From Psychrobacillus sp. FSL K6-4046 (GTDB lineage: Bacteria > Bacillota > Bacilli > Bacillales_A > Planococcaceae): DNA of 64,000 bases. The DNA is taken from contig NZ_CP152020.1 in the NCBI RefSeq assembly GCF_038624605.1, positions 3,465,312 through 3,529,311 on the forward strand, read 5' to 3'. Positions 1-64,000 of the stretch are shown piece by piece. The notes below the pieces were generated by a model that did no database searches, was not told where the DNA came from, and saw only the letters and a list, made by a program, of their open reading frames with translations. The translations under genes and the position numbers were made by a program. Position 1 is the stretch's first letter. Each line of letters opens with the position of its first letter.

Positions 1-259
1 CATCAGATTTAGCGAATGCATCTACTACGTATGAGCAAACAGGCTCCATTTTCAAATCGTTTTCTCGTGCATAGGAAGCGGCGTTGTCTAATAGTTTTTT
101 TGCAATTCCTTGGCCTCTAAGCTTACTTGAAACGAAAGTATGGTCCATAACCATCACGTCTCCTAGCAGGGTCCACGTAATTTCACCAAGTCTTTCCCCA
201 TCGTCTATTACTTGATAGGCAAATACATCATTGCCAAGTTCTTTATATTGAAAATCCAT
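1..259 (-). CDS. GNAT family N-acetyltransferase (partial, C-terminus outside window)
   Basis: The first 86 residues are present; the rest lies left of the window. The ATG at 257-259 follows AAAAAGGAGTG at good spacing. Residues 24-53 carry the conserved strand region 'LGEITWT' and an RGQGIA acetyl-CoA pyrophosphate-binding loop (residues 48-53), as in short YidJ/YjdJ-type GNAT proteins of about 90 residues. Members of this small family transfer acetyl groups from acetyl-CoA, but the substrate is usually unknown. The next gene upstream on the same strand ends 35 bp after this start position, so the two could be cotranscribed. The family call is secure; the specific role is not. Confidence 0.8.
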   Translation of the reverse strand, partial: MDFQYKELGNDVFAYQVIDDGERLGEITWTLLGDVMVMDHTFVSSKLRGQGIAKKLLDNAASYARENDLKMEPVCSYVVDAFAKSD

Positions 260-293
260 TATCACACACTCCTTTTTATGAATCTTAACACAA

Positions 294-1262
294 CTATTTA
301 TTAATTGACAACGGACGTAACTTTGCCTCAATTTCTGTACGTCGTTGCTCTAAAAAAGGAGGTAAAGCCAAAGTTTCACCTAGCGTTTCCAACTTTTCAT
401 CTGTATCAAATCCAGGTTCATCTGTAGAAAGCTCAAATAAGATTCCGTTAGGCTCTCTAAAATAGATCGCTTTAAAATAATGCCGATCTACAAGGCCCGA
501 AGTTGTATAGCCTTTTGCTCGAAGGAGTTCTTCCCATCTAGGGTAATCATCCATATGAGGAATACGAAATGCCACATGATGAACACTTCCTCTTCCTGGT
601 CTCTCTCTTGGTAAATCTTCTCTTGTTTCAATATGAACTTCTCCTGCTGGGCCACCTTTTCCTACAGAGTACACTTGAATATCAGGTGCATCCGTAATAG
701 CAGAGCGGTAAGAACCAATTAAAGTGAATCCTAATACTTGCTCTAAAACTTTCTTTGTAGGCTCTGGATTTTTTAAAGTAAGTGTAACCGGACCTAAGCC
801 TACTATAGCATTTTCTCCGCTTATCTCTTCCTTTATCCATGGCTCCCCAAATGGAATTCCATTGCCGTCATCTACAACTAGTCTCATCCTTGATCCTTCA
901 AAATCCTCAAAATATAGAGTTTTTCTACCGAACATTTCGGAAATTTCATCATGAGGAACTTCAAGATCATGTAATCTCTTTTTCCAAAATTGCAAAGCTG
1001 CCTCACTTTTTACACGAAGCCCCGTGTTACTAATGCTTGACACTCCAGGATATGTTCTTCCTGCCATTGGTATGTCAAAATACGTCATATCCGTTCCAGG
1101 AGTCCCTACTGCATCAGCATAAAACAAATGATACGATGACGGATTATCCTGGTTTACACTTTTTTTAACTAAACGCATCCCCAATATTCTTGTAAAAAAA
1201 TCATGATTTTTACTTATATCGGCGCTTACAGCAGAAACATGGTGAATTCCAGCCAATTTCAT
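294..1262 (-). CDS. Ring-cleaving dioxygenase, VOC family, MhqA/MhqO-like
   Basis: 322 residues with two vicinal-oxygen-chelate (glyoxalase-type) modules, about 1-145 and 150-290. Candidate metal ligands are H7/H8 in the first module and H228/H229 and E277 in the second. Length and sequence match Bacillus MhqA, MhqE and MhqO, which detoxify hydroquinones and related catechols by extradiol ring cleavage in the cytoplasm. The start has GGAGG seven bases upstream. A perfect MhqR-type operator (1278-1295) sits directly behind a TATAAT box, supporting induction by quinones or electrophiles. No mhqR gene is in the window, so the repressor would act in trans. The substrate is inferred from family and operator, not shown. 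Confidence 0.88.
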   Translation of the reverse strand: MKLAGIHHVSAVSADISKNHDFFTRILGMRLVKKSVNQDNPSSYHLFYADAVGTPGTDMTYFDIPMAGRTYPGVSSISNTGLRVKSEAALQFWKKRLHDLEVPHDEISEMFGRKTLYFEDFEGSRMRLVVDDGNGIPFGEPWIKEEISGENAIVGLGPVTLTLKNPEPTKKVLEQVLGFTLIGSYRSAITDAPDIQVYSVGKGGPAGEVHIETREDLPRERPGRGSVHHVAFRIPHMDDYPRWEELLRAKGYTTSGLVDRHYFKAIYFREPNGILFELSTDEPGFDTDEKLETLGETLALPPFLEQRRTEIEAKLRPLSINK

Positions 1263-1277
1263 ATGATAACCTCCATT

Positions 1278-1304
1278 TATCTCGAATTCGAGATATTTAT
1301 TATA
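1278..1304 (-). promoter_or_regulatory. MhqR-type operator overlapping promoter of the dioxygenase gene
   Basis: Positions 1278-1295 are an exact 18-bp palindrome, TATCTCGAATTCGAGATA, matching the operator I recall for the B. subtilis MarR-family repressor MhqR. A TATAAT box (1299-1304, minus strand) ends 3 bp upstream, so the palindrome covers the transcription start. A bound dimer would block initiation. The -35 box is weak. Confidence 0.85.
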
Positions 1305-1387
1305 CCTATTTTATCAAATACAATTTTTTAATGCAAATTTCCAACTTATTTATAGTAAGAGAATCGGACTAACTAATAGATAAATTA

Positions 1388-1426
1388 AAAGACGTGAAAT
1401 CAGCAACAACTTGATTTCACGTCTTT
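1388..1426 (-). terminator. Rho-independent terminator after ypuA
   Basis: Perfect 15-bp stem (AAAGACGTGAAATCA and its complement) with a 9-nt loop, followed on the minus strand by TTTTAATTT. It lies about 90 bp after the ypuA stop. Confidence 0.75.
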
Positions 1427-1480
1427 CATTCTTTTAAAGGTAACTAATTTCTAATTAAAAATTTCTCTATTCTCATTGTT

Positions 1481-1510
1481 TAGAGAGGAGCCGGCGACTA
1501 CTAGGGTTCC
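1481..1510 (-). repeat. Remnant of family-1 GC-rich repeat
   Basis: The short stretch around GGAGCCGGCGACTACTAGGG resembles one end of the family-1 element at 23624-23727 (GGAGGCGGCGACTCCTAGGG). Only about 30 bp remain, between ypuA and its terminator. Confidence 0.45.
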
Positions 1511-1512
1511 AT

Positions 1513-2430
1513 TTAACTAAAAACAGAACGAATAGAATCGATTAGATTATTGAAAAAGTCTTTTACACTTTGCCAAAATCCTTCGTTATCTTTTATTTGA
1601 TTAAACTTCTCTTCAATAGTTTTACTAAAGTCATTTAACTGATCTGACCATTTACTAAAATCGATGTCCAACTGACGTATACGGTCCATCAGGTCAATTA
1701 ACAATTGGCGATCTTTATCAGATAGCTCAATCTTCAATTTGGAAAGCTGTTCCGAAACTATTTTCTCTACTTCTTCACGAGAGGCAGGGTTTTGTTCAGC
1801 AATTTGCTTTTTAATTTCTGTTAAAAGCTCTGTAACCTCTTCTTCGTTTACTCCAGCATCCTTAGAAAGAATCGTTGCCACTGATAACTCTTCATTTGCT
1901 ACATCTGTCCGTTCTGGGTCAAGCTCTCCCCCAGTAACTTCATAGGCTTTATAAATACCAACTAGAGCAGAATGTCCTGTTACCGGCTTTGGAGCTGCAA
2001 TATCTACCACCGCATCCTCAATTCCTGCTGTAAGCATTGCATTGGCATACATATCAGCAGTTACTTCTGTAATGTCATCAGGTGTCACTATGTTAATAAC
2101 AAGACCCGAACCTGAATCTTTTCTAGTTATTTTTGCAGATGAAAACATTCTTGCTGAGGCATCACCATCTTTTAAATAGGTGGCTAAATCTTTTCCTGTC
2201 ACAACAATTTCTTGTACATCTGATTTATCTGTAATTTTCAAGCTTTCTCTTACACTTTTCTTTTGGTCGTCAGTCAGGTTACCTCCGTATACAACAATCG
2301 GTGCACCAAATTTTTCATTGACTACTTCGGTTCCTGTTTCTCCATTTGTATCTGCCAACGCTACATTGGAATTGGCTAAAACTCCTACAACAAGAAAAAT
2401 AGCTAACCATACTTGTACCATTTTTTTCAT
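1513..2430 (-). CDS. ypuA: DUF1002 secreted protein, YpuA-like
   Basis: 305 residues with an N-terminal signal peptide (basic MKKM, a hydrophobic stretch at about 5-22, probable cleavage after the ALA near residue 26). A DUF1002 domain fills roughly 35-200. The C-terminal 100 residues are charged, helical and probably coiled coil. B. subtilis YpuA has about the same length and layout. The protein is probably exported; its function is unknown in the family. Two purine-rich runs (AAAGGGG and TAGGGGA) precede the ATG, the nearer being very close, so initiation at the third codon after it (the next ATG) cannot be excluded. It is monocistronic by the terminator at 1388-1426. Confidence 0.85.
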   Translation of the reverse strand: MKKMVQVWLAIFLVVGVLANSNVALADTNGETGTEVVNEKFGAPIVVYGGNLTDDQKKSVRESLKITDKSDVQEIVVTGKDLATYLKDGDASARMFSSAKITRKDSGSGLVINIVTPDDITEVTADMYANAMLTAGIEDAVVDIAAPKPVTGHSALVGIYKAYEVTGGELDPERTDVANEELSVATILSKDAGVNEEEVTELLTEIKKQIAEQNPASREEVEKIVSEQLSKLKIELSDKDRQLLIDLMDRIRQLDIDFSKWSDQLNDFSKTIEEKFNQIKDNEGFWQSVKDFFNNLIDSIRSVFS

Positions 2431-2533
2431 TCCCCTAAAACCCCTTTCTCTTGGTTGGTACTATCATTAGTACGTAAAAAGGAGTAAAAAGTTCCGATAA
2501 TTATCGATGCTTTTTCCTCCTTATTATCTAATC

Positions 2534-3394
2534 CTATTGCTTCAATTCAGTCCAACCGTCCTGTTGAATAATTTTCTTTTCTTTCATTAGTTTACCTAGG
2601 GCACGTTTAAAGGCTGCCTTACTCATCGAAAACATTTCTTTAATTTCCTCAGGTGATGATTTATCCGTAAATGGCATCTTACCACCAACATCATTTAAAT
2701 AACGGTAGATTGACTCCGCATCGTCACCCAAACGTTCATGCTTTCTAGGCAATAATGATCCATTTAGCGAGCCATCGTCCTTAGTATCTATGATACGAAC
2801 AGTTAGGTCTTGTCCTAATCTTGGTTCTTCTACACGTTCAGATTCATGAACAAAAACGCGATAGTTTTCCGGGACACTTAGCAAAAATGTGCCTACAGGT
2901 AGGAGTCGATATGGTCTAGCTTGCAGGTTACTATTTAAAAGAGTTGTTGGTGCATCAATGTACAACTCCTCTACTCGGTCCTCTGTTGCCAGTCGACCAA
3001 AAAGCTCCCCTTCTCTATCCGTTCGTAGGGTCATATAGAGATGATCTCCTTGAGCAGGCCATAACTCTTTTATCTTAGGTAGATCCTCCGCCTTTACCTG
3101 AACCTCTTTTGAAGTACCAATATCGACGAATGCACCTTCTTTTTCTGAAACCTTAATCACTCTTGCCCAGCCATATGTTCCTTTTTGAATGGAAGGTAGC
3201 TGAGTAGTTGCAGATAGATTACCTCTTCTATCCACAAATAGAAAAACTTCAAGTGTGTCATCCTCTTTGAGTTCTTCTGGCGCCTCCGAAGCATTTAAAG
3301 CTATTTCCGTGTCTTTATGCTGAAGAATCCATTTGGATCCTTCCTTGGATTTTACTTGTAATTTTAAAATTTCACCTGATAATAATTCTGTCAA
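2534..3394 (-). CDS. cvfB: CvfB-type S1 RNA-binding protein
   Basis: About 286 residues: tandem S1-like OB folds over roughly residues 1-210, then a C-terminal winged helix (about 225-285, 'SPEEIKEMFSMSKAAFKRALG'). This is the layout of S. aureus CvfB and B. subtilis YitL. S. aureus CvfB is an RNA-binding protein affecting virulence and RNA turnover; the role elsewhere is little known. I chose the TTG at 3392-3394 because AAGGAG precedes it by 10 bases. The ATG at 3416-3418 has no ribosome binding site but would add only eight residues. No downstream gene is close enough to define an operon. Confidence 0.85.
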   Translation of the reverse strand: MTELLSGEILKLQVKSKEGSKWILQHKDTEIALNASEAPEELKEDDTLEVFLFVDRRGNLSATTQLPSIQKGTYGWARVIKVSEKEGAFVDIGTSKEVQVKAEDLPKIKELWPAQGDHLYMTLRTDREGELFGRLATEDRVEELYIDAPTTLLNSNLQARPYRLLPVGTFLLSVPENYRVFVHESERVEEPRLGQDLTVRIIDTKDDGSLNGSLLPRKHERLGDDAESIYRYLNDVGGKMPFTDKSSPEEIKEMFSMSKAAFKRALGKLMKEKKIIQQDGWTELKQ

Positions 3395-3636
3395 AGTTAC
3401 CGCTCTCCTTCTGACCATACTTTTTAGTTGGTCTTTACCTACTATTTATAAATCTATAGTTTTGTTAATTCTGTAAAATTAGATTGTTCTCCTAGTTCAA
3501 GGAGATTTAGTGTAGCTTACTTATATTCTTTTCCAAATATATAATTTGAATTCGCTTAAGTTGTGAGTTTATGTACCTTTTCTTAATTCCCTTATAACCT
3601 ATTCAATTGCAAGGTAAACTTTTATAGTCATTCCAT

Positions 3637-4056
3637 TTAGTCGTTTAAGTCTCTTCTTAGCTCTAGTAGCTTTGTTTGAATAGAAGTATCATCTTCTAAT
3701 ATAAGAACTAAGTCTGAAATCCGGTCTATTGAGTTCCAGCTTAAATGATGTTCGATTCCTTCCACGTCTGCATAAATATTCTCTTCTTCTACACCGATTA
3801 AACGTAAAAAATCCTCTAACAATTCATGACGCTTTACTAGCTTTTTCCCTAGCTTCATCCCTTTGTTTGTTAGAGTAAGTCCACGATATTTTTCATATAT
3901 TAAAAACCCATCTTTATCTAATTTCTGAACCATTTTGGTTACTGAAGATGGTAGTACTGATAATGCTTCTGCAATGTCAGACACACGAGCATAACCCTTC
4001 TGTTCAATAAGTATATAAATTTGTTCTATATGGTCTTCCATGCTTGGTGTTGGCAT
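3637..4056 (-). CDS. mntR: Manganese-responsive repressor MntR
   Basis: 139 residues of the DtxR/MntR family: winged helix-turn-helix at about 1-70 and a dimerisation/metal domain at 71-139. All classical MntR metal ligands are present at their B. subtilis positions: D8, E11, H77, E99, E102 and H103. With Mn(II) bound, MntR represses manganese importers and activates exporters. No Mn transporter lies next to it here, so targets are elsewhere. The ATG follows AAAGGAAG at normal spacing. Length and ligand set make this an orthologue-level call. Confidence 0.95.
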
Positions 4057-4196
4057 ATTAATCTTCCTTTCATCCGTTCTTACTTATTTTACTACAATAG
4101 GCTGGCCTTCTCAATTTAAGTTAGGTTCTTACCTTTTTAAGTAGGCTATGTTAAAGGCTAGGGTTGATTTATGATGTGCTCTAAATCGGCAAGGCA

Positions 4197-4296
4197 AGTA
4201 GAATTAATTTCCGCGCCAACCGGACGCTTTTTCGCGGGGTGAGCGATAAGCCATCACCCATCCCGCAGGAGTCGCCGTCTGGCGCTCCAATCAATA
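4197..4296 (+). repeat. Family-1 GC-rich foldback repeat (relic)
   Basis: The 4057-4593 interval holds no gene I can support. It contains this roughly 100-bp GC-rich element, running from AATTAATTTCCGCG to GGCGCTCCAATCAAT, with 'CGGACGCTTTTTCGCGGG' and 'GGAGTCGCCG' in common with the IS-borne copy at 5241-5367. The remainder of the interval (4300-4560) is AT-rich without visible signal. Confidence 0.75.
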
Positions 4297-4562
4297 AATG
4301 GAGAACGGCTTTAATTTATATAGTTCTATTTATAAATCACTCGTATAAACAAAGCCGTAAAAATAACTCCAACACACTTCAAAAATTATTTATGAATAGT
4401 CATTTAAATTGTACAGTCGGAATCAAAAGAAATGTTTAGTTAAAATCAACCAATAACTTTAACATAGCTTTTAAGTAAATAAAATTACTACCGTTAGTAT
4501 AACTAGTTCACTTCTTTTATTATACTCTCACATAGAATAACTCAATCCTCGGACTAAAGTAT

Positions 4563-4593
4563 AAAAGAACCTTATCATAAGACAAGGCTCTTT
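4563..4593 (-). terminator. Terminator of comFB-like gene
   Basis: Hairpin AAAGAACCTT/AAGGCTCTTT with one mismatch and a T-rich tail on the minus strand, abutting the stop codon of the comFB-like gene. Confidence 0.7.
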
Positions 4594-4884
4594 TTATCTA
4601 TGAGGATATTTTCCAACGACATGAATAGAATGGATAATTCTTTTATTAATCCACTCTAAGTTTTCTAATGTATTCATCCGTTCAAAAACAGCCTTTCTCC
4701 CTTTTTCGGTTGTTACATAATGGGTCGGAAGTGTATTTAAGCTTAATGCAATAATGTCTAATTCACATTGAGGACACTTACAAAACGTTTGATATTCTGA
4801 CCCTCTCATCAATACTCTCACAAGGCTCTGAACGATTTCTTCCATAACGTTTGTTAACAATTCTATCCTTCTTTCATTATTCAA
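4594..4884 (-). CDS. comFB: ComFB-family protein
   Basis: 96 residues matching the late-competence ComFB family in length and in features: an N-terminal helix ending before a CxCxxC motif (CKCPQC, about residues 36-41), followed by the 'ALNxLPxHYVTTEKG' signature. In B. subtilis comFB sits between comFA and comFC. Here it is isolated from any comF genes and is divergent from the lmo0937-like gene, so it may be a stand-alone paralogue. The cysteines suggest metal or redox binding. ComFB homologues in cyanobacteria bind cyclic di-nucleotides; whether this one does is unknown. The start lacks a strong Shine-Dalgarno (GAAAGAAGG is inside the coding region). Confidence 0.8.
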   Translation of the reverse strand: MNNERRIELLTNVMEEIVQSLVRVLMRGSEYQTFCKCPQCELDIIALSLNTLPTHYVTTEKGRKAVFERMNTLENLEWINKRIIHSIHVVGKYPHR

Positions 4885-4898
4885 AAATTATTATTTAT

Positions 4899-4924
4899 GT
4901 TTAACCTGTAATACCCCGGGGTAT
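4899..4924 (+). promoter_or_regulatory. Sigma-B-type promoter of lmo0937-like gene
   Basis: GTTTAA (4899-4904), 14-bp spacer, GGGTAT (4919-4924): an exact match to the sigma-B consensus GTTTAA-N12-15-GGGTAT. It lies 52 bp before the ATG of the small membrane protein. The -10 box is half of a perfect 14-bp palindrome (4911-4924). Confidence 0.75.
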
Positions 4925-4976
4925 CTAATTAATAATAACACGTATTAATAATTTTAAGAAGAAAGGATGACTTATA

Positions 4977-5132
4977 ATGGGTAGAATTTTATGGGGCATT
5001 GTCGTAGTACTTATTGTACTATGGTTGTTAGGCCTACTTTTAGACTTTGGCGGAGGATTAATCCATACGCTGTTAATTATTGCAGGTATTATTTTCGTAA
5101 TTCAACTTGTCACTGGTAGACGAGCCGTCTGA
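4977..5132 (+). CDS. lmo0937-type small membrane protein
   Basis: 51 residues, too short for many gene finders. Two hydrophobic segments (about 4-22 and 27-46) are separated by a DFGGG turn and followed by a basic GRR tail, as in the lmo0937/DUF5670 family. GAAAGGATGA precedes the ATG at good spacing, and a strong hairpin starts four bases after the stop. A consensus sigma-B promoter lies upstream, which fits general-stress control. The function of the family is unknown. The gene's own terminator was the landing site of the IS element immediately downstream. Confidence 0.85.
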   Translation: MGRILWGIVVVLIVLWLLGLLLDFGGGLIHTLLIIAGIIFVIQLVTGRRAV

Positions 5133-5136
5133 CAAA

Positions 5137-5160
5137 AGGGGTTGCCATTAGGCAACCCCT
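5137..5160 (+). terminator. Terminator of lmo0937-like gene = left copy of IS target duplication
   Basis: Palindrome AGGGGTTGCC-ATTA-GGCAACCCCT, 24 bp. An identical copy flanks the other end of the IS (6868-6891). In the ancestor one copy would have lain between two convergent genes and served both. Confidence 0.85.
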
Positions 5161-5161
5161 C

Positions 5162-5211
5162 AGACTGTAGACAAACTCCAAAAATTTTGGAGTTTGCCTA
5201 CAGTCTTTTTT
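5162..5211 (+). terminator. Left-end hairpin of the IS with T-run
   Basis: Near-perfect palindrome (AGACTGTAG..CAAACTCCAAAA and its complement, 5162-5206), running into six Ts (5206-5211). It looks like an intrinsic terminator that would stop outside transcription from entering the transposase gene. Confidence 0.65.
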
Positions 5212-5240
5212 CTTTTAAAATAGAAGTAACGCGAGGAAGA

Positions 5241-5367
5241 GTTGATTTCCGCTACGAACGGACGCTTTCCGCGGGCACGGCTTCAGCCGCTTCCCTCGCT
5301 GCGCTCAGTCCAGGGTCTTCAGCTCGCGCTGTTCCCGCTGGAGTCGCCGTTCTTCGCTCCAATCAAC
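5241..5367 (+). repeat. Family-1 GC-rich foldback repeat inside the IS leader
   Basis: 127 bp bounded by inverted GTTGATT and AATCAAC. Internal blocks ACGGACGCTTTCCGCGGG, GGCTTCAGCC and CTGGAGTCGCCG are shared with the intergenic copies at 4197, 8079 and 23624. It ends about 35 bp before the transposase start. Confidence 0.75.
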
Positions 5368-5400
5368 GGGGCCTTCTAAAAAATGAATGAGGTGATGGAT

Positions 5401-6759
5401 ATGATGACGAAAAATCAAACCAATGAACGCGAACAATTAGAAATCTTGACTATTGAACAGTTGGTACCACAAGACCACCTTGTTCGTAAGTTAGATGAGG
5501 CAATTGATTTTTCCTTTATCTATCCATTGGTTGAAAATCTTTATTCGACAATAGGGAGACCTAGTATCGACCCAGTGGTACTTATCAAGATGACTTTTAT
5601 CCAATATACCTTTGGTATACGGTCCATGCGCCAAACCATTAAAGAGATTGAAACCAACATGGCATACCGATGGTTTCTAGGCTTTGGTTTCCATACCGAG
5701 GTTCCCCATTTCTCAACTTTCGGGAAAAACTATGTCCGTCGTTTTGCAGACACAGATCTATTTGAGCAGATTTTCTACAGAGTATTAAAGGAGGTCGCAG
5801 ATCGTGGGCTCCTAAGCCCGGATCATGTCTTTATTGATTCGACCCATGTGAAAGCTAGTGCGAATAAGAGAAAGTTTGAGAAGAAGGTTGTTCGTAAAGA
5901 GACGCGGGCTTATGAAAAGAGGCTCCAGGAGGAGCTCAACCTCGACCGGGAAAAGCATGGGAAGAAACCATTCCCACCTGAAAAGTTTGAAAAGGAAGAG
6001 TACAAGGAGATTAAGGAATCGACAACAGATCCTGAAAGTGGTTACTACGTAAAAGATGAACGGACAAAGCAGTTCGCCTATTCTTTTCATGCTGCAACAG
6101 ACGAGAAGGGTTTTGTGCTTGCAAACATTGTCACACCTGGAAATGTTCACGACAGCCATATGCTTGAACCACTGGTTCAGAAGGTCATCGACCGGGTGGG
6201 ACGCCCAGTCGTTGTTGCCGCTGATGCAGCCTACAAGACACCAGCTATTGCGAATTTCCTTTTAGAGAATCATGTCCTTCCTGCACTTCCGTACAAACGA
6301 CCAATGACAAAAGAAGACTTCTTTAAAAAACACGAGTATGTTTATGACGAACATTATGACTGCTATCTCTGTCCCGAAGGACAGGTTCTTAACTACCGAA
6401 CAACAACGAAGGAAGGTTATCGCCAGTATGCCTCAACTCCTTCTATTTGTGCCACGTGTCCAGTGATTGACCAATGCACGCAGAGTAAGAATAAACAAAA
6501 GATGATTCAACGTCATATCTGGCAAGATTATTTGGATGTAGCTGAGGACTTACGTCATAACTATGAAATGAAAGAAATTTATGGGAAGCGTAAAGAGACG
6601 ATCGAGCGTGTCTTTGCCGATGCCAAAGAAAAGCATGGTATGCGATGGACAACCTTAAAGGGTCTTAAAAAATTGTCCATGCAGGCGATGCTAACTTTTG
6701 CTGCCTTAAATCTTAAGAAGTTGGCCAGCTGGACCTGGAAAATGCCAAAAATGGCGTAA
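5401..6759 (+). CDS. IS1182-family transposase (DDE)
   Basis: About 452 residues. The N-terminal DUF772-type helical domain ('IGRPSIDPVVLIKMTFIQYTFG', about residues 50-75) precedes a DDE domain. Likely acidic residues are D in 'FIDSTHVKAS' (about 146), D in 'VAADAAYK' (about 275), and E in 'ERVFADAKEKHG' (about 400). A cysteine-rich insert with CxxC pairs (about 325-365) is typical of IS1182. GAGGTG six bases before the ATG at 5401 supports this start; the ATG at 5383 has no ribosome binding site. No frameshift or stop is visible, so it should be functional. Confidence 0.93.
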   Translation: MMTKNQTNEREQLEILTIEQLVPQDHLVRKLDEAIDFSFIYPLVENLYSTIGRPSIDPVVLIKMTFIQYTFGIRSMRQTIKEIETNMAYRWFLGFGFHTEVPHFSTFGKNYVRRFADTDLFEQIFYRVLKEVADRGLLSPDHVFIDSTHVKASANKRKFEKKVVRKETRAYEKRLQEELNLDREKHGKKPFPPEKFEKEEYKEIKESTTDPESGYYVKDERTKQFAYSFHAATDEKGFVLANIVTPGNVHDSHMLEPLVQKVIDRVGRPVVVAADAAYKTPAIANFLLENHVLPALPYKRPMTKEDFFKKHEYVYDEHYDCYLCPEGQVLNYRTTTKEGYRQYASTPSICATCPVIDQCTQSKNKQKMIQRHIWQDYLDVAEDLRHNYEMKEIYGKRKETIERVFADAKEKHGMRWTTLKGLKKLSMQAMLTFAALNLKKLASWTWKMPKMA

Positions 6760-6817
6760 AACAAAAAAATCGAGAGTTGAATTAGCTCTTTTTCCAGAAT
6801 GTAAACTGTGATAATAG

Positions 6818-6856
6818 CAAAAGGGTTGGAAATCGTTTCGATTTCCAACCCTTTTG
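6818..6856. repeat. Right-end foldback hairpin of the IS
   Basis: Perfect 18-bp stem (6818-6835 with 6839-6856, starting CAAAAGGGTTGG) with a TTT loop, directly inside the right terminal repeat. Its sequence is unrelated to the left-end hairpin, although both ends have the same terminal-repeat-plus-hairpin design. Confidence 0.85.
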
Positions 6857-6867
6857 TCTACACTCTG

Positions 6868-6891
6868 AGGGGTTGCCATTAGGCAACCCCT
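6868..6891 (-). terminator. Terminator of double-GNAT gene = right copy of IS target duplication
   Basis: The second copy of the 24-bp terminator palindrome. Its last base is part of the stop codon (6891-6893) of the minus-strand gene, so that gene also keeps a terminator after the insertion. On the minus strand the hairpin now runs into the IS right end. Confidence 0.8.
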
Positions 6892-8000
6892 TATCTTTTT
6901 GTCTTTGCATAAATACAAGTATCTCTTAATCTCTTACCATCAGCAGATAAGGAATCATGGTGAAGAGTCCCTTCTAGTGTATAATTTAATCTTTCCGCAA
7001 CTGAACGACTTCTTACATTTTCACTGTCACAACGGATTTCAACTCGATTAGCTTTTAACTCCTCAAAGGCAAACGTAGTAATACGTTCAACTGCTTCAGT
7101 CATCAAGCCCTTACCTTCAAATTTACTATCAATCCAATAGCCAATCTCAAACTTTCTAACATCCCAATCAATTCGATGAAGTCCAGAACACCCGACGAAT
7201 TCTCCTGTTTCCTTTAAAAACAAATGCAGTCGAAGATCCTTGCGAGTGATAAAATCTGCTACTGCCTGTCGAAGATTTTGAACTCTTTGCTCAAGCGACT
7301 CCTTTTCTTGCGCCCAAGGCATCCAGTCCTTTAATGCATGCTGGGAAGCTAGCACTGCTTTTTGAACTGCCTCTGCATCCGCGACTTTAGGTGCTCGGAT
7401 GATTAATCTTTCCGTATAAAATTCTTCTGGGAAGACCAATTCTTCTTTTACCTTTTCGATAATATGAAAGTCATCGTCCCACTTTACTGGAGTCGAAGTT
7501 CCTTTTATAAAATCGTCTCTCGTCATTCCGTATGTAACTGCATCATAGTACGATCCTTCTTTAGGTGAAAACCATGCCTGACGCAGCTGTGCTTCTTTAA
7601 CAAAGCCTGCACGCTCAAACGTTTTTCTCATAGCAAAATTGTCTTGGCGCGTATGACCCTCTAAGCGAATTTTCCCTTCTGGAAGATTAAATACATATTC
7701 AGTAATCTTTTTTAAAGCAAGTGGCCCATATCCTCTTCCTCTGGCTTCATCCGCTATTCTTAAGTCAAAGAGAGGAATTTCATCCTGTAAATCATAGATT
7801 TTTACAATTCCAACTTTTTCATCTTGATCGTTCTCCACCCAAAAAGTTTTTACTTCATCAGATTGATATCCACCCTCTTCAATTGTCTTTTCAATCAACT
7901 CTCGTACAGGATGAGAATTCCCATGATATGGCCATGTATTCGTTGTCATAAAATGTATCAGTTGCTCTTGCTCTTCCATCGTCCATTCTGTAAGCTTCAT
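6891..8000 (-). CDS. Two-domain GNAT acetyltransferase (tandem fusion)
   Basis: 369 residues made of two acetyltransferase domains. The N-terminal one spans about 1-165, with 'RGRGYG' at 88-93 as the acetyl-CoA loop. The C-terminal one (about 190-369) resembles RimJ/RimL-type proteins: 'TERLIIRAPKVADAE' start, 'FEGKGLMTEAV' loop, and 'CDSENVRSRSVAERLNY'. RimJ-like domains acetylate protein N-termini or small molecules; the substrates here are unknown. GGAGGG precedes the ATG at 8 bases. The gene's stop abuts the IS target repeat. A fusion of two complete GNAT modules is uncommon, though it need not be unique. The family is certain, the function open. Confidence 0.85.
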   Translation of the reverse strand: MKLTEWTMEEQEQLIHFMTTNTWPYHGNSHPVRELIEKTIEEGGYQSDEVKTFWVENDQDEKVGIVKIYDLQDEIPLFDLRIADEARGRGYGPLALKKITEYVFNLPEGKIRLEGHTRQDNFAMRKTFERAGFVKEAQLRQAWFSPKEGSYYDAVTYGMTRDDFIKGTSTPVKWDDDFHIIEKVKEELVFPEEFYTERLIIRAPKVADAEAVQKAVLASQHALKDWMPWAQEKESLEQRVQNLRQAVADFITRKDLRLHLFLKETGEFVGCSGLHRIDWDVRKFEIGYWIDSKFEGKGLMTEAVERITTFAFEELKANRVEIRCDSENVRSRSVAERLNYTLEGTLHHDSLSADGKRLRDTCIYAKTKR

Positions 8001-8078
8001 ATTGATAACCCTCCAAACCTAGTAATAATATATCTCGTCCTCTTTTAAACAATGAAATTTATATATTTTAAAAAATAA

Positions 8079-8142
8079 AGTAGAATTGACTTTCGGCCTC
8101 GGTGGACGCTTTCCGCATGAGTGAGCGATAAGCGAGCACCAA
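8079..8142 (+). repeat. Family-1 GC-rich repeat, truncated
   Basis: About 64 bp starting AGTAGAATTGACTTTCGGC and containing GGTGGACGCTTTCCGC and GTGAGCGATAAGC, close to the 5' half of the copy at 4197-4255. The 3' half is missing. It sits between the double-GNAT and cadA genes. Confidence 0.65.
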
Positions 8143-8165
8143 AGAGCCTATTTGTACTGTCTTAT

Positions 8166-10292
8166 TTACTTCTTTGCTTCTTCAAGCTCTTTTCCATTGC
8201 TAAACTTATTTAATAATCGTAAAGAGTTTAAGACTACTAGCAATGTAGCCCCCATATCTGCAAATATGGCAATCCATAGCGTTAACCAACCAGGAATAAT
8301 AAGAAGAAGAGCTATAATCTTTAACCCTAATGCAAACATAATATTTTCTTTAATAATATGCAATGCTTTTCTACTCAAGCTAATAGTATAAGGTAATTTT
8401 TCTAAGTCATCGGCCATTAAGGCAACGTCCGCCGTTTCCAACGCAGCGTCCGTTCCTGCTCCACCCATAGCTATGCCGACATTGGCAGCGGCTAGAGCAG
8501 GGGAATCATTTACTCCATCTCCAATCATAGCAACTGCTCCATACTTTTCTTTTAATCTCTCAATAGCCATTAGTTTTTGATCAGGCATTAACCCTGCATT
8601 CACATCGGTTATACCCAGTTGAGCAGCAATAGCATTTGCCGTATTTGGATCGTCACCAGTTAGCATAACAGTATGCTTTATCCCAATGTCCTTTAAATCT
8701 TGTAACACCTTACTGCTGGTAGAACGTATTGGGTCTGCAATGGCAACGAAGCCTCTATAAGTCCCTTCCTCTGTTGCAAGGATTACCGTATTTCCTTCCA
8801 TTTGAAGTTTCTCAACCTTTCGAAGAACATCCTCTGAAATTAAACTTATCGTTTTTATCCAAGCAACGCTACCTACTGACCATTTTATACCATTTACGAC
8901 TGCTTCCGCACCTTTCCCTGTTAGCGATTTAAATTCGTCCACTTCAATTGGATGGATACTGTTATTAGCACCATACTCCACAATGGCTTTAGCTAGTGGG
9001 TGTTGAGAGTACGCTTCAATAGACATTATATTTTGGATAAAATCCTTTGAAGAGGCTGCTTCCACATATGTTACTTCTGGATAGCCTTTCGTAAGAGTAC
9101 CCGTTTTATCGAATGCAATTGCCTCGATTCGTCCAATCTCCTCTAAATGAACCCCACCCTTTATCAACACGCCATGCTTTGCCGCATTTCCAATTGCTGT
9201 AACAATTGCTACTGGCGTTGATACTACTAAGGCACAAGGACAGCCTACAACTAAAACAGCAAGACCTTGGTAAATCCACAGCTTCCAGTCGCCACCTAGA
9301 AGTGGAGGAATAATCGCCACCAAAAATGCGATACCAATTATCGCAGGGGTGTAGTACTTTGCAAACTTATCTACAAAACGTTGAGAAGGAGCTTTTTCTG
9401 CTTGCGCTTCTTCCACTAAATGAATAATTTTGGCTATGGTGGTATCTTCTACACGTTTCGTTACTTCGATTTCTAATGAGCCCTCTTCATTTAGCGTACC
9501 TGCAAAAACATCTTCCCCTTTTGTTTTGACTACAGGAACAGATTCCCCCGTAATGGATGCCTGGTTTACTGTTGAGCTTCCTTTTAATACAATCCCGTCC
9601 ATTGCAATTTTTTGTCCGGGTTTCACGATCAGCACATCACCAATTTGTATAAACTCGGTATCTAATTCGATTAACTCATTGTTCCGACGTACAATTGCTG
9701 TCGGTGGAGCGATATCCATTAATTCACTAATCGATTGCCTAGCCTTATTCATGGAATATGCCTCTAAAGCTTCACTTAACGCAAACAAGAAGACAACAAC
9801 CGCTCCCTCGCGCCATTCCCCAATGATGGCAGCACCAATTATTGCAATTGTCATTAGTGTCTTCATATCGAAGTAAAAGCGTGTTAAGTTGATAAACCCT
9901 CCCTTAAATAAGTCAAATCCACCGATTGCGATGGATAATACAAATAAGGAAAGAGCTACAGGATGAGATTCCTCATAAACAAAAGAAGCAACGACTCCTC
10001 CTATTAAAAAAATTAAAGATATCAATGTTACAACATTCTCTTTACGTTTTAAAAAAGGGGTCTTTTCTATTTTTCGTTGCGAAACAGGTACAACCTTGAT
10101 GCCATCAAATGCACCAGCCTTTTCTATTTCCTCGACAGTTACGTCACCTATGACAGAAACTTTAGCTGCTCCAAAGTTAACGGTTGCTTCCTGTACAGTT
10201 GGAAGACTTTTTATATTATTTTCAAACTTCCTCGCACAATTGGCGCAGGATAAGTTTTCTAAACGATATTCCTTTTTTTCTACGTTATTCAT
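8166..10292 (-). CDS. cadA: Cadmium/zinc-translocating P1B-type ATPase CadA
   Basis: 708 residues. One heavy-metal-associated domain with CxxC (C16, C19) is followed by about eight membrane segments, the CPC ion-binding motif (351-353), the phosphorylation motif DKTGT (D395), an HP motif ('SQHPLA', about 430) and GDGVND near 600. The set identifies a P1B-2 Cd(II)/Zn(II)/Pb(II) exporter in the cytoplasmic membrane. Its ATG overlaps the cadC stop by four bases (ATGA), so translation is probably coupled. Expression should be released by metal-bound CadC. Length matches S. aureus and B. subtilis CadA. No truncation is seen. Confidence 0.95.
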   Translation of the reverse strand: MNNVEKKEYRLENLSCANCARKFENNIKSLPTVQEATVNFGAAKVSVIGDVTVEEIEKAGAFDGIKVVPVSQRKIEKTPFLKRKENVVTLISLIFLIGGVVASFVYEESHPVALSLFVLSIAIGGFDLFKGGFINLTRFYFDMKTLMTIAIIGAAIIGEWREGAVVVFLFALSEALEAYSMNKARQSISELMDIAPPTAIVRRNNELIELDTEFIQIGDVLIVKPGQKIAMDGIVLKGSSTVNQASITGESVPVVKTKGEDVFAGTLNEEGSLEIEVTKRVEDTTIAKIIHLVEEAQAEKAPSQRFVDKFAKYYTPAIIGIAFLVAIIPPLLGGDWKLWIYQGLAVLVVGCPCALVVSTPVAIVTAIGNAAKHGVLIKGGVHLEEIGRIEAIAFDKTGTLTKGYPEVTYVEAASSKDFIQNIMSIEAYSQHPLAKAIVEYGANNSIHPIEVDEFKSLTGKGAEAVVNGIKWSVGSVAWIKTISLISEDVLRKVEKLQMEGNTVILATEEGTYRGFVAIADPIRSTSSKVLQDLKDIGIKHTVMLTGDDPNTANAIAAQLGITDVNAGLMPDQKLMAIERLKEKYGAVAMIGDGVNDSPALAAANVGIAMGGAGTDAALETADVALMADDLEKLPYTISLSRKALHIIKENIMFALGLKIIALLLIIPGWLTLWIAIFADMGATLLVVLNSLRLLNKFSNGKELEEAKK

Positions 10293-10648
10293 GTTCCCAC
10301 CTCTTCTAGAGAATGCTCATATGCGATCTTAACAAGCTCATTAACATGATCATCTGCTAAAGAGTAATAAACGAGTTTTCCCTTACGTCGAGATTTCGCT
10401 AAAGACAAGTCCTTAAGAAAACGAAGATGATGGGATGCAGTTGCCACTGATGAGCCAATTATTTCGCTTACGTCACAAACACATAACTCCTCTTCAACCG
10501 TTAAGGCATAGGCAATTTTAAGTCTTGTTTCGTCCGCTAATGCTTTAAAAAGCATGACTAACTTTGTTAAATCTGGAATCTGTTGTTTTACCTCTTCTAC
10601 TATTGTTTCATTAACTTTTGTTACTTCACATACATCATTAGACTGCAT
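10289..10648 (-). CDS. cadC: CadC, ArsR/SmtB-family metal-responsive repressor
   Basis: 119 residues with a winged helix-turn-helix ('SSVATASHHLRFLKDL' as recognition region). Metal-site residues resemble S. aureus CadC: C7 near the N-terminus and C56-V-C58 in the alpha-3 region. The usual second N-terminal cysteine (C11 in S. aureus) is lysine here, so the sensing site may be three-coordinate. The alpha-5 site pattern D-x-H ... H-x-x-E is present near residues 98-115. It is first gene of a cadC-cadA operon with ATGA overlap. GAGGTG precedes the ATG. Operators flank its promoter (10662-10743). Confidence 0.93.
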   Translation of the reverse strand: MQSNDVCEVTKVNETIVEEVKQQIPDLTKLVMLFKALADETRLKIAYALTVEEELCVCDVSEIIGSSVATASHHLRFLKDLSLAKSRRKGKLVYYSLADDHVNELVKIAYEHSLEEVGT

Positions 10649-10661
10649 TTGAGCACCTCAT

Positions 10662-10743
10662 TCAAATAGTTGTTTGATTGTTCCTCTATTATATGTTCGG
10701 ATAATTCTAAAATCAACCATCATTCAAATATATATTTGAATGA
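10662..10743 (-). promoter_or_regulatory. cadCA promoter with two CadC-type operators
   Basis: On the minus strand TTGATT (10711-10716), a 17-bp spacer and TATAAT (10688-10693) form a near-consensus promoter. Directly upstream of the -35 is a perfect 24-bp palindrome (10720-10743) with TCAAATA/TATTTGA half-sites, as in cad operators. A second, imperfect site TCAAATAGTTGTTTGA (10662-10677) lies between the start point and the cadC ribosome binding site. Confidence 0.85.
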
Positions 10744-10770
10744 ATAAATGTTTTGTTCCACAATGACAAA

Positions 10771-10895
10771 CAAGAAAAGCGCAACCGCCTATCTCTGCCC
10801 CGACAGCCAAATGGAGAAAAGCGAGGAGGCAGTTCCTCAGCCACCGGAGCTTTTATCCATTTGACCCCGAGGGGCAAGGCGGTGGAGCTAGACAT
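10771..10895 (+). repeat. Family-2 foldback repeat
   Basis: The 10649-11067 interval has the cad operators, this element and a terminator, and no gene. The element folds back on itself: AAAAGCGCAACCGCC..GCCCCGACAGCCAAATGG pairs with CCATTTGACCCCGAGGGGCAAGGCGG at its other end. Short open frames inside it on both strands are by-products. Confidence 0.8.
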
Positions 10896-10941
10896 CAATT
10901 TATCCACAGGTTTAGAACTTTATAGTTTCCTAAACAACTAA

Positions 10942-10978
10942 AAAGGCACTTTTGTTCAAATTGAACAGAAGTGCCTTC
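10942..10978 (-). terminator. Terminator of the penicillin-acylase gene
   Basis: Stem AAGGCACTTTTGTTC/GAACAGAAGTGCCTT with a short AAATT loop. The minus strand runs into TTTTTAG. Sequence is similar to the hairpin at 36187-36230. Confidence 0.75.
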
Positions 10979-11067
10979 TAATTGTCTGGATAACCACATA
11001 CGTTCGAGTTTCCAAACCCTTAATAAAATTACTAGATTTCATTTGACGACGCTCTTACTTCATTTCT

Positions 11068-13425
11068 TTAATCTGCCTTTAATATTAATTCAAAGCCATC
11101 CTTTATGTCGCCGTTAATCACCGTAGTGTGATAATTACCATTCGCCCAATCTCTTACCTGGCTATGGTACCACTCTGATTTAATGTGTCCACTTTGCCCT
11201 GGCCCTACAATGTGATAGGCCTTGGAGAGATCAGCTAAATCAGCTACAAATCTCCAGGATGCACCGTGATTTACGCTTCCGTCTTCTTTATAACCTGCTG
11301 CTTGAACGGTAATGTTAGATCCACCTATTGGTACTGGTTTAGGGTTTAAAAAGTAACCAAGTATAGGAGAGGCACCTGAAATTGGATGATCAAACGTTAA
11401 TTGATGATAGTCTCCCCATTTCCATTTGGCTTCGTTTTTCCCAAAATCCTCTTTAATTTCATTTATTGCAATTGTGAAAGAATCGTAGACCCACTTATCT
11501 ACTCCACCGTACTCCTCTAACCAAGCACTTGCTTCGCTTTTATACCCTTTCCGTAATAATTGATCTGAAATATTGCCCTTTCCAGGTAACATGGCATAAA
11601 CGTCCTCAGGCATTTGCTCCTTAAACATTGTTTTTGGAAGCTGCTTCATCCATTTATGAAAAACTAATGGTGCTGACTGATCTTTATCATCAACATGATC
11701 CCATTTCTTTAACACATTTAGAACTTCATTATATTTATCATCGCTATCTTGCTTTTCTACCGACTCTACCATGGAAGCTAAAAATTCACGCGCATATAAA
11801 TTTTTTTGATCCATCTGTAGTGTCATCATATCTTCCTTAGTTAACTCACTTTTACTTGCCAACACTTCAGCAATTCTTTCGTAACGATAAGATTGCGCCC
11901 AAAAATCAGTTATATGGTATAAATAGGACTCATCGACAACCTCATTATTTGCTGTTGCAATAAAACCTTCTTCAGGATTAACAACCTTAGGCAGTTCTGT
12001 ATAAGGTACATAACCAGTCCAGCCAAATTCGTTAGAATCGCCCGGAACCGGAAGCTGTCCATCACCTGTTTTACGGACCGGTATCCTACCATTAGCTTTA
12101 TAAGCGATTGTCCCATCCTTTGCGGCAAATACAAAGTTTTGTGCTGGAGCATGAAAGTCCTCTAAAGCACTCTCAAACTCCTCCCAACTAGAGGACTTAT
12201 TCATTTTTAATATAGCCTGTAATTCTAAAGTAGGCTCTAACGCTGTCCACTGCATAGAAAATAATGCAGAAGGATCCTCTTCCTTGAAAAGCACATCAGA
12301 AATAATTGGTCCATGGCGTGTCACCAACACCTCAAATGGCACGTCCTCTTCTCCCTTTACTTTGATATTCGTTTTACGAATAGCTGCCTGTTCCCATTTA
12401 CCCTCATACATAAATTTCGTGCGATCATCTGGGTTTGGTGTTTCAATATATAAGTCCTGTACATCGGGCCCAACATTTGTTACTCCCCATGCCACTTCTT
12501 CGTTATGTCCTAAAATAATACCAGGTATTCCGGCGAATATTACACCACTTACATTTTGACTCGGTGACTCTAAATGCATTTGATACCAAATCGACGGGGT
12601 GCTTAAACCCAAATGTGGATCATCTGCCAGAAGCGGCATTCCACTAGCAGTCTTTTCTCCAATAACAACCCAGTTATTACTTCCATTAAATTCATTAGGT
12701 AGAATAGCTGCATCAAATCTACCACTAACAGCAACTGGATTACTTAAATTTGCCTCAATAATAGAAGGTGCATCCTCTGGATAAGTGATAAATAGTTCTT
12801 CCGCCTTTTCTTGCTCAAACTCATTAATTGCCCAATGGCGAAGTGCTAGGCTTGACCAATTTCCACCTAAATCATATGCCATAAATTTACCGACAGCCAA
12901 AGAGTCAATTGGAGACCATTCTCTCGGTTCATAGCCTAATAGTTTAAATTCATAACTGAGCTTTCCCTCTTCTATAGCATAATCAATGAATTCATTTACC
13001 CCTTCTGTATACCACTTCAAAACCTGCTTTGCTTCGTCACTATAGCCGGCGTAGGATTTCTCAGCTGCATCTCGAAGGCTAAAGGTTAAAAAGAATTTAT
13101 CTGTATCTAATGCCCCTTTACCAACTACCTCTGCTAGTTGGCCGCTCGCCTGCCTCCTAGCTAAATCCATCTGAAATAAACGATCCTGTGCTTGCACAAA
13201 TCCTTGAGCACGATAAAGATCTTCATCACTCTGAGCTTTAATATGAGGAACCCCATCCTGATCCCGTACAACCTGAACGTCTTCATTCAATACTTTTACT
13301 GCCAGCTCTCCTCGAATAATAGGCTTAGTGTTAGACAAAAAAACATTTAAGCCTACTACAACCACAATTACAATAGCCACTAGTATTCCTAATATCCAAA
13401 GAAGTACCTTCCTGCCTTTCTTCAA
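11068..13425 (-). CDS. Penicillin acylase-family Ntn hydrolase, membrane-anchored
   Basis: 785 residues (S45 family). A basic start and hydrophobic segment (about 6-30) act as signal anchor or signal peptide. The alpha-subunit region ends at the autoprocessing site GSNNW, with the predicted nucleophile S249. The beta subunit follows, with 'DDPHLGLSTPSIWYQMHL', typical of penicillin G, cephalosporin and acyl-homoserine-lactone acylases. Maturation would cut before S249 and release the precursor spacer. The enzyme hydrolyses amide-linked acyl groups outside the membrane; the substrate is not predictable from sequence. A TTG start is used, preceded by AAAGGGGG. It is a single-gene unit by the flanking terminators. 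Confidence 0.9.
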   Translation of the reverse strand: MKKGRKVLLWILGILVAIVIVVVVGLNVFLSNTKPIIRGELAVKVLNEDVQVVRDQDGVPHIKAQSDEDLYRAQGFVQAQDRLFQMDLARRQASGQLAEVVGKGALDTDKFFLTFSLRDAAEKSYAGYSDEAKQVLKWYTEGVNEFIDYAIEEGKLSYEFKLLGYEPREWSPIDSLAVGKFMAYDLGGNWSSLALRHWAINEFEQEKAEELFITYPEDAPSIIEANLSNPVAVSGRFDAAILPNEFNGSNNWVVIGEKTASGMPLLADDPHLGLSTPSIWYQMHLESPSQNVSGVIFAGIPGIILGHNEEVAWGVTNVGPDVQDLYIETPNPDDRTKFMYEGKWEQAAIRKTNIKVKGEEDVPFEVLVTRHGPIISDVLFKEEDPSALFSMQWTALEPTLELQAILKMNKSSSWEEFESALEDFHAPAQNFVFAAKDGTIAYKANGRIPVRKTGDGQLPVPGDSNEFGWTGYVPYTELPKVVNPEEGFIATANNEVVDESYLYHITDFWAQSYRYERIAEVLASKSELTKEDMMTLQMDQKNLYAREFLASMVESVEKQDSDDKYNEVLNVLKKWDHVDDKDQSAPLVFHKWMKQLPKTMFKEQMPEDVYAMLPGKGNISDQLLRKGYKSEASAWLEEYGGVDKWVYDSFTIAINEIKEDFGKNEAKWKWGDYHQLTFDHPISGASPILGYFLNPKPVPIGGSNITVQAAGYKEDGSVNHGASWRFVADLADLSKAYHIVGPGQSGHIKSEWYHSQVRDWANGNYHTTVINGDIKDGFELILKAD

Positions 13426-13528
13426 ATAATTACCCCCTTTGTATTTCTATGTCATAATTCGACAAAACAAGGTAAACCCCTGCCCATCATTTTAAATTTC
13501 TTGGAATAGAGCCTGATACTTGAAGATA

Positions 13529-13560
13529 AAAAAAGCCCCATGAATAATGTATATTCATAG
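13529..13560 (-). terminator. Terminator of murB
   Basis: On the minus strand CCTATGAATA pairs with TATTCATGGG around a 5-nt loop and is followed by GCTTTTTTT. It begins 14 bp after the murB stop. Confidence 0.7.
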
Positions 13561-13573
13561 GACTAGATTTATA

Positions 13574-14491
13574 TTATTTACTATTTTCCCCAACTATTTT
13601 AACTTCTAGTTCTAACTCAACCCCGAAGTTATCATGCACTGCTTTTTTCACCATTTCAATTGTATTTATATAATCTGTAGCAGTTGCATTATTCTTATTG
13701 ACGATAAAACCTGCATGTTTAGTAGATACCTCTGCTCCACCAAAGCCCTTCCCTTGTAAACCACTATCCTGGATTAGCTTACCAGCAAAGTATCCAGGCG
13801 GTCGTTTAAACACACTTCCAGCAGAAGGATACTCTAATGGCTGCTTAGACTCTCGTTGGAAGGTTAAATCAGCAATTTTAGCATTTACTTCTTCTGGGTT
13901 TCCAGGCTTCAGCTCAAATTCAGCCGATAAGACATAGTAACCTTCTTTTGTAATTATGCTTTTACGATACTCTAACTCCAGCTCTTCCTTTGAAAGTACC
14001 AGTTTTTCACCTTCAGGAGTAAGAACAGTACACTGCAAAATTACATCCTTGATTTCTCCGCCATAAGCTCCTGCATTCATTGCCATTGCTCCACCAACTG
14101 TTCCAGGAATTCCACAAGCAAATTCCAAACCTGTCAACGATTCCTTTGCAGCGGCTTTGGAGACATCTATAATAGCAGCTCCACTTTCAGCATATACATG
14201 ATTACCTTCAATAACAATTTTATCTAGTTTCTCTAAGCAAAGAACAACGCCACGTACTCCACCGTCTCTGACAACCATATTAGAACCATTACCTAACAAT
14301 AACAGTGGGATATTGTTTTTATGAGTATAGTCAACTATAAAAGCTGCTTCTTGCTCGTTTTCAGGTGTAACAAATAAGTCAGCCATGCCACCCATGCGAG
14401 TCATCGTGTGTACATGAAGAGCTTCGTCTATTTTCACATTACTTGGATCTAGCTTTGTAATTAATTCTTTGTACCATACTTGTTTGTTCAA
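13574..14491 (-). CDS. murB: UDP-N-acetylenolpyruvoylglucosamine reductase MurB
   Basis: About 305 residues. An FAD-binding PCMH-type domain contains 'LLLGNGSNMVVRDGGVRG' (about 60-77) and 'GIPGTVGGAMAMNAGAYGGEI' (about 130-150). The C-terminal MurB domain holds the catalytic serine in 'YPSAGSVFKRP' and the final glutamate in 'ELEVKIVG'. It reduces the enolpyruvyl group to UDP-MurNAc in peptidoglycan synthesis, in the cytoplasm. The short type-II MurB form of Firmicutes is seen. AAAGGA lies nine bases before the TTG at 14489-14491; another TTG three codons earlier is in contact with that ribosome binding site and is less likely. It is monocistronic. Confidence 0.95.
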   Translation of the reverse strand: MNKQVWYKELITKLDPSNVKIDEALHVHTMTRMGGMADLFVTPENEQEAAFIVDYTHKNNIPLLLLGNGSNMVVRDGGVRGVVLCLEKLDKIVIEGNHVYAESGAAIIDVSKAAAKESLTGLEFACGIPGTVGGAMAMNAGAYGGEIKDVILQCTVLTPEGEKLVLSKEELELEYRKSIITKEGYYVLSAEFELKPGNPEEVNAKIADLTFQRESKQPLEYPSAGSVFKRPPGYFAGKLIQDSGLQGKGFGGAEVSTKHAGFIVNKNNATATDYINTIEMVKKAVHDNFGVELELEVKIVGENSK

Positions 14492-14567
14492 AAAAGACAA
14501 TCCTTTCTTCTTTAACCTATCACCTTACATACTATGCGTTTACCTATATAAACTTTCAAGTGTCTTA

Positions 14568-14873
14568 TTATAACCAATCCTTGGACCAGGTTTCAATCCC
14601 AGTTATAACTTCCTTAAGAGCCATACCTTTATCCGTTAAATTATACTCTACTCGAACTGGAACCTCAGAAAAAAGTGTTCTTTGAACAATCCCTTCTCTT
14701 TCCAATTCTTTTAATCGCTCGGACAACAAACGTCCACTTATAGGAAGAGAAGACTCTATCTCATTAAACCTCTTAGAACCGTCTAATAATTGATAAATAA
14801 TTAAAGTTGTCCATCTTTTACCTAACAATTCCATTGCCTTGGAAAGTCGCGGACATAATGATAATTCCTTCAT
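14568..14873 (-). CDS. HxlR-family transcriptional regulator
   Basis: 101 residues, a single winged-helix HxlR domain with the family's N-terminal cysteine (C6 in 'MKELSLCPRL'), 'LLGKRWTTLIIYQLLDGSKRF', and 'ISGRLLSERLKELEREGIV'. HxlR proteins such as YodB, CatR and HypR sense quinones, aldehydes or disulphide stress through this cysteine. The chosen ATG (14871-14873) follows AGAGGTGA; an upstream ATG six codons earlier lacks one. It is divergent from a YceI-family gene, with two inverted repeats across both promoters, so it probably represses itself and that neighbour. Confidence 0.9.
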   Translation of the reverse strand: MKELSLCPRLSKAMELLGKRWTTLIIYQLLDGSKRFNEIESSLPISGRLLSERLKELEREGIVQRTLFSEVPVRVEYNLTDKGMALKEVITGIETWSKDWL

Positions 14874-14896
14874 ATTAATCACCTCTATCACTAAGT

Positions 14897-14990
14897 ATTA
14901 TACGCCTGTTCATATTTTTTGTAAAACCAAAGTAATTAAATTACTTGACGTAATTATATTATTAATTTATAGTTACTTACATAAAGTAAC
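14897..14990. promoter_or_regulatory. Divergent HxlR/YceI promoters with two inverted-repeat operators
   Basis: Minus strand: TTTACA (14920-14925), 17 bp, TATAAT (14897-14902) for the regulator. Plus strand: TTGACG (14945-14950), 17 bp, TATAGT (14968-14973) for the YceI gene. Operator 1, AAGTAATT-A-AATTACTT (14930-14946), lies between the two -35 boxes and touches that of yceI. Operator 2, GTTACTT-N5-AAGTAAC (14972-14990), covers the yceI -10 and start point. The half-sites share AAGTAA/TTACTT. Confidence 0.85.
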
Positions 14991-15058
14991 CAAAAGTTAC
15001 TCTCAAACTATTACGTTTGAATTTGCTATTAAAAACAGAAATGTAGGAGGAAATGAAA

Positions 15059-15586
15059 ATGACAAAATTTAATTTGGACGCTGCACATTCTAGTATCGAT
15101 TTTTCTGTAAAACACATGATGGTATCTAAAGTAAAAGGTAGCTTTACTCACTTTACTGCTGATTTAGAGGGTACGGCCGAGGATTTAACTGGCGCATCTA
15201 TCACTTTTAATATTGATGTTAATTCAATCAATACGAACCACGAGGATCGTGATAATCACTTACGTGGCGAGGATTTCTTTGATGCAGAGAAATACCCATC
15301 TATAACATTTGAGGCTACTGAAATTCAAAACACTGACATAGGCGAATACGATGTAACTGGTAACTTAACTATTAAAGATGTAACTAAGCCTGTGACTTTT
15401 GAAGTGGAATACGGTGGTAAAGGTAAAAATCCTTGGGGACAGGAAGTAGTTGCTTTCTCAGCGGAGACTAAGGTAAATCGTAAAGAGTTTGGCTTAGTTT
15501 GGAACCAGGCACTTGAAACAGGCGGCGTGTTAGTCGGCGAAGATATCAAAATTTCAGTAGAGTTAGAGCTAAATCCTGCTGAATAA
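15059..15586 (+). CDS. YceI-family lipocalin-like protein
   Basis: 175 residues, a full YceI domain: 'LDAAHSSIDFSVKHMMVSKVKGSF' at the start and 'HLRGEDFFDAEKYPSITFEAT' centrally, ending in the 'GEDIKISVELEL' strand. YceI proteins are beta-barrels that bind long isoprenoid or amphiphilic molecules. No signal peptide is visible, so this one is probably cytoplasmic, as usual in Firmicutes. AGGAGG (15045-15050) is eight bases before the ATG at 15059; the ATG at 15053 is too close. Control by the divergent HxlR regulator is likely. A strong terminator follows. Confidence 0.92.
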   Translation: MTKFNLDAAHSSIDFSVKHMMVSKVKGSFTHFTADLEGTAEDLTGASITFNIDVNSINTNHEDRDNHLRGEDFFDAEKYPSITFEATEIQNTDIGEYDVTGNLTIKDVTKPVTFEVEYGGKGKNPWGQEVVAFSAETKVNRKEFGLVWNQALETGGVLVGEDIKISVELELNPAE

Positions 15587-15597
15587 CTTTTAATATT

Positions 15598-15634
15598 AAA
15601 GGGCATTCCACTAAAAATGGAATGCCCTTTTCCT
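15598..15634 (+). terminator. Terminator of YceI gene
   Basis: Perfect 13-bp stem AAAGGGCATTCCA/TGGAATGCCCTTT with a CTAAAAA loop and T-rich tail, 12 bp after the stop. Confidence 0.85.
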
Positions 15635-15766
15635 ATTGCTATATGAAAACACTTACATTTTCACTTCAATAAATTAATTATTCTGAAATATATTATATAC
15701 TTTATTCTAGTAAAGTTTTATGTTAATCTATTGATTATTCTTTATTATCTGAAAGGACGGAAAATT

Positions 15767-16954
15767 ATGCCACAAATGGTCGCTTTGGTTCTCGTTATCG
15801 CTATTTTATTTATTGGAGAATTAGTCTCCACTCGGACAAAGGCTTGGATCCCTTCTGTTTTCGTTTCAGCCGTCCTTTTTATCATTGGCTATTGGACTTT
15901 TTTCCCAAAAGAAATTGTATCTATAGCAGGAGTGCCACCCGTAGTTGCAACTATGATGATCTATTTGCTAATTACAAATATGGGGACACTTCTTTCTCTT
16001 AAACAGTTAAAGGAACAATGGAAAACTATTTTAATATCTTTAGCTGGAATTCTAGGTATAATTGTCGCACTATTCACAATTGGTATTCTATTGTTCGATT
16101 TTGAAACAGTTGTTGTGGCGATTCCACCCTTGGTTGGTGGTGTTGTTTCTGCTTTAATCATGTCAGAAGGTGCCGCAAATGCAGGGCTCACTACTTTATC
16201 TGTGTTTGCCATCGTTATTTATGTCATGCAAGGATTTGCAGGGTATCCCCTCACGTCAATTGTTCTCAAGAAAGAAGGTAAGTATCTTTTAAACAAATTC
16301 CGTCAGGGAGAACTAACTATTGACGGAAATGTGGAAAATTCAACGGTGGATACAAAAGAAGAACTTAAAATGTTTAAAAAGCTACCTGCCAAATACAATA
16401 CGGATTATTTCAAGCTATTTAGACTGGCCTTTGTCGGGTTCCTAGCCTATGGGGTTTCTACACTTTTAAACCCTATTATTGAAATTAGTCCCTTTGTTCT
16501 TTGCTTATTATTCGGTATTATCTCAGGAAGCATCGGTTTCTTAGAACGCAATGTACTTCAAAAGGCAAACAGTTTCGGTATTTGTATACTAGTTTTAATG
16601 CTTTTTGTTTTCGACGCTTTAAAAAATGCAACTCCTTCTATGATTATGGAAATCCTATATCCGTTAGTCGGTACAATCATCTTAGGAGTAATTGGTATGT
16701 ACATATTCTCATTCATCATCGGAAAGATATTAAAGGTAAGTAAAAACATGGCGTTTGCTGTTTCCTTAACTGCACTTTACGGTTTCCCTGCAGACTACAT
16801 TATTACAAACGAAGTGATCAAGGCCTTAACCGAGGATGAGAAGGAACGAGAAGTTTTAACTAGCCACATGCTCCCACCAATGCTAGTTGGGGGATTCATT
16901 AGTGTAACCATTGTATCTGTTGTACTCGCTGGTATCTTCGTAGGATTCTTATAA
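15767..16954 (+). CDS. Multi-pass membrane transporter of an M20-hydrolase operon
   Basis: 395 residues with about ten hydrophobic segments and a charged cytoplasmic loop near 170-220 ('KKEGKYLLNKFRQGEL'). Glycine-rich 'PPLVGGVVSALIMSEGAANAG' lies between segments, and 'LTALYGFPADYIITNEVIKAL' near the C-terminus. The repeat-like layout recalls sodium/glutamate-type symporters, but I do not recognise the family firmly. The start follows GAAAGGACGG at 15767. The next gene begins 12 bp after the stop and its partner overlaps by four bases, so this is probably the uptake system for the amide or peptide-like substrate that the two hydrolases degrade. It has no close upstream gene. Confidence 0.75.
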   Translation: MPQMVALVLVIAILFIGELVSTRTKAWIPSVFVSAVLFIIGYWTFFPKEIVSIAGVPPVVATMMIYLLITNMGTLLSLKQLKEQWKTILISLAGILGIIVALFTIGILLFDFETVVVAIPPLVGGVVSALIMSEGAANAGLTTLSVFAIVIYVMQGFAGYPLTSIVLKKEGKYLLNKFRQGELTIDGNVENSTVDTKEELKMFKKLPAKYNTDYFKLFRLAFVGFLAYGVSTLLNPIIEISPFVLCLLFGIISGSIGFLERNVLQKANSFGICILVLMLFVFDALKNATPSMIMEILYPLVGTIILGVIGMYIFSFIIGKILKVSKNMAFAVSLTALYGFPADYIITNEVIKALTEDEKEREVLTSHMLPPMLVGGFISVTIVSVVLAGIFVGFL

Positions 16955-16965
16955 GGAGTGATAGA

Positions 16966-18198
16966 ATGATAGCCAATCAACTAAGAATAGAGCAGCATAT
17001 CAACCTTTTAAGTCAATATACAGCTACCCCCAAAGCAGGGGTAACAAGATTAACTTATTCAAAAGAAGATTTGGAAGCTAGAAACTATATAAAAGACATG
17101 ATGAGAAATTATAACTTAACTGTTTCAGAGGATGGCCTCGGGAATATTTTTGGAAAACTCGAAGGCCTCGACCCAAGTGCACCATCGGTTATAGTAGGCT
17201 CTCATTTTGACTCTGTACCAAACGGTGGAGCATACGATGGCGCGGCTGGCGTTGTAGTCGGGTTAGAAGTTGCCGCTTTATTTAAGGAACAGCAAATCCA
17301 GCCAGTTAACTCGCTGGAGGTCATTGCAATGGTCGAGGAGGAAGGCTCTCGCTTTGGCGGTGGGCTAATGGGCTCTAGAGGAATGATGGGGTTATTATCT
17401 GAAGATGATTTCCAATCCATCAAAGACAAAAACGGGGTTTCCGTAAAAGAAGCCATGACTAATATTGGTTTAGATTTTACTAAGGAAAAATACCGTGACC
17501 CGAAAACGATTAAAGCTTTTTTGGAGTTACATATTGAACAAGGTCCTATTTTAGAAGAAAAAAACATATCTATAGGTGTTGTGGATGCTATTGTTGGTCT
17601 AACTCAGCTAGAGGTTACTATTCAAGGCAGAGCCGGTCATGCAGGTACGACGCCTATGGACAAAAGAGCTGACGCATTAGTCACAGCTGCACAAATCATT
17701 TCCGCATTTCCAAAGCTTGCTGAAGAAGTAGGACATGGGACCGTTATTACTACAGGACAATTAGAAGTTTTCCCTAACGGTTCTAATGTAATTCCAAGCA
17801 AAGTAATCTTTTCAGTAGATATACGTTCAGGAGAAGAGGAAAAAGTTCAGCAAGCAATTAATAAGGTAATGGCACTAATTGAATCTAAAAATAATTCGAA
17901 CGTGCAAAGCGTCGCTGAGCAGCTGCTTCACACGACGCCAAAGGTTATGGACAAAGAAGTTCACTCTCTTTTAACAGAGGCATGCGAGAAACTAGACATT
18001 TCCTATTGCCAGATTAGTAGTGGAGCAGGTCACGATGCCATGATTTTCTCTGATTATACTGCATGTGGGATGATCTTTATCCCTAGCAGGAATGGTCTAA
18101 GTCATAGCCCGGAAGAGTGGTCGGATACTAAGGACCTTGCTAAGGGAGCAACTATTTTATATGAAACAGTATTACGACTAACGGAGGGAACAGCATGA
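16966..18198 (+). CDS. M20-family Zn-dependent amidase (N-carbamoyl-amino-acid hydrolase/allantoate amidohydrolase type)
   Basis: 410 residues of the hydantoinase/carbamoylase (M20C-like) family. Metal-site motifs are 'GSHFDSVPNGGAYDGAAG' (about 80-97; H, D), 'EEEGSRFGGGLMGSRG' (E pair, about 126), 'LHIEQGP' (H, about 194) and a final 'SGAGHDAMIF' (H, about 360). The dimerisation domain occupies about 215-330. Such enzymes hydrolyse N-carbamoyl amino acids, ureido compounds or allantoate to release the amine. The precise substrate cannot be read; no hydantoinase or purine-degradation gene is adjacent. It is translated from an AAGGAGTG site and overlaps the next gene's start (ATGA). Confidence 0.9.
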   Translation: MIANQLRIEQHINLLSQYTATPKAGVTRLTYSKEDLEARNYIKDMMRNYNLTVSEDGLGNIFGKLEGLDPSAPSVIVGSHFDSVPNGGAYDGAAGVVVGLEVAALFKEQQIQPVNSLEVIAMVEEEGSRFGGGLMGSRGMMGLLSEDDFQSIKDKNGVSVKEAMTNIGLDFTKEKYRDPKTIKAFLELHIEQGPILEEKNISIGVVDAIVGLTQLEVTIQGRAGHAGTTPMDKRADALVTAAQIISAFPKLAEEVGHGTVITTGQLEVFPNGSNVIPSKVIFSVDIRSGEEEKVQQAINKVMALIESKNNSNVQSVAEQLLHTTPKVMDKEVHSLLTEACEKLDISYCQISSGAGHDAMIFSDYTACGMIFIPSRNGLSHSPEEWSDTKDLAKGATILYETVLRLTEGTA

Positions 18199-19367
18199 TT
18201 AACACTCAAATTAAGGAATCCATAAAAAACAACAGTGAGGAGCTAACTGAATTACGTAGGAAATTGCATAGTGAGCCAGAATTATCTTTTGAAGAATTTA
18301 AAACTACCGAATTTATTTGTAACTATTTAGACAAGCTAGGTATTTCTTATCGTAAAACAGAGCCTACAGGAGTTATCGCAGAAATCTATGGCAAAACTGA
18401 TGGAAAAACTGTGGCATTACGTGGCGACATGGATGCTCTATCTGTACAGCAGCTAAATAATGTGCCGTACGCATCTAAAATAGAAGGAAAAATGCACGCT
18501 TGTGGACACGATGCTCATACGTCTATGCTACTAATTGCTGCTAAGGCATTATCTGAAGTGAAGGACCAGCTGCCTGGAAAGGTTCGCTTGCTTTTCCAAC
18601 CGGCAGAGGAAATTGCTCAAGGTGCTAAAGCTATGGTTGAACAAGGTGCTATGGAAGGTGTGGACAATGTATTCGGTATACATATTTGGTCACAAATGCC
18701 GACAAGTAAAGTATCCTGCACCCCTGGACCTTCATTTGCTGCAGCCGATCTTTTCACTGTAAAGTTCAAAGGTCGCGGTGGGCATGGCGCTATTCCTGAG
18801 GCATGTATTGACGCTGCCCTTGTAGCCTCTTCCTTTGTGATGAACGTTCAAACGGTCGTTTCTCGCACTATCGATCCACAAAGTCCAGCAGTACTAACAA
18901 TCGGAAAAATGATTGTTGGTACTAGGTTCAATGTTATTGCTGAAAATGCAGAAATTGAAGGAACAGTTCGTACGTTCCACCCCGAAACTCGTGATCATAT
19001 GGAACAGAGTATTAAAGACTATGCGGAAAACGTGGCAGCAATTTACGGAGCAACAGCAGAAGTAGTTTATACTCGTGGAACAGATGCAGTAGATAATGAG
19101 GAAGAAAGCGCAAAGCTTGTTCAACAGGTAGCAAGCGAAGCATTTGGTTCTGACTCTGTATATGATGAAAAGCCTACTATGGGTGGAGAAGATTTCTCAG
19201 CATTTTTAACAAAAGCCCCTGGAAGCTTTGCACTAGTAGGATGCGGAAACTCCGAAAAGGATACAGAGTGGGCGCATCACCATGGTAACTTTAATATTGA
19301 TGAAGATTCACTTGTAACAGGAGCAGAGCTTTATGCTCAATACGCTTGGGCCTACTTGAATAAATAA
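18195..19367 (+). CDS. M20D-family amidohydrolase (N-acyl-amino-acid/IAA-conjugate hydrolase type)
   Basis: 390 residues. 'LRRKLHSEPELSFEEFKT' near the N-terminus, 'LRGDMDALSVQQ', 'MHACGHDAHTSMLL' (Cys and His metal ligands, about 100-105), 'QPAEEIAQGA' (E pair, about 137) and 'HHHGNFNIDED' (His, about 365) are the M20D signatures. Family members remove acyl groups from N-acyl amino acids or conjugates; B. subtilis YxeP is an example. It shares an operon with a second M20 enzyme and a transporter, suggesting sequential breakdown of one imported compound. Start ATGA overlaps the previous stop. A terminator follows. Confidence 0.92.
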   Translation: MINTQIKESIKNNSEELTELRRKLHSEPELSFEEFKTTEFICNYLDKLGISYRKTEPTGVIAEIYGKTDGKTVALRGDMDALSVQQLNNVPYASKIEGKMHACGHDAHTSMLLIAAKALSEVKDQLPGKVRLLFQPAEEIAQGAKAMVEQGAMEGVDNVFGIHIWSQMPTSKVSCTPGPSFAAADLFTVKFKGRGGHGAIPEACIDAALVASSFVMNVQTVVSRTIDPQSPAVLTIGKMIVGTRFNVIAENAEIEGTVRTFHPETRDHMEQSIKDYAENVAAIYGATAEVVYTRGTDAVDNEEESAKLVQQVASEAFGSDSVYDEKPTMGGEDFSAFLTKAPGSFALVGCGNSEKDTEWAHHHGNFNIDEDSLVTGAELYAQYAWAYLNK

Positions 19368-19377
19368 CGTGATTTTT

Positions 19378-19423
19378 GAAAAGCTAATCCAAAGGATAAT
19401 ACATTCCTTAGATTAGCTTTTTC
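19378..19423 (+). terminator. Terminator of the transporter-M20-M20 operon
   Basis: AAAAGCTAATC pairs with GATTAGCTTTTT, with an inner CAAAGGA/TCCTTAG extension, followed by a T-rich run. Confidence 0.8.
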
Positions 19424-19578
19424 ATTTTCTAAAAATTATCTATTTACTCCCCTCTTAAGTCGCCTGCCATTAAAGAAAAGCGTTAAGATATACGTCTTTT
19501 TTTAAAATTTAACTCAATTGGAAACTATTTTCTGTATTTTTCGTATATACTAGGGAAAAAAGAAGAGGAGGTATTTAA

Positions 19579-19869
19579 ATGGAAGATATTATTGGACTTT
19601 TTATTGGCCTTGTTGCTATAGTAATGGTCTTTTCGATTCCGTTAACGGCTATTTGGACAACCCATTTACGCAAAATGCAGTCTATGAAATCTAAGGTAAT
19701 AAAGGATGAAATTGAACTAGAACGGCTTAAATACGACAATTTCCTATTAGAAACAGAAAAAATGCGATTAGATTTGCAAAACAAGCAAGCTAGTCTTTTA
19801 GAAATGTCTGCAGACCCCCTAGTCGTAGAGTTGCAAAAAAGACCTAAGGCGGAGACTCAGGCTTTATAA
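19579..19869 (+). CDS. Small membrane protein with C-terminal coiled coil
   Basis: 96 residues: one transmembrane helix (about 5-28), then a highly charged, heptad-rich segment (about 30-75, with I/L/M every three to four residues), suggesting a coiled coil facing the cytoplasm. The layout (one helix plus coiled coil, about 90 aa) recalls PspB-type adaptors, but I see no sequence match that would justify that name. AGAGGAGG is well placed before the ATG, and a terminator follows at once, so it is a genuine monocistronic gene. Function unknown. Confidence 0.8.
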   Translation: MEDIIGLFIGLVAIVMVFSIPLTAIWTTHLRKMQSMKSKVIKDEIELERLKYDNFLLETEKMRLDLQNKQASLLEMSADPLVVELQKRPKAETQAL

Positions 19870-19871
19870 TG

Positions 19872-19901
19872 ATCGTGCAGCTTTAGTTTGCACGATTTTT
19901 T
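19872..19901 (+). terminator. Terminator of the small coiled-coil membrane protein gene
   Basis: ATCGTGCA/TGCACGAT stem with a 9-nt loop, followed by seven Ts. Confidence 0.85.
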
Positions 19902-19933
19902 TGGTATAAGAAATGGAGAAAGGAGTATTTAGC

Positions 19934-21655
19934 ATGTCCTCTTCTACTAAAAATTTTTTCCAATTACTGAAAAGCTTAAGGTGGCCAGTTAAAATAGCAG
20001 TTTTAGCTATCATCCTTTCCTTATTAAGCACGGTCATTAGTTTAGTAGTACCTTTAGTAACTAAAACACTAGTTGACTCATTGACCTCAACTAGCTTCAA
20101 TTGGACTCTTATCCTATTGTTATTGGCTGTATTTATATTGCAGGCCGTGTTCGGTGGTTTTTCCTACTACCTTTTGTCCTACATAGGAGAATTTGTCGTT
20201 GCTGATTTGAGAAACAAGCTATGGAGCAAGGTTCTTCATTTACCGATCCCCTACTATGACCGACATGAAAGCGGCGAAACAATGAGTCGTATCACTCAAG
20301 ATACTTCTACATTAAAATCATTAATCACTGACCACTTAGTTAATTTTGTATCAGGTATCATAACGATCATTGGTTCAGTTATCATTTTATTTTTTATAGA
20401 CTGGAAAATGACATTAATCATGCTTATAAGCGTTCCACTAAGTATGGCTATTATGATGCCTTTAGGTTCTATGATGCATAAGGTCGCGAAGGCAACCCAA
20501 AAAGAAATGGCCTCATTTTCTGGATTGCTAGGTAGAGTTCTATCTGAGATAAGACTAGTAAAATCTTACCGGGCAGAAGAAAATGAAACCGTTAGTGGCG
20601 GAGAGGCAATCCAAAGACTTTATCGGTATGGACTGAAGGAAGCCAAGATTCAATCATTCATATCCCCTTTTATGACCCTTATTATGATGGCTATCCTAGT
20701 TGTCATTTTAGGTTATGGAGGATTACAGGTTTCTAATGGCACACTCTCTGCTGGAGACCTTGTGGCAATTATCTTCTATTTAGTTCAAATAATTTTTCCC
20801 TTCGCTCAAATGGCAACGTTCTTTACCTCCTTCCAAAAGGCTGTGGGAGCAACGGAACGAATTCAAGAAATATTTGCAATGGACAGTGAACCTGTTGAGG
20901 ATCAATCATCAACAGCGTTGGAGGATGGGATAATAACTTTTAAAGACGTTCATTTTTCTTATGGAGAAAACAAAAAAATTATAAATGGAATTACGTTTGA
21001 AGCAAAGCCTGGTACAGTTACCGCTTTTGTAGGACCAAGTGGTGGAGGAAAAACTACTATCTTTTCGTTACTCGAGAGGTTTTACGAGCCTGACCATGGT
21101 TCAATTTATTTTAACGGATCTCCTATTCACGAACTACCTTTAAGGGATTGGCGTTCTAAAATGGGGTATGTATCACAGGAAAGCCCTTTGATGAGCGGTA
21201 CTATCTTGTCTAATATGACTTATGGTATGACAAAAATCCCTCCGCTGGAAAAGATTATAGAGGCTGCAAAAGCTGCAAATGCCTCGTCCTTTATAGAAGA
21301 GCTTCCTGACAAATACGATACGCTTGTAGGCGAACGAGGAATGAAGCTATCTGGCGGGCAAAGACAACGAATAGCAATTGCAAGAGCACTCTTACATGAC
21401 CCTAAAATATTGTTATTAGATGAGGCTACCTCAAACTTAGATAGTGGATCAGAATCTTTTGTTCAAGAAGCACTAGAACGATTAATGAATGGTCGTACTA
21501 CCTTAATCATCGCCCATCGATTGGCAACCATCATGCATGCTGACCAAATCTTTTTTATAGAGCAGGGAGAAATTACAGGCACCGGTACACATGAAGAATT
21601 ACTAAGTAGTCATGAATTATATAAAGAGTTTACACAAGGACAAGGATTATCTTAG
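19934..21655 (+). CDS. ABC exporter, BmrA-like (fused permease-ATPase)
   Basis: 573 residues: a six-helix transmembrane domain (about 1-315) followed by a nucleotide-binding domain. Walker A is 'GPSGGGKTT' (about 360), the signature 'LSGGQRQR' (about 468), and Walker B 'ILLLDEATSNLD' with the catalytic Glu intact, so a functional homodimer is possible. Length and sequence style fit the BmrA/LmrA group of multidrug half-transporters. The ATG at 19934 follows AAAGGAG; an upstream in-frame start seven codons earlier has none. It may receive its own promoter downstream of the preceding terminator. Substrate unknown. Confidence 0.88.
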   Translation: MSSSTKNFFQLLKSLRWPVKIAVLAIILSLLSTVISLVVPLVTKTLVDSLTSTSFNWTLILLLLAVFILQAVFGGFSYYLLSYIGEFVVADLRNKLWSKVLHLPIPYYDRHESGETMSRITQDTSTLKSLITDHLVNFVSGIITIIGSVIILFFIDWKMTLIMLISVPLSMAIMMPLGSMMHKVAKATQKEMASFSGLLGRVLSEIRLVKSYRAEENETVSGGEAIQRLYRYGLKEAKIQSFISPFMTLIMMAILVVILGYGGLQVSNGTLSAGDLVAIIFYLVQIIFPFAQMATFFTSFQKAVGATERIQEIFAMDSEPVEDQSSTALEDGIITFKDVHFSYGENKKIINGITFEAKPGTVTAFVGPSGGGKTTIFSLLERFYEPDHGSIYFNGSPIHELPLRDWRSKMGYVSQESPLMSGTILSNMTYGMTKIPPLEKIIEAAKAANASSFIEELPDKYDTLVGERGMKLSGGQRQRIAIARALLHDPKILLLDEATSNLDSGSESFVQEALERLMNGRTTLIIAHRLATIMHADQIFFIEQGEITGTGTHEELLSSHELYKEFTQGQGLS

Positions 21656-22040
21656 AATCTATCTGTCATATTTCTTTCTAATGTAGAATAAGATAACTTT
21701 AACCCTCTAAATTCACCTAAGAAAGTGTAAATGCCAAGCGTAGTTTTTTGCTTATATAACAGGTTTCGGATGTAAAATTTTAACTTTGAAGTTCCCAAAA
21801 GACTATTTTATAACTTTATTTTAGTAGTAAAATAAATTCATATTGATACCATTAAATTACAACTTTTAAAATATTCATAACCATTTTAGGAAAGTGATAT
21901 ACAAAAACACCATTTTTTTGATAGTTTTCAACAACCACTTTCATAATAATTCAATTCTATACTTTTTTCAGTTTTTTTATGCTATCTTTATTATAGTATC
22001 TGATTCCTATTTAGATCCTACTCGAGGGGGGTTGAATTAG
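21656..22040. promoter_or_regulatory. Upstream region of the RRNPP regulator with a perfect inverted repeat
   Basis: 385 bp without a gene, strongly AT-rich. It contains a perfect 9-4-9 inverted repeat, TTTATTTTA-GTAG-TAAAATAAA, at 21815-21836. This could be a regulator site or a weak terminator of the ABC gene, since no T-run follows on the plus strand. Nearer the gene a TATTAT box lies at about 21990, with no good -35. GAGGGGGG precedes the GTG start of the regulator. Confidence 0.5.
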
Positions 22041-23330
22041 GTGAATATAGGGCAGCTAATCAAATTAGAACGGCAAAGACAAAACATGAAGCAGGAATAT
22101 TTAGCTTCAGGTATTTGCGTTCCATCTTATCTTAGTAGAATAGAAAATGGGTTAGTTATCCCTAGTGAGGATGTTCAGCAACACTTACTAAAACGATTAA
22201 ATATTCCGAGTTATGCATTGAATACGACCGGAAACGAAGAAAAGTTATTATACTTTAAAAACCTTTTTAAAAGTGTTATAAATTCACGTGACAAGGAGAA
22301 AGCAAAAACTCTTTATCACGACCTCCATGTCTACATAGAAGATCATCCCTTCGAACCTAACAGGCTAACACTTCTTGTGATGGAGACACGATTGATGCTT
22401 ATGCTACCTGACTATACAAAAGAGGTGCAATCAAACCTAGCTATCTTGGAAGAGTTTAAGAAAGAAATGTCTACCGATCAATTATTTTACCTGTCTACGA
22501 TTCAAGGAATTATTGCCTACCAAGACAATGAATTTAGGCAAGCTTCTGAGATTTTCTTGCAAATCTTTTCTCTAATAAAAAGCTATCGCATGGAAGACTG
22601 GGAAATGGCAGAACTTTATTATATTTCTAGCTTAGCCTTTTTATCTGAGTCTAGGTATATACTAGCTATTGATTACGTAAAATCTGCTTTATCCTATTTT
22701 AATCAAGAAATTTTAATAGAGAGATCAATTGAATGTCTGGTTATTTTAGGAATAGCTCAAAAAAATACTGGTGTATTAAAAGATGCTATTGCATCTTATG
22801 AAAAGGCAAGAGAAATAAGTTCTAAAATTGAATCTGCAAAATTTAAAGGAATGATAGAACAAAATATTGGAGCATGTTATTCTCTCTTGAAAGAGAGTGA
22901 TTTAGCGCTTTTTCACTTTAAAAGTAGTTTACAGGCTAATTCAGATCCCAATAAGAATGTGATTTCTATTTTATCTATTTTAAAAGAACATCATAAAAAT
23001 AATGATATTAGTAATGCCTTAATTTGGTTAAATAGTGGTTTAGAAATATTAGATAAGCTCTCTGAGAGTAATAGAGATTTTTATTCTAATCATTTCACAG
23101 TCTATAAAGTATTATTGCTTAATGATCCTAACTCTATTACAACCTTTAAACAAGTCTTGGACTATTTCGAGGGTAAACAAGAGTTCAAATATTGTTCTAT
23201 TTATTGCTATGTTCTAGCAAAAAAGTTAGCTAAAGAGAAACAATATAAACAAGCTACTATTTATTATCAAAAAGGCTTTAACTATCATATAAAACAATCT
23301 AAAGTATCTAGTTGGGAGGAATTGTCATGA
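22041..23330 (+). CDS. RRNPP-family peptide-responsive regulator (NprR/PlcR-like)
   Basis: 429 residues. The N-terminal helix-turn-helix (about 1-58, 'IGQLIKLERQRQNMKQEYLASGICVPSYLSRIENGLVIPS') is followed by about 350 residues of TPR-like helical repeats; clear ones include 'ALSYFNQEILIERSIECLVILGIAQKNTGVLKDAIASYEKAREI' and 'QYKQATIYYQKGFNY'. This is the RRNPP architecture, and the length is that of NprR (about 420), longer than PlcR (about 285). The stop overlaps the start of a 43-aa exported-peptide gene, the genetic arrangement of NprR-NprX. A GTG start is used, after GAGGGGGG. It probably binds the re-imported peptide and regulates genes outside the visible operon; targets are unknown. 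Confidence 0.88.
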   Translation: MNIGQLIKLERQRQNMKQEYLASGICVPSYLSRIENGLVIPSEDVQQHLLKRLNIPSYALNTTGNEEKLLYFKNLFKSVINSRDKEKAKTLYHDLHVYIEDHPFEPNRLTLLVMETRLMLMLPDYTKEVQSNLAILEEFKKEMSTDQLFYLSTIQGIIAYQDNEFRQASEIFLQIFSLIKSYRMEDWEMAELYYISSLAFLSESRYILAIDYVKSALSYFNQEILIERSIECLVILGIAQKNTGVLKDAIASYEKAREISSKIESAKFKGMIEQNIGACYSLLKESDLALFHFKSSLQANSDPNKNVISILSILKEHHKNNDISNALIWLNSGLEILDKLSESNRDFYSNHFTVYKVLLLNDPNSITTFKQVLDYFEGKQEFKYCSIYCYVLAKKLAKEKQYKQATIYYQKGFNYHIKQSKVSSWEELS

Positions 23331-23458
23331 AAAAATTTTTTATTGGTGTATTATGTCTTTCTGCATTATTAATAGCAAGCGTATCCAATGTAACTGAGAT
23401 AGCTGTAGATGCAAAACCAGAAATCACTTCAATCAAGCCTGGTTCTAAATTCCTTTAA
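23327..23458 (+). CDS. Candidate signalling-peptide precursor (NprX/PapR-like)
   Basis: 43 residues, missed by most gene callers. Its ATG overlaps the regulator's TGA (ATGA), and GGGAGGA precedes it. An N-terminal signal peptide (MKKFF, hydrophobic core at about 4-20) ends near 'SVSNVTEIAVDA', followed by a short hydrophilic tail containing AKPEITS (29-35) and ending SIKPGSKFL. Known NprX is also 43 residues, with mature heptapeptide SKPDIVG; AKPEITS resembles it at K-P-acid-I. A PapR-like C-terminal peptide (KPGSKFL) is the alternative mature form. Export by Sec, processing outside and re-import by an oligopeptide permease would be expected by family analogy. Confidence 0.85.
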   Translation: MKKFFIGVLCLSALLIASVSNVTEIAVDAKPEITSIKPGSKFL

Positions 23459-23504
23459 AATAGTTAGTTAAAAGAGGATTGGAATAATATTTTATCATTA
23501 CACT

Positions 23505-23537
23505 AAAAGGGAAATTGCACTTTGGATTTCTCTTTTT
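23505..23537 (+). terminator. Terminator after the regulator-peptide pair
   Basis: AAAAGGGAAAT pairs with ATTTCTCTTTT (one mismatch) around a 10-nt loop and runs into T-rich sequence, 46 bp after the peptide gene. Confidence 0.6.
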
Positions 23538-23623
23538 GTGTTTTATTTGGGGAAATATCCGATAAGATCTATTCTCGTACTGTGTATTCACTTAAATTTG
23601 TGACCATGAATACGATTATACTA

Positions 23624-23727
23624 GTTGTTCGGAGTGGAGGCGGCGACTCCTAGGGGACAAGCGCGTGGGAGAGACTACAGGCTCGACCCGTGCCCCCAGG
23701 AAAGCGTCCGCCGTAACGGAGAACAAC
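23624..23727 (-). repeat. Family-1 GC-rich foldback repeat
   Basis: The 23459-23836 interval holds a terminator on each side and this 104-bp element, with no gene. Ends are inverted GTTGTTC/GAACAAC. Read on the minus strand it gives GGCGGACGCTTTCC, GGGGCACGGG and TAGGAGTCGCCG, matching the order of blocks in the IS-borne copy. Confidence 0.75.
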
Positions 23728-23747
23728 GGCTAAGTAGGTATAAAAAT

Positions 23748-23790
23748 AAAGCAGTTCAAATTTTACTTATCGTAAAATTTGAACTGCTTT
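23748..23790 (-). terminator. Terminator of the DUF4288 gene
   Basis: Perfect 19-bp stem starting AAAGCAGTTCAAATTTTAC with a TTATC loop; the minus strand continues into TTTATTTTTA. It lies 46 bp after the stop. Confidence 0.8.
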
Positions 23791-23836
23791 TAAATTTGAG
23801 GTAGGTTTTGTCCCACCATCTTATTTTATATTCTTT

Positions 23837-24151
23837 TCAATAAGTTCTATCTAGGTGAGCTGCTTCATCGAGGATTATATGGTGGCTGTAGACTTCTGCA
23901 AATTCTAGTGATTCTTCAATTTTGTCAACCATTTCGAAAACATCAAGAATCATCACTAATTTTATTATTGTCTTTTCTCCAAAGGCATTGGTATAAGTGA
24001 CGTCTTTAAAATGCTCCTTTACTAAACGATCTACATCTTCAAATCTAGGTGCTCGAACGATGTTGATGGTTTCTTCAAATGTTTTATTAGGCATAGATTC
24101 AGGCGAGGAAATATGTTCAAATAATAGTTTGACCGAAAACGTTCTCTCCAT
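23837..24151 (-). CDS. DUF4288 family protein
   Basis: About 104 residues. The pattern 'FSVKLLFEHIS', 'FEETINIVRAPRFEDVDRLVKEHF', 'YTNAFGEKTIIKLVMILDVFEMVD' is that of DUF4288, a small alpha/beta family of unknown function found across Firmicutes and other bacteria. It has no signal peptide or membrane segment, so it is cytoplasmic. GAGGTG lies six bases before the ATG at 24149-24151; the GTG three codons earlier overlaps that site. It is a single gene ended by a strong terminator, and no neighbour suggests its role. Confidence 0.75.
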   Translation of the reverse strand: MERTFSVKLLFEHISSPESMPNKTFEETINIVRAPRFEDVDRLVKEHFKDVTYTNAFGEKTIIKLVMILDVFEMVDKIEESLEFAEVYSHHIILDEAAHLDRTY

Positions 24152-24374
24152 TCTTTTCACCTCAATTCCTTTTTTTTCTTATCTTAATTATTGAACATTC
24201 TTGTACTAAAAGCTACTTCTTTAAGTTGTGAAAGTCTCTATTGAAAATAGCTCTAAAACGCAAAAAAAATTAGCTACTTTCATACTAAGGTTTATATCTT
24301 TTGTTGTATAATTCGACTTATATTTCACTTTAGCCACCTAAAGTTATTAGTTCTAAAATACTTTTAATTTTAAA

Positions 24375-24411
24375 AAACTCTGTGAGGCCATTGACAAGCC
24401 CCACAGAGTTT
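24375..24411 (-). terminator. Terminator of the heterodimeric ABC operon
   Basis: AAACTCTGTG/CACAGAGTTT stem with a 17-nt loop, T-rich on the minus strand, just after the stop of the distal ABC gene. Confidence 0.75.
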
Positions 24412-24416
24412 CTATT

Positions 24417-26231
24417 TTAAATATTAAATTGACTTTCATATAGGTCAGAATAGAACCCTTTTTTCTGTAGCAACTCCTGATGTGTTCCAGATTCAATTAG
24501 CGTCCCATGATGGATAACCAATATTCGATCAGCATTTTCTATCGTTTTTAAGCGATGAGCAATCACAAAGCTGGTTCGTCCTTCTGATAGCCTATTTAAT
24601 CCTCGCTGAATCTCAATCTCTGTCTTCGTATCTATACTAGAAGTTGCTTCATCTAATATGAGAATGTCCGAATCCGCCAATATTACTCTAGCAATCGCTA
24701 GGAGCTGTCTCTGACCCTGACTAAGACTTGAGCCGCCGGAGGTGATGATGGTCTCATACTGATCTGGTAAGTGCTTGATGAAACTATGAGCAGATGCCAT
24801 TTTGGCTGCAGCTACAACTTCCTCATCTGAAGCATTTAAACGTCCATAGCGAATATTCTCCATAATTGTTCCAGAAAACAAGAACGTATCTTGAAGCACG
24901 ATTCCAATTTTTTCTCGAAGCTGGCTAATTTTATAGTTTTGAATGTTAACTCCATCTATTTGAATATTTCCAGAATCAATATCATAAAAGCGCATCAGTA
25001 GATTTATAATCGTCGTTTTGCCGGATCCAGTGGGACCAACTAATGCAACCTTCTCTCCTGCCTTTACTTGAAAGGTTATGTCCTTTAGGATAGAGGCTTC
25101 CTTTTCATATGAGAAGTTTACATGAGAAAATTGTACATCCCCCTTGAAGGATTTTATATCTAAAGCATTGTCCTTATCTTGCATGTCGGGTGATTCATCC
25201 ATAATTTCAAATACCCTTTCGGCTCCTGCTATCGCAGATTGAAAAGTGTTAAGCAGGTTAGATAGCTGGTTAATCGGACGGAAGAATTGACGTGAATAGG
25301 TAACAAAAGCAGCAATAATTCCAACTGTCGCCATCTCTTGTACTGTCATCACTGCCCCTACTCCGATAATTAGCGCAAGTCCAAGATTATTGATGAAGTT
25401 ATTGATTGGGCCTAAAAACCCGGATACTGTATCAGCTGCCATGGCAGAGCCTCGCAGCCTTTCATTTACACTTGAAAATTTATTAAACGTATTCTCTTCT
25501 TGGCCAAATAGAGTAATAACCTCATTACCTGAGATTGCTTCCTCTATAAAACCATTTAACTCTCCTAAATCTCGCTGTCTTTTTATAAAGTTACTGCTGC
25601 TATATTTGATAATTTTTTTCGTAGTAAAAATGATAAGCGGAATGATTAGCAGTGATACGATTGCTAAAATCCCGTTTAATGCAAACATCGCGATAGCCAC
25701 TCCACTTACCATCAGAATGGAGGAAAATATTTGGATAACGCTTTGACTCAATGCATTATTTAAGCTCTCTATATCATTCGTCACACGACTCATAAGATCT
25801 CCATGGGTCCGTTTATCAAAAAATCGTAATGATAAGGTTTGGAATTTAATAAACAATTCCTGGCGCAGTGTTTGGATGGTTTTTAGCGACACTCGCACCA
25901 TTAAAAATGTTTGTAGCCAAGTGAATATCGAAGATGCTGTATATACTAATGCTAAAAATATTAAGAAACGAAGAGTTCCATTTAAATCCTTAGGAATAAT
26001 ATAGTCATCAATTATGACTCCGATAAGGTATGGTGCTAGTAAATTTAGCAAGGTGGACACAATAACAAAGCCGCTTGCTGCAATTAGAGCTATTTTTTGT
26101 TTCTCTAAGTAACCCCATATTCTTTTAATGGTGCCTTTACTATCCTTTGCCTTGACCACAGGGCCTCCGAACCCTCTTGGACCTCGAGCCCTTCCCATGG
26201 CATTGGGTGGTTGAGTGGATGCTTTATTCAT
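24417..26231 (-). CDS. ABC exporter subunit with intact ATPase site (YfiC-like)
   Basis: 604 residues: a cytoplasmic N-terminal extension rich in G/R/P (about 1-30), a six-helix membrane domain, and a nucleotide-binding domain. Walker A is 'GPTGSGKTT' and Walker B 'ILILDEATSSIDT' with intact Glu, but the signature is 'LSQGQRQLL', with Q in place of the usual second Gly. Its ATG (26229-26231) lies within the last eight bases of the upstream ABC gene, so the two are coupled. Together with the partner it forms a heterodimeric type-IV exporter, like B. subtilis YfiBC (573 and 604 residues). PadR control is likely. The substrate is unknown; drugs or lipids are typical. Confidence 0.88.
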   Translation of the reverse strand: MNKASTQPPNAMGRARGPRGFGGPVVKAKDSKGTIKRIWGYLEKQKIALIAASGFVIVSTLLNLLAPYLIGVIIDDYIIPKDLNGTLRFLIFLALVYTASSIFTWLQTFLMVRVSLKTIQTLRQELFIKFQTLSLRFFDKRTHGDLMSRVTNDIESLNNALSQSVIQIFSSILMVSGVAIAMFALNGILAIVSLLIIPLIIFTTKKIIKYSSSNFIKRQRDLGELNGFIEEAISGNEVITLFGQEENTFNKFSSVNERLRGSAMAADTVSGFLGPINNFINNLGLALIIGVGAVMTVQEMATVGIIAAFVTYSRQFFRPINQLSNLLNTFQSAIAGAERVFEIMDESPDMQDKDNALDIKSFKGDVQFSHVNFSYEKEASILKDITFQVKAGEKVALVGPTGSGKTTIINLLMRFYDIDSGNIQIDGVNIQNYKISQLREKIGIVLQDTFLFSGTIMENIRYGRLNASDEEVVAAAKMASAHSFIKHLPDQYETIITSGGSSLSQGQRQLLAIARVILADSDILILDEATSSIDTKTEIEIQRGLNRLSEGRTSFVIAHRLKTIENADRILVIHHGTLIESGTHQELLQKKGFYSDLYESQFNI

Positions 26232-27966
26232 CTGAAAGGACCCCCTTCCCACTTTGCGTTTCATAAATCTCTCTATATACCTTACTAGTCTGCAGAAGCT
26301 CATCATGTGACCCAGTAGCTTCTATACGACCATCGTCAATGACTAATATTTGATCAGCATCAATGATAGAAGATACTTTAGAAGAAATGATAAACACCGT
26401 TGCTTCTCCGTATTGTTCTTTTAAAGTCTTTTGTATTGCTGCTTCAGACAACGCATCTACGGCAGATGTAGAATCATCAAAAACTAGAATCTTAGGCTGG
26501 CGAATAAAGGCCCGCGCCATAGATAAGCGTTGCTTCTGCCCTCCGGATAAATTGGTTGCACCCTGCATCAGCTCATGTTCAAATTCTTGCTCCAGTTTCT
26601 CGATAAACTCGTAGGCTACTGCGGAGCGAGCTGCATTTTCCATCTGTCTTATATCTGCATTTTCATTTCCATAGCGTAAGTTTTCCTCGATGGTACCAGA
26701 GAACAAGGTAGCCTTTTGAGGGACAAATCCAATTAGGCTTCGTAGCTCTTTTAAAGGATATTCCTTAATATCTTTACCACCTATTCGAATCATTCCCGTG
26801 TCTGGGTCATATAACCGAGAGATTAACTTTACTAGGGTAGACTTACCGCTTCCTGTTGATCCAATTATGCCAATTGTATCACCAGGATTCGCGTGAAATG
26901 AGATGTCCTTTAAGACATATTCACCGTTTTTACTATAGCTAAAGTTAACTTGGTTAAATTCTACTTCTCCAGTTACGTAAGTTTGATGTATCGGATTTAC
27001 TGGCTCTTGTATTTCAATATTCGTATCTAAAACTTGCTGAATACGGTTTGCTGAGGTAAAGGAACGAGTAATTTGCATTAATACATGACTACTTGAGATA
27101 AGACCATTCATAATAATATTAAGATAATTGATAAAAGCTAGAATAACTCCAACCTGCATAGTCCCTTCATCTACTTTGATGGCACCCATCCACATCCCAA
27201 AAACAACACCTACGTTTACGATAAATAACATGACAGGCATTAGCGATAAGATGACTTGTTCTGCAGCCATATTTCTTTTAGTCAAAGTGTCATTCACATT
27301 TTTAAAAGATTCTATTTCATGATGCTTTCGATTAAATGCTTTTATAACTCGAATACCAGAAAATGTCTCTTGTAACTTCGTATTTACTTTATCCATTGCC
27401 TTCTGTACCTTGACGAAAAGCTTGCCTGTTCTTGATGAGAAGAAATAAATAAATGCCATTAAAATAGGTATAGTCACTAATAATACTGGAAATAACTCTC
27501 TTGCAGTGACCCATACGATAATAACTGAGCCTATAAACAACAATGGTCCTCGTACGAAAATACGTAATGTCATCATTAATGCCTGCTGTACTGAAGTGAC
27601 ATCATTTGTCACAATCGTGATAAGTTTTCCCGTTCCATAGGTATCTGTGTTACCACTAGAAAATTGCTGTGTCTTTTGAAAGACATCTCTCCGAATGTCA
27701 GCAGCAAAATTGACTGCAGCCTTGGAACTATAAACCGTACAACCTGCTCCTCCTATTAAACCGATAAATGCAGTGACGAGCATTAATATACTCATCTGGA
27801 TAACATAGGCATTATCATTTTCCGCAATACCATTATCGATAATATGCTGCATAATCGTTGGCTGGAGTAAATCCATTGCCACCTCTAAACACATGAGTAA
27901 AGGAGCTAATATAGCAAAAACCGTATATGGTTTTAAATAACGAAGCAGCTTTTGTAGGGATTTCAT
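26224..27966 (-). CDS. ABC exporter subunit with degenerate ATPase site (YfiB-like)
   Basis: 580 residues, fused membrane and nucleotide-binding domains. Walker A 'GSTGSGKST' is normal, but Walker B reads 'ILVFDDSTSAVD': the catalytic glutamate is aspartate. The signature 'LSGGQKQR' is canonical. One degenerate and one consensus site is the hallmark of asymmetric heterodimeric exporters such as TM287/288 and LmrCD. GGGGGAGA precedes the ATG. It starts 16 bp after the PadR regulator stop and overlaps the partner gene, giving a padR-type operon of three genes. Confidence 0.9.
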   Translation of the reverse strand: MKSLQKLLRYLKPYTVFAILAPLLMCLEVAMDLLQPTIMQHIIDNGIAENDNAYVIQMSILMLVTAFIGLIGGAGCTVYSSKAAVNFAADIRRDVFQKTQQFSSGNTDTYGTGKLITIVTNDVTSVQQALMMTLRIFVRGPLLFIGSVIIVWVTARELFPVLLVTIPILMAFIYFFSSRTGKLFVKVQKAMDKVNTKLQETFSGIRVIKAFNRKHHEIESFKNVNDTLTKRNMAAEQVILSLMPVMLFIVNVGVVFGMWMGAIKVDEGTMQVGVILAFINYLNIIMNGLISSSHVLMQITRSFTSANRIQQVLDTNIEIQEPVNPIHQTYVTGEVEFNQVNFSYSKNGEYVLKDISFHANPGDTIGIIGSTGSGKSTLVKLISRLYDPDTGMIRIGGKDIKEYPLKELRSLIGFVPQKATLFSGTIEENLRYGNENADIRQMENAARSAVAYEFIEKLEQEFEHELMQGATNLSGGQKQRLSMARAFIRQPKILVFDDSTSAVDALSEAAIQKTLKEQYGEATVFIISSKVSSIIDADQILVIDDGRIEATGSHDELLQTSKVYREIYETQSGKGVLSDE

Positions 27967-27982
27967 ATATTATCTCCCCCTT

Positions 27983-28453
27983 CTATAGATTTTCTTTTTG
28001 CAATTGCTTTGTAATAGATTGCATGAAAGCTGTTAACCGAATTGTATTTTCCTTATCTTTTCTAGAGGCTTTAACTGCTTTCCTTAGCTCATCCTCCCAT
28101 AGATCGAGTGTCTCTTTAAGCTGAATGGCCTCCGAAGAATTTTGCCATTCCCATCTCGCTTGCCAATTGTCCCAAAAATCTTCTGTTTTTTGTTTAGAGT
28201 ATTCTTTAAGTCGAGACTTCCCCTTGTCACCCAGAGAGTAAATTTTCTTCTCCGATTCAAGTAACAACTCAATCATTTCCTGCTCCAGCAATTCCTGCAA
28301 AGCTGGATACACGGTCCCAGCACTGGCTGAATAAAATCCCCCAGCTCGCCTTTCTAATTCCTTCATCAGCTGATAACCATGCTTTGGACCTTCCTCCAAC
28401 AAATGTAGTATCGCTAGCTGAACAAACCCTCTTCTCCTTTTTATATCGATCAC
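27983..28453 (-). CDS. PadR-family transcriptional regulator
   Basis: 156 residues: an N-terminal winged helix ('FVQLAILHLLEEGPKHGYQLMKELE', 'ASAGTVYPALQELLEQEMI') and a helical C-terminal dimerisation arm (about 85-156). PadR proteins often repress adjacent drug exporters and are released by the exported compound, as LmrR with LmrCD. It begins with GTG, with AAAGGAA unusually close, so initiation may be weak. It is the first gene of the operon with the two ABC subunits. A 27-bp palindrome lies 10 bp upstream of the start. Confidence 0.9.
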   Translation of the reverse strand: MIDIKRRRGFVQLAILHLLEEGPKHGYQLMKELERRAGGFYSASAGTVYPALQELLEQEMIELLLESEKKIYSLGDKGKSRLKEYSKQKTEDFWDNWQARWEWQNSSEAIQLKETLDLWEDELRKAVKASRKDKENTIRLTAFMQSITKQLQKENL

Positions 28454-28462
28454 TTCCTTTAT

Positions 28463-28489
28463 GTATATCGATAATTTTAATCGATATAC
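28463..28489 (-). promoter_or_regulatory. Palindromic operator before the padR-ABC operon
   Basis: Perfect inverted repeat GTATATCGAT-N7-ATCGATATAC (28463-28489). A further ATATCGAT occurs at 28443-28450, overlapping the padR start region. It is placed to allow self-repression by the PadR protein; no clear -35/-10 pair was assigned. Confidence 0.65.
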
Positions 28490-28545
28490 TTTAGAAAGAC
28501 AATACTAATGATATCTGATATTCGGAATAAGGAAAACAACACAAA

Positions 28546-28582
28546 AAGGGCCAAGAAGGTATAAATAACTTTCTTGGCCCTT
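28546..28582 (-). terminator. Terminator of the Rieske-FAD oxidoreductase gene
   Basis: AAGGGCCAAGAA/TTCTTGGCCCTT stem, followed on the minus strand by TTTTTGTG, 27 bp after the stop. Confidence 0.85.
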
Positions 28583-28609
28583 ATATAACGGCTAATAACA
28601 TTAGCCTTC

Positions 28610-30136
28610 TTAGTTTAATCTTTTTAATGGTTCGAACGCTGGTCCCTCCAGCACCTCACCTTTATAGTTAAAGCGTGAACCATGACATGGACAATCCCAA
28701 GAGCTTTCTGCATTATTAAACGCAACATCGCACCCCATATGGGTGCATACTGGTTTAACTAAATACACTTTTCCATTCTCGTCCTTGTATGCGCCTACCT
28801 TTTTTCCTTCTACTTTTACAATATCACCTGTACCTACTTTTAAATCCTCTAGTTGGAGGTCTACTTTTTCGGTCTTACCTTTAACGAATTCCTTAGCAAC
28901 ACTCGCGTTAGCTTTTGTGAATTTAGTAATATCTTCTTTTTTCATTTTTGATCTTGTAGGTGCAAAGAATTCTGCAAATCGATTTTCTTTTCCTAATACA
29001 TTGTCTACCATAATTTGAGCAGCAACTACACTGTTAGTCATCCCCCATTTTCGGTATCCAGTTGCCACTAATACATCTGGTTTGTCAGAGGTCATTACAC
29101 CAATATAAGGGACTTTATCTAATGTTTCTAAATCTTGTGCAGACCATCGATAGTTATACGATTGAAAGTTAAACTTTTCCCGACCAAAGGCAGCTAACGT
29201 TTCATACTTAGCAGTGGTATCTCCCTCCTGCCTTCCTGTCACATGACCTTCTCCGCCCAACAAAATATATCTTTTCCCGTCTGATCCTAAGGCTGAACGA
29301 ATTGACCTTGTGGGTTGCTCTACATTAATGTACATACCCTTCGGAGAGCTTTTTTCTGCAGGAGCGGCTATGACATAAGAACGGTGTGGTTCTAACCGTG
29401 TAAAATATAAACCATTTTCATCATTAAAAGGATAATGGCTGCAAACGAGAATTTTCTTCGCTTTTATCTTGTGGCCGTCTACTGTTTTAACGATATTGTC
29501 TGATAGAAGATCTTTAGCTCGAGTCTCTTCAAAGAAATGTACCCCATTTTGTACTGAGTGATCAACTAAAGCTTTGGCATATTTTACAGGATGAAACTGT
29601 CCTTGGTTTTCTAACCTAAGTGCTTTTTTCACCTGATATGGAAGCTCTGTTTCTTCCGTTAGAGTAGCAGGTCCAATACCTAATTTCTGATAGGCGTCCA
29701 TTTCTTTTGTAACAGTATCTACTCCCGCTTCCGTATCTGCATATATGTAGGCAGGTACTTTTTCAAAATCACATTTAATACCTAAATCTGAGACGGTACG
29801 TTCCACGAAGTTAAGAGCGTCTGCCTGTGCCTCATAGTATAACTTTGCTTTTTCTTCATTAAAGGTATTGATCAGTTGCTGGTATACATGTCCATGCTGG
29901 GCGGTTACCTTTGCTGTTGTAAAACCAGTTGTTCCACTTAAAATTTTACTTCCCTCAATAACGGCCACTGATTTTCCACTTTTACTTAGTAAATATGCCG
30001 CAGTTATTCCTGTTAAACCTGCTCCAACTACTAATACGTCAACCTCTATATTTTCATTTAACTTAGGAAACAATGGGAGTTCATTATTAGCTAACCAATA
30101 AGACTCTAAGTTTCCCGGTAATATCTTTTCTGTCAT
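28610..30136 (-). CDS. yhfW: FAD-dependent oxidoreductase with C-terminal Rieske domain, YhfW-like
   Basis: 508 residues. An N-terminal DAO-type FAD fold with GxGxxG ('VVGAGLTGITAAYLL', about 35-50) is followed from about 420 by a Rieske [2Fe-2S] domain: 'CTHMGC' gives Cys-x-His and 'CPCHGS' gives Cys-x-x-His. B. subtilis YhfW has the same size and layout. The reaction is unknown; the fused cluster suggests internal electron transfer from or to FAD. AAGGAGGAAAC precedes the ATG. It is monocistronic. About 60-120 bp upstream lies an element shared with the HD-GYP gene at 61 kb (see 30192-30254). Confidence 0.88.
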   Translation of the reverse strand: MTEKILPGNLESYWLANNELPLFPKLNENIEVDVLVVGAGLTGITAAYLLSKSGKSVAVIEGSKILSGTTGFTTAKVTAQHGHVYQQLINTFNEEKAKLYYEAQADALNFVERTVSDLGIKCDFEKVPAYIYADTEAGVDTVTKEMDAYQKLGIGPATLTEETELPYQVKKALRLENQGQFHPVKYAKALVDHSVQNGVHFFEETRAKDLLSDNIVKTVDGHKIKAKKILVCSHYPFNDENGLYFTRLEPHRSYVIAAPAEKSSPKGMYINVEQPTRSIRSALGSDGKRYILLGGEGHVTGRQEGDTTAKYETLAAFGREKFNFQSYNYRWSAQDLETLDKVPYIGVMTSDKPDVLVATGYRKWGMTNSVVAAQIMVDNVLGKENRFAEFFAPTRSKMKKEDITKFTKANASVAKEFVKGKTEKVDLQLEDLKVGTGDIVKVEGKKVGAYKDENGKVYLVKPVCTHMGCDVAFNNAESSWDCPCHGSRFNYKGEVLEGPAFEPLKRLN

Positions 30137-30191
30137 TATGTTTCCTCCTTTATTTATACTAGTGTCTATCTATTCATGAAAGTTTATTCAA

Positions 30192-30254
30192 CAGAATCCA
30201 TTTCATAATTCCTTTTTTATGGATAAACACGAACAATTCAAAGAGAATAATAAA
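30192..30254 (-). repeat. Family-3 upstream element, copy A
   Basis: The 30137-30632 interval carries no gene. This block (AGAATCCATTTCATAATTCC, TTTTTTATG, AAACACGAACAAT, AATAATAAA in order) aligns over about 60 bp with 61151-61210. Both copies lie 60-120 bp upstream of a minus-strand gene. The rest of the interval is AT-rich; a weak family-1-like trace near 30283-30330 is too diverged to claim. Confidence 0.6.
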
Positions 30255-30559
30255 ATTTATTTGTTTTTAACAAGAGAGTAGAATGGATTTTTGATTTAGA
30301 GGATGCTTTTTCATAGGGCTAGCGTATGTCTGAAGCTTGTCGATTGTTATAATTCTGCATTTAAAATGAAACTCTATTTATGCAAATTGCTTCACAGAAC
30401 GTAAATGGATTGATAGTAACTCTCTTAAGCCTTTGATACCCGCCCCATATTATTACAAAACGCATTAGATAAAAATACAACTAGTTTTTATAATAGGTTG
30501 GTACGGCTAGGACACCTTATAATAAGACTTCCTGGCAGAATAATTATTAGATAAAAATA

Positions 30560-30598
30560 AAGCTGCGAAATTTTACTGACTCGTAAAATTTTCGCAGC
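30560..30598 (-). terminator. Terminator of the AGCS symporter gene
   Basis: AGCTGCGAAATTTTAC pairs with GTAAAATTTTCGCAGC (one bulge); the minus strand continues TTTATTTTTATC. The inner AAATTTTAC/GTAAAATTT is the same as in 23748-23790, with different but complementary outer arms. Confidence 0.8.
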
Positions 30599-30632
30599 CT
30601 TCTTTAAAATATTTATATAGCTTCTTTACTGA

Positions 30633-32030
30633 TTATCTATCCTCTTCATCCCAGCACTCTGTATTTTTCAGTCCTGGTATTGATTTAGCATAAAAGACCG
30701 GATCTTCCCCTTTTTTTCGTTGCCTTGTAAAATCATCTAATACCTTAAAGGCTACTTTACCCAAGAGGATTATAACCGCTATATTCAGCGTAGCCATTAA
30801 TCCCATGAAGAGATCGGCCAAGTTCCAAACAAGCTGAACATGTGCAATAGAACCAAACATTACCATACCTAATACTACAAAACGATAAGCCGTAAGCCAT
30901 CCCTTGCTTGCATTCATAAATTCTATATTCGTTTCCCCGTAATAATAATTACCCATAACAGAACTAAATGCGAAGAAAAGAATAGCTATTGCTACAAAGT
31001 AAGGAGCCCATTCACCAACATGAACAGCTAATGAGTTCTGGGTAAGAACAACCCCATCATCCTCACCTGTGCTATAAAGGCCTGCCAAAATAATAATAAA
31101 TGCGGTTGCTGAACAAATGATAATTGTATCAAAAAATACACCTAAACTTTGAACAAGACCTTGTTTCGCTGGATGAGATACACTTGCCGTTGCTGCAGCA
31201 TTTGGAACACTCCCCATCCCTGCCTCATTAGAGAATAATCCACGTCTAACTCCTTGCATAATAGCCGCTCCAATTGTCCCTCCTACAGCTTCCTCTAGAC
31301 CGAAAGCATGTGTAACAATTAACTTGAACACTCCTGGAACTTCAGAAATATTTGTAATAACTACAAAAAGAGTAATAGCCAAATAGAATAGGGCCATTAC
31401 AGGAACAACTATCTGAGTAACACGGACAATCCTATGTACACCGCCAAAGATAATAATTGCTGTTAATATAACTAAAACGATTCCAATTAAATAAGGAGGA
31501 ATATCAAATACCTCTCCTACAGAAGCAGCGATTGTATTGGATTGCACAGCATTAAATATAAATCCAAAACACAAGATTAAAAGAATACTAAATACTATTC
31601 CAAGCTTTCTACTCCCGAGTGCTTTCTCCATATAATATGCAGGGCCGCCACGAAAATTTTTCCCATCTCTTACCTTATATACTTGTGCCAGAGTACTTTC
31701 TATAAATGCAGTCGCCATACCAATTACAGCTATAACCCACATCCAAAATACAGCCCCTGGCCCCCCAATACCTATCGCTAAAGCCACTCCCGTTATATTA
31801 CCTGTACCTACTCGAGAGGCAGTACTGATTGTAAATGCCTGAAAGGGGGAGACTCCACCTTTTTCTTCTTTTTTCTCTGTAATTAAACGAAACATCTCTC
31901 CAAACAAACGAAATTGAACAAATTTTGTACTAAACGTAAAATACAAACCTGCTCCAACGAGCAAGGCAATCAATATATAAGTCCATAAAATATTATTGAA
32001 CCCATCAACAAAGGTCTCAAGCCACCCCAT
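30633..32030 (-). CDS. Alanine/glycine:cation symporter family protein (AlsT-like)
   Basis: 465 residues with about ten to eleven membrane helices. AGCS signatures are present: 'STASRVGTGNITGVALAIGIGGPGAVFWMW' region, 'GGPAYYMEK', 'RRGLFSNEAGMGSVPNAAA', and 'FDTIIICSATA'. These proteins import small neutral amino acids (alanine, glycine, glutamine) with sodium. B. subtilis AlsT and YrbD belong here; the specific substrate is not determinable. GGAGGG precedes the ATG. It is alone between terminators. The 270 bp upstream show no T-box or riboswitch structure that I can recognise. Confidence 0.92.
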   Translation of the reverse strand: MGWLETFVDGFNNILWTYILIALLVGAGLYFTFSTKFVQFRLFGEMFRLITEKKEEKGGVSPFQAFTISTASRVGTGNITGVALAIGIGGPGAVFWMWVIAVIGMATAFIESTLAQVYKVRDGKNFRGGPAYYMEKALGSRKLGIVFSILLILCFGFIFNAVQSNTIAASVGEVFDIPPYLIGIVLVILTAIIIFGGVHRIVRVTQIVVPVMALFYLAITLFVVITNISEVPGVFKLIVTHAFGLEEAVGGTIGAAIMQGVRRGLFSNEAGMGSVPNAAATASVSHPAKQGLVQSLGVFFDTIIICSATAFIIILAGLYSTGEDDGVVLTQNSLAVHVGEWAPYFVAIAILFFAFSSVMGNYYYGETNIEFMNASKGWLTAYRFVVLGMVMFGSIAHVQLVWNLADLFMGLMATLNIAVIILLGKVAFKVLDDFTRQRKKGEDPVFYAKSIPGLKNTECWDEEDR

Positions 32031-32224
32031 ATTATTTCCCTCCTAATTTTATACTCTTTGCTATATACCCTATTTGTCCTACAAATAACAAGATATCGTA
32101 AACTTTTTTATTTTTTCCTGATAAAGATTTGTTTTAAATAGTTCTTAATGATTAATAAAGCCAGTTATCGTAACCTCCCAGCCTAAGACATAAGGCCGTT
32201 TCTCAAGTTTTCTACTATACAAAA

Positions 32225-32254
32225 ATACCCCAAGAGATTTTACTCTTGGGGTAT
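32225..32254 (-). terminator. Terminator of ppaC
   Basis: 12-bp stem ATACCCCAAGAG/CTCTTGGGGTAT with a 6-nt loop and TTTTTG on the minus strand. Confidence 0.85.
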
Positions 32255-32299
32255 CTTTCCAATGTTACTTCCTAAAAACTACACTAGAAAGTTTTATAT

Positions 32300-33229
32300 T
32301 TATTCAGCTAACGCTTCTGTTAATGCTGGTACTACTTGCTTCTTACGTGAAACGACACCTTTTAATAATGCAACATTATTAACAAACGCCACATTAAATG
32401 CAGCCTCCGCTTTTAATGCCATTTTCCCTAACGCTAAAGCTACGGAGTCATTATTTAGGATATCTGTTACAACAAAAAAGAATAGATCTAATTCTTTTTC
32501 TTGAATTTCCATGTTAATCAATTCTTCTAATTGCTCTTGACGTCCCATCACGTCATTCACATCAACAGCATTCACTTGAGCAATGATTACCTTATGTTCA
32601 CCCATAGTAAACTCTTTCGCATCTAACGAAAGTAAATCCTCTAGGCTCTTATCACTAAGGTCGGCTCCGGCTTTTAGCATAGCTAGGCCATACTCTTCCA
32701 CATTTACTCCAGCTAGTTTTTCTAATTCACGCGCAGCCGTAATATCTTCTTCCGTGCACGTTGGGGATTTAAATAATAACGTATCTGAAACAATAGCGGA
32801 TAGCATCAAGCCTGCAATGTTAGACGGTATTTCGATACCTTTTTCTTTAAATATTTTATTGATGATCGTAGCAGTACACCCTACTGGCTCTGCGCGATAA
32901 TACAAAGGATCTGCCGTTTCAAAGTTAGCGATACGGTGATGGTCAATAACCTCTGTAATTTGTACTTCTTCTATTCCAATTGCGCTTTGTTGTTTTTCAT
33001 TGTGATCTACTAAAATTACTTTTGTCGCTTCAGTTTCTACATTTTTTATCATTCGTGGAGCTTCAAACCCAAATTTCTCAAGTGCATATTTAGTCTCATT
33101 GTTTAATTCGCCTAAACGAACTGCCTCAGCCTCTACGCCAATCGCATTTTTTAAATATGCATATACAATAGCTGAAGTAATTGTATCTGTATCAGGGTTT
33201 TGATGTCCAAAAACTAGTACCTTTTCCAT
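32300..33229 (-). CDS. ppaC: Manganese-dependent inorganic pyrophosphatase (family II)
   Basis: 309 residues of the DHH/DHHA2 superfamily. '[14 protein letters not shown]' (H8, D12, D14), '[10 protein letters not shown]' (D near 74), and '[10 protein letters not shown]' (DHH near 96) supply the Mn ligands. A C-terminal DHHA2 domain with '[10 protein letters not shown]' completes the enzyme. It hydrolyses pyrophosphate to two phosphates, pulling biosynthetic reactions forward, in the cytoplasm. TTAGGAGGATT precedes the ATG. Length equals B. subtilis PpaC. Monocistronic. Confidence 0.96.
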
Positions 33230-33268
33230 GAATAATCCTCCTAAAAATCTTTTTCCGACCTTATTTTA

Positions 33269-33718
33269 TCATATATCTTGTCTATCATTGAAAAGTAAAT
33301 TTGCTAATACATCCTTGTTATTAAGAAAGTCTGCAAGTGTATATTCGTCTAGCACCGTTAAATAGGCTTTTAGTGCTCTATTTAAAGCTCTCCTTAACCC
33401 GCAAGCTGGAGTTATGACACATCGATTTGCCTGACAATCAAAGCATTCTACTAAATGGAAATCATCCTCTGTCTTCCGTACAACTTGTCCTATGTTAATC
33501 TCCCCTGGTTCCATAGCCAAACGAATACCGCCACCTCTGCCACGAATCGTTTCAATATACCCAAGTTTCCCTAAATCATAGGTCACTTTCATTAAATGAT
33601 TTTTAGAAATACCATATGCTTCTGAAATATCTTTAATAGTTGATAGGTCGCCTTTGTTTTTTGCTCCTAGATAGATCAATACTCGAAGCGAAAAGTCTGT
33701 ATACATTGTCATTCTCAT
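33269..33718 (-). CDS. nsrR: Nitric-oxide-sensing Rrf2 repressor NsrR
   Basis: 149 residues. Rrf2 winged helix ('YTDFSLRVLIYLGAK', 'ISKNHLMKVTYDLGKLGYIETIRGRGGGIRLA') and the cluster loop with C-x7-C-x5-C spacing ('ECFDCQANRCVITPAC'), as in NsrR [4Fe-4S] proteins, though an extra Cys sits inside the loop. NO destroys the cluster and relieves repression. The ATG at 33716-33718 follows GGCGGTG and gives the standard NsrR N-terminus (MRMTMYTD); the ATG six codons upstream is less likely. It is divergent from hmp, its classical target. Confidence 0.94.
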   Translation of the reverse strand: MRMTMYTDFSLRVLIYLGAKNKGDLSTIKDISEAYGISKNHLMKVTYDLGKLGYIETIRGRGGGIRLAMEPGEINIGQVVRKTEDDFHLVECFDCQANRCVITPACGLRRALNRALKAYLTVLDEYTLADFLNNKDVLANLLFNDRQDI

Positions 33719-33801
33719 ACTAACACCGCCATTCATTCCATTATACCTACTATGACAAACTCGTGAAAGAAATGTGACTGTTTATTTACAAAGATTAAAA
33801 G

Positions 33802-33855
33802 ATGTATTTTAAATATTGCTTTTAATTTTGATGAGGGGTATGTTGAACTTATAAA
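33802..33855 (+). promoter_or_regulatory. hmp promoter with NsrR-type site
   Basis: ATGTATTTTAAATATTG (33802-33818) is a partial dyad resembling Bacillus NsrR sites. It is followed by TTGATG (33828-33833), 16 bp and TATAAA (33850-33855), a plausible sigma-A promoter for hmp. Confidence 0.65.
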
Positions 33856-33937
33856 AACAAAGCGCTATTATTTATGCTCTTGTGAATAAGTCATGCAGGC
33901 ACATACGGATAGCGCTGAAAATGAAAAGGATGTGCAG

Positions 33938-35131
33938 ATGCATATGTTATCCCAACACACAATTGATATAGTAAAATCCACTGTCCCTGTCTTAGAAGTA
34001 CACGGAGTAGCAATCACAACTACATTTTATAGAAATCTTTTTGAAGCTCATCCAGAGCTATTAAATATTTTTAATCATGCTAACCAAGAGAAAGGTCGCC
34101 AGCAAAATGCTTTAGCTAATACGGTCTATGCCGCAGCTGTTCATATTGATAACTTAGCTGCTATTATTCCTGCCGTAAAACAGATTGGGCAAAAGCATGT
34201 AAGTTTAGGGATTAAGCCTGAACATTATCCGATTGTCGGTCAACATCTATTAGGAGCTATAAAAGAAGTATTAGGCGATGCGGCAACAGACGAAATAATT
34301 AATGCATGGGCTGAAGCATATGGAGTGATCGCAGATGCTTTTATAGGAATTGAAGAGGATATGTACGTAGCAGCCGAAAATCAAGAAGGAGGCTGGAGAT
34401 TTTTTAAAGACTTTATCATTACTGATAAGGTGAAGGAAAGTGATAATATTACCTCCTTTTACTTTAAGCCTGCAGACGGAGGTGCCTTACCTTCCTATGA
34501 ACCAGGTCAATATATTACTGTACGAGTAAATATTCCAGGAGAACAATATTTGATGAACAGACAATATAGTCTATCTAAAGCTTCTGATTTAGACGCATTC
34601 CGAATCTCCGTAAAGAAAGAAGACGAAAGCAATCCTGAAGGAAAAGTATCCGTACATCTTCATAAACAAATGAATATAGGTGATAAAGTGGAGATAAGCG
34701 CTCCTGCTGGGGAGTTTACGCTCAATAAGGAAGAAACTGCTCCAGTAACTTTTATTAGCGGCGGAGTAGGAATCACACCTATGATGAGTATGCTTGAAAC
34801 AGTAGCAAACAATCAGCCTGAACGTTCTGTTTCCTTTATATGTAGTACACGTAAGAAGAATTTGCATCCCTTTGACCAAGATATTCGCTCTTTAATAGAT
34901 TCCTTGGAAAATGGCGTATATAAATCTCTATATTCCGAAGAAGGAGATGGATATATAACTAAAGAGATTATTAAAGAGTACGCTCACAAAGATGGAGATG
35001 TATATGTATGTGGTCCAGTAAGCTTTATGGAAGCGATGATCAATCATTTGTTAGAGCTTGGATTTGCAAAAGGTCATATTCATTACGAATTCTTCGGACC
35101 TGCACTGAATTTAAATTTAACTGAAGTGTAA
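33938..35131 (+). CDS. hmp: Flavohaemoprotein, nitric oxide dioxygenase
   Basis: About 397 residues: globin domain (about 1-140; distal region '[19 protein letters not shown]', proximal haem His in 'GQKHVSLGI'), FAD domain ('RQYSLS'), and NAD domain ('[12 protein letters not shown]', 'VCGPVSFM', C-terminal 'HYEFFGP'). It oxidises NO to nitrate using O2 and NADH. AAAAGGA seven bases before the ATG at 33938 supports this start; the next ATG (33944) is equally compatible with homologues. Longer upstream starts lack a site. The NsrR gene is divergent, so NO induction is expected. A terminator follows. Confidence 0.96.
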
Positions 35132-35145
35132 TAAATCTTTAAGCT

Positions 35146-35180
35146 AGGATGCTGTCTATTTATGGGCAGCATCCTTTTTA
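35146..35180 (+). terminator. Terminator of hmp
   Basis: AGGATGCTG/CAGCATCCT stem with a 12-nt loop, then TTTTT. Confidence 0.8.
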
Positions 35181-35289
35181 GGTATTTTTTTACCAATTAA
35201 TATGCTTTTAGATATATGAATAGTTAAAAGGAAATGCTATAATTAGCCTATATTTTATTTTAAAGATAGAAATGAGTGATAAATTCATA

Positions 35290-36093
35290 ATGGTTAAACA
35301 ATTTGAGAGTAAGTATATTCCCCTATCTAACTACTTTAAAAAGTGCATTAAAAAAGAATTTATCCTTACATATGAAGAAATTGAGGCAATCATAGGGCAA
35401 GCACTACCAAATGCAGCCTACTTAAGCAGCAGTTGGTGGAAAAAAACAAAACCACCTGCCTTACACTACTTTGCGTGGATAAATTATGGGTATTCAGTAA
35501 AGGATGTAGTTTTAGGAGAGACGGTTATCTTTCAGGCAATGAATGAAGTAGAAGATGAGGAAAACGACATAGATCAAGATATATTAGTTATCCGAGAAGC
35601 AGAACTAGAGGATGCTCGTCCCTTCATTACTTTGCAAGAGGCTATTTTTTCAGAAACAGACTTTATGCTGTATGGGGAGTCTGACTTTCAAATGACCGTT
35701 CAGCATATAAGAAAGCAGATGACTGTTTGGAAAAGCTCACCTAACTCGGTCCTTTTCCTAGCCATTATGAATGGACAGTTTGCCGGCTTTATATTACTTC
35801 AAGGTCATTCTGCTCCTAGAGCAAGACATCGCTCCTCTTTAGTAATAGGAGTAAAAAAGCAATTCTCTAGAAAAGGTGTTGCCTCTTCACTTATTAACCG
35901 AGCATTTCTCTGGGCAAAACAAAATGGGGTCACTAAGCTAGAGCTCACCGTTGTAAAAGAGAATGTGGTGGCATACAGACTTTACCAAAAAGCTGGCTTC
36001 GAAAACGAAGGGCTAAGAAAAAACTCCTTGCTCATTAAAGGACAATACGTAGATGAATACTATATGGGCCGAGTCATCGAGTCAGAGAATTGA
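35290..36093 (+). CDS. DUF7662-GNAT fusion protein
   Basis: About 267 residues. The N-terminal 80 ('YIPLSNYFKK', 'LTYEEIEAIIGQALPNAAY', 'SSWWKK', 'YFAWINYGYSVKDVVLGETVIFQ') follow the DUF7662 pattern, a small domain of unknown role. After an acidic linker (about 85-100), a GNAT domain covers about 102-262, with the acetyl-CoA loop 'QFSRKGVASSLI' and 'NVVAYRLYQKAGFENEG' typical of RimI-like enzymes. DUF7662 usually stands alone or joins DNA- or nucleotide-associated partners, so the fusion is unusual. GAGTGAT suits the ATG at 35290; the ATG at 35272 has no clear site. Substrate unknown. Confidence 0.75.
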   Translation: MVKQFESKYIPLSNYFKKCIKKEFILTYEEIEAIIGQALPNAAYLSSSWWKKTKPPALHYFAWINYGYSVKDVVLGETVIFQAMNEVEDEENDIDQDILVIREAELEDARPFITLQEAIFSETDFMLYGESDFQMTVQHIRKQMTVWKSSPNSVLFLAIMNGQFAGFILLQGHSAPRARHRSSLVIGVKKQFSRKGVASSLINRAFLWAKQNGVTKLELTVVKENVVAYRLYQKAGFENEGLRKNSLLIKGQYVDEYYMGRVIESEN

Positions 36094-36186
36094 AAGATAT
36101 CTATACAAACGGTATTTCATGCATTTAACTAGCTGTAAGAAGGCACAAAAAACTTACGATATTTAAAATGTATTCATGTTCAAAAA

Positions 36187-36231
36187 AAGAAGGCACTTTC
36201 TGTTCGATTTAGAACAGAATTGCCTTCTTTC
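36187..36231 (-). terminator. Terminator of the CoA-transferase-mpg operon
   Basis: Long stem AAAGAAGGCACTTTCTGTTC with GAACAGAATTGCCTTCTTT (one bulge), ending in TTTTTTTG on the minus strand. It could also stop the plus-strand fusion gene. It resembles 10942-10978. Confidence 0.75.
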
Positions 36232-36320
36232 TTTTTACATTATTTCCTCGTTTATTGTCATCAAAATTAGCTTAAATTTGGTTGAGGACTTTTAGTACCC
36301 ATCAATCAGTATTAGTTGTT

Positions 36321-36905
36321 CTATCGCATTTTCGATACATATGGATTGTCAGTTTCCCAGAAACGATAAGGATAATGAACGGCTTCTCCACTGTTTTCTA
36401 TCCCAATGCGTGGTCCAGTAGAGATGGATGGAGCTGCCTCACCCTCTGACATATATAAAGGCTTTTCACTCCAATGATGCCCATAGTAATCCATTGTAAT
36501 AGACATTGCCTTCGTCAGCTTTCCTGGACCGTTTGTCCATTGCTTTATTGGAAGCTCACGTCTATTCACTTTCATTTGTTCCAAACCTTCTATTGGCTCT
36601 ACAGCACGTATTAAAATAGCCTGAGGAATGCCCGTTGGAGCTGCAACTACATTAATCAATGTATGCGTGTGCATTTGATACGTATAAATTAATCCTGGCT
36701 CCCCGAACATTACTTCTGTTCGCTTCGTTCTGCGATTACCAAAGCTATGAGCTGCTCGATCTTCTGCCCCCATATATGCTTCCGTCTCAACAATTTTCCC
36801 AATTAGCAGACCACTAGTATGCTCATGGATTATGTACTTCCCTATTAAATCCCTTGCAAGCTCTAATGTTGGTTGATGAAAAAAAGTAGGCTCGATTGGT
36901 TTCAT
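36321..36905 (-). CDS. mpg: 3-methyladenine DNA glycosylase (AAG/Mpg family)
   Basis: 194 residues. 'ARDLIGKYIIHE', 'GKIVETEAYMGAEDRAAHSFGNRRTKR' (with the catalytic Glu in ETEAY and the DNA-intercalating loop region) and 'NGPGKLTKAMSI' are the AAG signatures. The enzyme flips out and excises alkylated or deaminated purines such as 3-methyladenine and hypoxanthine. B. subtilis AAG is of similar size. Its ATG overlaps the last base of the CoA-transferase stop (TAATG), indicating coupled translation with an apparently unrelated metabolic gene. Confidence 0.94.
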   Translation of the reverse strand: MKPIEPTFFHQPTLELARDLIGKYIIHEHTSGLLIGKIVETEAYMGAEDRAAHSFGNRRTKRTEVMFGEPGLIYTYQMHTHTLINVVAAPTGIPQAILIRAVEPIEGLEQMKVNRRELPIKQWTNGPGKLTKAMSITMDYYGHHWSEKPLYMSEGEAAPSISTGPRIGIENSGEAVHYPYRFWETDNPYVSKMR

Positions 36906-38179
36906 TATAAAATTAGCCCCATCTTTTTCGCTTCAAATGTGAGCTCTTCTCGGAACTTAGGATGAGCGATTGAAATCAGCTGCTCAGCCCGCTTGGAAAT
37001 CGGCTTGCCGAACATACTAGCTACGCCGTATTCGGTGACAATCATATCAATGTCATTTTTAGATGTAGTCACTATAGACCCAGGTGTTAACGAAAGCTTA
37101 ATGCGAGAAATCTCGTCATTTTTGGCGGTTGATGTCATACATACAAAGCCTTTTCCTTTTTTAGAAAATCTTACTCCCCTTGCAAAATCAGCTTGTCCAC
37201 CTGAAGATGAATAATATTTACCTGCAACTGTCTCAGAAGCACATTGTCCATACAGATCTACCTCAGTAGTTGCATTAATAGATACAATTCGTTCTTCCTT
37301 TGCAATTTCACGTGGGTCATTTACAACACTAACCGGTAAAAACTCTACGGATGGATTATTGTTTAGAAAGTCATACAACTTCTTGGATCCATGCGCAAAA
37401 GTAGCTACTATTTTTCCTCTGTTCGTAAATTTCTGTGTACCATCAATAGCACCCGCCTCCACTAAGTCGACAATTCCATCTACAAACATTTCCGTGTGGA
37501 TTCCTAAATGCTTATGATTTTTTAGTAGGCTTACAACTGCATTTGGAATAGAACCTATTCCAATTTGTAACGTATCTCCGTTATCAATCATATCAGTAAC
37601 ATACTCTGCTATTTTTAGGTCCTTGTCTCCGATCGGAGGCGCCACATCTTCTAATAAAGGACGATTATTTTCTACATAACCAAGTATTTGACTAATATGA
37701 ACTTGATTTTGACCAAATGTTCTTGGCATATGCTCATTCACTTCTAATATGAATGGCACTGTTCCAATAAACTCACTCACTATATCTGCCTGTGTCCCCA
37801 AGGAAAAGTACCCAAATTCATCCATAGGAGATGCAACTGCCATAACCATCGAAAGATTCGTGGATGACCGTAGAATTCTAGGCATCTCATGAAAGTGATT
37901 TGGCACTAAGTCGACTAGACCTTGATGGAATGCCTTTCGCGTTGCTCCACTTAGAAAGTAAGAAACATGCTTTAACTTTCCAGGATAGGCACCTTCCATA
38001 TAAGGACGATGCTTTAATGCCAACAGCTGATGCACCTTTACATTCGTTAAGTCATGAGCATTTTCTTCTAATATATCTAAAAGCTTATGTGGTTCTCCAT
38101 TTGTTAAAGGTAGAATGATATCTGCATTCGGAGGTATTAACTCGATTATTTGCCTGTCACTCAATATTTTTTCTTTCAT
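36905..38179 (-). CDS. Acetyl-CoA hydrolase/transferase family protein (4-hydroxybutyrate CoA-transferase-like)
   Basis: 424 residues of the class I CoA-transferase (Cat1/Cat2) family. Diagnostic regions are 'GDTLQIGIGSIPNAVVSLL', 'HTEMFVDGIVDLVEAGAIDG', the catalytic Glu segment 'NATTEVDLYGQCASE' (the Glu of TEVD is the probable acyl carrier), and 'SSSGGQADFARG'. It moves CoA between acetyl-CoA and another carboxylate, or hydrolyses acyl-CoA. Which one is not readable, and no 4-hydroxybutyrate genes are near. AGGGGTG precedes the ATG. First gene of a two-gene unit with mpg. Confidence 0.88.
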   Translation of the reverse strand: MKEKILSDRQIIELIPPNADIILPLTNGEPHKLLDILEENAHDLTNVKVHQLLALKHRPYMEGAYPGKLKHVSYFLSGATRKAFHQGLVDLVPNHFHEMPRILRSSTNLSMVMAVASPMDEFGYFSLGTQADIVSEFIGTVPFILEVNEHMPRTFGQNQVHISQILGYVENNRPLLEDVAPPIGDKDLKIAEYVTDMIDNGDTLQIGIGSIPNAVVSLLKNHKHLGIHTEMFVDGIVDLVEAGAIDGTQKFTNRGKIVATFAHGSKKLYDFLNNNPSVEFLPVSVVNDPREIAKEERIVSINATTEVDLYGQCASETVAGKYYSSSGGQADFARGVRFSKKGKGFVCMTSTAKNDEISRIKLSLTPGSIVTTSKNDIDMIVTEYGVASMFGKPISKRAEQLISIAHPKFREELTFEAKKMGLIL

Positions 38180-38200
38180 TTTTTACACCCCTAATATATT

Positions 38201-38731
38201 TCATTTTACTGGTGAAACAGTATTTAAAAATGTCTTTAGTTCCTTAGGATTTCTTAATATGCATATGTCCCTGCTCTTACCAGCTTCAGACAGTACCTTG
38301 AGTATGGTAGGCCTGACTTTACTTGGAAAGCCCCAGACGAACTTTAGAAAATCCCAATCCAACTTCTCATTACAGCCGGAAGCCATGTCATCTCTAGTCT
38401 TCCCATGGTGTTTCCAAACCCGTTTTAATACTCTATATGTACAGAGTGTTCGTCGGAAATCCAAAAATATGATTAAATCAGCATACTTCACTCTCCACTC
38501 AAGTGTTGAGTTGAAGTTTCCATCTATAATCCATTGATCATCTTCTAGCTTCTTTTTTACCTTTTCTATGAACTTATCTTTTGAAACTGGGACCCACCCC
38601 TCGTTCCAATAGAGGGAATCTAAATGAACCAATGGCAAATCCCACTTTTTAGCGAGCTGCTTTGAAAAAGTAGACTTACCTGCTCCACTAGACCCAATTA
38701 TTAGTATCTTTTTGTGTTTTGAGCCTGGCAT
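38201..38731 (-). CDS. P-loop kinase-like protein (FlaR / topology-modulation family)
   Basis: 176 residues. Walker A 'GSSGAGKST' (about 13-21), 'VHLDSLYWNEGW' and 'WIIDGNFNSTLEWRVKYADLIIFLD' are the marks of the adenylate-kinase-like proteins annotated as FlaR or DNA topology modulation protein. Members probably phosphorylate nucleotides or related small molecules; the 'topology' name rests on old genetic data. AAAGGGGGA precedes the ATG. It starts about 550 bp from its nearest upstream gene stop and ends 21 bp before the CoA-transferase start, so it may lead that transcript. Confidence 0.82.
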   Translation of the reverse strand: MPGSKHKKILIIGSSGAGKSTFSKQLAKKWDLPLVHLDSLYWNEGWVPVSKDKFIEKVKKKLEDDQWIIDGNFNSTLEWRVKYADLIIFLDFRRTLCTYRVLKRVWKHHGKTRDDMASGCNEKLDWDFLKFVWGFPSKVRPTILKVLSEAGKSRDICILRNPKELKTFLNTVSPVK

Positions 38732-38792
38732 TTTATATATCCCCCTTTATATGTGATAACTTCATTGTACTATTTTTTAACCAAGAGACAAA

Positions 38793-38850
38793 CAAGAAAA
38801 GCGCAAGCGCCTATGTCTGTCCCGACAGGCAAATGGGGAAAAGCGAGGAA
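38793..38850 (+). repeat. Family-2 repeat, half copy
   Basis: CAAGAAAAGCGCAAGCGCC, TGTCCCGACAGGCAAATGG and GAAAAGCGAGGA in order match the first half of 10771-10895. The foldback partner half is absent. Confidence 0.8.
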
Positions 38851-38865
38851 GAATTTCCTAAACAA

Positions 38866-38897
38866 TAAAAAAACTGCCTCATAGGAAGCAGCTTTTT
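38866..38897 (-). terminator. Terminator of the MFS gene
   Basis: On the minus strand GCTGCTTCC pairs with AGGCAGTT (imperfect) around TATG and is followed by seven Ts. Confidence 0.65.
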
Positions 38898-38903
38898 ACC
38901 TTC

Positions 38904-40130
38904 TTATTCTAGTTCCACTTGTTTAGTTTCCGTACCTAAAAATATAATTGCTATCACGCCTATGATAATGGCAATACAGAAGATACCAAAGATCCATCCA
39001 ATTTCATACCCAGCAGTCACTAGAGAACCTACTAATAATGGGCCAAGTATTCCACCAATACGTCCAACAGATGCAGCCATGCCTGATCCTGTTGCACGAA
39101 TAACAGTTGGATATTGCTCTGGTGAGTATGCATACAATGCTCCCCATGCTCCCAAGTTAAAGAAGGACAGCAGCATACCAGATACAATCAAGACTGCTGT
39201 TGTTTCCGCAGACCCAAATACAAAAGCACTAGCTGCAGTCCCTAACAAATAAGTAACAAGAACAAATTTACGCCCTGCTTTCTCAATTAGCCAGGCAGCA
39301 GAAAAATAACCAGGTAATTGAGCTAAGGTCATAATTAGAACATACTCAAAGCTTTGGATTAGAGAGAAACCTTTCATGACCATCACACTCGGTAGCCATA
39401 AGAACATCCCGTAATAAGAAAATACGACAGTAAACCAGACAATCCATAACATGAGTGTTGCTTTTGCATACTTCTTTGCCCATACACCCTTCATATTTTG
39501 GAGGATAGATCTAGTTTCAGTATTTTTTTCAGCATATTTTGGAGAATCAGGTAGCTTTAAACGTAAATAGATCGCATAAAATGCAGGTAACGCAGTGATT
39601 AATAGTGCAACTCTCCAACCATAGTCAGGAATTATAAAGTAAGCAATCAATGCGGAAATAATCCAACCAGCTGCCCAGAAGCTTTCTAGTAAGACAACTA
39701 CTCGTCCTCTTTCCTTTGCCTCCACACTTTCTGACACTAAAGTAGATGCAACAGGTAGCTCTCCCCCAAGCCCCATACCTACAAGAAAGCGTAGAGCTAA
39801 AAATGCAAGTAACGTGGTAGTTAGAGCAGATAAACCACTTGCAACTGAGAACAAGATTAGCGTTATCATAAATATCTTCTTTCTACCGACCTTATCAGCC
39901 AATACTCCAAATACAAGAGCACCTACTGCCATTCCAATGGAGTTAACACTTCCTATCCAGCCCATTTCATTTGGAGTTAGCGCCCATTCTGTAGCTAATG
40001 CCGCAATCACGAAGGATAAAATTCCGACGTCCATTGCATCAAACATCCATGCCAGTCCTGCTATACCAAGCAATTTATTTTTAGATAATGGCTTTTGTAC
40101 ACTAACTTTTTCTTCTTTAGTTGTAGTCAT
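38904..40130 (-). CDS. MFS transporter, NiaP-like
   Basis: 408 residues, twelve membrane helices. The A-loop motif 'GVLADKVGRKKIF' is canonical, and 'WMFDAMDVGILSFV' in helix 1 with 'LGGELPVASTLVSESVEAKERGR' is characteristic of the AAHS/NiaP group (aromatic acids, nicotinate, related carboxylates). B. subtilis NiaP, a niacin importer of 400 residues, is the best-known relative, but shikimate- or benzoate-type uptake is possible. CAGGAGTAA precedes the ATG. An inverted repeat 21 bp upstream (40151-40174) suggests a dedicated regulator. Divergent from thrC. Confidence 0.85.
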   Translation of the reverse strand: MTTTKEEKVSVQKPLSKNKLLGIAGLAWMFDAMDVGILSFVIAALATEWALTPNEMGWIGSVNSIGMAVGALVFGVLADKVGRKKIFMITLILFSVASGLSALTTTLLAFLALRFLVGMGLGGELPVASTLVSESVEAKERGRVVVLLESFWAAGWIISALIAYFIIPDYGWRVALLITALPAFYAIYLRLKLPDSPKYAEKNTETRSILQNMKGVWAKKYAKATLMLWIVWFTVVFSYYGMFLWLPSVMVMKGFSLIQSFEYVLIMTLAQLPGYFSAAWLIEKAGRKFVLVTYLLGTAASAFVFGSAETTAVLIVSGMLLSFFNLGAWGALYAYSPEQYPTVIRATGSGMAASVGRIGGILGPLLVGSLVTAGYEIGWIFGIFCIAIIIGVIAIIFLGTETKQVELE

Positions 40131-40150
40131 CTTTTACTCCTGTCTTTACA

Positions 40151-40174
40151 CATGTAATGTTTTTAGTTTACATG
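40151..40174 (-). promoter_or_regulatory. Inverted repeat upstream of the NiaP-like gene
   Basis: CATGTAA-N10-TTACATG, perfect 7-bp arms, centred about 32 bp upstream of the ATG, hence in the promoter or leader. It could bind a repressor of the transporter. I could not assign a family. Confidence 0.5.
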
Positions 40175-40219
40175 ATTAGTATACTCATTGTTTAGGTAAC
40201 TTACAATACAAATTTCTTA

Positions 40220-40248
40220 TTGTTTTTTTAAAATATTTAGAGTAAAAT
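40220..40248 (+). promoter_or_regulatory. Promoter of thrCB
   Basis: TTGTTT (40220-40225), 17-bp spacer, TAAAAT (40243-40248), with the thrC ATG 57 bp downstream. The short leader contains no T-box or attenuator that I can see. Confidence 0.6.
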
Positions 40249-40304
40249 GTCCTTTATACAAATACAAATGTTTCTTCAAGAAAAACAGAAGGGCGGAAAT
40301 CCAC

Positions 40305-41363
40305 ATGGCTTGGCAAGGACTTATTGAACAATATAAAGAATTCTTACCTGTTACAGAAAATACACCTAAACTTACATTATTAGAGGGGAACACCCCTCTT
40401 ATTAAATTAGAAAATTTATCAGAAGAATTAGGAATCGAATTATTTGCAAAAATAGAAGGAGCAAATCCAACAGGGTCCTTCAAAGATAGAGGAATGGTAT
40501 TCGCAGTAGCAAAGGCTAAAGAGGAAGGTAGCAAAGCAGTAATTTGTGCCTCTACTGGGAACACTTCAGCGGCGGCAGCGGCCTATGCAGCAAGAGCAGG
40601 AATGCGCGCAGTAATTGTTATACCTGAAGGAAAGGTCGCGGCTGGCAAGTTAGCTCAGGCTTATATGTATGGAGCTGAGGTAATTCAAATAGAAGGGAAC
40701 TTTGATGTGGCATTAGACATGGTTCGTACTATTAGCGAATCTTCTCCCATTACTCTAGTAAACTCTGTAAATCCTTATAGAATAGAAGGACAAAAAACTG
40801 CATCTTTTGAGATTTGCGATGTACTTGGAGCTGCTCCAGATTATTTAGCAATTCCAGTTGGAAATGCCGGAAATATCACAGCCTATTGGAAGGGCTTTAA
40901 GGAATACAACGATAAAAAGCAAACTGGGCTACCCAAAATATATGGATTTGAAGCCGAAGGTGCTGCTGCTATAGTTCAAGGGAAACCTATAGAATTCCCT
41001 GAGACAATTGCTACAGCAATTCGTATAGGTAATCCGGCAAGCTGGGAGTATGCTGTTGCCGCAAGAGATGAATCAGGAGGACTTATAGAAGCTGTATCTG
41101 ATGATGAGATGATTGCGGCATATAAGCTAATTGCTAGTAGAGAGGGTATCTTTGCAGAACCTGCATCCTGTGCATCCATCGCTGGAGTTTTAAGATCTGT
41201 CAATGAAGGTAAGATAAAACCTGGCAGCAAGGTCGTTGCAATTCTAACTGGAAATGGGTTAAAGGATCCGCAAACTGCAATTGATGTAAAAGTGGAACCA
41301 CCACATAAAATTGAAAGTAACGCAACTGCACTAAGTGCATTTATAGAGGGGGTGCTTGCATAA
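40305..41363 (+). CDS. thrC: Threonine synthase
   Basis: 352 residues, PLP fold-type II. '[13 protein letters not shown]' provides the PLP lysine (about K60), and '[17 protein letters not shown]' the phosphate cup. '[18 protein letters not shown]' is the typical ThrC glycine loop. It converts O-phosphohomoserine to threonine. Length equals B. subtilis ThrC. GGGCGG precedes the ATG by eight bases. The stop overlaps the thrB start (TAATG). In B. subtilis hom precedes thrC; here the upstream neighbour is a divergent transporter, so homoserine dehydrogenase is encoded elsewhere. Confidence 0.96.
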
Positions 41364-42304
41364 TGTCATGGACTATTTCAATACCAGCAAGCACAGCAAA
41401 CTTAGGTCCTGGTTTTGACTCAATAGGTATTGCATTAGACAAATATTTAGAGGTTGAGGTAGAACTTGCCCCCCAGCTTTCTATCGAAAATTTTACTGAG
41501 AATCTGCCAGTCGTCTCCGACCCAGCGGATCATCTGATTGTCCAGGCTGCTTCTAAAACAGCAGCTATGCATGGACTGGAACTACCAGCTTGTGCATTAA
41601 GATTAAAAAGCGAAATCCCTCTAGCCCGCGGTATGGGAAGTAGTGCGTCTGCTGTAGTTGCTGGAATTGAGGTAGCCAATCAATTGCTACAGCTTCAGCT
41701 GACTGCTCATGACAAGCTAAAAATAGCTACAATGATAGAAGGACATCCTGATAATGCCGCTGCCTCTATTTTTGGAGGCTTTACTATATCTTCTAGTACT
41801 GATTATGGAGAAATTCACGTTTTTCATTCATACCATATAAATGCTAGTTTTGTATTAGCTATTCCTTCATTCGAACTCAAAACAGAACTAGCTAGAAATG
41901 TCTTACCTGAGCATTACACACGACCAATCGCGACACAGGCTAGTGCTTCTGCAAATTTATTGGTAGCTGCCTTCCTCTCTCAGTCCTTTGAGCAGGCAGG
42001 TATATACATGGAAGAGGATTTGTTTCATGAGCCTTATCGCTTAGACCTGATTCCACATAGTAGAGCTCTAAAAATTGCAGCAAAAAAAGCAGGTGCTTTC
42101 GGTACTTGTATTAGTGGTGCTGGCCCTACCCTGTTGTCTCTTGTACAAAAAGGAAAGGAGATGGAGTTCATTTCTCAAATGAAAGACTCTTTTCCTAGCT
42201 TTGAATTTGTACCAACCTCTATCAATAAAACAGGAATTGTTTCTTTAAAACAAAAACCAAGCAAAGAGGCATCAAAACGGCCACCTCAGCTTTCCTCTAT
42301 TTAA
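41363..42304 (+). CDS. thrB: Homoserine kinase
   Basis: 313 residues of the GHMP kinase family. 'ASTANLGPGFDSIGIAL' (N-terminal substrate motif), 'IPLARGMGSSASAVVAG' (ATP-binding glycine-rich loop, about 88-104) and the C-terminal 'GTCISGAGPTLLSLV' are all present. It phosphorylates homoserine to supply ThrC. Translation is coupled to thrC by a one-base overlap, preceded by AGAGGGGG inside thrC. A bidirectional terminator follows. The last about 15 residues are basic and proline-rich beyond the family's usual end. Confidence 0.96.
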   Translation: MSWTISIPASTANLGPGFDSIGIALDKYLEVEVELAPQLSIENFTENLPVVSDPADHLIVQAASKTAAMHGLELPACALRLKSEIPLARGMGSSASAVVAGIEVANQLLQLQLTAHDKLKIATMIEGHPDNAAASIFGGFTISSSTDYGEIHVFHSYHINASFVLAIPSFELKTELARNVLPEHYTRPIATQASASANLLVAAFLSQSFEQAGIYMEEDLFHEPYRLDLIPHSRALKIAAKKAGAFGTCISGAGPTLLSLVQKGKEMEFISQMKDSFPSFEFVPTSINKTGIVSLKQKPSKEASKRPPQLSSI

Positions 42305-42326
42305 ATAGGAGTCTCCGTTCATATAA

Positions 42327-42371
42327 AAAGCAGTGAAAGTCTCTCATCACGAGGAGACCTTCACTGCCTTT
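42327..42371. terminator. Bidirectional terminator between thrB and zupT
   Basis: AAAGCAGTGAAAGTCTC pairs with GAGACCTTCACTGCCTTT (one bulge), A/T-rich on both flanks, between convergent genes. Confidence 0.85.
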
Positions 42372-42372
42372 T

Positions 42373-43182
42373 TTATGCCATTAATACTAAACTTAAAGCC
42401 ATCACAAGCATCCCAGCTACAACCCCATACATTGAAGAATGAGTTTCATCATACTTCTTCGCAGCAGGCAATAGCTCATCTAACGAAATAAATACCATAA
42501 TACCGGCAACTGCCGCAAAAATTATCCCGAACATTACACCATTTAAAAATGGCATCAATATTAGAAAGGCAACTAAAGCACCTACTGGTTCTGCCAGCCC
42601 GGATAGGAATGAAAGTTTAAATGCTTTCATTCGACTACCCGTAGCATAAAATATAGGAACCGCTACGGCAATCCCCTCTGGAATATTATGAATAGCTACT
42701 GCAATAGCTATTGCTATACCAAGGTTAGGATCCTGTAATGCTGAAGCAAAGGTTGCAATCCCCTCTGGGAAATTATGAATACCAATAGCAAGAGCAGTAA
42801 ACATACCCATTTTCATTAAACGAGCATCTTCTGCATTCGCTGGTTTGAGTTTCATATCCTCAACACCTTTTACTTCATGCGGATTTTCATGTGAAGGAAT
42901 CAACCTATCTATTAAAGCGATGAAAAACATCCCGCCGAAGAAACCAGCTAAAGTAACCCAATAGCCATTAGTAGAACCTAGCTCTTCTACTAATGAATCT
43001 TTGGCCTTAACAAATATCTCTACGAGGGAAACATAAATCATCACTCCAGCTGAAAACCCAAGTGCTACAGATAGGAACTTTTTGTTTGTTCTAGTAGTAA
43101 GTAAAGACAATAAGCTCCCTATCCCAGTAGCTAGGCCAGCAAATAAAGTAAGTAATAATGCAAAAACTACATTTCCATCCAT
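42373..43182 (-). CDS. zupT: ZIP-family zinc/divalent metal transporter ZupT
   Basis: 269 residues, eight membrane helices. Helix 4 'HNFPEGIATFASAL' and helix 5 'HNIPEGIAVAVPI' form the binuclear metal centre typical of ZIP proteins. A charged cytoplasmic loop lies between helices 3 and 4 (about 90-125). It imports Zn(II) and other divalent ions such as Fe or Mn. AAAGAAGATGGG precedes the ATG. No Zur box was recognised upstream. Convergent with thrB. Confidence 0.94.
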   Translation of the reverse strand: MDGNVVFALLLTLFAGLATGIGSLLSLLTTRTNKKFLSVALGFSAGVMIYVSLVEIFVKAKDSLVEELGSTNGYWVTLAGFFGGMFFIALIDRLIPSHENPHEVKGVEDMKLKPANAEDARLMKMGMFTALAIGIHNFPEGIATFASALQDPNLGIAIAIAVAIHNIPEGIAVAVPIFYATGSRMKAFKLSFLSGLAEPVGALVAFLILMPFLNGVMFGIIFAAVAGIMVFISLDELLPAAKKYDETHSSMYGVVAGMLVMALSLVLMA

Positions 43183-43265
43183 TGACCCATCTTCTTTCTC
43201 TCTAATTTAAGCTTATTATACTTAAAAAGTTTCCTTTAAGCAACTTTCTTCAACCAAAGAAAGTG

Positions 43266-43916
43266 TCAAAATCTTTGCTTTTTAATGTAATCCCCTATCG
43301 TTTTCCAATCGTCTTCTAGAAATTCTCTGTTGGAAGGGCGATAGAAAACAGAAGCAGGATGATAGGTTGGAATAATTGTATAGGTTTCACTAGACCAAGT
43401 ATACTGGGTGGAGTTTAAAGACTCTAAAATTTGAACAGGTCTTTGCAATAATTGACCGTGTAATTTAGAAACAGTCGCACTTTTTCCGAGTAAGCGTTGT
43501 AATCCCACATTTCCTAACGTAACAATTAGTAATGGAGAAATATTTAATAGTTCAAAATCTAAAATTGGAGCATGGGCAATGATTTCACTTTGAGTAGGAG
43601 GACGATTATACTTCTTTTTTACTGTCTCACCATTTCTTTGTTTTTTTTCTTTCCAGATAAATGGACGGCTTCTTACAGCACTTGTCATATACACTTCTTC
43701 TCTTGTGAGCCCTATACTAGCTAACGATTTTTTTAGCTCCTCCCCTGCTCTACCTACAAAAGGGAGACCTTGTATCGCCTCGTTCTCTCCTGGCGCTTCT
43801 CCCACTAGCATAAGAGTAGGCTTTCTCGGTCCTTTACCTTTTACAAAACCTTCAACCGGTGATCCCTCTATTCTTTTTATGCATATATCCATTAAATGGT
43901 TCGGTATCTCAAACAC
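43266..43916 (-). CDS. Uracil-DNA glycosylase superfamily protein
   Basis: 216 residues. 'LMLVGEAPGENEAIQGLPFVGRAGEEL' (family motif with catalytic-site GEAPG) and 'LLIVTLGNVGLQRLLGKSA', with the C-terminal 'IIPTYHPASVFY' (H-P motif), match the UDG family 4/5-like fold. The four cysteines that bind the [4Fe-4S] cluster in family 4 are absent; only C12 remains, so this is the cluster-free Bacillus type. It removes uracil or related lesions from DNA. A GTG start after AGGAGG is used. Substrate range is not certain. Confidence 0.88.
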   Translation of the reverse strand: MFEIPNHLMDICIKRIEGSPVEGFVKGKGPRKPTLMLVGEAPGENEAIQGLPFVGRAGEELKKSLASIGLTREEVYMTSAVRSRPFIWKEKKQRNGETVKKKYNRPPTQSEIIAHAPILDFELLNISPLLIVTLGNVGLQRLLGKSATVSKLHGQLLQRPVQILESLNSTQYTWSSETYTIIPTYHPASVFYRPSNREFLEDDWKTIGDYIKKQRF

Positions 43917-43962
43917 TTTCTTTCCTCCTTACAAAAAATCCTCTCCACGAATCGGAAAGGAT

Positions 43963-44580
43963 TTATAATCTATTATTTTTATTTTTTCTATTACGCTTTC
44001 TATATTCGTACCACAGAGCCACCAATACAAACCATGTATACCCGACCATCCATCCAGCAAACACATCGGATGCATAGTGGCGAGATTCTGCTATTCGAGA
44101 AAGTCCTATCATGATAGACATGAATATGGCCCCCAACCAAATGGTTACGGTGATTTTTCTATTAGTCTGATGCTCAGTAGCTAAATAAGCAATTGTAAAC
44201 AAATAGAGCAGGCCAACCATCGCATGACCTGAGGGGAAACTATAAGTTTCTAATTGGGAAGGGACGTCGGGACGTTCTCGTTGAATCACTCTTTTAAGCA
44301 GTTGGTTCAAGGCATTTCCAACCCCAACCGTAAATAAAACATATAGCATGCCTCGATAATTATGAGAACGTATCCATAATAATAAAATAATTAATAACGC
44401 GATAAGTAAAATAAATTTTGTATCACCAAAATAGTGAAATGCTGTGATGAATGAATTACCTTCAAGAAGATTGCCCATTTTTTGATCTAACGACACTACC
44501 TTATCTTTAGCTATATTCAAAAACAGCATTGTAAACCCAAGTAATGTAACAAGTCCTAGTGGATAAAACCATTTTTTCAC
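43963..44580 (-). CDS. PAP2-family membrane phosphatase
   Basis: 205 residues with about six membrane helices. The three phosphatase motifs are in order: 'KRVIQRERP' (KxxxxxxRP, about 104-112), 'SFPSGHAMVG' (PSGH, about 122-131) and 'SRIAESRHYASDVFAGW' (SRxxxxxHxxxD, about 165-180). Such proteins dephosphorylate undecaprenyl pyrophosphate or phosphatidylglycerol phosphate at the outer face of the membrane. The exact lipid is unknown. A GTG start follows AGGAGGGA. Same strand and 46 bp from the UDG gene, possibly cotranscribed. Confidence 0.92.
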   Translation of the reverse strand: MKKWFYPLGLVTLLGFTMLFLNIAKDKVVSLDQKMGNLLEGNSFITAFHYFGDTKFILLIALLIILLLWIRSHNYRGMLYVLFTVGVGNALNQLLKRVIQRERPDVPSQLETYSFPSGHAMVGLLYLFTIAYLATEHQTNRKITVTIWLGAIFMSIMIGLSRIAESRHYASDVFAGWMVGYTWFVLVALWYEYRKRNRKNKNNRL

Positions 44581-44770
44581 AGAATCCCTCCTATTTGTTA
44601 TAAAAATTATAAGCCAGATAGCTTACAAGTACAAAGAATTAGCGAATGATATAAATCCATAAGCTAATTTTAGAGAGGGGGCAGAGGTTCTAAGCAACCT
44701 CTGTTTTTAAGGATAATCGATTAGGGGAATAGACAGGTTTTAATGAGTCAAAGATGCATTTATAAAAAAA

Positions 44771-45670
44771 CTAGAATCGTTCCTCTGTCAAATCTGTGTT
44801 AATGGAGACTGCCGCCTTATTTCCATCTGCAGCTGCAATCAAAAGAGATGAAGGTATAGGCTTTCTAGATTCTCCAGCAACATATACATTTTTTTGTGTT
44901 GTTCGACAACGTGGGTCAGTCATCACTCTTCCTTTCTCATCTATTTCACACCCTAATTTCTCAGCAAAGTAGTTTGGGCGATAATACGTGGGAGCAACAA
45001 ATCCAAGAGTTCTATTAATAATCTCACCGGACGCCAACTTTACCTCTTTGAGATAACCCTCTTCACCCACAAGTTCCTCTATTCGATCATTTTTTATTTC
45101 AATATTATGCTTGGCAAGCTCGCGCATACCTTCCTCTGATAAGTTATTTCCATTAGTTAGCACCAACAGGTCATTTGACCAATTATAAATGAGTTTAACC
45201 ATATGTAGGATGTGTTCTTCCTTTTCAGCTAGAATCAGAAGTGGCTTATCCCGTAACTCCCACCCATCACAATAAGGACAACTAAAGAGGCTTTTTCCAT
45301 AGAACTTCCGAATACTTTCAATCGGAAACACTTCTTGAATACCTGTTGCAAGCAATAATTTTTCGGAAACATATTCATTATTGTCTCTTGTTTTTACGAT
45401 AAAATTACCTTCCTCTTTCTCTCTCCTTACTTCAATAATGGTCTTATTAAAGTAACTTACATTCGGGTAATTTTTTAATTCACTTAGCCCAATCCCTTTG
45501 AATTCATGTGGTTTTATGCCATCTCTTGTTATAAAGCCGTGTGATTCATGAGTTACTCTATTACGATTTGTCCCATCGTCGAATAAGGCAATTTTTCTTC
45601 GTGCTCTTCCTAAAGTTAAACTAGCACCCAAGCCTGCGGGGCCGCCTCCGATAATAATACAGTCATACAT
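44771..45670 (-). CDS. NAD(P)/FAD-dependent oxidoreductase, thioredoxin-reductase-like with CxxC
   Basis: 299 residues. FAD-binding 'IIGGGPAGLGASLTLGRARRK' is N-terminal, and the redox-active 'FSCPYCDGWE' motif at about 130-140 is followed by an NAD(P) domain whose glycine motif is degenerate ('LLILAEKEEH'). The C-terminal ends 'VYVAGE...LLIAAADGNKAA'. This is the short TrxR-like group that includes GliT/HlmI-type disulphide oxidases, rather than true TrxB. Partner and substrate are unknown. GGAGGCAAT precedes the ATG. Confidence 0.87.
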   Translation of the reverse strand: MYDCIIIGGGPAGLGASLTLGRARRKIALFDDGTNRNRVTHESHGFITRDGIKPHEFKGIGLSELKNYPNVSYFNKTIIEVRREKEEGNFIVKTRDNNEYVSEKLLLATGIQEVFPIESIRKFYGKSLFSCPYCDGWELRDKPLLILAEKEEHILHMVKLIYNWSNDLLVLTNGNNLSEEGMRELAKHNIEIKNDRIEELVGEEGYLKEVKLASGEIINRTLGFVAPTYYRPNYFAEKLGCEIDEKGRVMTDPRCRTTQKNVYVAGESRKPIPSSLLIAAADGNKAAVSINTDLTEERF

Positions 45671-45831
45671 TGATATTGCCTCCTTACATAAGCCAAGTCA
45701 AAGAGGTTAGCATGCTAACCTTCCTTTTATTAAATAATTTTCCCCTTTTAGTGTTCCCTAAATTCAATGTTTCCTAACATTACTTTATTAAGAAAACTTT
45801 TAAAAAACTAAAGGGCTTGAAGGAAATATAA

Positions 45832-45880
45832 AAAGCCTGCCTATAAATGTTGAATTATCCAACAATTATAGGCAGGCTTT
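45832..45880 (-). terminator. Terminator of the DUF6612 lipoprotein gene
   Basis: AAAGCCTGCCTATAA with TTATAGGCAGGCTTT, plus an inner GTTG/CAAC pair; the minus strand ends in TTTTTATATTTCC. It lies just after the stop. Confidence 0.85.
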
Positions 45881-45888
45881 ACTCATTT

Positions 45889-46731
45889 TTATATAGTTAT
45901 CGCACTATCAATAACTTCTTGAGGAATTTCAATTTTTTCTACTCCATTAAAGTTAGAGAAATCTGTCTTCATATCTTGATTCATATTAATAGATTCGCCT
46001 TCTGCTTCCATATCCATATCTACAGTAACATCAACCTTAGTAGTTTGGAAGCTCTCTTTATCAATATGAATTAAGTAACTGATTGAATTAATTTTCACAT
46101 CTAGTTGTACGTCTTCTCCAGCCTGTGCCATGCTTTGAAGCGTTTCATCTATTTGAGCTTGTACTAATTCATTAAATTTGTCACCTGATGCATCAAGTGT
46201 CAAAATATAATTTTTGTCATCTTGTTCAAACTTAAAGTCTTTAATATAGTCTTCAAGTTCAGAAAGCGAGCTAGCAGGGTTAGCTGAATTTGTTTGAGCC
46301 ATGATGTCACCAACCGCATCTACTGGTACCTTCATCCATTGCTTCCCTGTTCCCTCATACATATAAAATTCAGTTCCATTGAAGTACATCTCTGCTTCCA
46401 TAGACTCGTCCATTGAACCATCTTCTGTTTTCATAGAAGTTGTTCCTTTTTGGTACATTTGCATTGGCTCAATAACTATATCCATGTCCATGTCAGCCTT
46501 AAGCTCCACGTTTGTTTCTTCACTTGGTATATTCATTTTTTGGTGTAGATTCACTTTAGCAGAAACACTTGACAGTTCTTCTGACACCGCCAATGATTTG
46601 TTATATACTTCTTCCAAAGTCATATCAGTAGTTTCTTTTACTTCCTTATTAGCCGGCGTAGCAGTGTCGTTACAAGCAGCTAATGCAAAAGTCATCGTAG
46701 TAGCCGCTAATAGCATTTTCCATTTCTTCAT
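45889..46731 (-). CDS. DUF6612-family lipoprotein
   Basis: 280 residues. The signal peptide MKKWKMLLAATTMTFALAAC ends in a lipobox (LAAC, Cys 20). The mature part has the DUF6612/LppX-like lipid-binding layout: 'TLEEVYNKSLAVSEELSSVSAKVNLHQKM', 'MQMYQKGTTSMK', 'MYFNGTEFYMYEGTGKQWMKVP', and a C-terminal 'NFNGVEKIEIPQEV'. It is methionine-rich in the beta-strands. It is exposed on the outer face of the membrane; function unknown. The ATG at 46729-46731 follows AAGGGATGGG; an upstream ATG twelve codons earlier would mask the signal peptide. Confidence 0.88.
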   Translation of the reverse strand: MKKWKMLLAATTMTFALAACNDTATPANKEVKETTDMTLEEVYNKSLAVSEELSSVSAKVNLHQKMNIPSEETNVELKADMDMDIVIEPMQMYQKGTTSMKTEDGSMDESMEAEMYFNGTEFYMYEGTGKQWMKVPVDAVGDIMAQTNSANPASSLSELEDYIKDFKFEQDDKNYILTLDASGDKFNELVQAQIDETLQSMAQAGEDVQLDVKINSISYLIHIDKESFQTTKVDVTVDMDMEAEGESINMNQDMKTDFSNFNGVEKIEIPQEVIDSAITI

Positions 46732-46804
46732 GTTAGTCCCATCCCTTCTTTGTTTCACACTTAACATACGAACAAATTATTGAAAGGTTTCACTTTTTTA
46801 ACAA

Positions 46805-48292
46805 TTAACGAATACCACGCATGTATTTTTGGATAATCGGTGTCATTAGATAAAGAATTACCCCTAACCCTATTGCAATTGCACCTATTACTCCAAAGTA
46901 CATAATTTCTGTTTCTGGCTTGTACAATTTTACAACCTGCGCATTAATTGCTTGTGCAGAAGCATTTGTCATAAACCATAAACTCATCGTTTGCGCAGCA
47001 AAAGCAGCTGGAGCTAGCTTTGTAGTTGCAGACAAACCAACTGGTGAAAGAAGTAACTCACCAAGTACTACTAAGAAAAAGCTTAGAACAAGCCACATAG
47101 GATTAGCTAACGTATCAGTACCATTAAAGTAAGCAGGGAAAATCATTACTACAAAGGACAGACCCGCAAAGAATAACCCATATGCAAATTTACGAGGGGT
47201 TGACGGTTGTCTATTCCCAAGTTTCACCCATAACCATGCAAAGACTGGAGCAAGGGCGATGATAAATAATGGATTCAACGATTGGAACCACGCAGGTGAA
47301 ATTTCAAATGACCCAAGAGTTAGATCTACACGCTCATCTGCATATTGAGCTAAAATGTTAGAACCTTGCTCTTGAATTGCCCAGAACATCATTGCTGCTA
47401 CGAAAAGTGGAATGTAAGCAAGTAAACGAGACTTTTCATCTTCCGTTGACTTATCACTTCTATACATAATAATGAAGTATAGAGTTGGGATTAAAATACC
47501 AAGTATGGAGATAGTCATAGTGAAAACGTCAATCGTCATAATACCAGCTTGAATCAGATAAAAACCAAGTGCTGCAATAATTACTACGGCTATTACTAAT
47601 CTCGTAAAGAATTTTTTCTTTCCTTCTTTAGTAAGCGGATTTGGTACATAAGATCCTGCCAAGCCTAAATATTTTTTCTTAGTTAGTAAAAAGACTACTA
47701 AACCTATTGCCATACCTACAGCTGCCAAACCAAATCCTAAATGGAAGTTATACTCTAAGCCGATTGTCCCAACGATTAATGGTGCAATGAAAGCTCCCAT
47801 ATTAATACCCATATAGAAAATACTGAAACCTGAATCTCTACGAGCATCCTCAGCGGAATATAAATCACCGACAATAGTAGAAATATTAGACTTTAATAAA
47901 CCAGTACCAATAATGATAAATGCCATGGATATGAATAAGGTAGTTAAACCACCTGGGAATGCCAGTACAATATGACCGATCATAATTAATACTCCGCCAT
48001 AGAACACTGTTCTTGTAGTACCGAATAGTCTATCGGCTATCCAACCACCAATAATCCCAGACATATAAACTAAGGAACCATAAACAGCCATAATAGAGTT
48101 CGCTGTTGATCGTTCTAGCCCTAAACCGCCTTGAGTCACTTCGTAATACATATAATAGATTAAAATTGCGCGCATACCGTAGTATGAAAAACGCTCCCAA
48201 AACTCCGTAAAGAACAAGGATAGAAGACCTTTCGGCTGTCCAAAAAATCCTGTTTGTGGTACGGATTTTACTATTTCTTCTTTCGATAACAT
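46805..48292 (-). CDS. POT-family di/tripeptide transporter
   Basis: 495 residues, about fourteen helices. The proton-coupling motif ExxERFSYYG ('FTEFWERFSYYGMRAILIYY', about 27-47) and 'FSIFYMGINMGAFIAPLIVG' are POT/PTR2 signatures. 'IIGGWIADRLFGTTRTVFYGG' is the MFS A-loop. It imports di- and tripeptides with protons, as DtpT/YclF. GAGGCG precedes the ATG. Length agrees with B. subtilis YclF. Single gene; divergent from the ABC exporter at 48426. Confidence 0.93.
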   Translation of the reverse strand: MLSKEEIVKSVPQTGFFGQPKGLLSLFFTEFWERFSYYGMRAILIYYMYYEVTQGGLGLERSTANSIMAVYGSLVYMSGIIGGWIADRLFGTTRTVFYGGVLIMIGHIVLAFPGGLTTLFISMAFIIIGTGLLKSNISTIVGDLYSAEDARRDSGFSIFYMGINMGAFIAPLIVGTIGLEYNFHLGFGLAAVGMAIGLVVFLLTKKKYLGLAGSYVPNPLTKEGKKKFFTRLVIAVVIIAALGFYLIQAGIMTIDVFTMTISILGILIPTLYFIIMYRSDKSTEDEKSRLLAYIPLFVAAMMFWAIQEQGSNILAQYADERVDLTLGSFEISPAWFQSLNPLFIIALAPVFAWLWVKLGNRQPSTPRKFAYGLFFAGLSFVVMIFPAYFNGTDTLANPMWLVLSFFLVVLGELLLSPVGLSATTKLAPAAFAAQTMSLWFMTNASAQAINAQVVKLYKPETEIMYFGVIGAIAIGLGVILYLMTPIIQKYMRGIR

Positions 48293-48425
48293 CTAATTAC
48301 GCCTCATTTCTACAAAATAATAATTAAAATATTTCCTATTCTTTCAAAAAAGAAACATTATAATATTTCGACAACTGAAATTATTCGTTATAATAGTCGT
48401 TATGATAATGAAAAGGGGATACGAA

Positions 48426-50144
48426 ATGCTCAAGAAATTTTTTTCATTTTACAAACCACATAAACGATTATTTATTATTGATTTTAGCAGTGCCGTTTTT
48501 GTTGCAATTTTAGAACTAGCATTCCCAGTAGCTGTGCAATGGTTTATCGATGACCTTCTGCCCTCAGGAAATTGGGAAACAATCGTGCGTGTAGGTATAG
48601 TTCTCTTATTCGTCTATATTATTAGTACTGTACTCCAATATATCGTGAGCTACTTGGGGCACAAGTTAGGTATTAACATTGAGACGGATATGAGACAAAA
48701 ACTATTTAACCATGTCCAACGACAATCATTCCGGTTTTTTGATAACACGAAAACGGGCCACATTATGAGTAGAATCACAAATGACCTGTTTGATATCGGA
48801 GAACTAGCACATCATGGACCCGAGGACCTATTTATTGCCATAATGACTATTATAGGTACCTTCACTATTATGTTCAACATTAATCCCGAGTTGGCTATTA
48901 TTGCTATTATAATGGTTCCTTTTTTATCTATTGTAGCAACCTATGGGAATATCATGATGAATAAAGCTTGGAAAAATATGTACGGGAAAATAGCTGACGT
49001 CAATGCAAGAGTAGAAGACAGCGTTTCCGGTGTACGAGTTGTCCAATCCTTTACAAATGAAAATTTTGAAATTTCAAGATTCAAGGAAGATAATTCACAA
49101 TTCCGAATAGCGAAACTAAAAGCTTACAAAGTCATGGCAGGTACTCATTCTACCATCTATATGATGACAAGGCTAGTAACTTTAGTTGTCCTGGTAGTAG
49201 GAGCATGGTTCTCTTTTCAAAACTACATAACTTATGGAGAGCTAGTAAGTTTTATTTTATATGTAAATGTACTAATTAAGCCAGTGGATAAAATTACCGC
49301 TTTATTGGAATTATATCCTAAAGGAATGGCTGGATTTAAGCGTTTCTTAGAATTAGTGGAGCAAGAGCCGGAAATAGAAGATAAACCGAATGCAATTCAA
49401 GTAAATCATTTAAACGGTAATATTTCCTTTAGTCATGTTAGCTTCCAATACGATGAGCATAAAACTGTGTTAAAGGATATTAACCTTTCCATACGTGCTG
49501 GTGAAACAGTAGCATTTGTTGGTCCTTCCGGGGCAGGGAAAACAACCATTTGTTCCTTAATACCTCGTTTTTACGATGTCAGTGACGGGGCAATTTCTGT
49601 TGATGGGATCAATATACAAGATTTATCTCTTCAATCACTCCGCTCACAAATCGGAATAGTCCAACAGGATGTATTTTTGTTTACCGGCACCATTCGAGAA
49701 AATATTGCTTATGGAAAAAAGGATGCTACGGAAGAGGAGATTAGAAGTGCAGCTAAGAAAGCACATTTAGAAAGCTTAATCGCTTCCTTACCAGCCGGGT
49801 ATGAAACACAAATAGGTGAACGTGGACTAAAATTGTCAGGTGGACAAAAACAAAGACTGGCAATAGCTCGAATGTTTTTAAAGAATCCGCCTATTCTCAT
49901 TTTGGATGAGGCAACTTCTGCTCTCGATACAGAAACAGAAAAAATTATCCAGCAATCACTAATGGAGCTAGCAGAGGATCGTACAACTCTTATAATTGCA
50001 CACCGCTTAGCAACAATTAGAGACGCGGACCGGGTAATTGTAGTAACTGAGGACGGAATTGCCGAAGATGGATCATACAACGAGCTTGTGGCTAAAGAAG
50101 GTATTTTTGCAAGACTTCATAACATACAGTTTCAACAAGTTTAA
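48426..50144 (+). CDS. ABC exporter, Sav1866/YgaD-like
   Basis: 572 residues, fused six-helix membrane domain and nucleotide-binding domain. Walker A 'GPSGAGKTT' (about 368), signature 'LSGGQKQR' (about 475), and Walker B 'ILILDEATSALD' with intact Glu are all consensus, so a symmetric homodimer is expected, as S. aureus Sav1866 (578 residues). The ATG at 48426 follows AAAGGGGA; upstream in-frame ATGs (48402, 48408) precede the ribosome binding site. Multidrug or lipid export is the family role; the substrate is not known. A bidirectional terminator follows. Confidence 0.9.
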   Translation: MLKKFFSFYKPHKRLFIIDFSSAVFVAILELAFPVAVQWFIDDLLPSGNWETIVRVGIVLLFVYIISTVLQYIVSYLGHKLGINIETDMRQKLFNHVQRQSFRFFDNTKTGHIMSRITNDLFDIGELAHHGPEDLFIAIMTIIGTFTIMFNINPELAIIAIIMVPFLSIVATYGNIMMNKAWKNMYGKIADVNARVEDSVSGVRVVQSFTNENFEISRFKEDNSQFRIAKLKAYKVMAGTHSTIYMMTRLVTLVVLVVGAWFSFQNYITYGELVSFILYVNVLIKPVDKITALLELYPKGMAGFKRFLELVEQEPEIEDKPNAIQVNHLNGNISFSHVSFQYDEHKTVLKDINLSIRAGETVAFVGPSGAGKTTICSLIPRFYDVSDGAISVDGINIQDLSLQSLRSQIGIVQQDVFLFTGTIRENIAYGKKDATEEEIRSAAKKAHLESLIASLPAGYETQIGERGLKLSGGQKQRLAIARMFLKNPPILILDEATSALDTETEKIIQQSLMELAEDRTTLIIAHRLATIRDADRVIVVTEDGIAEDGSYNELVAKEGIFARLHNIQFQQV

Positions 50145-50185
50145 ACTAAAATATACTTAGCTAATTTGAAAAAAACAGCATAAAA

Positions 50186-50216
50186 AAGAAGCTCCGAAAA
50201 TTTTTCGGAGCTTCTT
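50186..50216. terminator. Bidirectional terminator between the ABC exporter and hflX
   Basis: Perfect 15-bp stem AAGAAGCTCCGAAAA/TTTTCGGAGCTTCTT with a one-base centre and A/T runs on both sides. Confidence 0.88.
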
Positions 50217-50220
50217 ATTT

Positions 50221-51492
50221 TTATGGGTTATACACAAATCCCTCTAAACGATCATAATCTGATTTTTTTAATTCCACGTGCACTAGCGTTCCTTCTTCCT
50301 CATATGAGGTCGACTTAACTGTGGCTTTCTCATTAAGATATGAAACGATATCTCCTCGATCAAATGGAATTAGCAGATCGCACTGAACATAGTCAGAGAA
50401 TATATACTTTTTAATAATATCTAACAGTTCATCTAAACCTTTCCCATCTTTTGCAGATATCCAGATATTACTTCCTGCAACGTGTGGGTACATCATGTCT
50501 GCTAAATCCGATTTATTGTAAACAAAAATTGTTGGAACGTCCTTTACTCCCACTTCAAGTAGAGTTTCATTCGTCACATCCATCATATAGCGGTGTTCAT
50601 CATTAGAAACGTCTACCACATGTAATAGTAGATTAGCATCCCTTGCTTCCTCAAGTGTTGATCGGAATGCCTTCACTAGATGATGGGGTAGTTTACTGAC
50701 AAATCCTACTGTATCAGTTAATAGGAATTCCTTTTGGTCTGGTAGTTTAATTTGACGGACGGAAGTTTCCAATGTAGCAAAGAGCATGTCTTTCTCAAAT
50801 ACTTGCTTCGATTGTTCTTGTCCAATCTTTTGAAGCAGTTGGTTCATAATCGTAGACTTTCCGGCGTTGGTATAGCCAACTAGAGAAACAACAGGTATAT
50901 TATTTTTTTTACGTTGTTTTCTTTGCGTTTCCCTTTGATCCTTAACTAGTTCTAGCTCTCTCTTCAGCTTTGCTATTTGGTCTTCAATTTTACGACGATC
51001 CAATTCTAGCTTTGTTTCCCCAGCACCACGGTTACTAACTCCCCCGCCCGTACTACCACCCTGACGACCAAGGGAGGCTCGCAGTCCGACAAGTCTCGGT
51101 AGCATATATTGAAGTTGTGCTAGTTCCACTTGCATTTGTGCCTCATTGGATTTTGCGCGTCTTGCAAAAATGTCTAAAATTAGCATAGTACGATCTATTA
51201 CCTTGCATTCTAAATCTCGCTCTAGGTTTCTTATTTGAGATGGAGAAAGTTCATCGTTAAATATAACGAGATTTGCATCTGTAGCATCGAAGAGATTTTT
51301 TATCTCCTCTACTTTACCTGTTCCTACATAATGAGAAGATGTCACTCGCTCTAAATTTTGAGTGATTTCACCAACAACCTCCACATCTAAAGCTGCAGCT
51401 AAATTAATAAGCTCCTCTAATTCATATTCGAAATGCTCATCTTTTTGCAGCTTAACTGCAACTACAATCGCTCTTTCATCTAACTGTTCCAT
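50221..51492 (-). CDS. hflX: Ribosome-associated GTPase HflX
   Basis: 423 residues: N-terminal HflX domain (about 1-125), glycine-rich 'RQGGSTGGGVSNRGAGETKLELDRR' linker and coiled coil (about 140-195), then the G domain with G1 'GYTNAGKST' (about 206), G3 'DTVGF', and G4 'NKSD'. HflX splits stalled or hibernating ribosomes after heat or antibiotic stress. AGAGGAGG precedes the ATG. The upstream VOC gene ends 15 bp away on the same strand, so the two probably share a transcript. Confidence 0.96.
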   Translation of the reverse strand: MEQLDERAIVVAVKLQKDEHFEYELEELINLAAALDVEVVGEITQNLERVTSSHYVGTGKVEEIKNLFDATDANLVIFNDELSPSQIRNLERDLECKVIDRTMLILDIFARRAKSNEAQMQVELAQLQYMLPRLVGLRASLGRQGGSTGGGVSNRGAGETKLELDRRKIEDQIAKLKRELELVKDQRETQRKQRKKNNIPVVSLVGYTNAGKSTIMNQLLQKIGQEQSKQVFEKDMLFATLETSVRQIKLPDQKEFLLTDTVGFVSKLPHHLVKAFRSTLEEARDANLLLHVVDVSNDEHRYMMDVTNETLLEVGVKDVPTIFVYNKSDLADMMYPHVAGSNIWISAKDGKGLDELLDIIKKYIFSDYVQCDLLIPFDRGDIVSYLNEKATVKSTSYEEEGTLVHVELKKSDYDRLEGFVYNP

Positions 51493-51507
51493 TATAAAAT
51501 CCTCCTC

Positions 51508-52248
51508 TTAATCGAAACGATATACTCCTTGTTCGTAAACAATAGCTTCTTGGTTAGGGAGGCCTTTAATTTGCACACTAACAAGCCTTTCTTTAGTCCC
51601 TTGTTTCAGCTGTTTAAATATTAATTTTGTATTGGGTAAGAATAACGTTTGATGATCGTAAGTAACATTCAGATAGCTAGTCCATTTCTCTATTACTTCC
51701 CTTGGATTTTCTACATGAAACTCACAGCTCTCAATGTTGAGTTGGAGGTTACTATTGTTCACTGTTCCCTCCTTCTGAAGCAACTCATATCTTTCATCAT
51801 CCGTTTCTTCCCACTCTATAAAAAATGGCGCAGGTAAGCTGTCACTAACTTCTTCTTTAATAAATAGCATTTTCCATTTACGTAAAGATCCAGCAGCTGT
51901 CTTTCTTTCAGCATACAATACTCCTGTTGTTTCTATACCTTTGTTTTCTAAGTCTTTTCTAAGTACTTCCAAATCATTTGCTCTAATGCAAATCGTTCCA
52001 AAACCTGGACCTTCATTTAAATCATGGAGCATTAATTCTACTAAAGGGTGTACTACACGCCTAGCTACCTGTTCCTCTTCCATCGCTAACCATTCTACAT
52101 AACTATTTACCGTATAAAGAAGTGCATTATACGTCCCCCAGTTTAAATGCTGTCCACCAACCACGGCATTAATTCCTTGCTGCTGCCAATCTCCGGCCAC
52201 TTCTATAGGTTTTTTATTCACAAAATGAACAATATGGTCTAAAAACAT
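51508..52248 (-). CDS. VOC-family protein (Glyoxalase_3-like)
   Basis: 246 residues. 'FLDHIVHFVNKKPIEVAGDWQQQGINAVVGGQHLNWGTYNALLY' at the N-terminus is characteristic of Glyoxalase_3-like domains, with His 4 and His 34 as possible metal ligands. The C-terminal half looks like a second, diverged module. The reaction is unknown. AAGAGGTGAA precedes the ATG. It lies upstream of hflX on the same strand with 15 bp between. Confidence 0.82.
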   Translation of the reverse strand: MFLDHIVHFVNKKPIEVAGDWQQQGINAVVGGQHLNWGTYNALLYTVNSYVEWLAMEEEQVARRVVHPLVELMLHDLNEGPGFGTICIRANDLEVLRKDLENKGIETTGVLYAERKTAAGSLRKWKMLFIKEEVSDSLPAPFFIEWEETDDERYELLQKEGTVNNSNLQLNIESCEFHVENPREVIEKWTSYLNVTYDHQTLFLPNTKLIFKQLKQGTKERLVSVQIKGLPNQEAIVYEQGVYRFD

Positions 52249-52310
52249 ACATTCACCTCTTATCTCAAAATTATCCTTTTATTAAATTAAGTATACAGGA
52301 AAACTGAAAA

Positions 52311-52336
52311 AAGCACCGATTATTACCTCGGTGCTT
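52311..52336 (-). terminator. Probable terminator of the acyl-CoA synthetase gene
   Basis: AAGCACCGA/TCGGTGCTT stem with an 8-nt loop and TTTTTTC on the minus strand. It is 383 bp from the synthetase stop, with the 124-bp repeat array in between. Confidence 0.75.
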
Positions 52337-52398
52337 AAATCCTGTGTAAGCTCAAATCACAGCTAATACTCACTCTAGGAAACATGAACGGTCCTCAC

Positions 52399-52698
52399 TT
52401 TTCCCATTTGCCTGTCGGGGCAGGGATAGGCGCTTGCGCTTTTCTTGGTGGCTAGCTTCAGCGCCTTGGCCCTCGGGTCAAATGGGAAAATACTGCGGTG
52501 GCTGAACAGCTGCCTCCTCGCATTTTCCCATTTGCCTGTCGGGGCAGGGATAGGCGCTTGCGCTTTTCTTGGTGGCTAGCTTCAGCGCCTTGCCCCTCGG
52601 GTCAAATGGGAAAATACTGCGGTGGCTGAACAGCTGCCTCCTCGCATTTTCCCATTTGCCTGTCGGGGCAGAGATAGGCGCTTGCGCTTTTCTTGGTG
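52399..52698 (-). repeat. Tandem array of family-2 repeat, 124-bp unit, about 2.4 copies
   Basis: Units begin TTTTCCCATTTGCCTGTCGG at 52399, 52523 and 52647, a constant 124-bp step; copies differ by a few bases only (GGCAGGGATAGG against GGCAGAGATAGG; CTTGGCCCTC against CTTGCCCCTC). Within a unit the first about 100 bp form a foldback: TTTTCCCATTTG at the start pairs with CAAATGGGAAAA. The third copy stops after about 52 bp. The 52249-52719 interval holds this array and one terminator; open frames inside it are not genes. Confidence 0.93.
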
Positions 52699-52719
52699 TC
52701 GATTTCCCAGGAAATATGT

Positions 52720-54351
52720 CTATGCTTCTATTTTCTCTTTTGACATTTCTCTCAGTAAGAATTTCTGTATCTTCCCTGATGCTGTCATTGGGTATGCATC
52801 GATGAATTCAATATATCTTGGTATTTTATGATAAGATATTTTCCCTTTACAGAATTCCTTCAAATCATCTGACGTTAGGCTTTCTCCTGTTTTTAGAATT
52901 ACCCAAGCCATTAGCTCTTCTCCGTATTTCGGGTCTGGGACACCTACAACCTGTACGTCTTGAATAGCTGGATGCTGATAAAGAAATTCTTCTACTTCTT
53001 TCGGATAAATATTCTCACCACCTCGAATTACCATATCCTTGATTCTTCCGGTTATATCGATATAGCCTTCGTCATCCATTACGGCAATATCGCCAGTGTG
53101 GAGCCAGCCGTTGTCATCTATTGTCGATTTTGTTGCTTCTTCATTTTTATAGTAGCCTTTCATCACTAAATATCCTCTTGTACATAGTTCCCCTGGTACT
53201 CCTGCAGGGGTATCTTCTCCTGTTGCCGGATCTATTATTTTCACTTCTACTCCTGGATGAGCTTTCCCAACTGAGGACACTCTTTTTTCAATTGAATCAT
53301 CTGTTTTAGTTTGCGTAATAACTGGCGAGGATTCAGTTTGTCCATAGGCAATGGTAATTTCAGTTGCACCCATGTCTTCCATCACTTTCTTCATAACTTC
53401 TATCGGACAAATAGAACCAGCCATAATTCCAGTACGTAAAGTAGATAAATCAAATTGCTTAAAATTTGGATGATTTAATTCAGCGATGAACATGGTTGGT
53501 ACCCCGTGTAAAGCAGTACATTTCTCATCCTGCACTATTTTCAACACTTTCCCTGCATCAAATTGTTCAATGATTACCATTGTGGTCCCATGTGTTACTG
53601 AAGCAATTGTTCCCATGACACAACCGAAGCAATGAAAGAAGGGTACAGGTATACAAAGACGATCATGTTCAGTTAGATGAATGTAGTCTCCTACAAGCTG
53701 ACCATTGTTAACTATATTTTTATGGGAAAGCATTACTCCCTTTGGAAATCCAGTCGTTCCAGAAGTATATTGAATATTAATGACTTCATCATTATGAGTC
53801 TCTTTCATCGCATCTTCTAAAGTTTCATCAGATACTCTTTTTGCAAATTCAACGAACTCCGACCATTTATAAATTCCTGGGTAGTCATTTTCACTCATTA
53901 CAATCACTCGTTTTAAATAGGGAAGTTTTTCAGATTGAATATTCCCTTTTTCTGCTGTATTTATTTGAGGGCAAATTGCACGAATAATGTCGAGATAAGA
54001 AGTAGTTTTAAAGGATTCACATAAAATAAGAGTAGTAGCATCTGATTGCTGTAATAGATATTCCAGTTCTTTTTCCTGATAGTTTGTATTAACCGTTACT
54101 AAAACTGCTCCCATTTTTCCAGTTGCAAATTGGCTTAATAGCCATTCCCTTTTATTGTCTGACCAAATGGCAATATGTTCTCCTTTTTGAACACCCATGC
54201 CAATAAATGCTTTAGCAAGCTCGTCAGTTTCCATATCAAACTCTTTATATGTTTTACGAATCCCATGCTCAGGGTACACATAAGCCTCTTTGTCAGGAAA
54301 CTTACTTGCGGCTTCCTTTACTATCTCCCCAATTGTTTTTTCATTTAACAA
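52720..54351 (-). CDS. AMP-binding acyl-CoA synthetase
   Basis: About 543 residues. The adenylation motif 'YTSGTTGFPKGVMLSHKNI' (about 185-203), 'YGQTESSPV', 'GYYKNEEATKSTIDDNGWLHTGD', and the C-terminal hinge and catalytic lysine region 'GRIKDMVIRGGENIYPKEVE' ... 'TASGKIQKF' are all intact. It activates a fatty or other carboxylic acid to acyl-CoA through acyl-AMP; the medium/long-chain FadD-like type is likely. GGGGAG six bases before the TTG at 54349-54351 marks the probable start; the GTG eleven codons earlier lacks a site. No beta-oxidation genes are near. Confidence 0.9.
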   Translation of the reverse strand: MLNEKTIGEIVKEAASKFPDKEAYVYPEHGIRKTYKEFDMETDELAKAFIGMGVQKGEHIAIWSDNKREWLLSQFATGKMGAVLVTVNTNYQEKELEYLLQQSDATTLILCESFKTTSYLDIIRAICPQINTAEKGNIQSEKLPYLKRVIVMSENDYPGIYKWSEFVEFAKRVSDETLEDAMKETHNDEVINIQYTSGTTGFPKGVMLSHKNIVNNGQLVGDYIHLTEHDRLCIPVPFFHCFGCVMGTIASVTHGTTMVIIEQFDAGKVLKIVQDEKCTALHGVPTMFIAELNHPNFKQFDLSTLRTGIMAGSICPIEVMKKVMEDMGATEITIAYGQTESSPVITQTKTDDSIEKRVSSVGKAHPGVEVKIIDPATGEDTPAGVPGELCTRGYLVMKGYYKNEEATKSTIDDNGWLHTGDIAVMDDEGYIDITGRIKDMVIRGGENIYPKEVEEFLYQHPAIQDVQVVGVPDPKYGEELMAWVILKTGESLTSDDLKEFCKGKISYHKIPRYIEFIDAYPMTASGKIQKFLLREMSKEKIEA

Positions 54352-54522
54352 CCCAATCTCCCCTTTCGATTGACTACTCACCAATTATATTATCATAAAA
54401 TTCTGATAGTATAAAAGGTATATAGACGTTTTATCTCTTCTTACACGATAGCTAATCTATCTATGAAATATGTCGTTGTGATACACTAATTTCAAGTATC
54501 TTACGAAAAAGAAGGCGATTAT

Positions 54523-55692
54523 ATGGAATTCAACGAAATGAAAGACAGCGTATTAAAGCAAATCTTATCTAAACAGCTGATTCAAGCAACAATAAGCCAA
54601 CCAAGGGCTAAATCTAATGAAATAAAGCGCATCAAACTAAAGCCTATTGAAATAAAAAATATGTACCACATCCAATTAGAATACCAATACGAACGTATTT
54701 TAAAGCACGAAAATATTCGAATAGAAGAATTCTCTTCAGCATGGGAAAAGTTACTGGATGACTTTCGCCAAATTCACGTTGATTTTATTGAGGAAAAGAT
54801 TCAAATACAACTTTCTAAGAAAAATAAAGTGATGTATAAAACTGAAAAAAACACTTCATTGAAACAAGTGGATTTATCTCATAATCGTAAAAAAAACTAC
54901 TTGTTAGACGAGCATACACCTTATCCTTTTTTAATCCGATTAGGAGTTCAAACTTCTGAAGGAAAAGTAAAAAAACAAAAGTACGATAAATTTAAACAAA
55001 TTAATCGTTTTATTGAGTTTATAGATGATACTTTGGCTTATTTACCAAAGGATAAAACCGTTCGCATTTTAGATTTTGGCTCTGGTAAATCCTATTTAAC
55101 GTTTGCCCTTTATCACTATTTAAAAATTGAAAAGGGATTAGACATTCGTGTTACGGGACTTGACTTAAAAAAGGAAGTAATTGAAGAATGTTCGCAAATC
55201 GCTAAAGATCTAGACTATGACGATTTGGAATTTTTAGTGGGAGATATTAATGATTATAACGACGAAACTGCCGTAGACATGGTTGTTACCTTACATGCTT
55301 GTGATGTTGCAACTGATATGGCACTTGCCCGAGCGGTTAAGTGGAATGCTAGCGTCATTTTAAGTGTGCCTTGCTGTCAGCACGAGTTAAATAGACAGCT
55401 TGATGCCCCTGGGTTAAACATTATGCTGAAGCATGGATTAATTAAAGAACGTTTTTCAGCACTTGCTACAGATTCAATACGTGCCGAAATATTGAATCTG
55501 GTAGGCTACGAGGCCCAATTAGTGGAGTTTATAGATATTGAAAATACGCCTAAAAATATTTTAATACGTGCCTATAAAACAGGTGGAAAGCCAACCCATG
55601 AACAAATAGAAGGCTATGAACAATTCAAAGAAATGCTAAACGCTCAACCATTTCTAGAAAATGAACTTAAGGAATACTTGAATATAGACTAA
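54523..55692 (+). CDS. SAM-dependent methyltransferase (Methyltransf_32 type)
   Basis: 389 residues. A poorly conserved N-terminal region (about 1-165) precedes a Rossmann methyltransferase with 'ILDFGSGKSYLTFALYHYL' (motif I, about 186), 'VTGLDLKKEVI' (acidic residue binding the ribose), and 'MVVTLHACDVATDMALARAV', then 'LSVPCCQHELN'. The 'HACD' and 'PCCQ' motifs are those of the Methyltransf_32 family, found in GSTCD- and TRM13-related proteins, so an RNA substrate is possible but unproven. GAAGGCGA precedes the ATG. A small membrane protein gene follows 25 bp later. Confidence 0.85.
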   Translation: MEFNEMKDSVLKQILSKQLIQATISQPRAKSNEIKRIKLKPIEIKNMYHIQLEYQYERILKHENIRIEEFSSAWEKLLDDFRQIHVDFIEEKIQIQLSKKNKVMYKTEKNTSLKQVDLSHNRKKNYLLDEHTPYPFLIRLGVQTSEGKVKKQKYDKFKQINRFIEFIDDTLAYLPKDKTVRILDFGSGKSYLTFALYHYLKIEKGLDIRVTGLDLKKEVIEECSQIAKDLDYDDLEFLVGDINDYNDETAVDMVVTLHACDVATDMALARAVKWNASVILSVPCCQHELNRQLDAPGLNIMLKHGLIKERFSALATDSIRAEILNLVGYEAQLVEFIDIENTPKNILIRAYKTGGKPTHEQIEGYEQFKEMLNAQPFLENELKEYLNID

Positions 55693-55717
55693 TCATGACA
55701 ATCCAAGGAGAGAACAT

Positions 55718-55984
55718 ATGAAAGATCCAACTTATCAAAAAGTGGTATATGGCATAGTAATGGCTATTGCAGTGATAATTGTTCATTTTTTAAATGTAAG
55801 GGTATATCCCCTGCATCCTATTTTCTCTATACTCATCGCTATATTAATAATTTATGTAGGCATTACTGCTGTAAAAAAGTCAGGGAAATTTGAACAGACA
55901 ATATCAAGTATGAAGTATAACTTACTAAATATGGCGGTAGTCTTCATACTATTCATCGCCTATTTCACAATCGACCCCTCTTAA
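55718..55984 (+). CDS. Small three-helix membrane protein
   Basis: 88 residues with three hydrophobic segments (about 8-26, 33-50, and 66-83) and short charged loops ('KKSGKFEQTISSMK'). I recognise no family. CAAGGAGAG precedes the ATG, and it lies 25 bp after the methyltransferase stop, so it is probably the second gene of that transcript. A family-2 repeat begins directly after the stop. Confidence 0.78.
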   Translation: MKDPTYQKVVYGIVMAIAVIIVHFLNVRVYPLHPIFSILIAILIIYVGITAVKKSGKFEQTISSMKYNLLNMAVVFILFIAYFTIDPS

Positions 55985-55985
55985 T

Positions 55986-56032
55986 AGAAAAGCGCAGTCG
56001 CCTGTTTCTGCTCCGACAGGCAAATGGGGAAA
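55986..56032 (+). repeat. Family-2 repeat, fragment
   Basis: AGAAAAGCGCAGTCGCCTG, CTGCTCCGACAGGCAAATGGGG in order. It matches the first half of 10771-10895 and begins within a few bases of a stop codon. Confidence 0.75.
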
Positions 56033-56042
56033 AGAAATTGTA

Positions 56043-56082
56043 AAAAGAGGGAACAGATACTTAGGTACCCGTTCCCTCTTTT
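56043..56082. terminator. Bidirectional terminator between 55984 and the FtsX-type permease
   Basis: AAAAGAGGGAAC/GTTCCCTCTTTT stem with a 16-nt loop between convergent genes. Its GAGGGAAC core recurs in the hairpin at 58193-58223. Confidence 0.85.
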
Positions 56083-56086
56083 GCTT

Positions 56087-57379
56087 TTATAATTCTTGTC
56101 TCAAAGCCTGTATAACGTCAATTTTAGTTGCTTTCTTTGCTGGTCTCCATCCAGAAATCATAGCTACCCCAATACTTATGCAAGACGCAATAGCTACAAG
56201 CTGCCAAGGAATTAACGAAAACGTTAAATTCATACCCGCAATACTTTCCTCCTCTAATGCCATGCCTACAACAATTGGCAAGACTAGATTAGCTAAATAA
56301 CTCACTACATAAGAAATAATTACTGCAAGCACAGTTCCAATAATACCGATCCATGCACTTTCCATGAGAAACAGTCGACGGATCAATTTTGGGCTAGCCC
56401 CAATTGCTTTCATCACTCCGATTTCTCTTGTTCTCTCTGTAACCGCCATTGTCATTGTATTAAAGATACCTATAGATGAAATTAAAACTGCAATCGTACC
56501 TACAAATATAAGTCCTATTTTAAATGCCATAAAAAATACATCTAACTGCTCCAATTGCTCGGAAACAGAGTAAACACTGTAACCCATCTCTTTAAGTTCA
56601 TCTGTTGCAGCCTTGACGTCCTCTAGACTAGCAGTAAAAACTTTCGTTTCTGTGTATAGAACCTCTTCCGGTACCTCTGCTACATTCGCTTTATAGGATG
56701 CCATTAATGTTTCCGTCCAAGATTCATCCATTAGGACAATTTTATCGACTATCCAGTCTTTTGCTGGTTGCTTAGTAACCCCTACAATTGTAAACGTCCA
56801 TTGTTCTGGAAAGGTATCCTCTTGACCATATGGCTTCATGACTAGAGTAACCTCTTTACCTAGTATGGATTCTTCATACCCTTTCGGTATTTCTCCGTCC
56901 TCTGCTGCTCCATCTTCCCAAGTCGCAAACTCTTGTTCTGTCCACAAGTTTTCTGCGAAGTGATAGCCAACAATAATTTCATTACCATCTTTAGGCATTC
57001 TACCCTCGGATAATGAAAGGTTTGAATTTGTTTCTTCTTTAAAATTCGTTAGCTTGGAGTTTCCAAAAATTGTTCTATCCTCTAATTTGAAAATAGTTTC
57101 GACGTCTATGCTAGCACGTTGAACAACTGCTCCGACCGAATCTATATTTTTTATTTCCTCATAATCGATTACGCCTTCGTTACCATACACTTCTACCTCT
57201 GTAATAGCTTGGTCCTCTAAGATTTCAGAACGCATCATATCTTGTACACCAAACCCTATAGAAGCTAGAACGATTAAAAATGCACAACCCATTGTTGCGG
57301 CAAGCACTGTCATAAATACTCGTAGTTTATTTTTCTTAATATGCTGGGATACAAATTCTAGCTGATCCTTAAATAACAT
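56087..57379 (-). CDS. ABC transporter permease, MacB/FtsX-type
   Basis: 430 residues. One N-terminal helix (about 18-40), a large extracytoplasmic domain (about 41-285, MacB_PCD-like) and three C-terminal helices form the FtsX layout, with 'MTMAVTERTREIGVMKAIGASPKLIRRLFLMESAWIG' as the coupling region. Such permeases act in efflux, lipoprotein release or sensing, rather than classical import. It overlaps the ATPase gene by eleven bases. B. subtilis YknYZ has this arrangement but with an added YknX adaptor, absent here. Substrate unknown. Confidence 0.9.
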   Translation of the reverse strand: MLFKDQLEFVSQHIKKNKLRVFMTVLAATMGCAFLIVLASIGFGVQDMMRSEILEDQAITEVEVYGNEGVIDYEEIKNIDSVGAVVQRASIDVETIFKLEDRTIFGNSKLTNFKEETNSNLSLSEGRMPKDGNEIIVGYHFAENLWTEQEFATWEDGAAEDGEIPKGYEESILGKEVTLVMKPYGQEDTFPEQWTFTIVGVTKQPAKDWIVDKIVLMDESWTETLMASYKANVAEVPEEVLYTETKVFTASLEDVKAATDELKEMGYSVYSVSEQLEQLDVFFMAFKIGLIFVGTIAVLISSIGIFNTMTMAVTERTREIGVMKAIGASPKLIRRLFLMESAWIGIIGTVLAVIISYVVSYLANLVLPIVVGMALEEESIAGMNLTFSLIPWQLVAIASCISIGVAMISGWRPAKKATKIDVIQALRQEL

Positions 57380-58067
57380 GAGACATATCCTCCTTGCTAA
57401 GTTCTCCGTCGTGCATCTTTAACTTGCGGTGTGCGATACTAGCTACCTCTTCATCATGAGTGATAATAACAAACGTAATCCCCATAGTTTGATTGAGTTC
57501 TTGAATGAGAAGTAGAATGTCCTGCTCTGTCTCTGAGTCTAGGCTACCGGTTGGCTCATCTGCCAATAAAATAGGGGGACTCGTGATTAATGCACGAGCT
57601 ATACTAACCCGCTGTTGCTGCCCACCAGACAATTCATTTGGATAATGATCGGACACAGAATCTAGACCTACCTTTTTCATAATTTGAAGGACGGTTACTT
57701 TACGTTTTTTAGCAGAAATTCCTTTCAGCTTTAATGGCAGCTCCACATTTTCAAAAGCAGTTAAACCAGGCATCAGCTGAAAGTTTTGAAAGATAAAGCC
57801 GAAATTATTTAAGCGAAAGGCTGCTCTTTCGGTTTCATTTAACTTAACAGTCTCTTGACCATTTATAAGAATAGACCCTTGTTCTGGACTCATAAAACCT
57901 GCAAGCGTGTTCAATAAAGTAGACTTACCCGAACCACTTTTCCCAACTACGGCCACAATTTCTCCTTGTTGTACGTCAAAGGAGAGATTCTTTAGTACAG
58001 GCACCTTCTTCTCTTTTCCTTTCTTTCCAATTAAAAATGTATGATTGACATTCTTTACATGTATCAT
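57369..58067 (-). CDS. ABC transporter ATP-binding protein, LolD/MacB-type
   Basis: 232 residues. Walker A 'GKSGSGKST' (about 41-49), signature 'LSGGQQQRVSIARAL' (about 143), Walker B 'ILLADEPTGSLDSETE' and H-loop 'VIITHDEEVA' are the MacB/LolD subfamily consensus, including the characteristic 'LADEPTG'. It powers the FtsX-type permease encoded by the overlapping gene downstream. AAGGGGT precedes the ATG. No two-component genes adjoin, unlike the Bce-type modules. Confidence 0.94.
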   Translation of the reverse strand: MIHVKNVNHTFLIGKKGKEKKVPVLKNLSFDVQQGEIVAVVGKSGSGKSTLLNTLAGFMSPEQGSILINGQETVKLNETERAAFRLNNFGFIFQNFQLMPGLTAFENVELPLKLKGISAKKRKVTVLQIMKKVGLDSVSDHYPNELSGGQQQRVSIARALITSPPILLADEPTGSLDSETEQDILLLIQELNQTMGITFVIITHDEEVASIAHRKLKMHDGELSKEDMSHVI

Positions 58068-58192
58068 GCAATACCCCTTCCTTATTACCTTCTATTCATT
58101 ATAGGTAACGTTTCTTAACATTCAGGAAGGATAAAAATGAAGAAATTCTTAAGAAAGACAACTAACTTCATGAATTTGGTGCAAAAAAAAAA

Positions 58193-58223
58193 TGTTCCCT
58201 CTCACTTATAGTGAGAGGGAACA
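58193..58223 (-). terminator. Terminator of the HD-GYP-fumC-PCYCGC operon
   Basis: TGTTCCCTCTCAC/GTGAGAGGGAACA perfect 13-bp stem, followed on the minus strand by nine Ts. Confidence 0.92.
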
Positions 58224-58231
58224 GTTATATT

Positions 58232-58744
58232 TTAAGAGGGCATTGGTGTGTCAGTTGGTTTTGAGTAGCCTTCTTGATAAGCCTCGTCTATGGCCTGGCG
58301 AATTTCTATAAGTGACTTACCTTCTTGAACCATGTTAATTGAGGCAACGGCAGTTTCTAAGCACGCTGCACAGCGAGTACCATGGTCATCCCATACGACT
58401 TCACCATTTTCTTTAATTTCCTGTACAAAACAGTTGAAGTTGCTTTTATGGCCTGCACTATCTCCGCAACCACAGTAACAAGGCATCCACTTGAGTACAT
58501 CATTAGCTTTTGCTGCAGCTTGATAAATCAGCTGCATATTTTCAGGCTGTTTTTCTAGAAACTTAGGAAGCACATCAGTTGAAGAAGTAGTTTCTTGAAT
58601 ATCCCCATTAGCTAAATGAGTCGTATGGTCGTGATCATGCTCCTGATGATCCACTTCTTCTGCAGCCTTGTGACTTTCTTCTTTTTGACCACAGGCAGCA
58701 AGCACCAACATTAAACAAAATAATAAAAATAGAATTTTTTTCAT
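58232..58744 (-). CDS. PCYCGC-motif lipoprotein, His-rich
   Basis: 170 residues. A signal peptide ends in a lipobox (LAAC, Cys 18). A His/Asp-rich stretch 'HQEHDHDHTTH' follows (about 33-43). The PCYCGC domain begins at about 87 ('MPCYCGCGDSAGHKSNFNCF'), with 'GTRCAACLETA' further on, giving seven cysteines in all outside the lipobox. Metal binding is likely at the cell surface; the function of this domain family is unknown. It starts eleven bases after the fumC stop, so it is probably cotranscribed with fumC and the HD-GYP gene. Confidence 0.9.
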   Translation of the reverse strand: MKKILFLLFCLMLVLAACGQKEESHKAAEEVDHQEHDHDHTTHLANGDIQETTSSTDVLPKFLEKQPENMQLIYQAAAKANDVLKWMPCYCGCGDSAGHKSNFNCFVQEIKENGEVVWDDHGTRCAACLETAVASINMVQEGKSLIEIRQAIDEAYQEGYSKPTDTPMPS

Positions 58745-58755
58745 ATATACCTCTT

Positions 58756-60132
58756 TTATATCATTTTTTCTGGTCTAACAATTTCATCAAACTTGTCAGC
58801 AGTTAGCAGCTCTAATTCGATAGCTGCTTCTTTTAGAGTTGTACCATTTTTGTGTGCATGCTTAGCAATTTTTGCAGCATTCTCATAGCCAATGTATGGA
58901 TTCAAAGCAGTTACAAGCATTAGAGAATTATTAACATGATGTTTAATTGTTTCTAAGTTTGGTTCAATCCCTACTGCACAGTTATTATTGAAGCTAATAA
59001 TGGCATCACTTAATAAGCGAACGGATTGTAAGAAGTTATGAATAATTACAGGCTTGAAGACATTTAATTGATAGTTCCCTTGGCTTGCTGCAAAACTGAT
59101 TGAAGTATCATTCCCCATAACTTGTGCTACTACCATCGTCATTGCTTCACTTTGAGTAGGATTTACTTTACCAGGCATAATAGAGCTTCCTGGTTCATTT
59201 TCCGGAATAGAGATCTCTCCGATACCAGAACGAGGACCACTTGCAAGTAAACGTACATCATTAGCAATCTTCATTAAATCAGCTGCAAGTGCCTTCACAG
59301 CACCGTGTACATAAACAACGTCATCATAGCTTGTCAAAGCATGGAATTTATTCTTAGCTGAAGTAAATTCTATTCCTAGCTCTTTAGAAATTTCTGCTGC
59401 TACTAAATCACCAAAACCTTTTGGAGCATTCAAACCGGTACCTACAGCTGTACCTCCAACTGCAAGCTCTTTCATATCTTCCACTGCTGTATTAATCATT
59501 TTAGAAGACTTTTCAAGCATTCTATGCCACCCACTGAATTCTTGGCCAAGAGACAGTGGCGTTGCATCTTGTAAATGCGTACGTCCAATTTTAATGATTT
59601 CCATAAACTGTTCAGATTTTTTACCCAACGTCTCTTTTAAAACGTCAATTGCAGGCAATAACTCTTTTTCGACTGCGAGTACTCCAGCAATATGAAGTGC
59701 AGTGGGGAAAGTATCGTTAGAGCTTTGGGATTTGTTTACATCATCATTTGGGTGAAGTCTCTCTTCACTACCTTTTTCCTCTAATAGCTGATTACCTCTA
59801 TTGGCAATGACTTCGTTAACATTCATATTAGACTGCGTACCACTACCAGTTTGCCAAACAACTAATGGAAAATGATGGTCTAGCTTTCCTGCTAGTATTT
59901 CATCAGCTGCAGCTGCGATAGCATCTTTTTTTACTTCTGATAGATTACCAAGAGAATGACTAACGATTGCCGCTGATTTCTTTAATAGAGCTAATCCATG
60001 TACTACGCCAATTGGCATTTTTTCTGTACCAATTTTAAAGTTTTCTTTAGATCTTTGTGTTTGAGCTCCCCAAAGACTATCTTGTGGAACTTTAATTTCT
60101 CCCATAGAATCACGTTCAATACGATAAGACAT
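58756..60132 (-). CDS. fumC: Class II fumarate hydratase
   Basis: 458 residues. '[14 protein letters not shown]' (about 98-111), '[22 protein letters not shown]' (about 128-150) and the superfamily signature '[11 protein letters not shown]' (about 318) are all present. It interconverts fumarate and malate in the citric acid cycle. It is oxygen-stable, unlike class I. AAAGGAGAG precedes the ATG at 60130-60132; a GTG nine codons upstream would place the site inside the gene. It lies 20 bp after the HD-GYP stop. Confidence 0.96.
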
Positions 60133-60152
60133 TTTTTTCTCTCCTTTTTCAT

Positions 60153-61088
60153 TTACCACTGATTATTTTTTTCTTGCAACATTTCGAGAAATTCATCTAG
60201 CACCTTTGGATTAAATTGAGTTCCTCTACCTCTCTTTATTTCGAGGATAGCGTCTTCAAAGGTCATTGCCCCACGGTAAACCCGATTAGTGGTCATTGCA
60301 TCAAATGCATCTACAACAGAGACGATAGAAGCTTCTAAGGAAATTTCTTCCCCCATCAGTCCAAAAGGATACCCTTTTCCATCATACCTTTCATGATGCT
60401 GTTCGACAATAAAAGCAGCTTCCCGAATACAAGAAATTTCATGATTTTTCATCATTTCAGCCCCTAAAGTAGTGTGCATCTTAACTACTTTCCATTCATC
60501 TTCTGTTAGTTTTCCAGGTTTATTTAGAATCTCTATAGGAATGGCGAGCTTACCAATATCATGAAAATAGGAGCCTATACTTAACCTTCGAACTCCTTTA
60601 CTTTTTAAGTTCATTCTTTTCCAAAGTTCAATCGAATAATCTCTTATCCGTGCGCAATGATGATAAGTATAACCATCCACTTCTTGAATACGGAGAGCAT
60701 CGCGATGAATAATTCCTCTCTCCATGAAGTTTTGGGTAAAATATTTTTTAGTCATTTCTATTAAAATGTGCACTTCTTCCTTTGCCTGACAAGTAATTAG
60801 CGTATTTAGCATGACTAAATCTAGTAGATCACCTGGCCGAAGTATTTTATGTTGGTTCCAGTACACTATTTTTAAACTGCCAGCTAAAATATAATATTTT
60901 TCTACGTAATTGCTTTCATTACATGGGTTAGAATAAATCCAGGTAGTGCTTGCAGGGGTGAGTGTATAAAGCGCATAAGAAATATCGTCTGAGCTTCCAA
61001 TATAAGTTGTAATTGTTTTATCAGTAACTACCCTAGGTAGACTCTGCTTTTCTCTAATATCGTGAATTTGTTCTTTTGTAAGTATCAT
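60153..61088 (-). CDS. HD-GYP domain phosphodiesterase with cupin-like N-terminal domain
   Basis: 311 residues. The N-terminal part (about 15-115) looks like a small beta-barrel ('[31 protein letters not shown]', a cupin-style sequence). The HD-GYP domain (about 135-305) has '[10 protein letters not shown]', '[13 protein letters not shown]' (HD) and '[22 protein letters not shown]' (GYP). HD-GYP enzymes hydrolyse cyclic di-nucleotides such as c-di-GMP; activity is not proven here. GGAGGGACA precedes the ATG. It heads an operon with fumC and the PCYCGC lipoprotein. A 60-bp element also found upstream of the yhfW-like gene lies at 61151-61210. Confidence 0.9.
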
Positions 61089-61150
61089 TGTCCCTCCACA
61101 ATTCTACAACATTCGACAATCTAACCTTAATTATACATTTAGTTAATAGT

Positions 61151-61210
61151 AGAATCAATTTCATAATTCTGAAGTTTTTATGAAACACGAACAATCAAAA
61201 AAATAATAAA
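61151..61210 (-). repeat. Family-3 upstream element, copy B
   Basis: The 61089-61470 interval carries no gene. AGAATCAATTTCATAATTC, TTTTTATG, AAACACGAACAAT and AATAATAAA are in the same order and nearly the same spacing as copy A (30192-30254). It starts about 62 bp upstream of the HD-GYP ATG. The rest of the interval holds only the terminator at 61429. Confidence 0.6.
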
Positions 61211-61428
61211 GGCATTTATATGCTTTTATTAAAAAATGATTAGAAATGAGTTTTCCAATTAATTGCCTACCGGGTCTTATGATAGGTCTTCCCTATCTCT
61301 ATGGAGTATGTATGAAATAACTATTTGTGTAAGAGATCACTTTTGAGTGTCAGCCGGTCACTACCAATTTATAAAAGAAATAACGTTCGTGTTTAATCAT
61401 GATAGGGTTCTTTATGAAAGGAAATATA

Positions 61429-61466
61429 AAAAACGGACTTCCAACTTAGGAAAGTCCGTTTTTTTA
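61429..61466 (-). terminator. Terminator of the flotillin operon
   Basis: AAACGGACTT(CC) pairs with (GG)AAAGTCCGTTT around a short loop, with T-rich flanks on both strands. It is just after the flotillin stop on the minus strand. Confidence 0.8.
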
Positions 61467-61470
61467 AATG

Positions 61471-63012
61471 TTATACCTCTTGTACCTCGCGTACTTTTGT
61501 TTCTTCGTTCGCTTTTTTCACTTCCTGTGTCAATTGCTCAATGCTCGGTCTTATATTACCCTTTCCAGCATAGTTTTCTAGCATATTCTTCACATCAATT
61601 CCTGAGGAAGCCTTTAAAGTTTCTTGTAGGGTAGACATAAGATTTGTAGCGTATGAGGTAACCTTATTGGCACCTCCGCCTTCTCCTCCACCAGTATCTA
61701 CTACAGTTATCTTATCGATATTTGAAAGTGGACTAGCAATTTGTTTAGCATATTCTGGTAGCATTTTAACAACCATATCTAGAACTGCAGCTTGCCCATA
61801 CAGATCAAACGCTTCAGCAATTTTTTGTTTAGCTTCAGCTTCTGCAAGTCCCTTCAGTCGAATTATATCTGCTTCTGATTCACCTTGCGCACGTTGCGAG
61901 TCAGCTTTTGCTAAACCGTCTAAACGTACTTTTTCTGCATCTGCTTTCGCTTTTGCCTCAATGCGATATTTTTCTGCATCTGCCTCTGCCATTTCACGAG
62001 ACTTGGATGCAGCAGCATTTTGTTCAATAGCATAACGGTCTGCATCTGCCTTTTTCTTTACCTCTGAATCATATTGCTTTTCACGACGCAATATCTCTTT
62101 CTCTTCAAGCTCAATTTGCTTTTGACGTTCAATAATTTGAATTTGCATTTCCTGCTCTGTTACTTCTTGCTTAGACCTTGCCGTCTCCAACTCATAGGCT
62201 TGGTCGGCACGTGCCTTAGCAATGTCTTGCTCTCGTCGGTATTCTGCAACCTTTAACAGATTGTCTTTTTCTGCTTCTGCGATTTCCGTTGCTCGTTCAA
62301 TTTCAGCTTTTTGAGCTTCCTTCGAAGCCATTGCACGTTTAATACGTGTTTCCTTTTCTGCTTCTGCTGTAGCTATATCCGCATCACGCTTAACTTGTGC
62401 GATTCTTGGCTTACCTAGAGAATCTAAATAACCATTTTTATCTCGAACATCTTTGATTGTAAAAGAAACTATAATAAGACCCATTTTTGCTAAATCCTGC
62501 GACGCAACACGTTGTACCTCTTGCGAGAACTTATCTCTATTTTTATATATTTCCTCAACTGTCATTGACCCTAAAATGGAGCGAAGATGACCTTCTAATA
62601 CTTCTTTTGCTTCATTTTCTCTGTCCTGTTTAGATTTCCCTAAAAACTGCTCAGCTGCAGTTGCAATTTCTGAAATGGAACCTCCGATTTTAATAATAGC
62701 GGTCCCATCCGCCATAACTGGAACACCCTGCTCGGTATACACTTCAGGTGTTGTAACTTCTAGTTTACTTGATAATAGACTAAGAGGTTCACTTTGCTGG
62801 AATACAGGAAATACGAATGTACCGCCACCTCTAATAATCTTAATGCGATTGCCCGAGTCATCTGTATGAACATTTTTAGAGCCTAAGTAGCTCCCTGTAA
62901 CGATTAAGGCTTCATCAGGACCAACCGTTTTATATTTGGTTATATAGACAGCCAGCATGATTAAAACTACGAATACAACAACCCCTATTACAACTAACAT
63001 TTCCAAGCCCAT
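61471..63012 (-). CDS. floT: Flotillin FloT (YuaG-like)
   Basis: 513 residues. One N-terminal hydrophobic segment (about 3-25) is followed by an SPFH/PHB domain (about 40-200, 'GLIIVSFTIKDVRDKNGYL'), then long coiled coil (about 210-390), rich in Ala-Glu repeats ('AEAEKETRIKRAMASKEAQKAEIERATE'). A Gly-rich turn ('DTGGGEGGGANK') and C-terminal tail complete it. Flotillins organise lipid-ordered membrane zones and support signalling and secretion. B. subtilis YuaG is almost the same length. AAAGGGGGA precedes the ATG. It lies 15 bp after the NfeD-like gene. Confidence 0.95.
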   Translation of the reverse strand: MGLEMLVVIGVVVFVVLIMLAVYITKYKTVGPDEALIVTGSYLGSKNVHTDDSGNRIKIIRGGGTFVFPVFQQSEPLSLLSSKLEVTTPEVYTEQGVPVMADGTAIIKIGGSISEIATAAEQFLGKSKQDRENEAKEVLEGHLRSILGSMTVEEIYKNRDKFSQEVQRVASQDLAKMGLIIVSFTIKDVRDKNGYLDSLGKPRIAQVKRDADIATAEAEKETRIKRAMASKEAQKAEIERATEIAEAEKDNLLKVAEYRREQDIAKARADQAYELETARSKQEVTEQEMQIQIIERQKQIELEEKEILRREKQYDSEVKKKADADRYAIEQNAAASKSREMAEADAEKYRIEAKAKADAEKVRLDGLAKADSQRAQGESEADIIRLKGLAEAEAKQKIAEAFDLYGQAAVLDMVVKMLPEYAKQIASPLSNIDKITVVDTGGGEGGGANKVTSYATNLMSTLQETLKASSGIDVKNMLENYAGKGNIRPSIEQLTQEVKKANEETKVREVQEV

Positions 63013-63027
63013 TTAAAATCCCCCTTT

Positions 63028-63543
63028 TTATTTTATAAAAGGCACATATTCTTTTACTAAAAAAGTGCCGTCTTTCACTTCAATTATTAAGACCTGTTTT
63101 TCATATTCAATCTCTTCATTGTCTAAACCAGTAGCTCTTTTAGCGATGAGTCCATTTACTGTCTCAATAGTGATTTCACCATACCCGTTTGAGGGTATAG
63201 GAACAATAACCTTTCCGACTTGCCCTAGTAATGACTCGTTTGTGTAAGCTGTAGAGACTTCGGCTGAGGAGAGAGGTAAAAGTACAAAGAAGTACAGTAA
63301 AAAGGTTAAAAAGATGGATATCCCTACAGCCACGGTAATTATAACGGTTTCACTCCAATTAGTAACTTTAAGGAGAATAAAGCCCGCTGCACAAATGAAT
63401 AATAGAAAGGAGAGAATTGTAGTCGGATTAAAAATCCCTGCTTCCATGCCGTCTATTGCATCTGCAAATAACACATAAAGAATAGTAATAAGACCAATTA
63501 CAATTAAACCATACAAGAAAATTTGTTCTATTTTTCTCACCAC
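63028..63543 (-). CDS. yuaF: NfeD-like membrane protein YuaF
   Basis: 171 residues. Three or four membrane helices (about 5-95) precede an OB-fold NfeD domain (about 100-171, 'LLGQVGKVIVPIPSNGYGEITIETVNGLIAKRATGL'), as in B. subtilis YuaF (174 residues), the partner of the flotillin encoded next. The proteins act together in membrane-domain organisation and stress. It begins with GTG (63541-63543; a second GTG follows at once), with no good Shine-Dalgarno. A sigma-W promoter at 63574-63599 drives the operon. yuaI, present in B. subtilis, is not downstream here. Confidence 0.92.
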   Translation of the reverse strand: MVRKIEQIFLYGLIVIGLITILYVLFADAIDGMEAGIFNPTTILSFLLFICAAGFILLKVTNWSETVIITVAVGISIFLTFLLYFFVLLPLSSAEVSTAYTNESLLGQVGKVIVPIPSNGYGEITIETVNGLIAKRATGLDNEEIEYEKQVLIIEVKDGTFLVKEYVPFIK

Positions 63544-63573
63544 TTTTCCATTTAATAACTTCTTTAGTAGTTA

Positions 63574-63599
63574 TACGTATCTAAATTCAGAAGGTTTCA
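63574..63599 (-). promoter_or_regulatory. Sigma-W promoter of the yuaF-floT operon
   Basis: On the minus strand TGAAAC (63594-63599), 16-bp spacer, CGTA (63574-63577): an exact match to the extracytoplasmic-function sigma-W consensus. It lies 31 bp before the GTG start. The B. subtilis yuaFGI operon is also sigma-W controlled. Confidence 0.88.
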
Positions 63600-63809
63600 A
63601 TATTTTTAATAATTAGTACACTATCATTTTTTTCTATATAAAGTAGCTTTTATTGTCAAATTTTAATCTTTTTTAGACGCTTGAATTGTTACAGGATTGT
63701 AAATTTATCGATTTTAAAGTAAAAAGTGTGTTGATTTTGTAAGTTTTTTGGTATGCTATTTGAGGAAAATTCATACTAACTACACCATTTTAAAGTCTAG
63801 GAGGCTTTT

Positions 63810-64000
63810 ATGATTAGCTCAAAAAAACAAGATCCTTTTTTCCTATCCCTTTTAAAGATAGCTGAAAACGTACGTGAAGCCACTCATTATGCAGATGATT
63901 TCCGTATTAATAACGCTTCAGATTTAAAAGAAATTAGCTTACACCTTAAGAATTACGAAACAGCTGGGGATACATTAATCCATGAGTTGATTGTTATGTT
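63810..64000 (+). CDS. DUF47/PhoU-like protein (partial, C-terminus outside window)
   Basis: The first 63 residues are present. AGGAGG (63799-63804) precedes the ATG at 63810-63812. 'FLSLLKIAENVREATHYADDFRI' and 'LKEISLHLKNYETAGDTLIHELIV' are the helical pattern of DUF47 (YkaA-like, PhoU fold), usually encoded next to a low-affinity phosphate permease (Pit). No Pit gene is visible as the window ends. Divergent from yuaF. Confidence 0.85.
   Translation, partial: MISSKKQDPFFLSLLKIAENVREATHYADDFRINNASDLKEISLHLKNYETAGDTLIHELIVM

Follow-up and report, generated by a model that had tools for sequence, protein, structure and literature searches.

A putative autoregulated RRNPP-type quorum-sensing cassette with an apparently exchangeable sensor-peptide block in Psychrobacillus

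A regulator gene and an overlapping propeptide gene, located in the 64,000-nucleotide stretch of Psychrobacillus sp. FSL K6-4046 DNA analysed here (the window; contained in a genome of one contig, 3.89 Mb, designated G000), are likely to form a self-contained RRNPP-type quorum-sensing circuit, which would be autoregulated, would drive one dedicated output gene encoding a DUF4288-like protein, and would carry its specificity in an exchangeable block. Judging from its leader, the propeptide would be exported via Sec. Trimming outside the cell would leave a short peptide in the region of (A/D)KPEITS(I), which an oligopeptide permease would re-import and to which the TPR domain of the regulator, whose gene lies directly before that of the propeptide, would bind; regulator and propeptide are probably carried on one transcript. 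Ten places in the genome score above the cut-off for SBP_bac_5, a permease binding-protein family, a usual number with which import is possible. The regulator is predicted to bind a 52- to 53-bp repeat with half-sites GAAAGT...ACTTTC at its own promoter and at that of the DUF4288-like gene, where activation would result in positive feedback on the signal together with expression of the single output gene. The TPR sensor and the peptide appear to be swapped as a block, while the half-sites, the output gene and the first part of the DNA-binding domain stay in place. The positions of the features are given in Table 1.

Table 1. Positions in the window of the cassette, its putative regulatory sites and the neighbouring candidate target gene.
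Feature	Position	Strand	Basis
HTH/TPR regulator of 429 aa, putative receptor of the peptide	22041..23330	+	Pfam HTH_3 and TPR_12; profile of relatives against Rap, NprR and PlcR chains
HTH DNA-binding domain, residues 7-56, first part retained in the putative sensor swap	22059..22208	+	Pfam; codons 1-27 identical in G000 and G011
Propeptide gene, 43 aa, Sec-type leader and short tail	23327..23458	+	ATGA overlap; intact in 11/12 orthologs
AKPEITSI codons, conserved core, proposed signal	23411..23434	+	KPxIT in 11/11 intact genus peptides and in the broken G001 peptide; 5 copies in G009
Box 1, proposed operator of the regulator gene, a nested, widely spaced inverted repeat of 53 bp (GAAAGTG-N7-AAAAC-N15-GTTTT-N7-CACTTTC)	21890..21942		12/12 orthologs
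Extended -10 TGCTATCTT of the regulator promoter, good -35 hexamer absent	21980..21988	+	TGnTATn(T/A)T in 12/12 orthologs
Box 2, second copy of the putative operator (52 bp), before the DUF4288-like gene	24230..24281		GAAAGT...ACTTTC exact in 8/12 cassette genomes, degenerate in 4/12
Differing block, proposed pherotype-swap unit	22124..23835		75% identity (22100-23300) against ~98-99% in the flanks, within one species
DUF4288-like gene (107 aa if read from GTG 24160), candidate dedicated target	23837..24160	-	DUF4288 26.9 bits; 12/12 cassette genomes; box 2 upstream

The regulator-peptide cassette and its conservation

The regulator gene, recognised among the open reading frames of the window, has a GTG start, and its product matches HTH_3 with 33.7 bits (Pfam cut-off 23) and TPR_12 with 31.5 bits (cut-off 30.1). 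The propeptide gene begins with an ATG that overlaps the regulator stop codon as ATGA, has the sequence GGGAGGA a few bases upstream, and encodes MKKFFIGVLCLSALLIASVSNVTEIAVDAKPEITSIKPGSKFL, the leader of which was assessed by eye and by hydropathy. RRNPP receptors have TPRs, usually together with an N-terminal HTH, and an adjacent small leader-peptide gene; here, both Pfam matches lie over their cut-offs, the profile of relatives matches Rap and NprR chains along most of the TPR region, and the peptide gene, which overlaps the regulator gene, is uninterrupted in 11 of 12 orthologs within the genus. The pair proposed in the sequence-only reading, an HTH/TPR regulator of this length overlapping a 43-aa leader-peptide gene, was confirmed by the open reading frames, Pfam and conservation in the genus: the 43-aa frame is conserved and the genus orthologs have an adjacent peptide gene, with a leader peptide beside 18 of 18 paralogs as well.

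The regulator was present in 12 of 19 Psychrobacillus genomes, its own included, and the other 11 proteins are 64-90% identical to it. Named relatives are P. faecigallinarum (90%), Psychrobacillus sp. BL-248-WT-3 (76%) and P. vulpis (73%) and, at lower levels, P. antarcticus (65%), P. psychrotolerans (65%) and Filibacter tadaridae (49%). The one genome in which the overlapping peptide gene is not intact, G001, has an in-frame TAG within the leader. Upstream, the ABC transporter gene found at 19913-21655 in the window was present in 10 of the 11 other contexts, at a distance of ~4-5 kb from the cassette in three of these (L169, L173, L174). The earlier statement that no protease gene adjoins the cassette needs one qualification, namely an M20-family peptidase gene (18195-19367) three genes upstream, for which no link to the cassette was seen.

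Beyond the genus, a regulator homolog at E ≤ 1e-30 was found in 70 of 250 genomes drawn from the family searched (f1, which we take to be Planococcaceae; NCBI places Psychrobacillus under Bacillaceae). By a simple rule, 58 of 78 further loci (L040-L117) have a leader peptide beside the regulator, at least L102 among these looking spurious, and none was found by this rule beside the other 20; the leader peptides of homologs mostly carry a proline-centred motif behind the leader. The class search scored at most four candidates per genome, so that NprR may have been missed, and at loci L146-L150 it returned a regulator with no leader peptide nearby by the rule used. With homologs across genus and family, the cassette is therefore one member of a large group rather than a singleton. 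The claim that it is the only such pair holds within the window, by regulator search, and fails for the whole genome, where at least two further pairs exist, one at 2015897-2017195 with a peptide ending in EEEAPRPTSSGNTN and another at 3054293-3055492 with a peptide that holds IPIHPPIG three times. A second cassette family (L002 type), ~30% identical, occurs in 18 genomes of the genus, with a leader peptide beside each of the 18 regulators and PRPTS in 14 of these peptides. Aligned upstream regions of the 18 paralog cassettes show GAAA/TTTC-like pieces.

Comparison of the peptides points to the probable signal. The tail carries (D/A)KPxIT in all 12 genus orthologs, the broken G001 peptide included, whereas the residues past this motif vary (SIKPGSKFL, SIGVGKSI, SVGEFI, FAKPSYNVN and others). 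In G009, a 14-residue unit of the type IQDKP(D/E)ITS(I/T)NK(F/L)A is encoded five times in tandem, the last copy ending differently, and the core, written as QDKP(D/E)ITS(I/T)N, likewise occurs in five copies. Among these copies, four codons (D, K, P and I) differ silently, and the replacements are one D to E and one I to T, the latter directly behind the core. Since KPxIT is constant while the tail varies, and since G009 holds five copies, the mid-tail segment around (D/A)KPxITS(I) is proposed as the signal; its mature form is probably KPEITS-like, as the five-copy propeptide also indicates. The terminal SIKPGSKFL gained no support as a likely signal, and KPGSKFL was rejected as a candidate. 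The core of NprX is likewise located mid-tail (PMC4147580), and repeated pheromones are described as common in NprR-type systems (PMC9765709). A leader alone would also fit a plain small secreted or membrane peptide with no signal function, a reading that is highly improbable given the conserved core, its tandem repetition in G009, and the leader peptides beside all 18 paralogs and 58 of the 78 other homologs, most with a proline-centred motif.

Operator-like boxes and the DUF4288-like gene

Box 1 (GAAAG...CTTTC, 52-53 bp) starts 151-157 bp upstream of the start codon in all 12 genus orthologs, and the TAT of the extended -10 element lies 39-40 bp past the box in each of them. The hexamer 17 bp upstream of the -10 is TACTTT in the window. 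Further upstream of box 1, the DNA of the 12 genomes has mostly diverged past alignment, while the box and the -10 persist. The DNA fold of box 1 (z -2.8) is as expected for an inverted repeat. The constant distance between box and -10, together with the poor -35 at the regulator's own promoter, suggests activation, and a regulator that activates, with positive feedback as the consequence, is somewhat favoured.

A rather doubtful alternative is an AimR-like mode of action, by which the free regulator would sit on the long-spaced boxes and be released by the peptide, so that both promoters would shift the opposite way at high density. AimR binds a pair of inverted 6-bp boxes lying 25 bp apart, a spacer length called unusual by the authors, and is released by its peptide (PMC6458997), the spacer here being ~40 bp. 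Against this alternative, no AimR chain appeared among the best 60 of 158 PDB matches to the profile of relatives, which are led by Rap and NprR (designed TPR proteins apart), and the position of the box upstream of the -10 is compatible with either sign of peptide action. A search of 50,697 phage records with the regulator gave one match at E 1e-5, a weak one (25% identity over 63% of the query).

The activating circuit preferred here would have its second site at box 2. Within the window, the pattern GAAAGT-N39-43-ACTTTC has two matches, one before the regulator and one before the DUF4288-like gene, compared to 0.04 expected, and none of 100 shuffles had two. Over the whole genome the exact pattern occurs at four places, a number equal to that of the reversed control (4); the count is thus uninformative by itself, and the weight is carried by position and conservation. 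The two places elsewhere in the genome were taken as chance. One of them is located between a reductase-like and a transposase-like frame (named by eye), and the other spans a hairpin within its own letters.

A first box model, built on 23 boxes, scored the two places of the locus in G000 at E 3.3e-9 and 4.6e-8, both boxes having been part of the training set, and found nothing else below 0.09. A second model (R2) was built on 18 boxes, those of G000, G011 and G002 being left out, and the top two matches in each of these held-out genomes were the places of this locus (7.5e-6 and 1.3e-4, 4.3e-5 and 1.3e-4, and 4.6e-6 and 2.8e-5, respectively). Over the 19 genomes, R2 recovered both places in 12 of 12 cassette genomes (9 in training, 3 held out) and nothing elsewhere below E 1e-3; the range from 1e-3 to 0.02 held four more matches in genomes that have the cassette and two in genomes that lack it, and 5 of the 7 cassette-free genomes of the genus had no match. 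Because the training boxes are orthologs of the held-out ones, these results speak for conservation and rarity rather than for binding, and because each box-model scan was limited, per genome, to 150 scored places from a pool of more than 6000 candidates, weaker targets may exist. At three loci of another genus of the family that are outside model R1 (L177, L178 and L179), the best match lies directly upstream of the regulator (E = 0.015, 1.9e-4 and 0.086, the first and last being weak), and no window neighbour was found beside them. From place and co-occurrence, we infer that the boxes would be bound by this regulator.

The gene behind box 2 may start at ATG 24151, which follows GAGGTG and would give a protein of 104 aa, and its DUF4288 score is slightly below the Pfam cut-off of 27. 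Within the genus it is present in all 12 cassette genomes and in none of the 7 others; it is the nearest downstream of the window's genes in 11 of 11 other cassette genomes, and owing to this adjacency and to shared ancestry their co-occurrence is not independent evidence. This constant adjacency is what would be seen if the boxes served another regulator and the cassette controlled unlinked genes, the link among boxes, cassette and DUF4288-like gene being a conserved neighbourhood. Such an explanation is unlikely in view of the divergence of the DNA in front of box 1, from which box and -10 are spared, and of L177-L179, where the best box match (clear in one, weak in two) precedes the regulator outside the neighbourhood of the window. 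The DUF4288-like gene is retained as the candidate output of the circuit. A simple pattern was used to choose its -10, whose distance from the box is 37 bp in six genomes and 32 bp in the other six.

In the family, DUF4288-like genes were found in 44 of 250 genomes, some of which have no regulator match (e.g., G055, G073, G086, G181 and G200), and the protein can therefore exist without the cassette. Searches against PHROGs, PADLOC, NCBIfam and PDB gave no useful match for the protein; beyond the weak DUF4288 match, no functional lead came from the five libraries searched or from the literature searched for DUF4288, and the neighbours of the gene in six family contexts, inspected by eye, had nothing in common. 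The targets, which had earlier been given as unknown, are narrowed by the boxes and model R2 to two candidates, the regulator's own promoter and the DUF4288-like gene. Since the gene looks density-controlled, this provides a first handle on the DUF4288-like protein.

A differing block between two genomes of one species

The window was aligned over 15000-32000 to genome G011, which is assigned to the same species as G000. Identity was 97.8% at 15800-21600 and 99.0% at 24200-28500, compared to 75.2% at 22100-23300. At 21700-21951 it was 93-95% per 100 bases, with five differences in the spacer of box 1, and at 21952-22123 the DNA is the same except for a 6-bp indel that falls between the -10 and the start codon; owing to these five bases and the indel, the two promoters are not identical. 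Differences begin at 22124, become dense from 22173 and stop at 23835, beside the stop codon of the DUF4288-like gene, the protein of which is identical in both genomes. Codons 1-27 of the regulator, the operator half-sites and the -10 are kept. Residues 1-60 of the regulator differ by 7% and the remainder by 26%, whereas the flanking ABC proteins differ by 0-1%, and the peptides end in DAKPEITSIKPGSKFL in G000 and in EDKPSITSIKPESKFL in G011.

Between G000 and G011, dN was 0.339 in codons 271-395, four times that of codons 61-270 (0.079), and no such excess was observed between G000 and G002, whose peptides are nearly alike (0.049 and 0.067, respectively). Synonymous sites between G000 and G011 are near saturation over codons 61-395, and for this reason the G011 block looks like a foreign allele rather than the product of rapid local divergence. 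The G000 and G002 regulators are 90% identical and their flanking proteins 73-96%; as regulator and flanks agree to a similar degree, G011 is more likely the recipient of the swapped block. TPR sensor and peptide thus appear to have been exchanged as a block with the output gene left in place, which would give different pherotypes within one species, and the two genomes offer a ready-made natural experiment on how receptor and signal specificity change together.

A broader and more tentative reading is that a lineage of quorum-sensing receptors in this family acts through an operator of ~53 bp on a private circuit with two promoters, has its "ear and voice" swapped between strains, and thereby constitutes a minimal kin-recognition module whose sole effector would be the DUF4288-like protein. 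To our knowledge, which is not exhaustive, this operator is longer than any in the RRNPP superfamily. No report on an RRNPP-type system in Psychrobacillus was found in the literature searched, which was covered partly by titles and in which survey supplements may contain unnamed members, and NprR was absent from the matches listed for quorum sensing in Planococcaceae, Lysinibacillus and Sporosarcina. For a branch with no report found, the circuit provides a target and a DNA site that can both be put to the test. NprR-type proteins are reported in 21 genera (PMC9765709).

Kinship with NprR and comparison with known RRNPP systems

The comparison with known systems drew on PMC9765709, PMC10075063, PMC12700828, PMC5641580, PMC4970707, PMC4147580 and PMC6458997. 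A profile of 34 relatives (alignment A1, part of the loci), compared with PDB chains and with designed TPR proteins set aside, matched Rap (Rap3T, 3.8e-33), NprR (1.4e-29, positions 66-420) and PlcR (1.5e-12). NprR is built of an HTH, a three-helix bundle and nine TPRs, of which the match takes in the stretch 66-420. As a single sequence, the regulator gave weak matches to Rap3T (3.6e-5), PlcR (4.5e-4) and NprR (2.1e-3). The NprR reference was the PDB chain 4GPK, so that the comparison covers the TPR part of NprR; identity to this chain was 15.8% over 342 aligned positions. Assignment to the known NprR cluster requires that identity to the reference NprR reach 30% or more across 80% mutual coverage (PMC10075063), a level that the 15.8% to the TPR chain alone does not reach.

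Residues with known roles in NprR are mostly lost. Those for fold and Spo0F contacts (W79, D107, Y118, E188 and Y223; PMC4970707) correspond to L75, F104, E115, M189 and I224, although at 16% identity this mapping may slip by a residue in places, and M189 has a glutamate (E188) beside it in the window protein. W167 and H201, which stack on the peptide lysine, and R126, which contacts the peptide (PMC4970707), correspond to F165, S202 and P123, with an aromatic ring at one of the three. The tetramer pair Y223/F225 (PMC4970707) is replaced by I224/I226, and the dimer residues N407/Y410 by T406/Y409, where the last tyrosine alone is kept. L142 and L152, two relatives that belong to other families of the class, do keep W79, D107, R126, E188 and Y223 of NprR. 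The phylogenetic analysis (82 sequences, 344 TPR columns, midpoint root; all but one of the 12 genus orthologs included, with 5 of the 18 paralogs) placed the window protein in a clade with 47 of the 51 family-f1 sequences and 2 of another family (UFBoot 83). NprR, together with the Raps, lies on the other side of the tree with moderate support (89-90), as do the remaining four f1 sequences (L003, L111, L113 and L117); NprR groups with L003 (96), which is from the same genome as the window, and with L117 and L165.

A true NprR-NprX system would mean that the peptide-free regulator is a Rap-like Spo0F phosphatase restraining sporulation and that the peptide-bound tetramer activates many degradative-enzyme genes. 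The shared layout, the 43-aa propeptide, the mid-tail K-P-acid-I core and the profile match along positions 66-420 all agree with this, and it is nonetheless very unlikely: identity in the TPR region is low, the Spo0F, peptide and tetramer residues kept by L142 and L152 are mostly missing here, the single sequence is closer to Rap3T and PlcR, and NprR branches elsewhere. Moreover, nprR-nprX is reported as not autoregulated and as having at least 41 targets (PMC4147580). Low identity, lost residues and the separate branch are the reasons why the regulator was not filed as NprR, and membership was rejected. The designation NprR-NprX by descent is accordingly unsupported, whereas the proposal stands that an RRNPP-type cassette with a peptide type of its own, marked by a K-P-x-I core, occurs outside the B. 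cereus group. The cassette probably works in an NprR-NprX-like manner, yet its regulator is very unlikely to be an NprR ortholog.

Compared to NprR-NprX, the cassette shares an HTH joined to a Rap-like TPR receptor, a propeptide just downstream that has the length of NprX (43 aa; PMC5641580, PMC4147580), the K-P-acid-I motif in the middle of the tail and the existence of pherotypes, seven of which are reported for NprR-NprX in the B. cereus group (PMC4147580). It differs in the TPR identity of 15.8%, the loss of most functional residues and the separate branch, as well as in having an operator-like box before the regulator gene and a DUF4288-like gene as neighbour. Rap-Phr of Bacillus provides the best natural chain for the profile (Rap3T) and likewise has the peptide gene downstream, but Raps are without the HTH present here, and the Spo0F contact residues are lost in the window protein. 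The inverted, widely separated 6-bp boxes recall AimR-AimP of SPbeta phages, from which the cassette is set apart by the longer spacer (~40 against 25 bp) and the chromosomal location. PlcR-PapR of the B. cereus group also combines an HTH/TPR receptor with a short secreted proline-bearing peptide, and is autoregulated, as is proposed for the cassette; however, PlcR has a five-TPR fold, and its profile match is weaker and limited to the N-terminal half. The L002-type paralog cassette of the same genus belongs to the same clade of the tree and has an adjoining leader peptide in 18 of 18 cases, and it is distinguished by ~30% identity, the PRPTS motif (14/18), and a different locus and upstream DNA.

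Cassettes with one interrupted gene and homologs without a leader peptide

In another Psychrobacillus genome (G001), the leader of the peptide gene at locus L014 was interrupted by an in-frame TAG, while the regulator gene and the boxes, the inverted repeats proposed as operators, were present; this locus is possibly a receiver lacking its own signal. In Filibacter tadaridae (L039/L040), an in-frame TAA was located at codon 58 of the regulator, and the downstream peptide frame was intact. Under a simple rule, a convincing leader peptide adjoining the regulator homolog was found in none of the 16 genomes of genus g34 of another family (L126-L141).

G+C-rich stretch and the paralog cassette

The DNA that separates the peptide gene from the DUF4288-like gene contains a stretch rich in G+C, which falls within the block differing between the window's genome (G000) and G011, of the same species, and which, judged by eye, looks like a repeat element. 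A paralog cassette with a PRPTS-type peptide (L002 and 17 relatives) occurs throughout the genus. Alignment of the upstream regions revealed GAAA/TTTC-like pieces, and these may represent a separate operator.

Positions of the features in G000
Feature	Location
G+C-rich stretch	window 23630-23735
L002, paralog cassette	G000:C1:2015897-2017195
L003, additional HTH/TPR regulator gene	G000:C1:3054293-3055492

Multi-copy propeptides and the L003 regulator

The L003 regulator gene is followed, 14 bp beyond it, by a 58-aa propeptide gene encoding three copies of IPIHPPIG; the propeptide of its relative L117 (genome G003) contains a single FPIHPPIV. Multi-copy propeptides were also observed for relatives in other families, with SEPDHPKIV three times in each of L142, L144, and L164 and DNSPGIKSL nine times in L157. 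In the regulator tree, L003 is located on the side of NprR and the Raps, apart from the clade of the window regulator.
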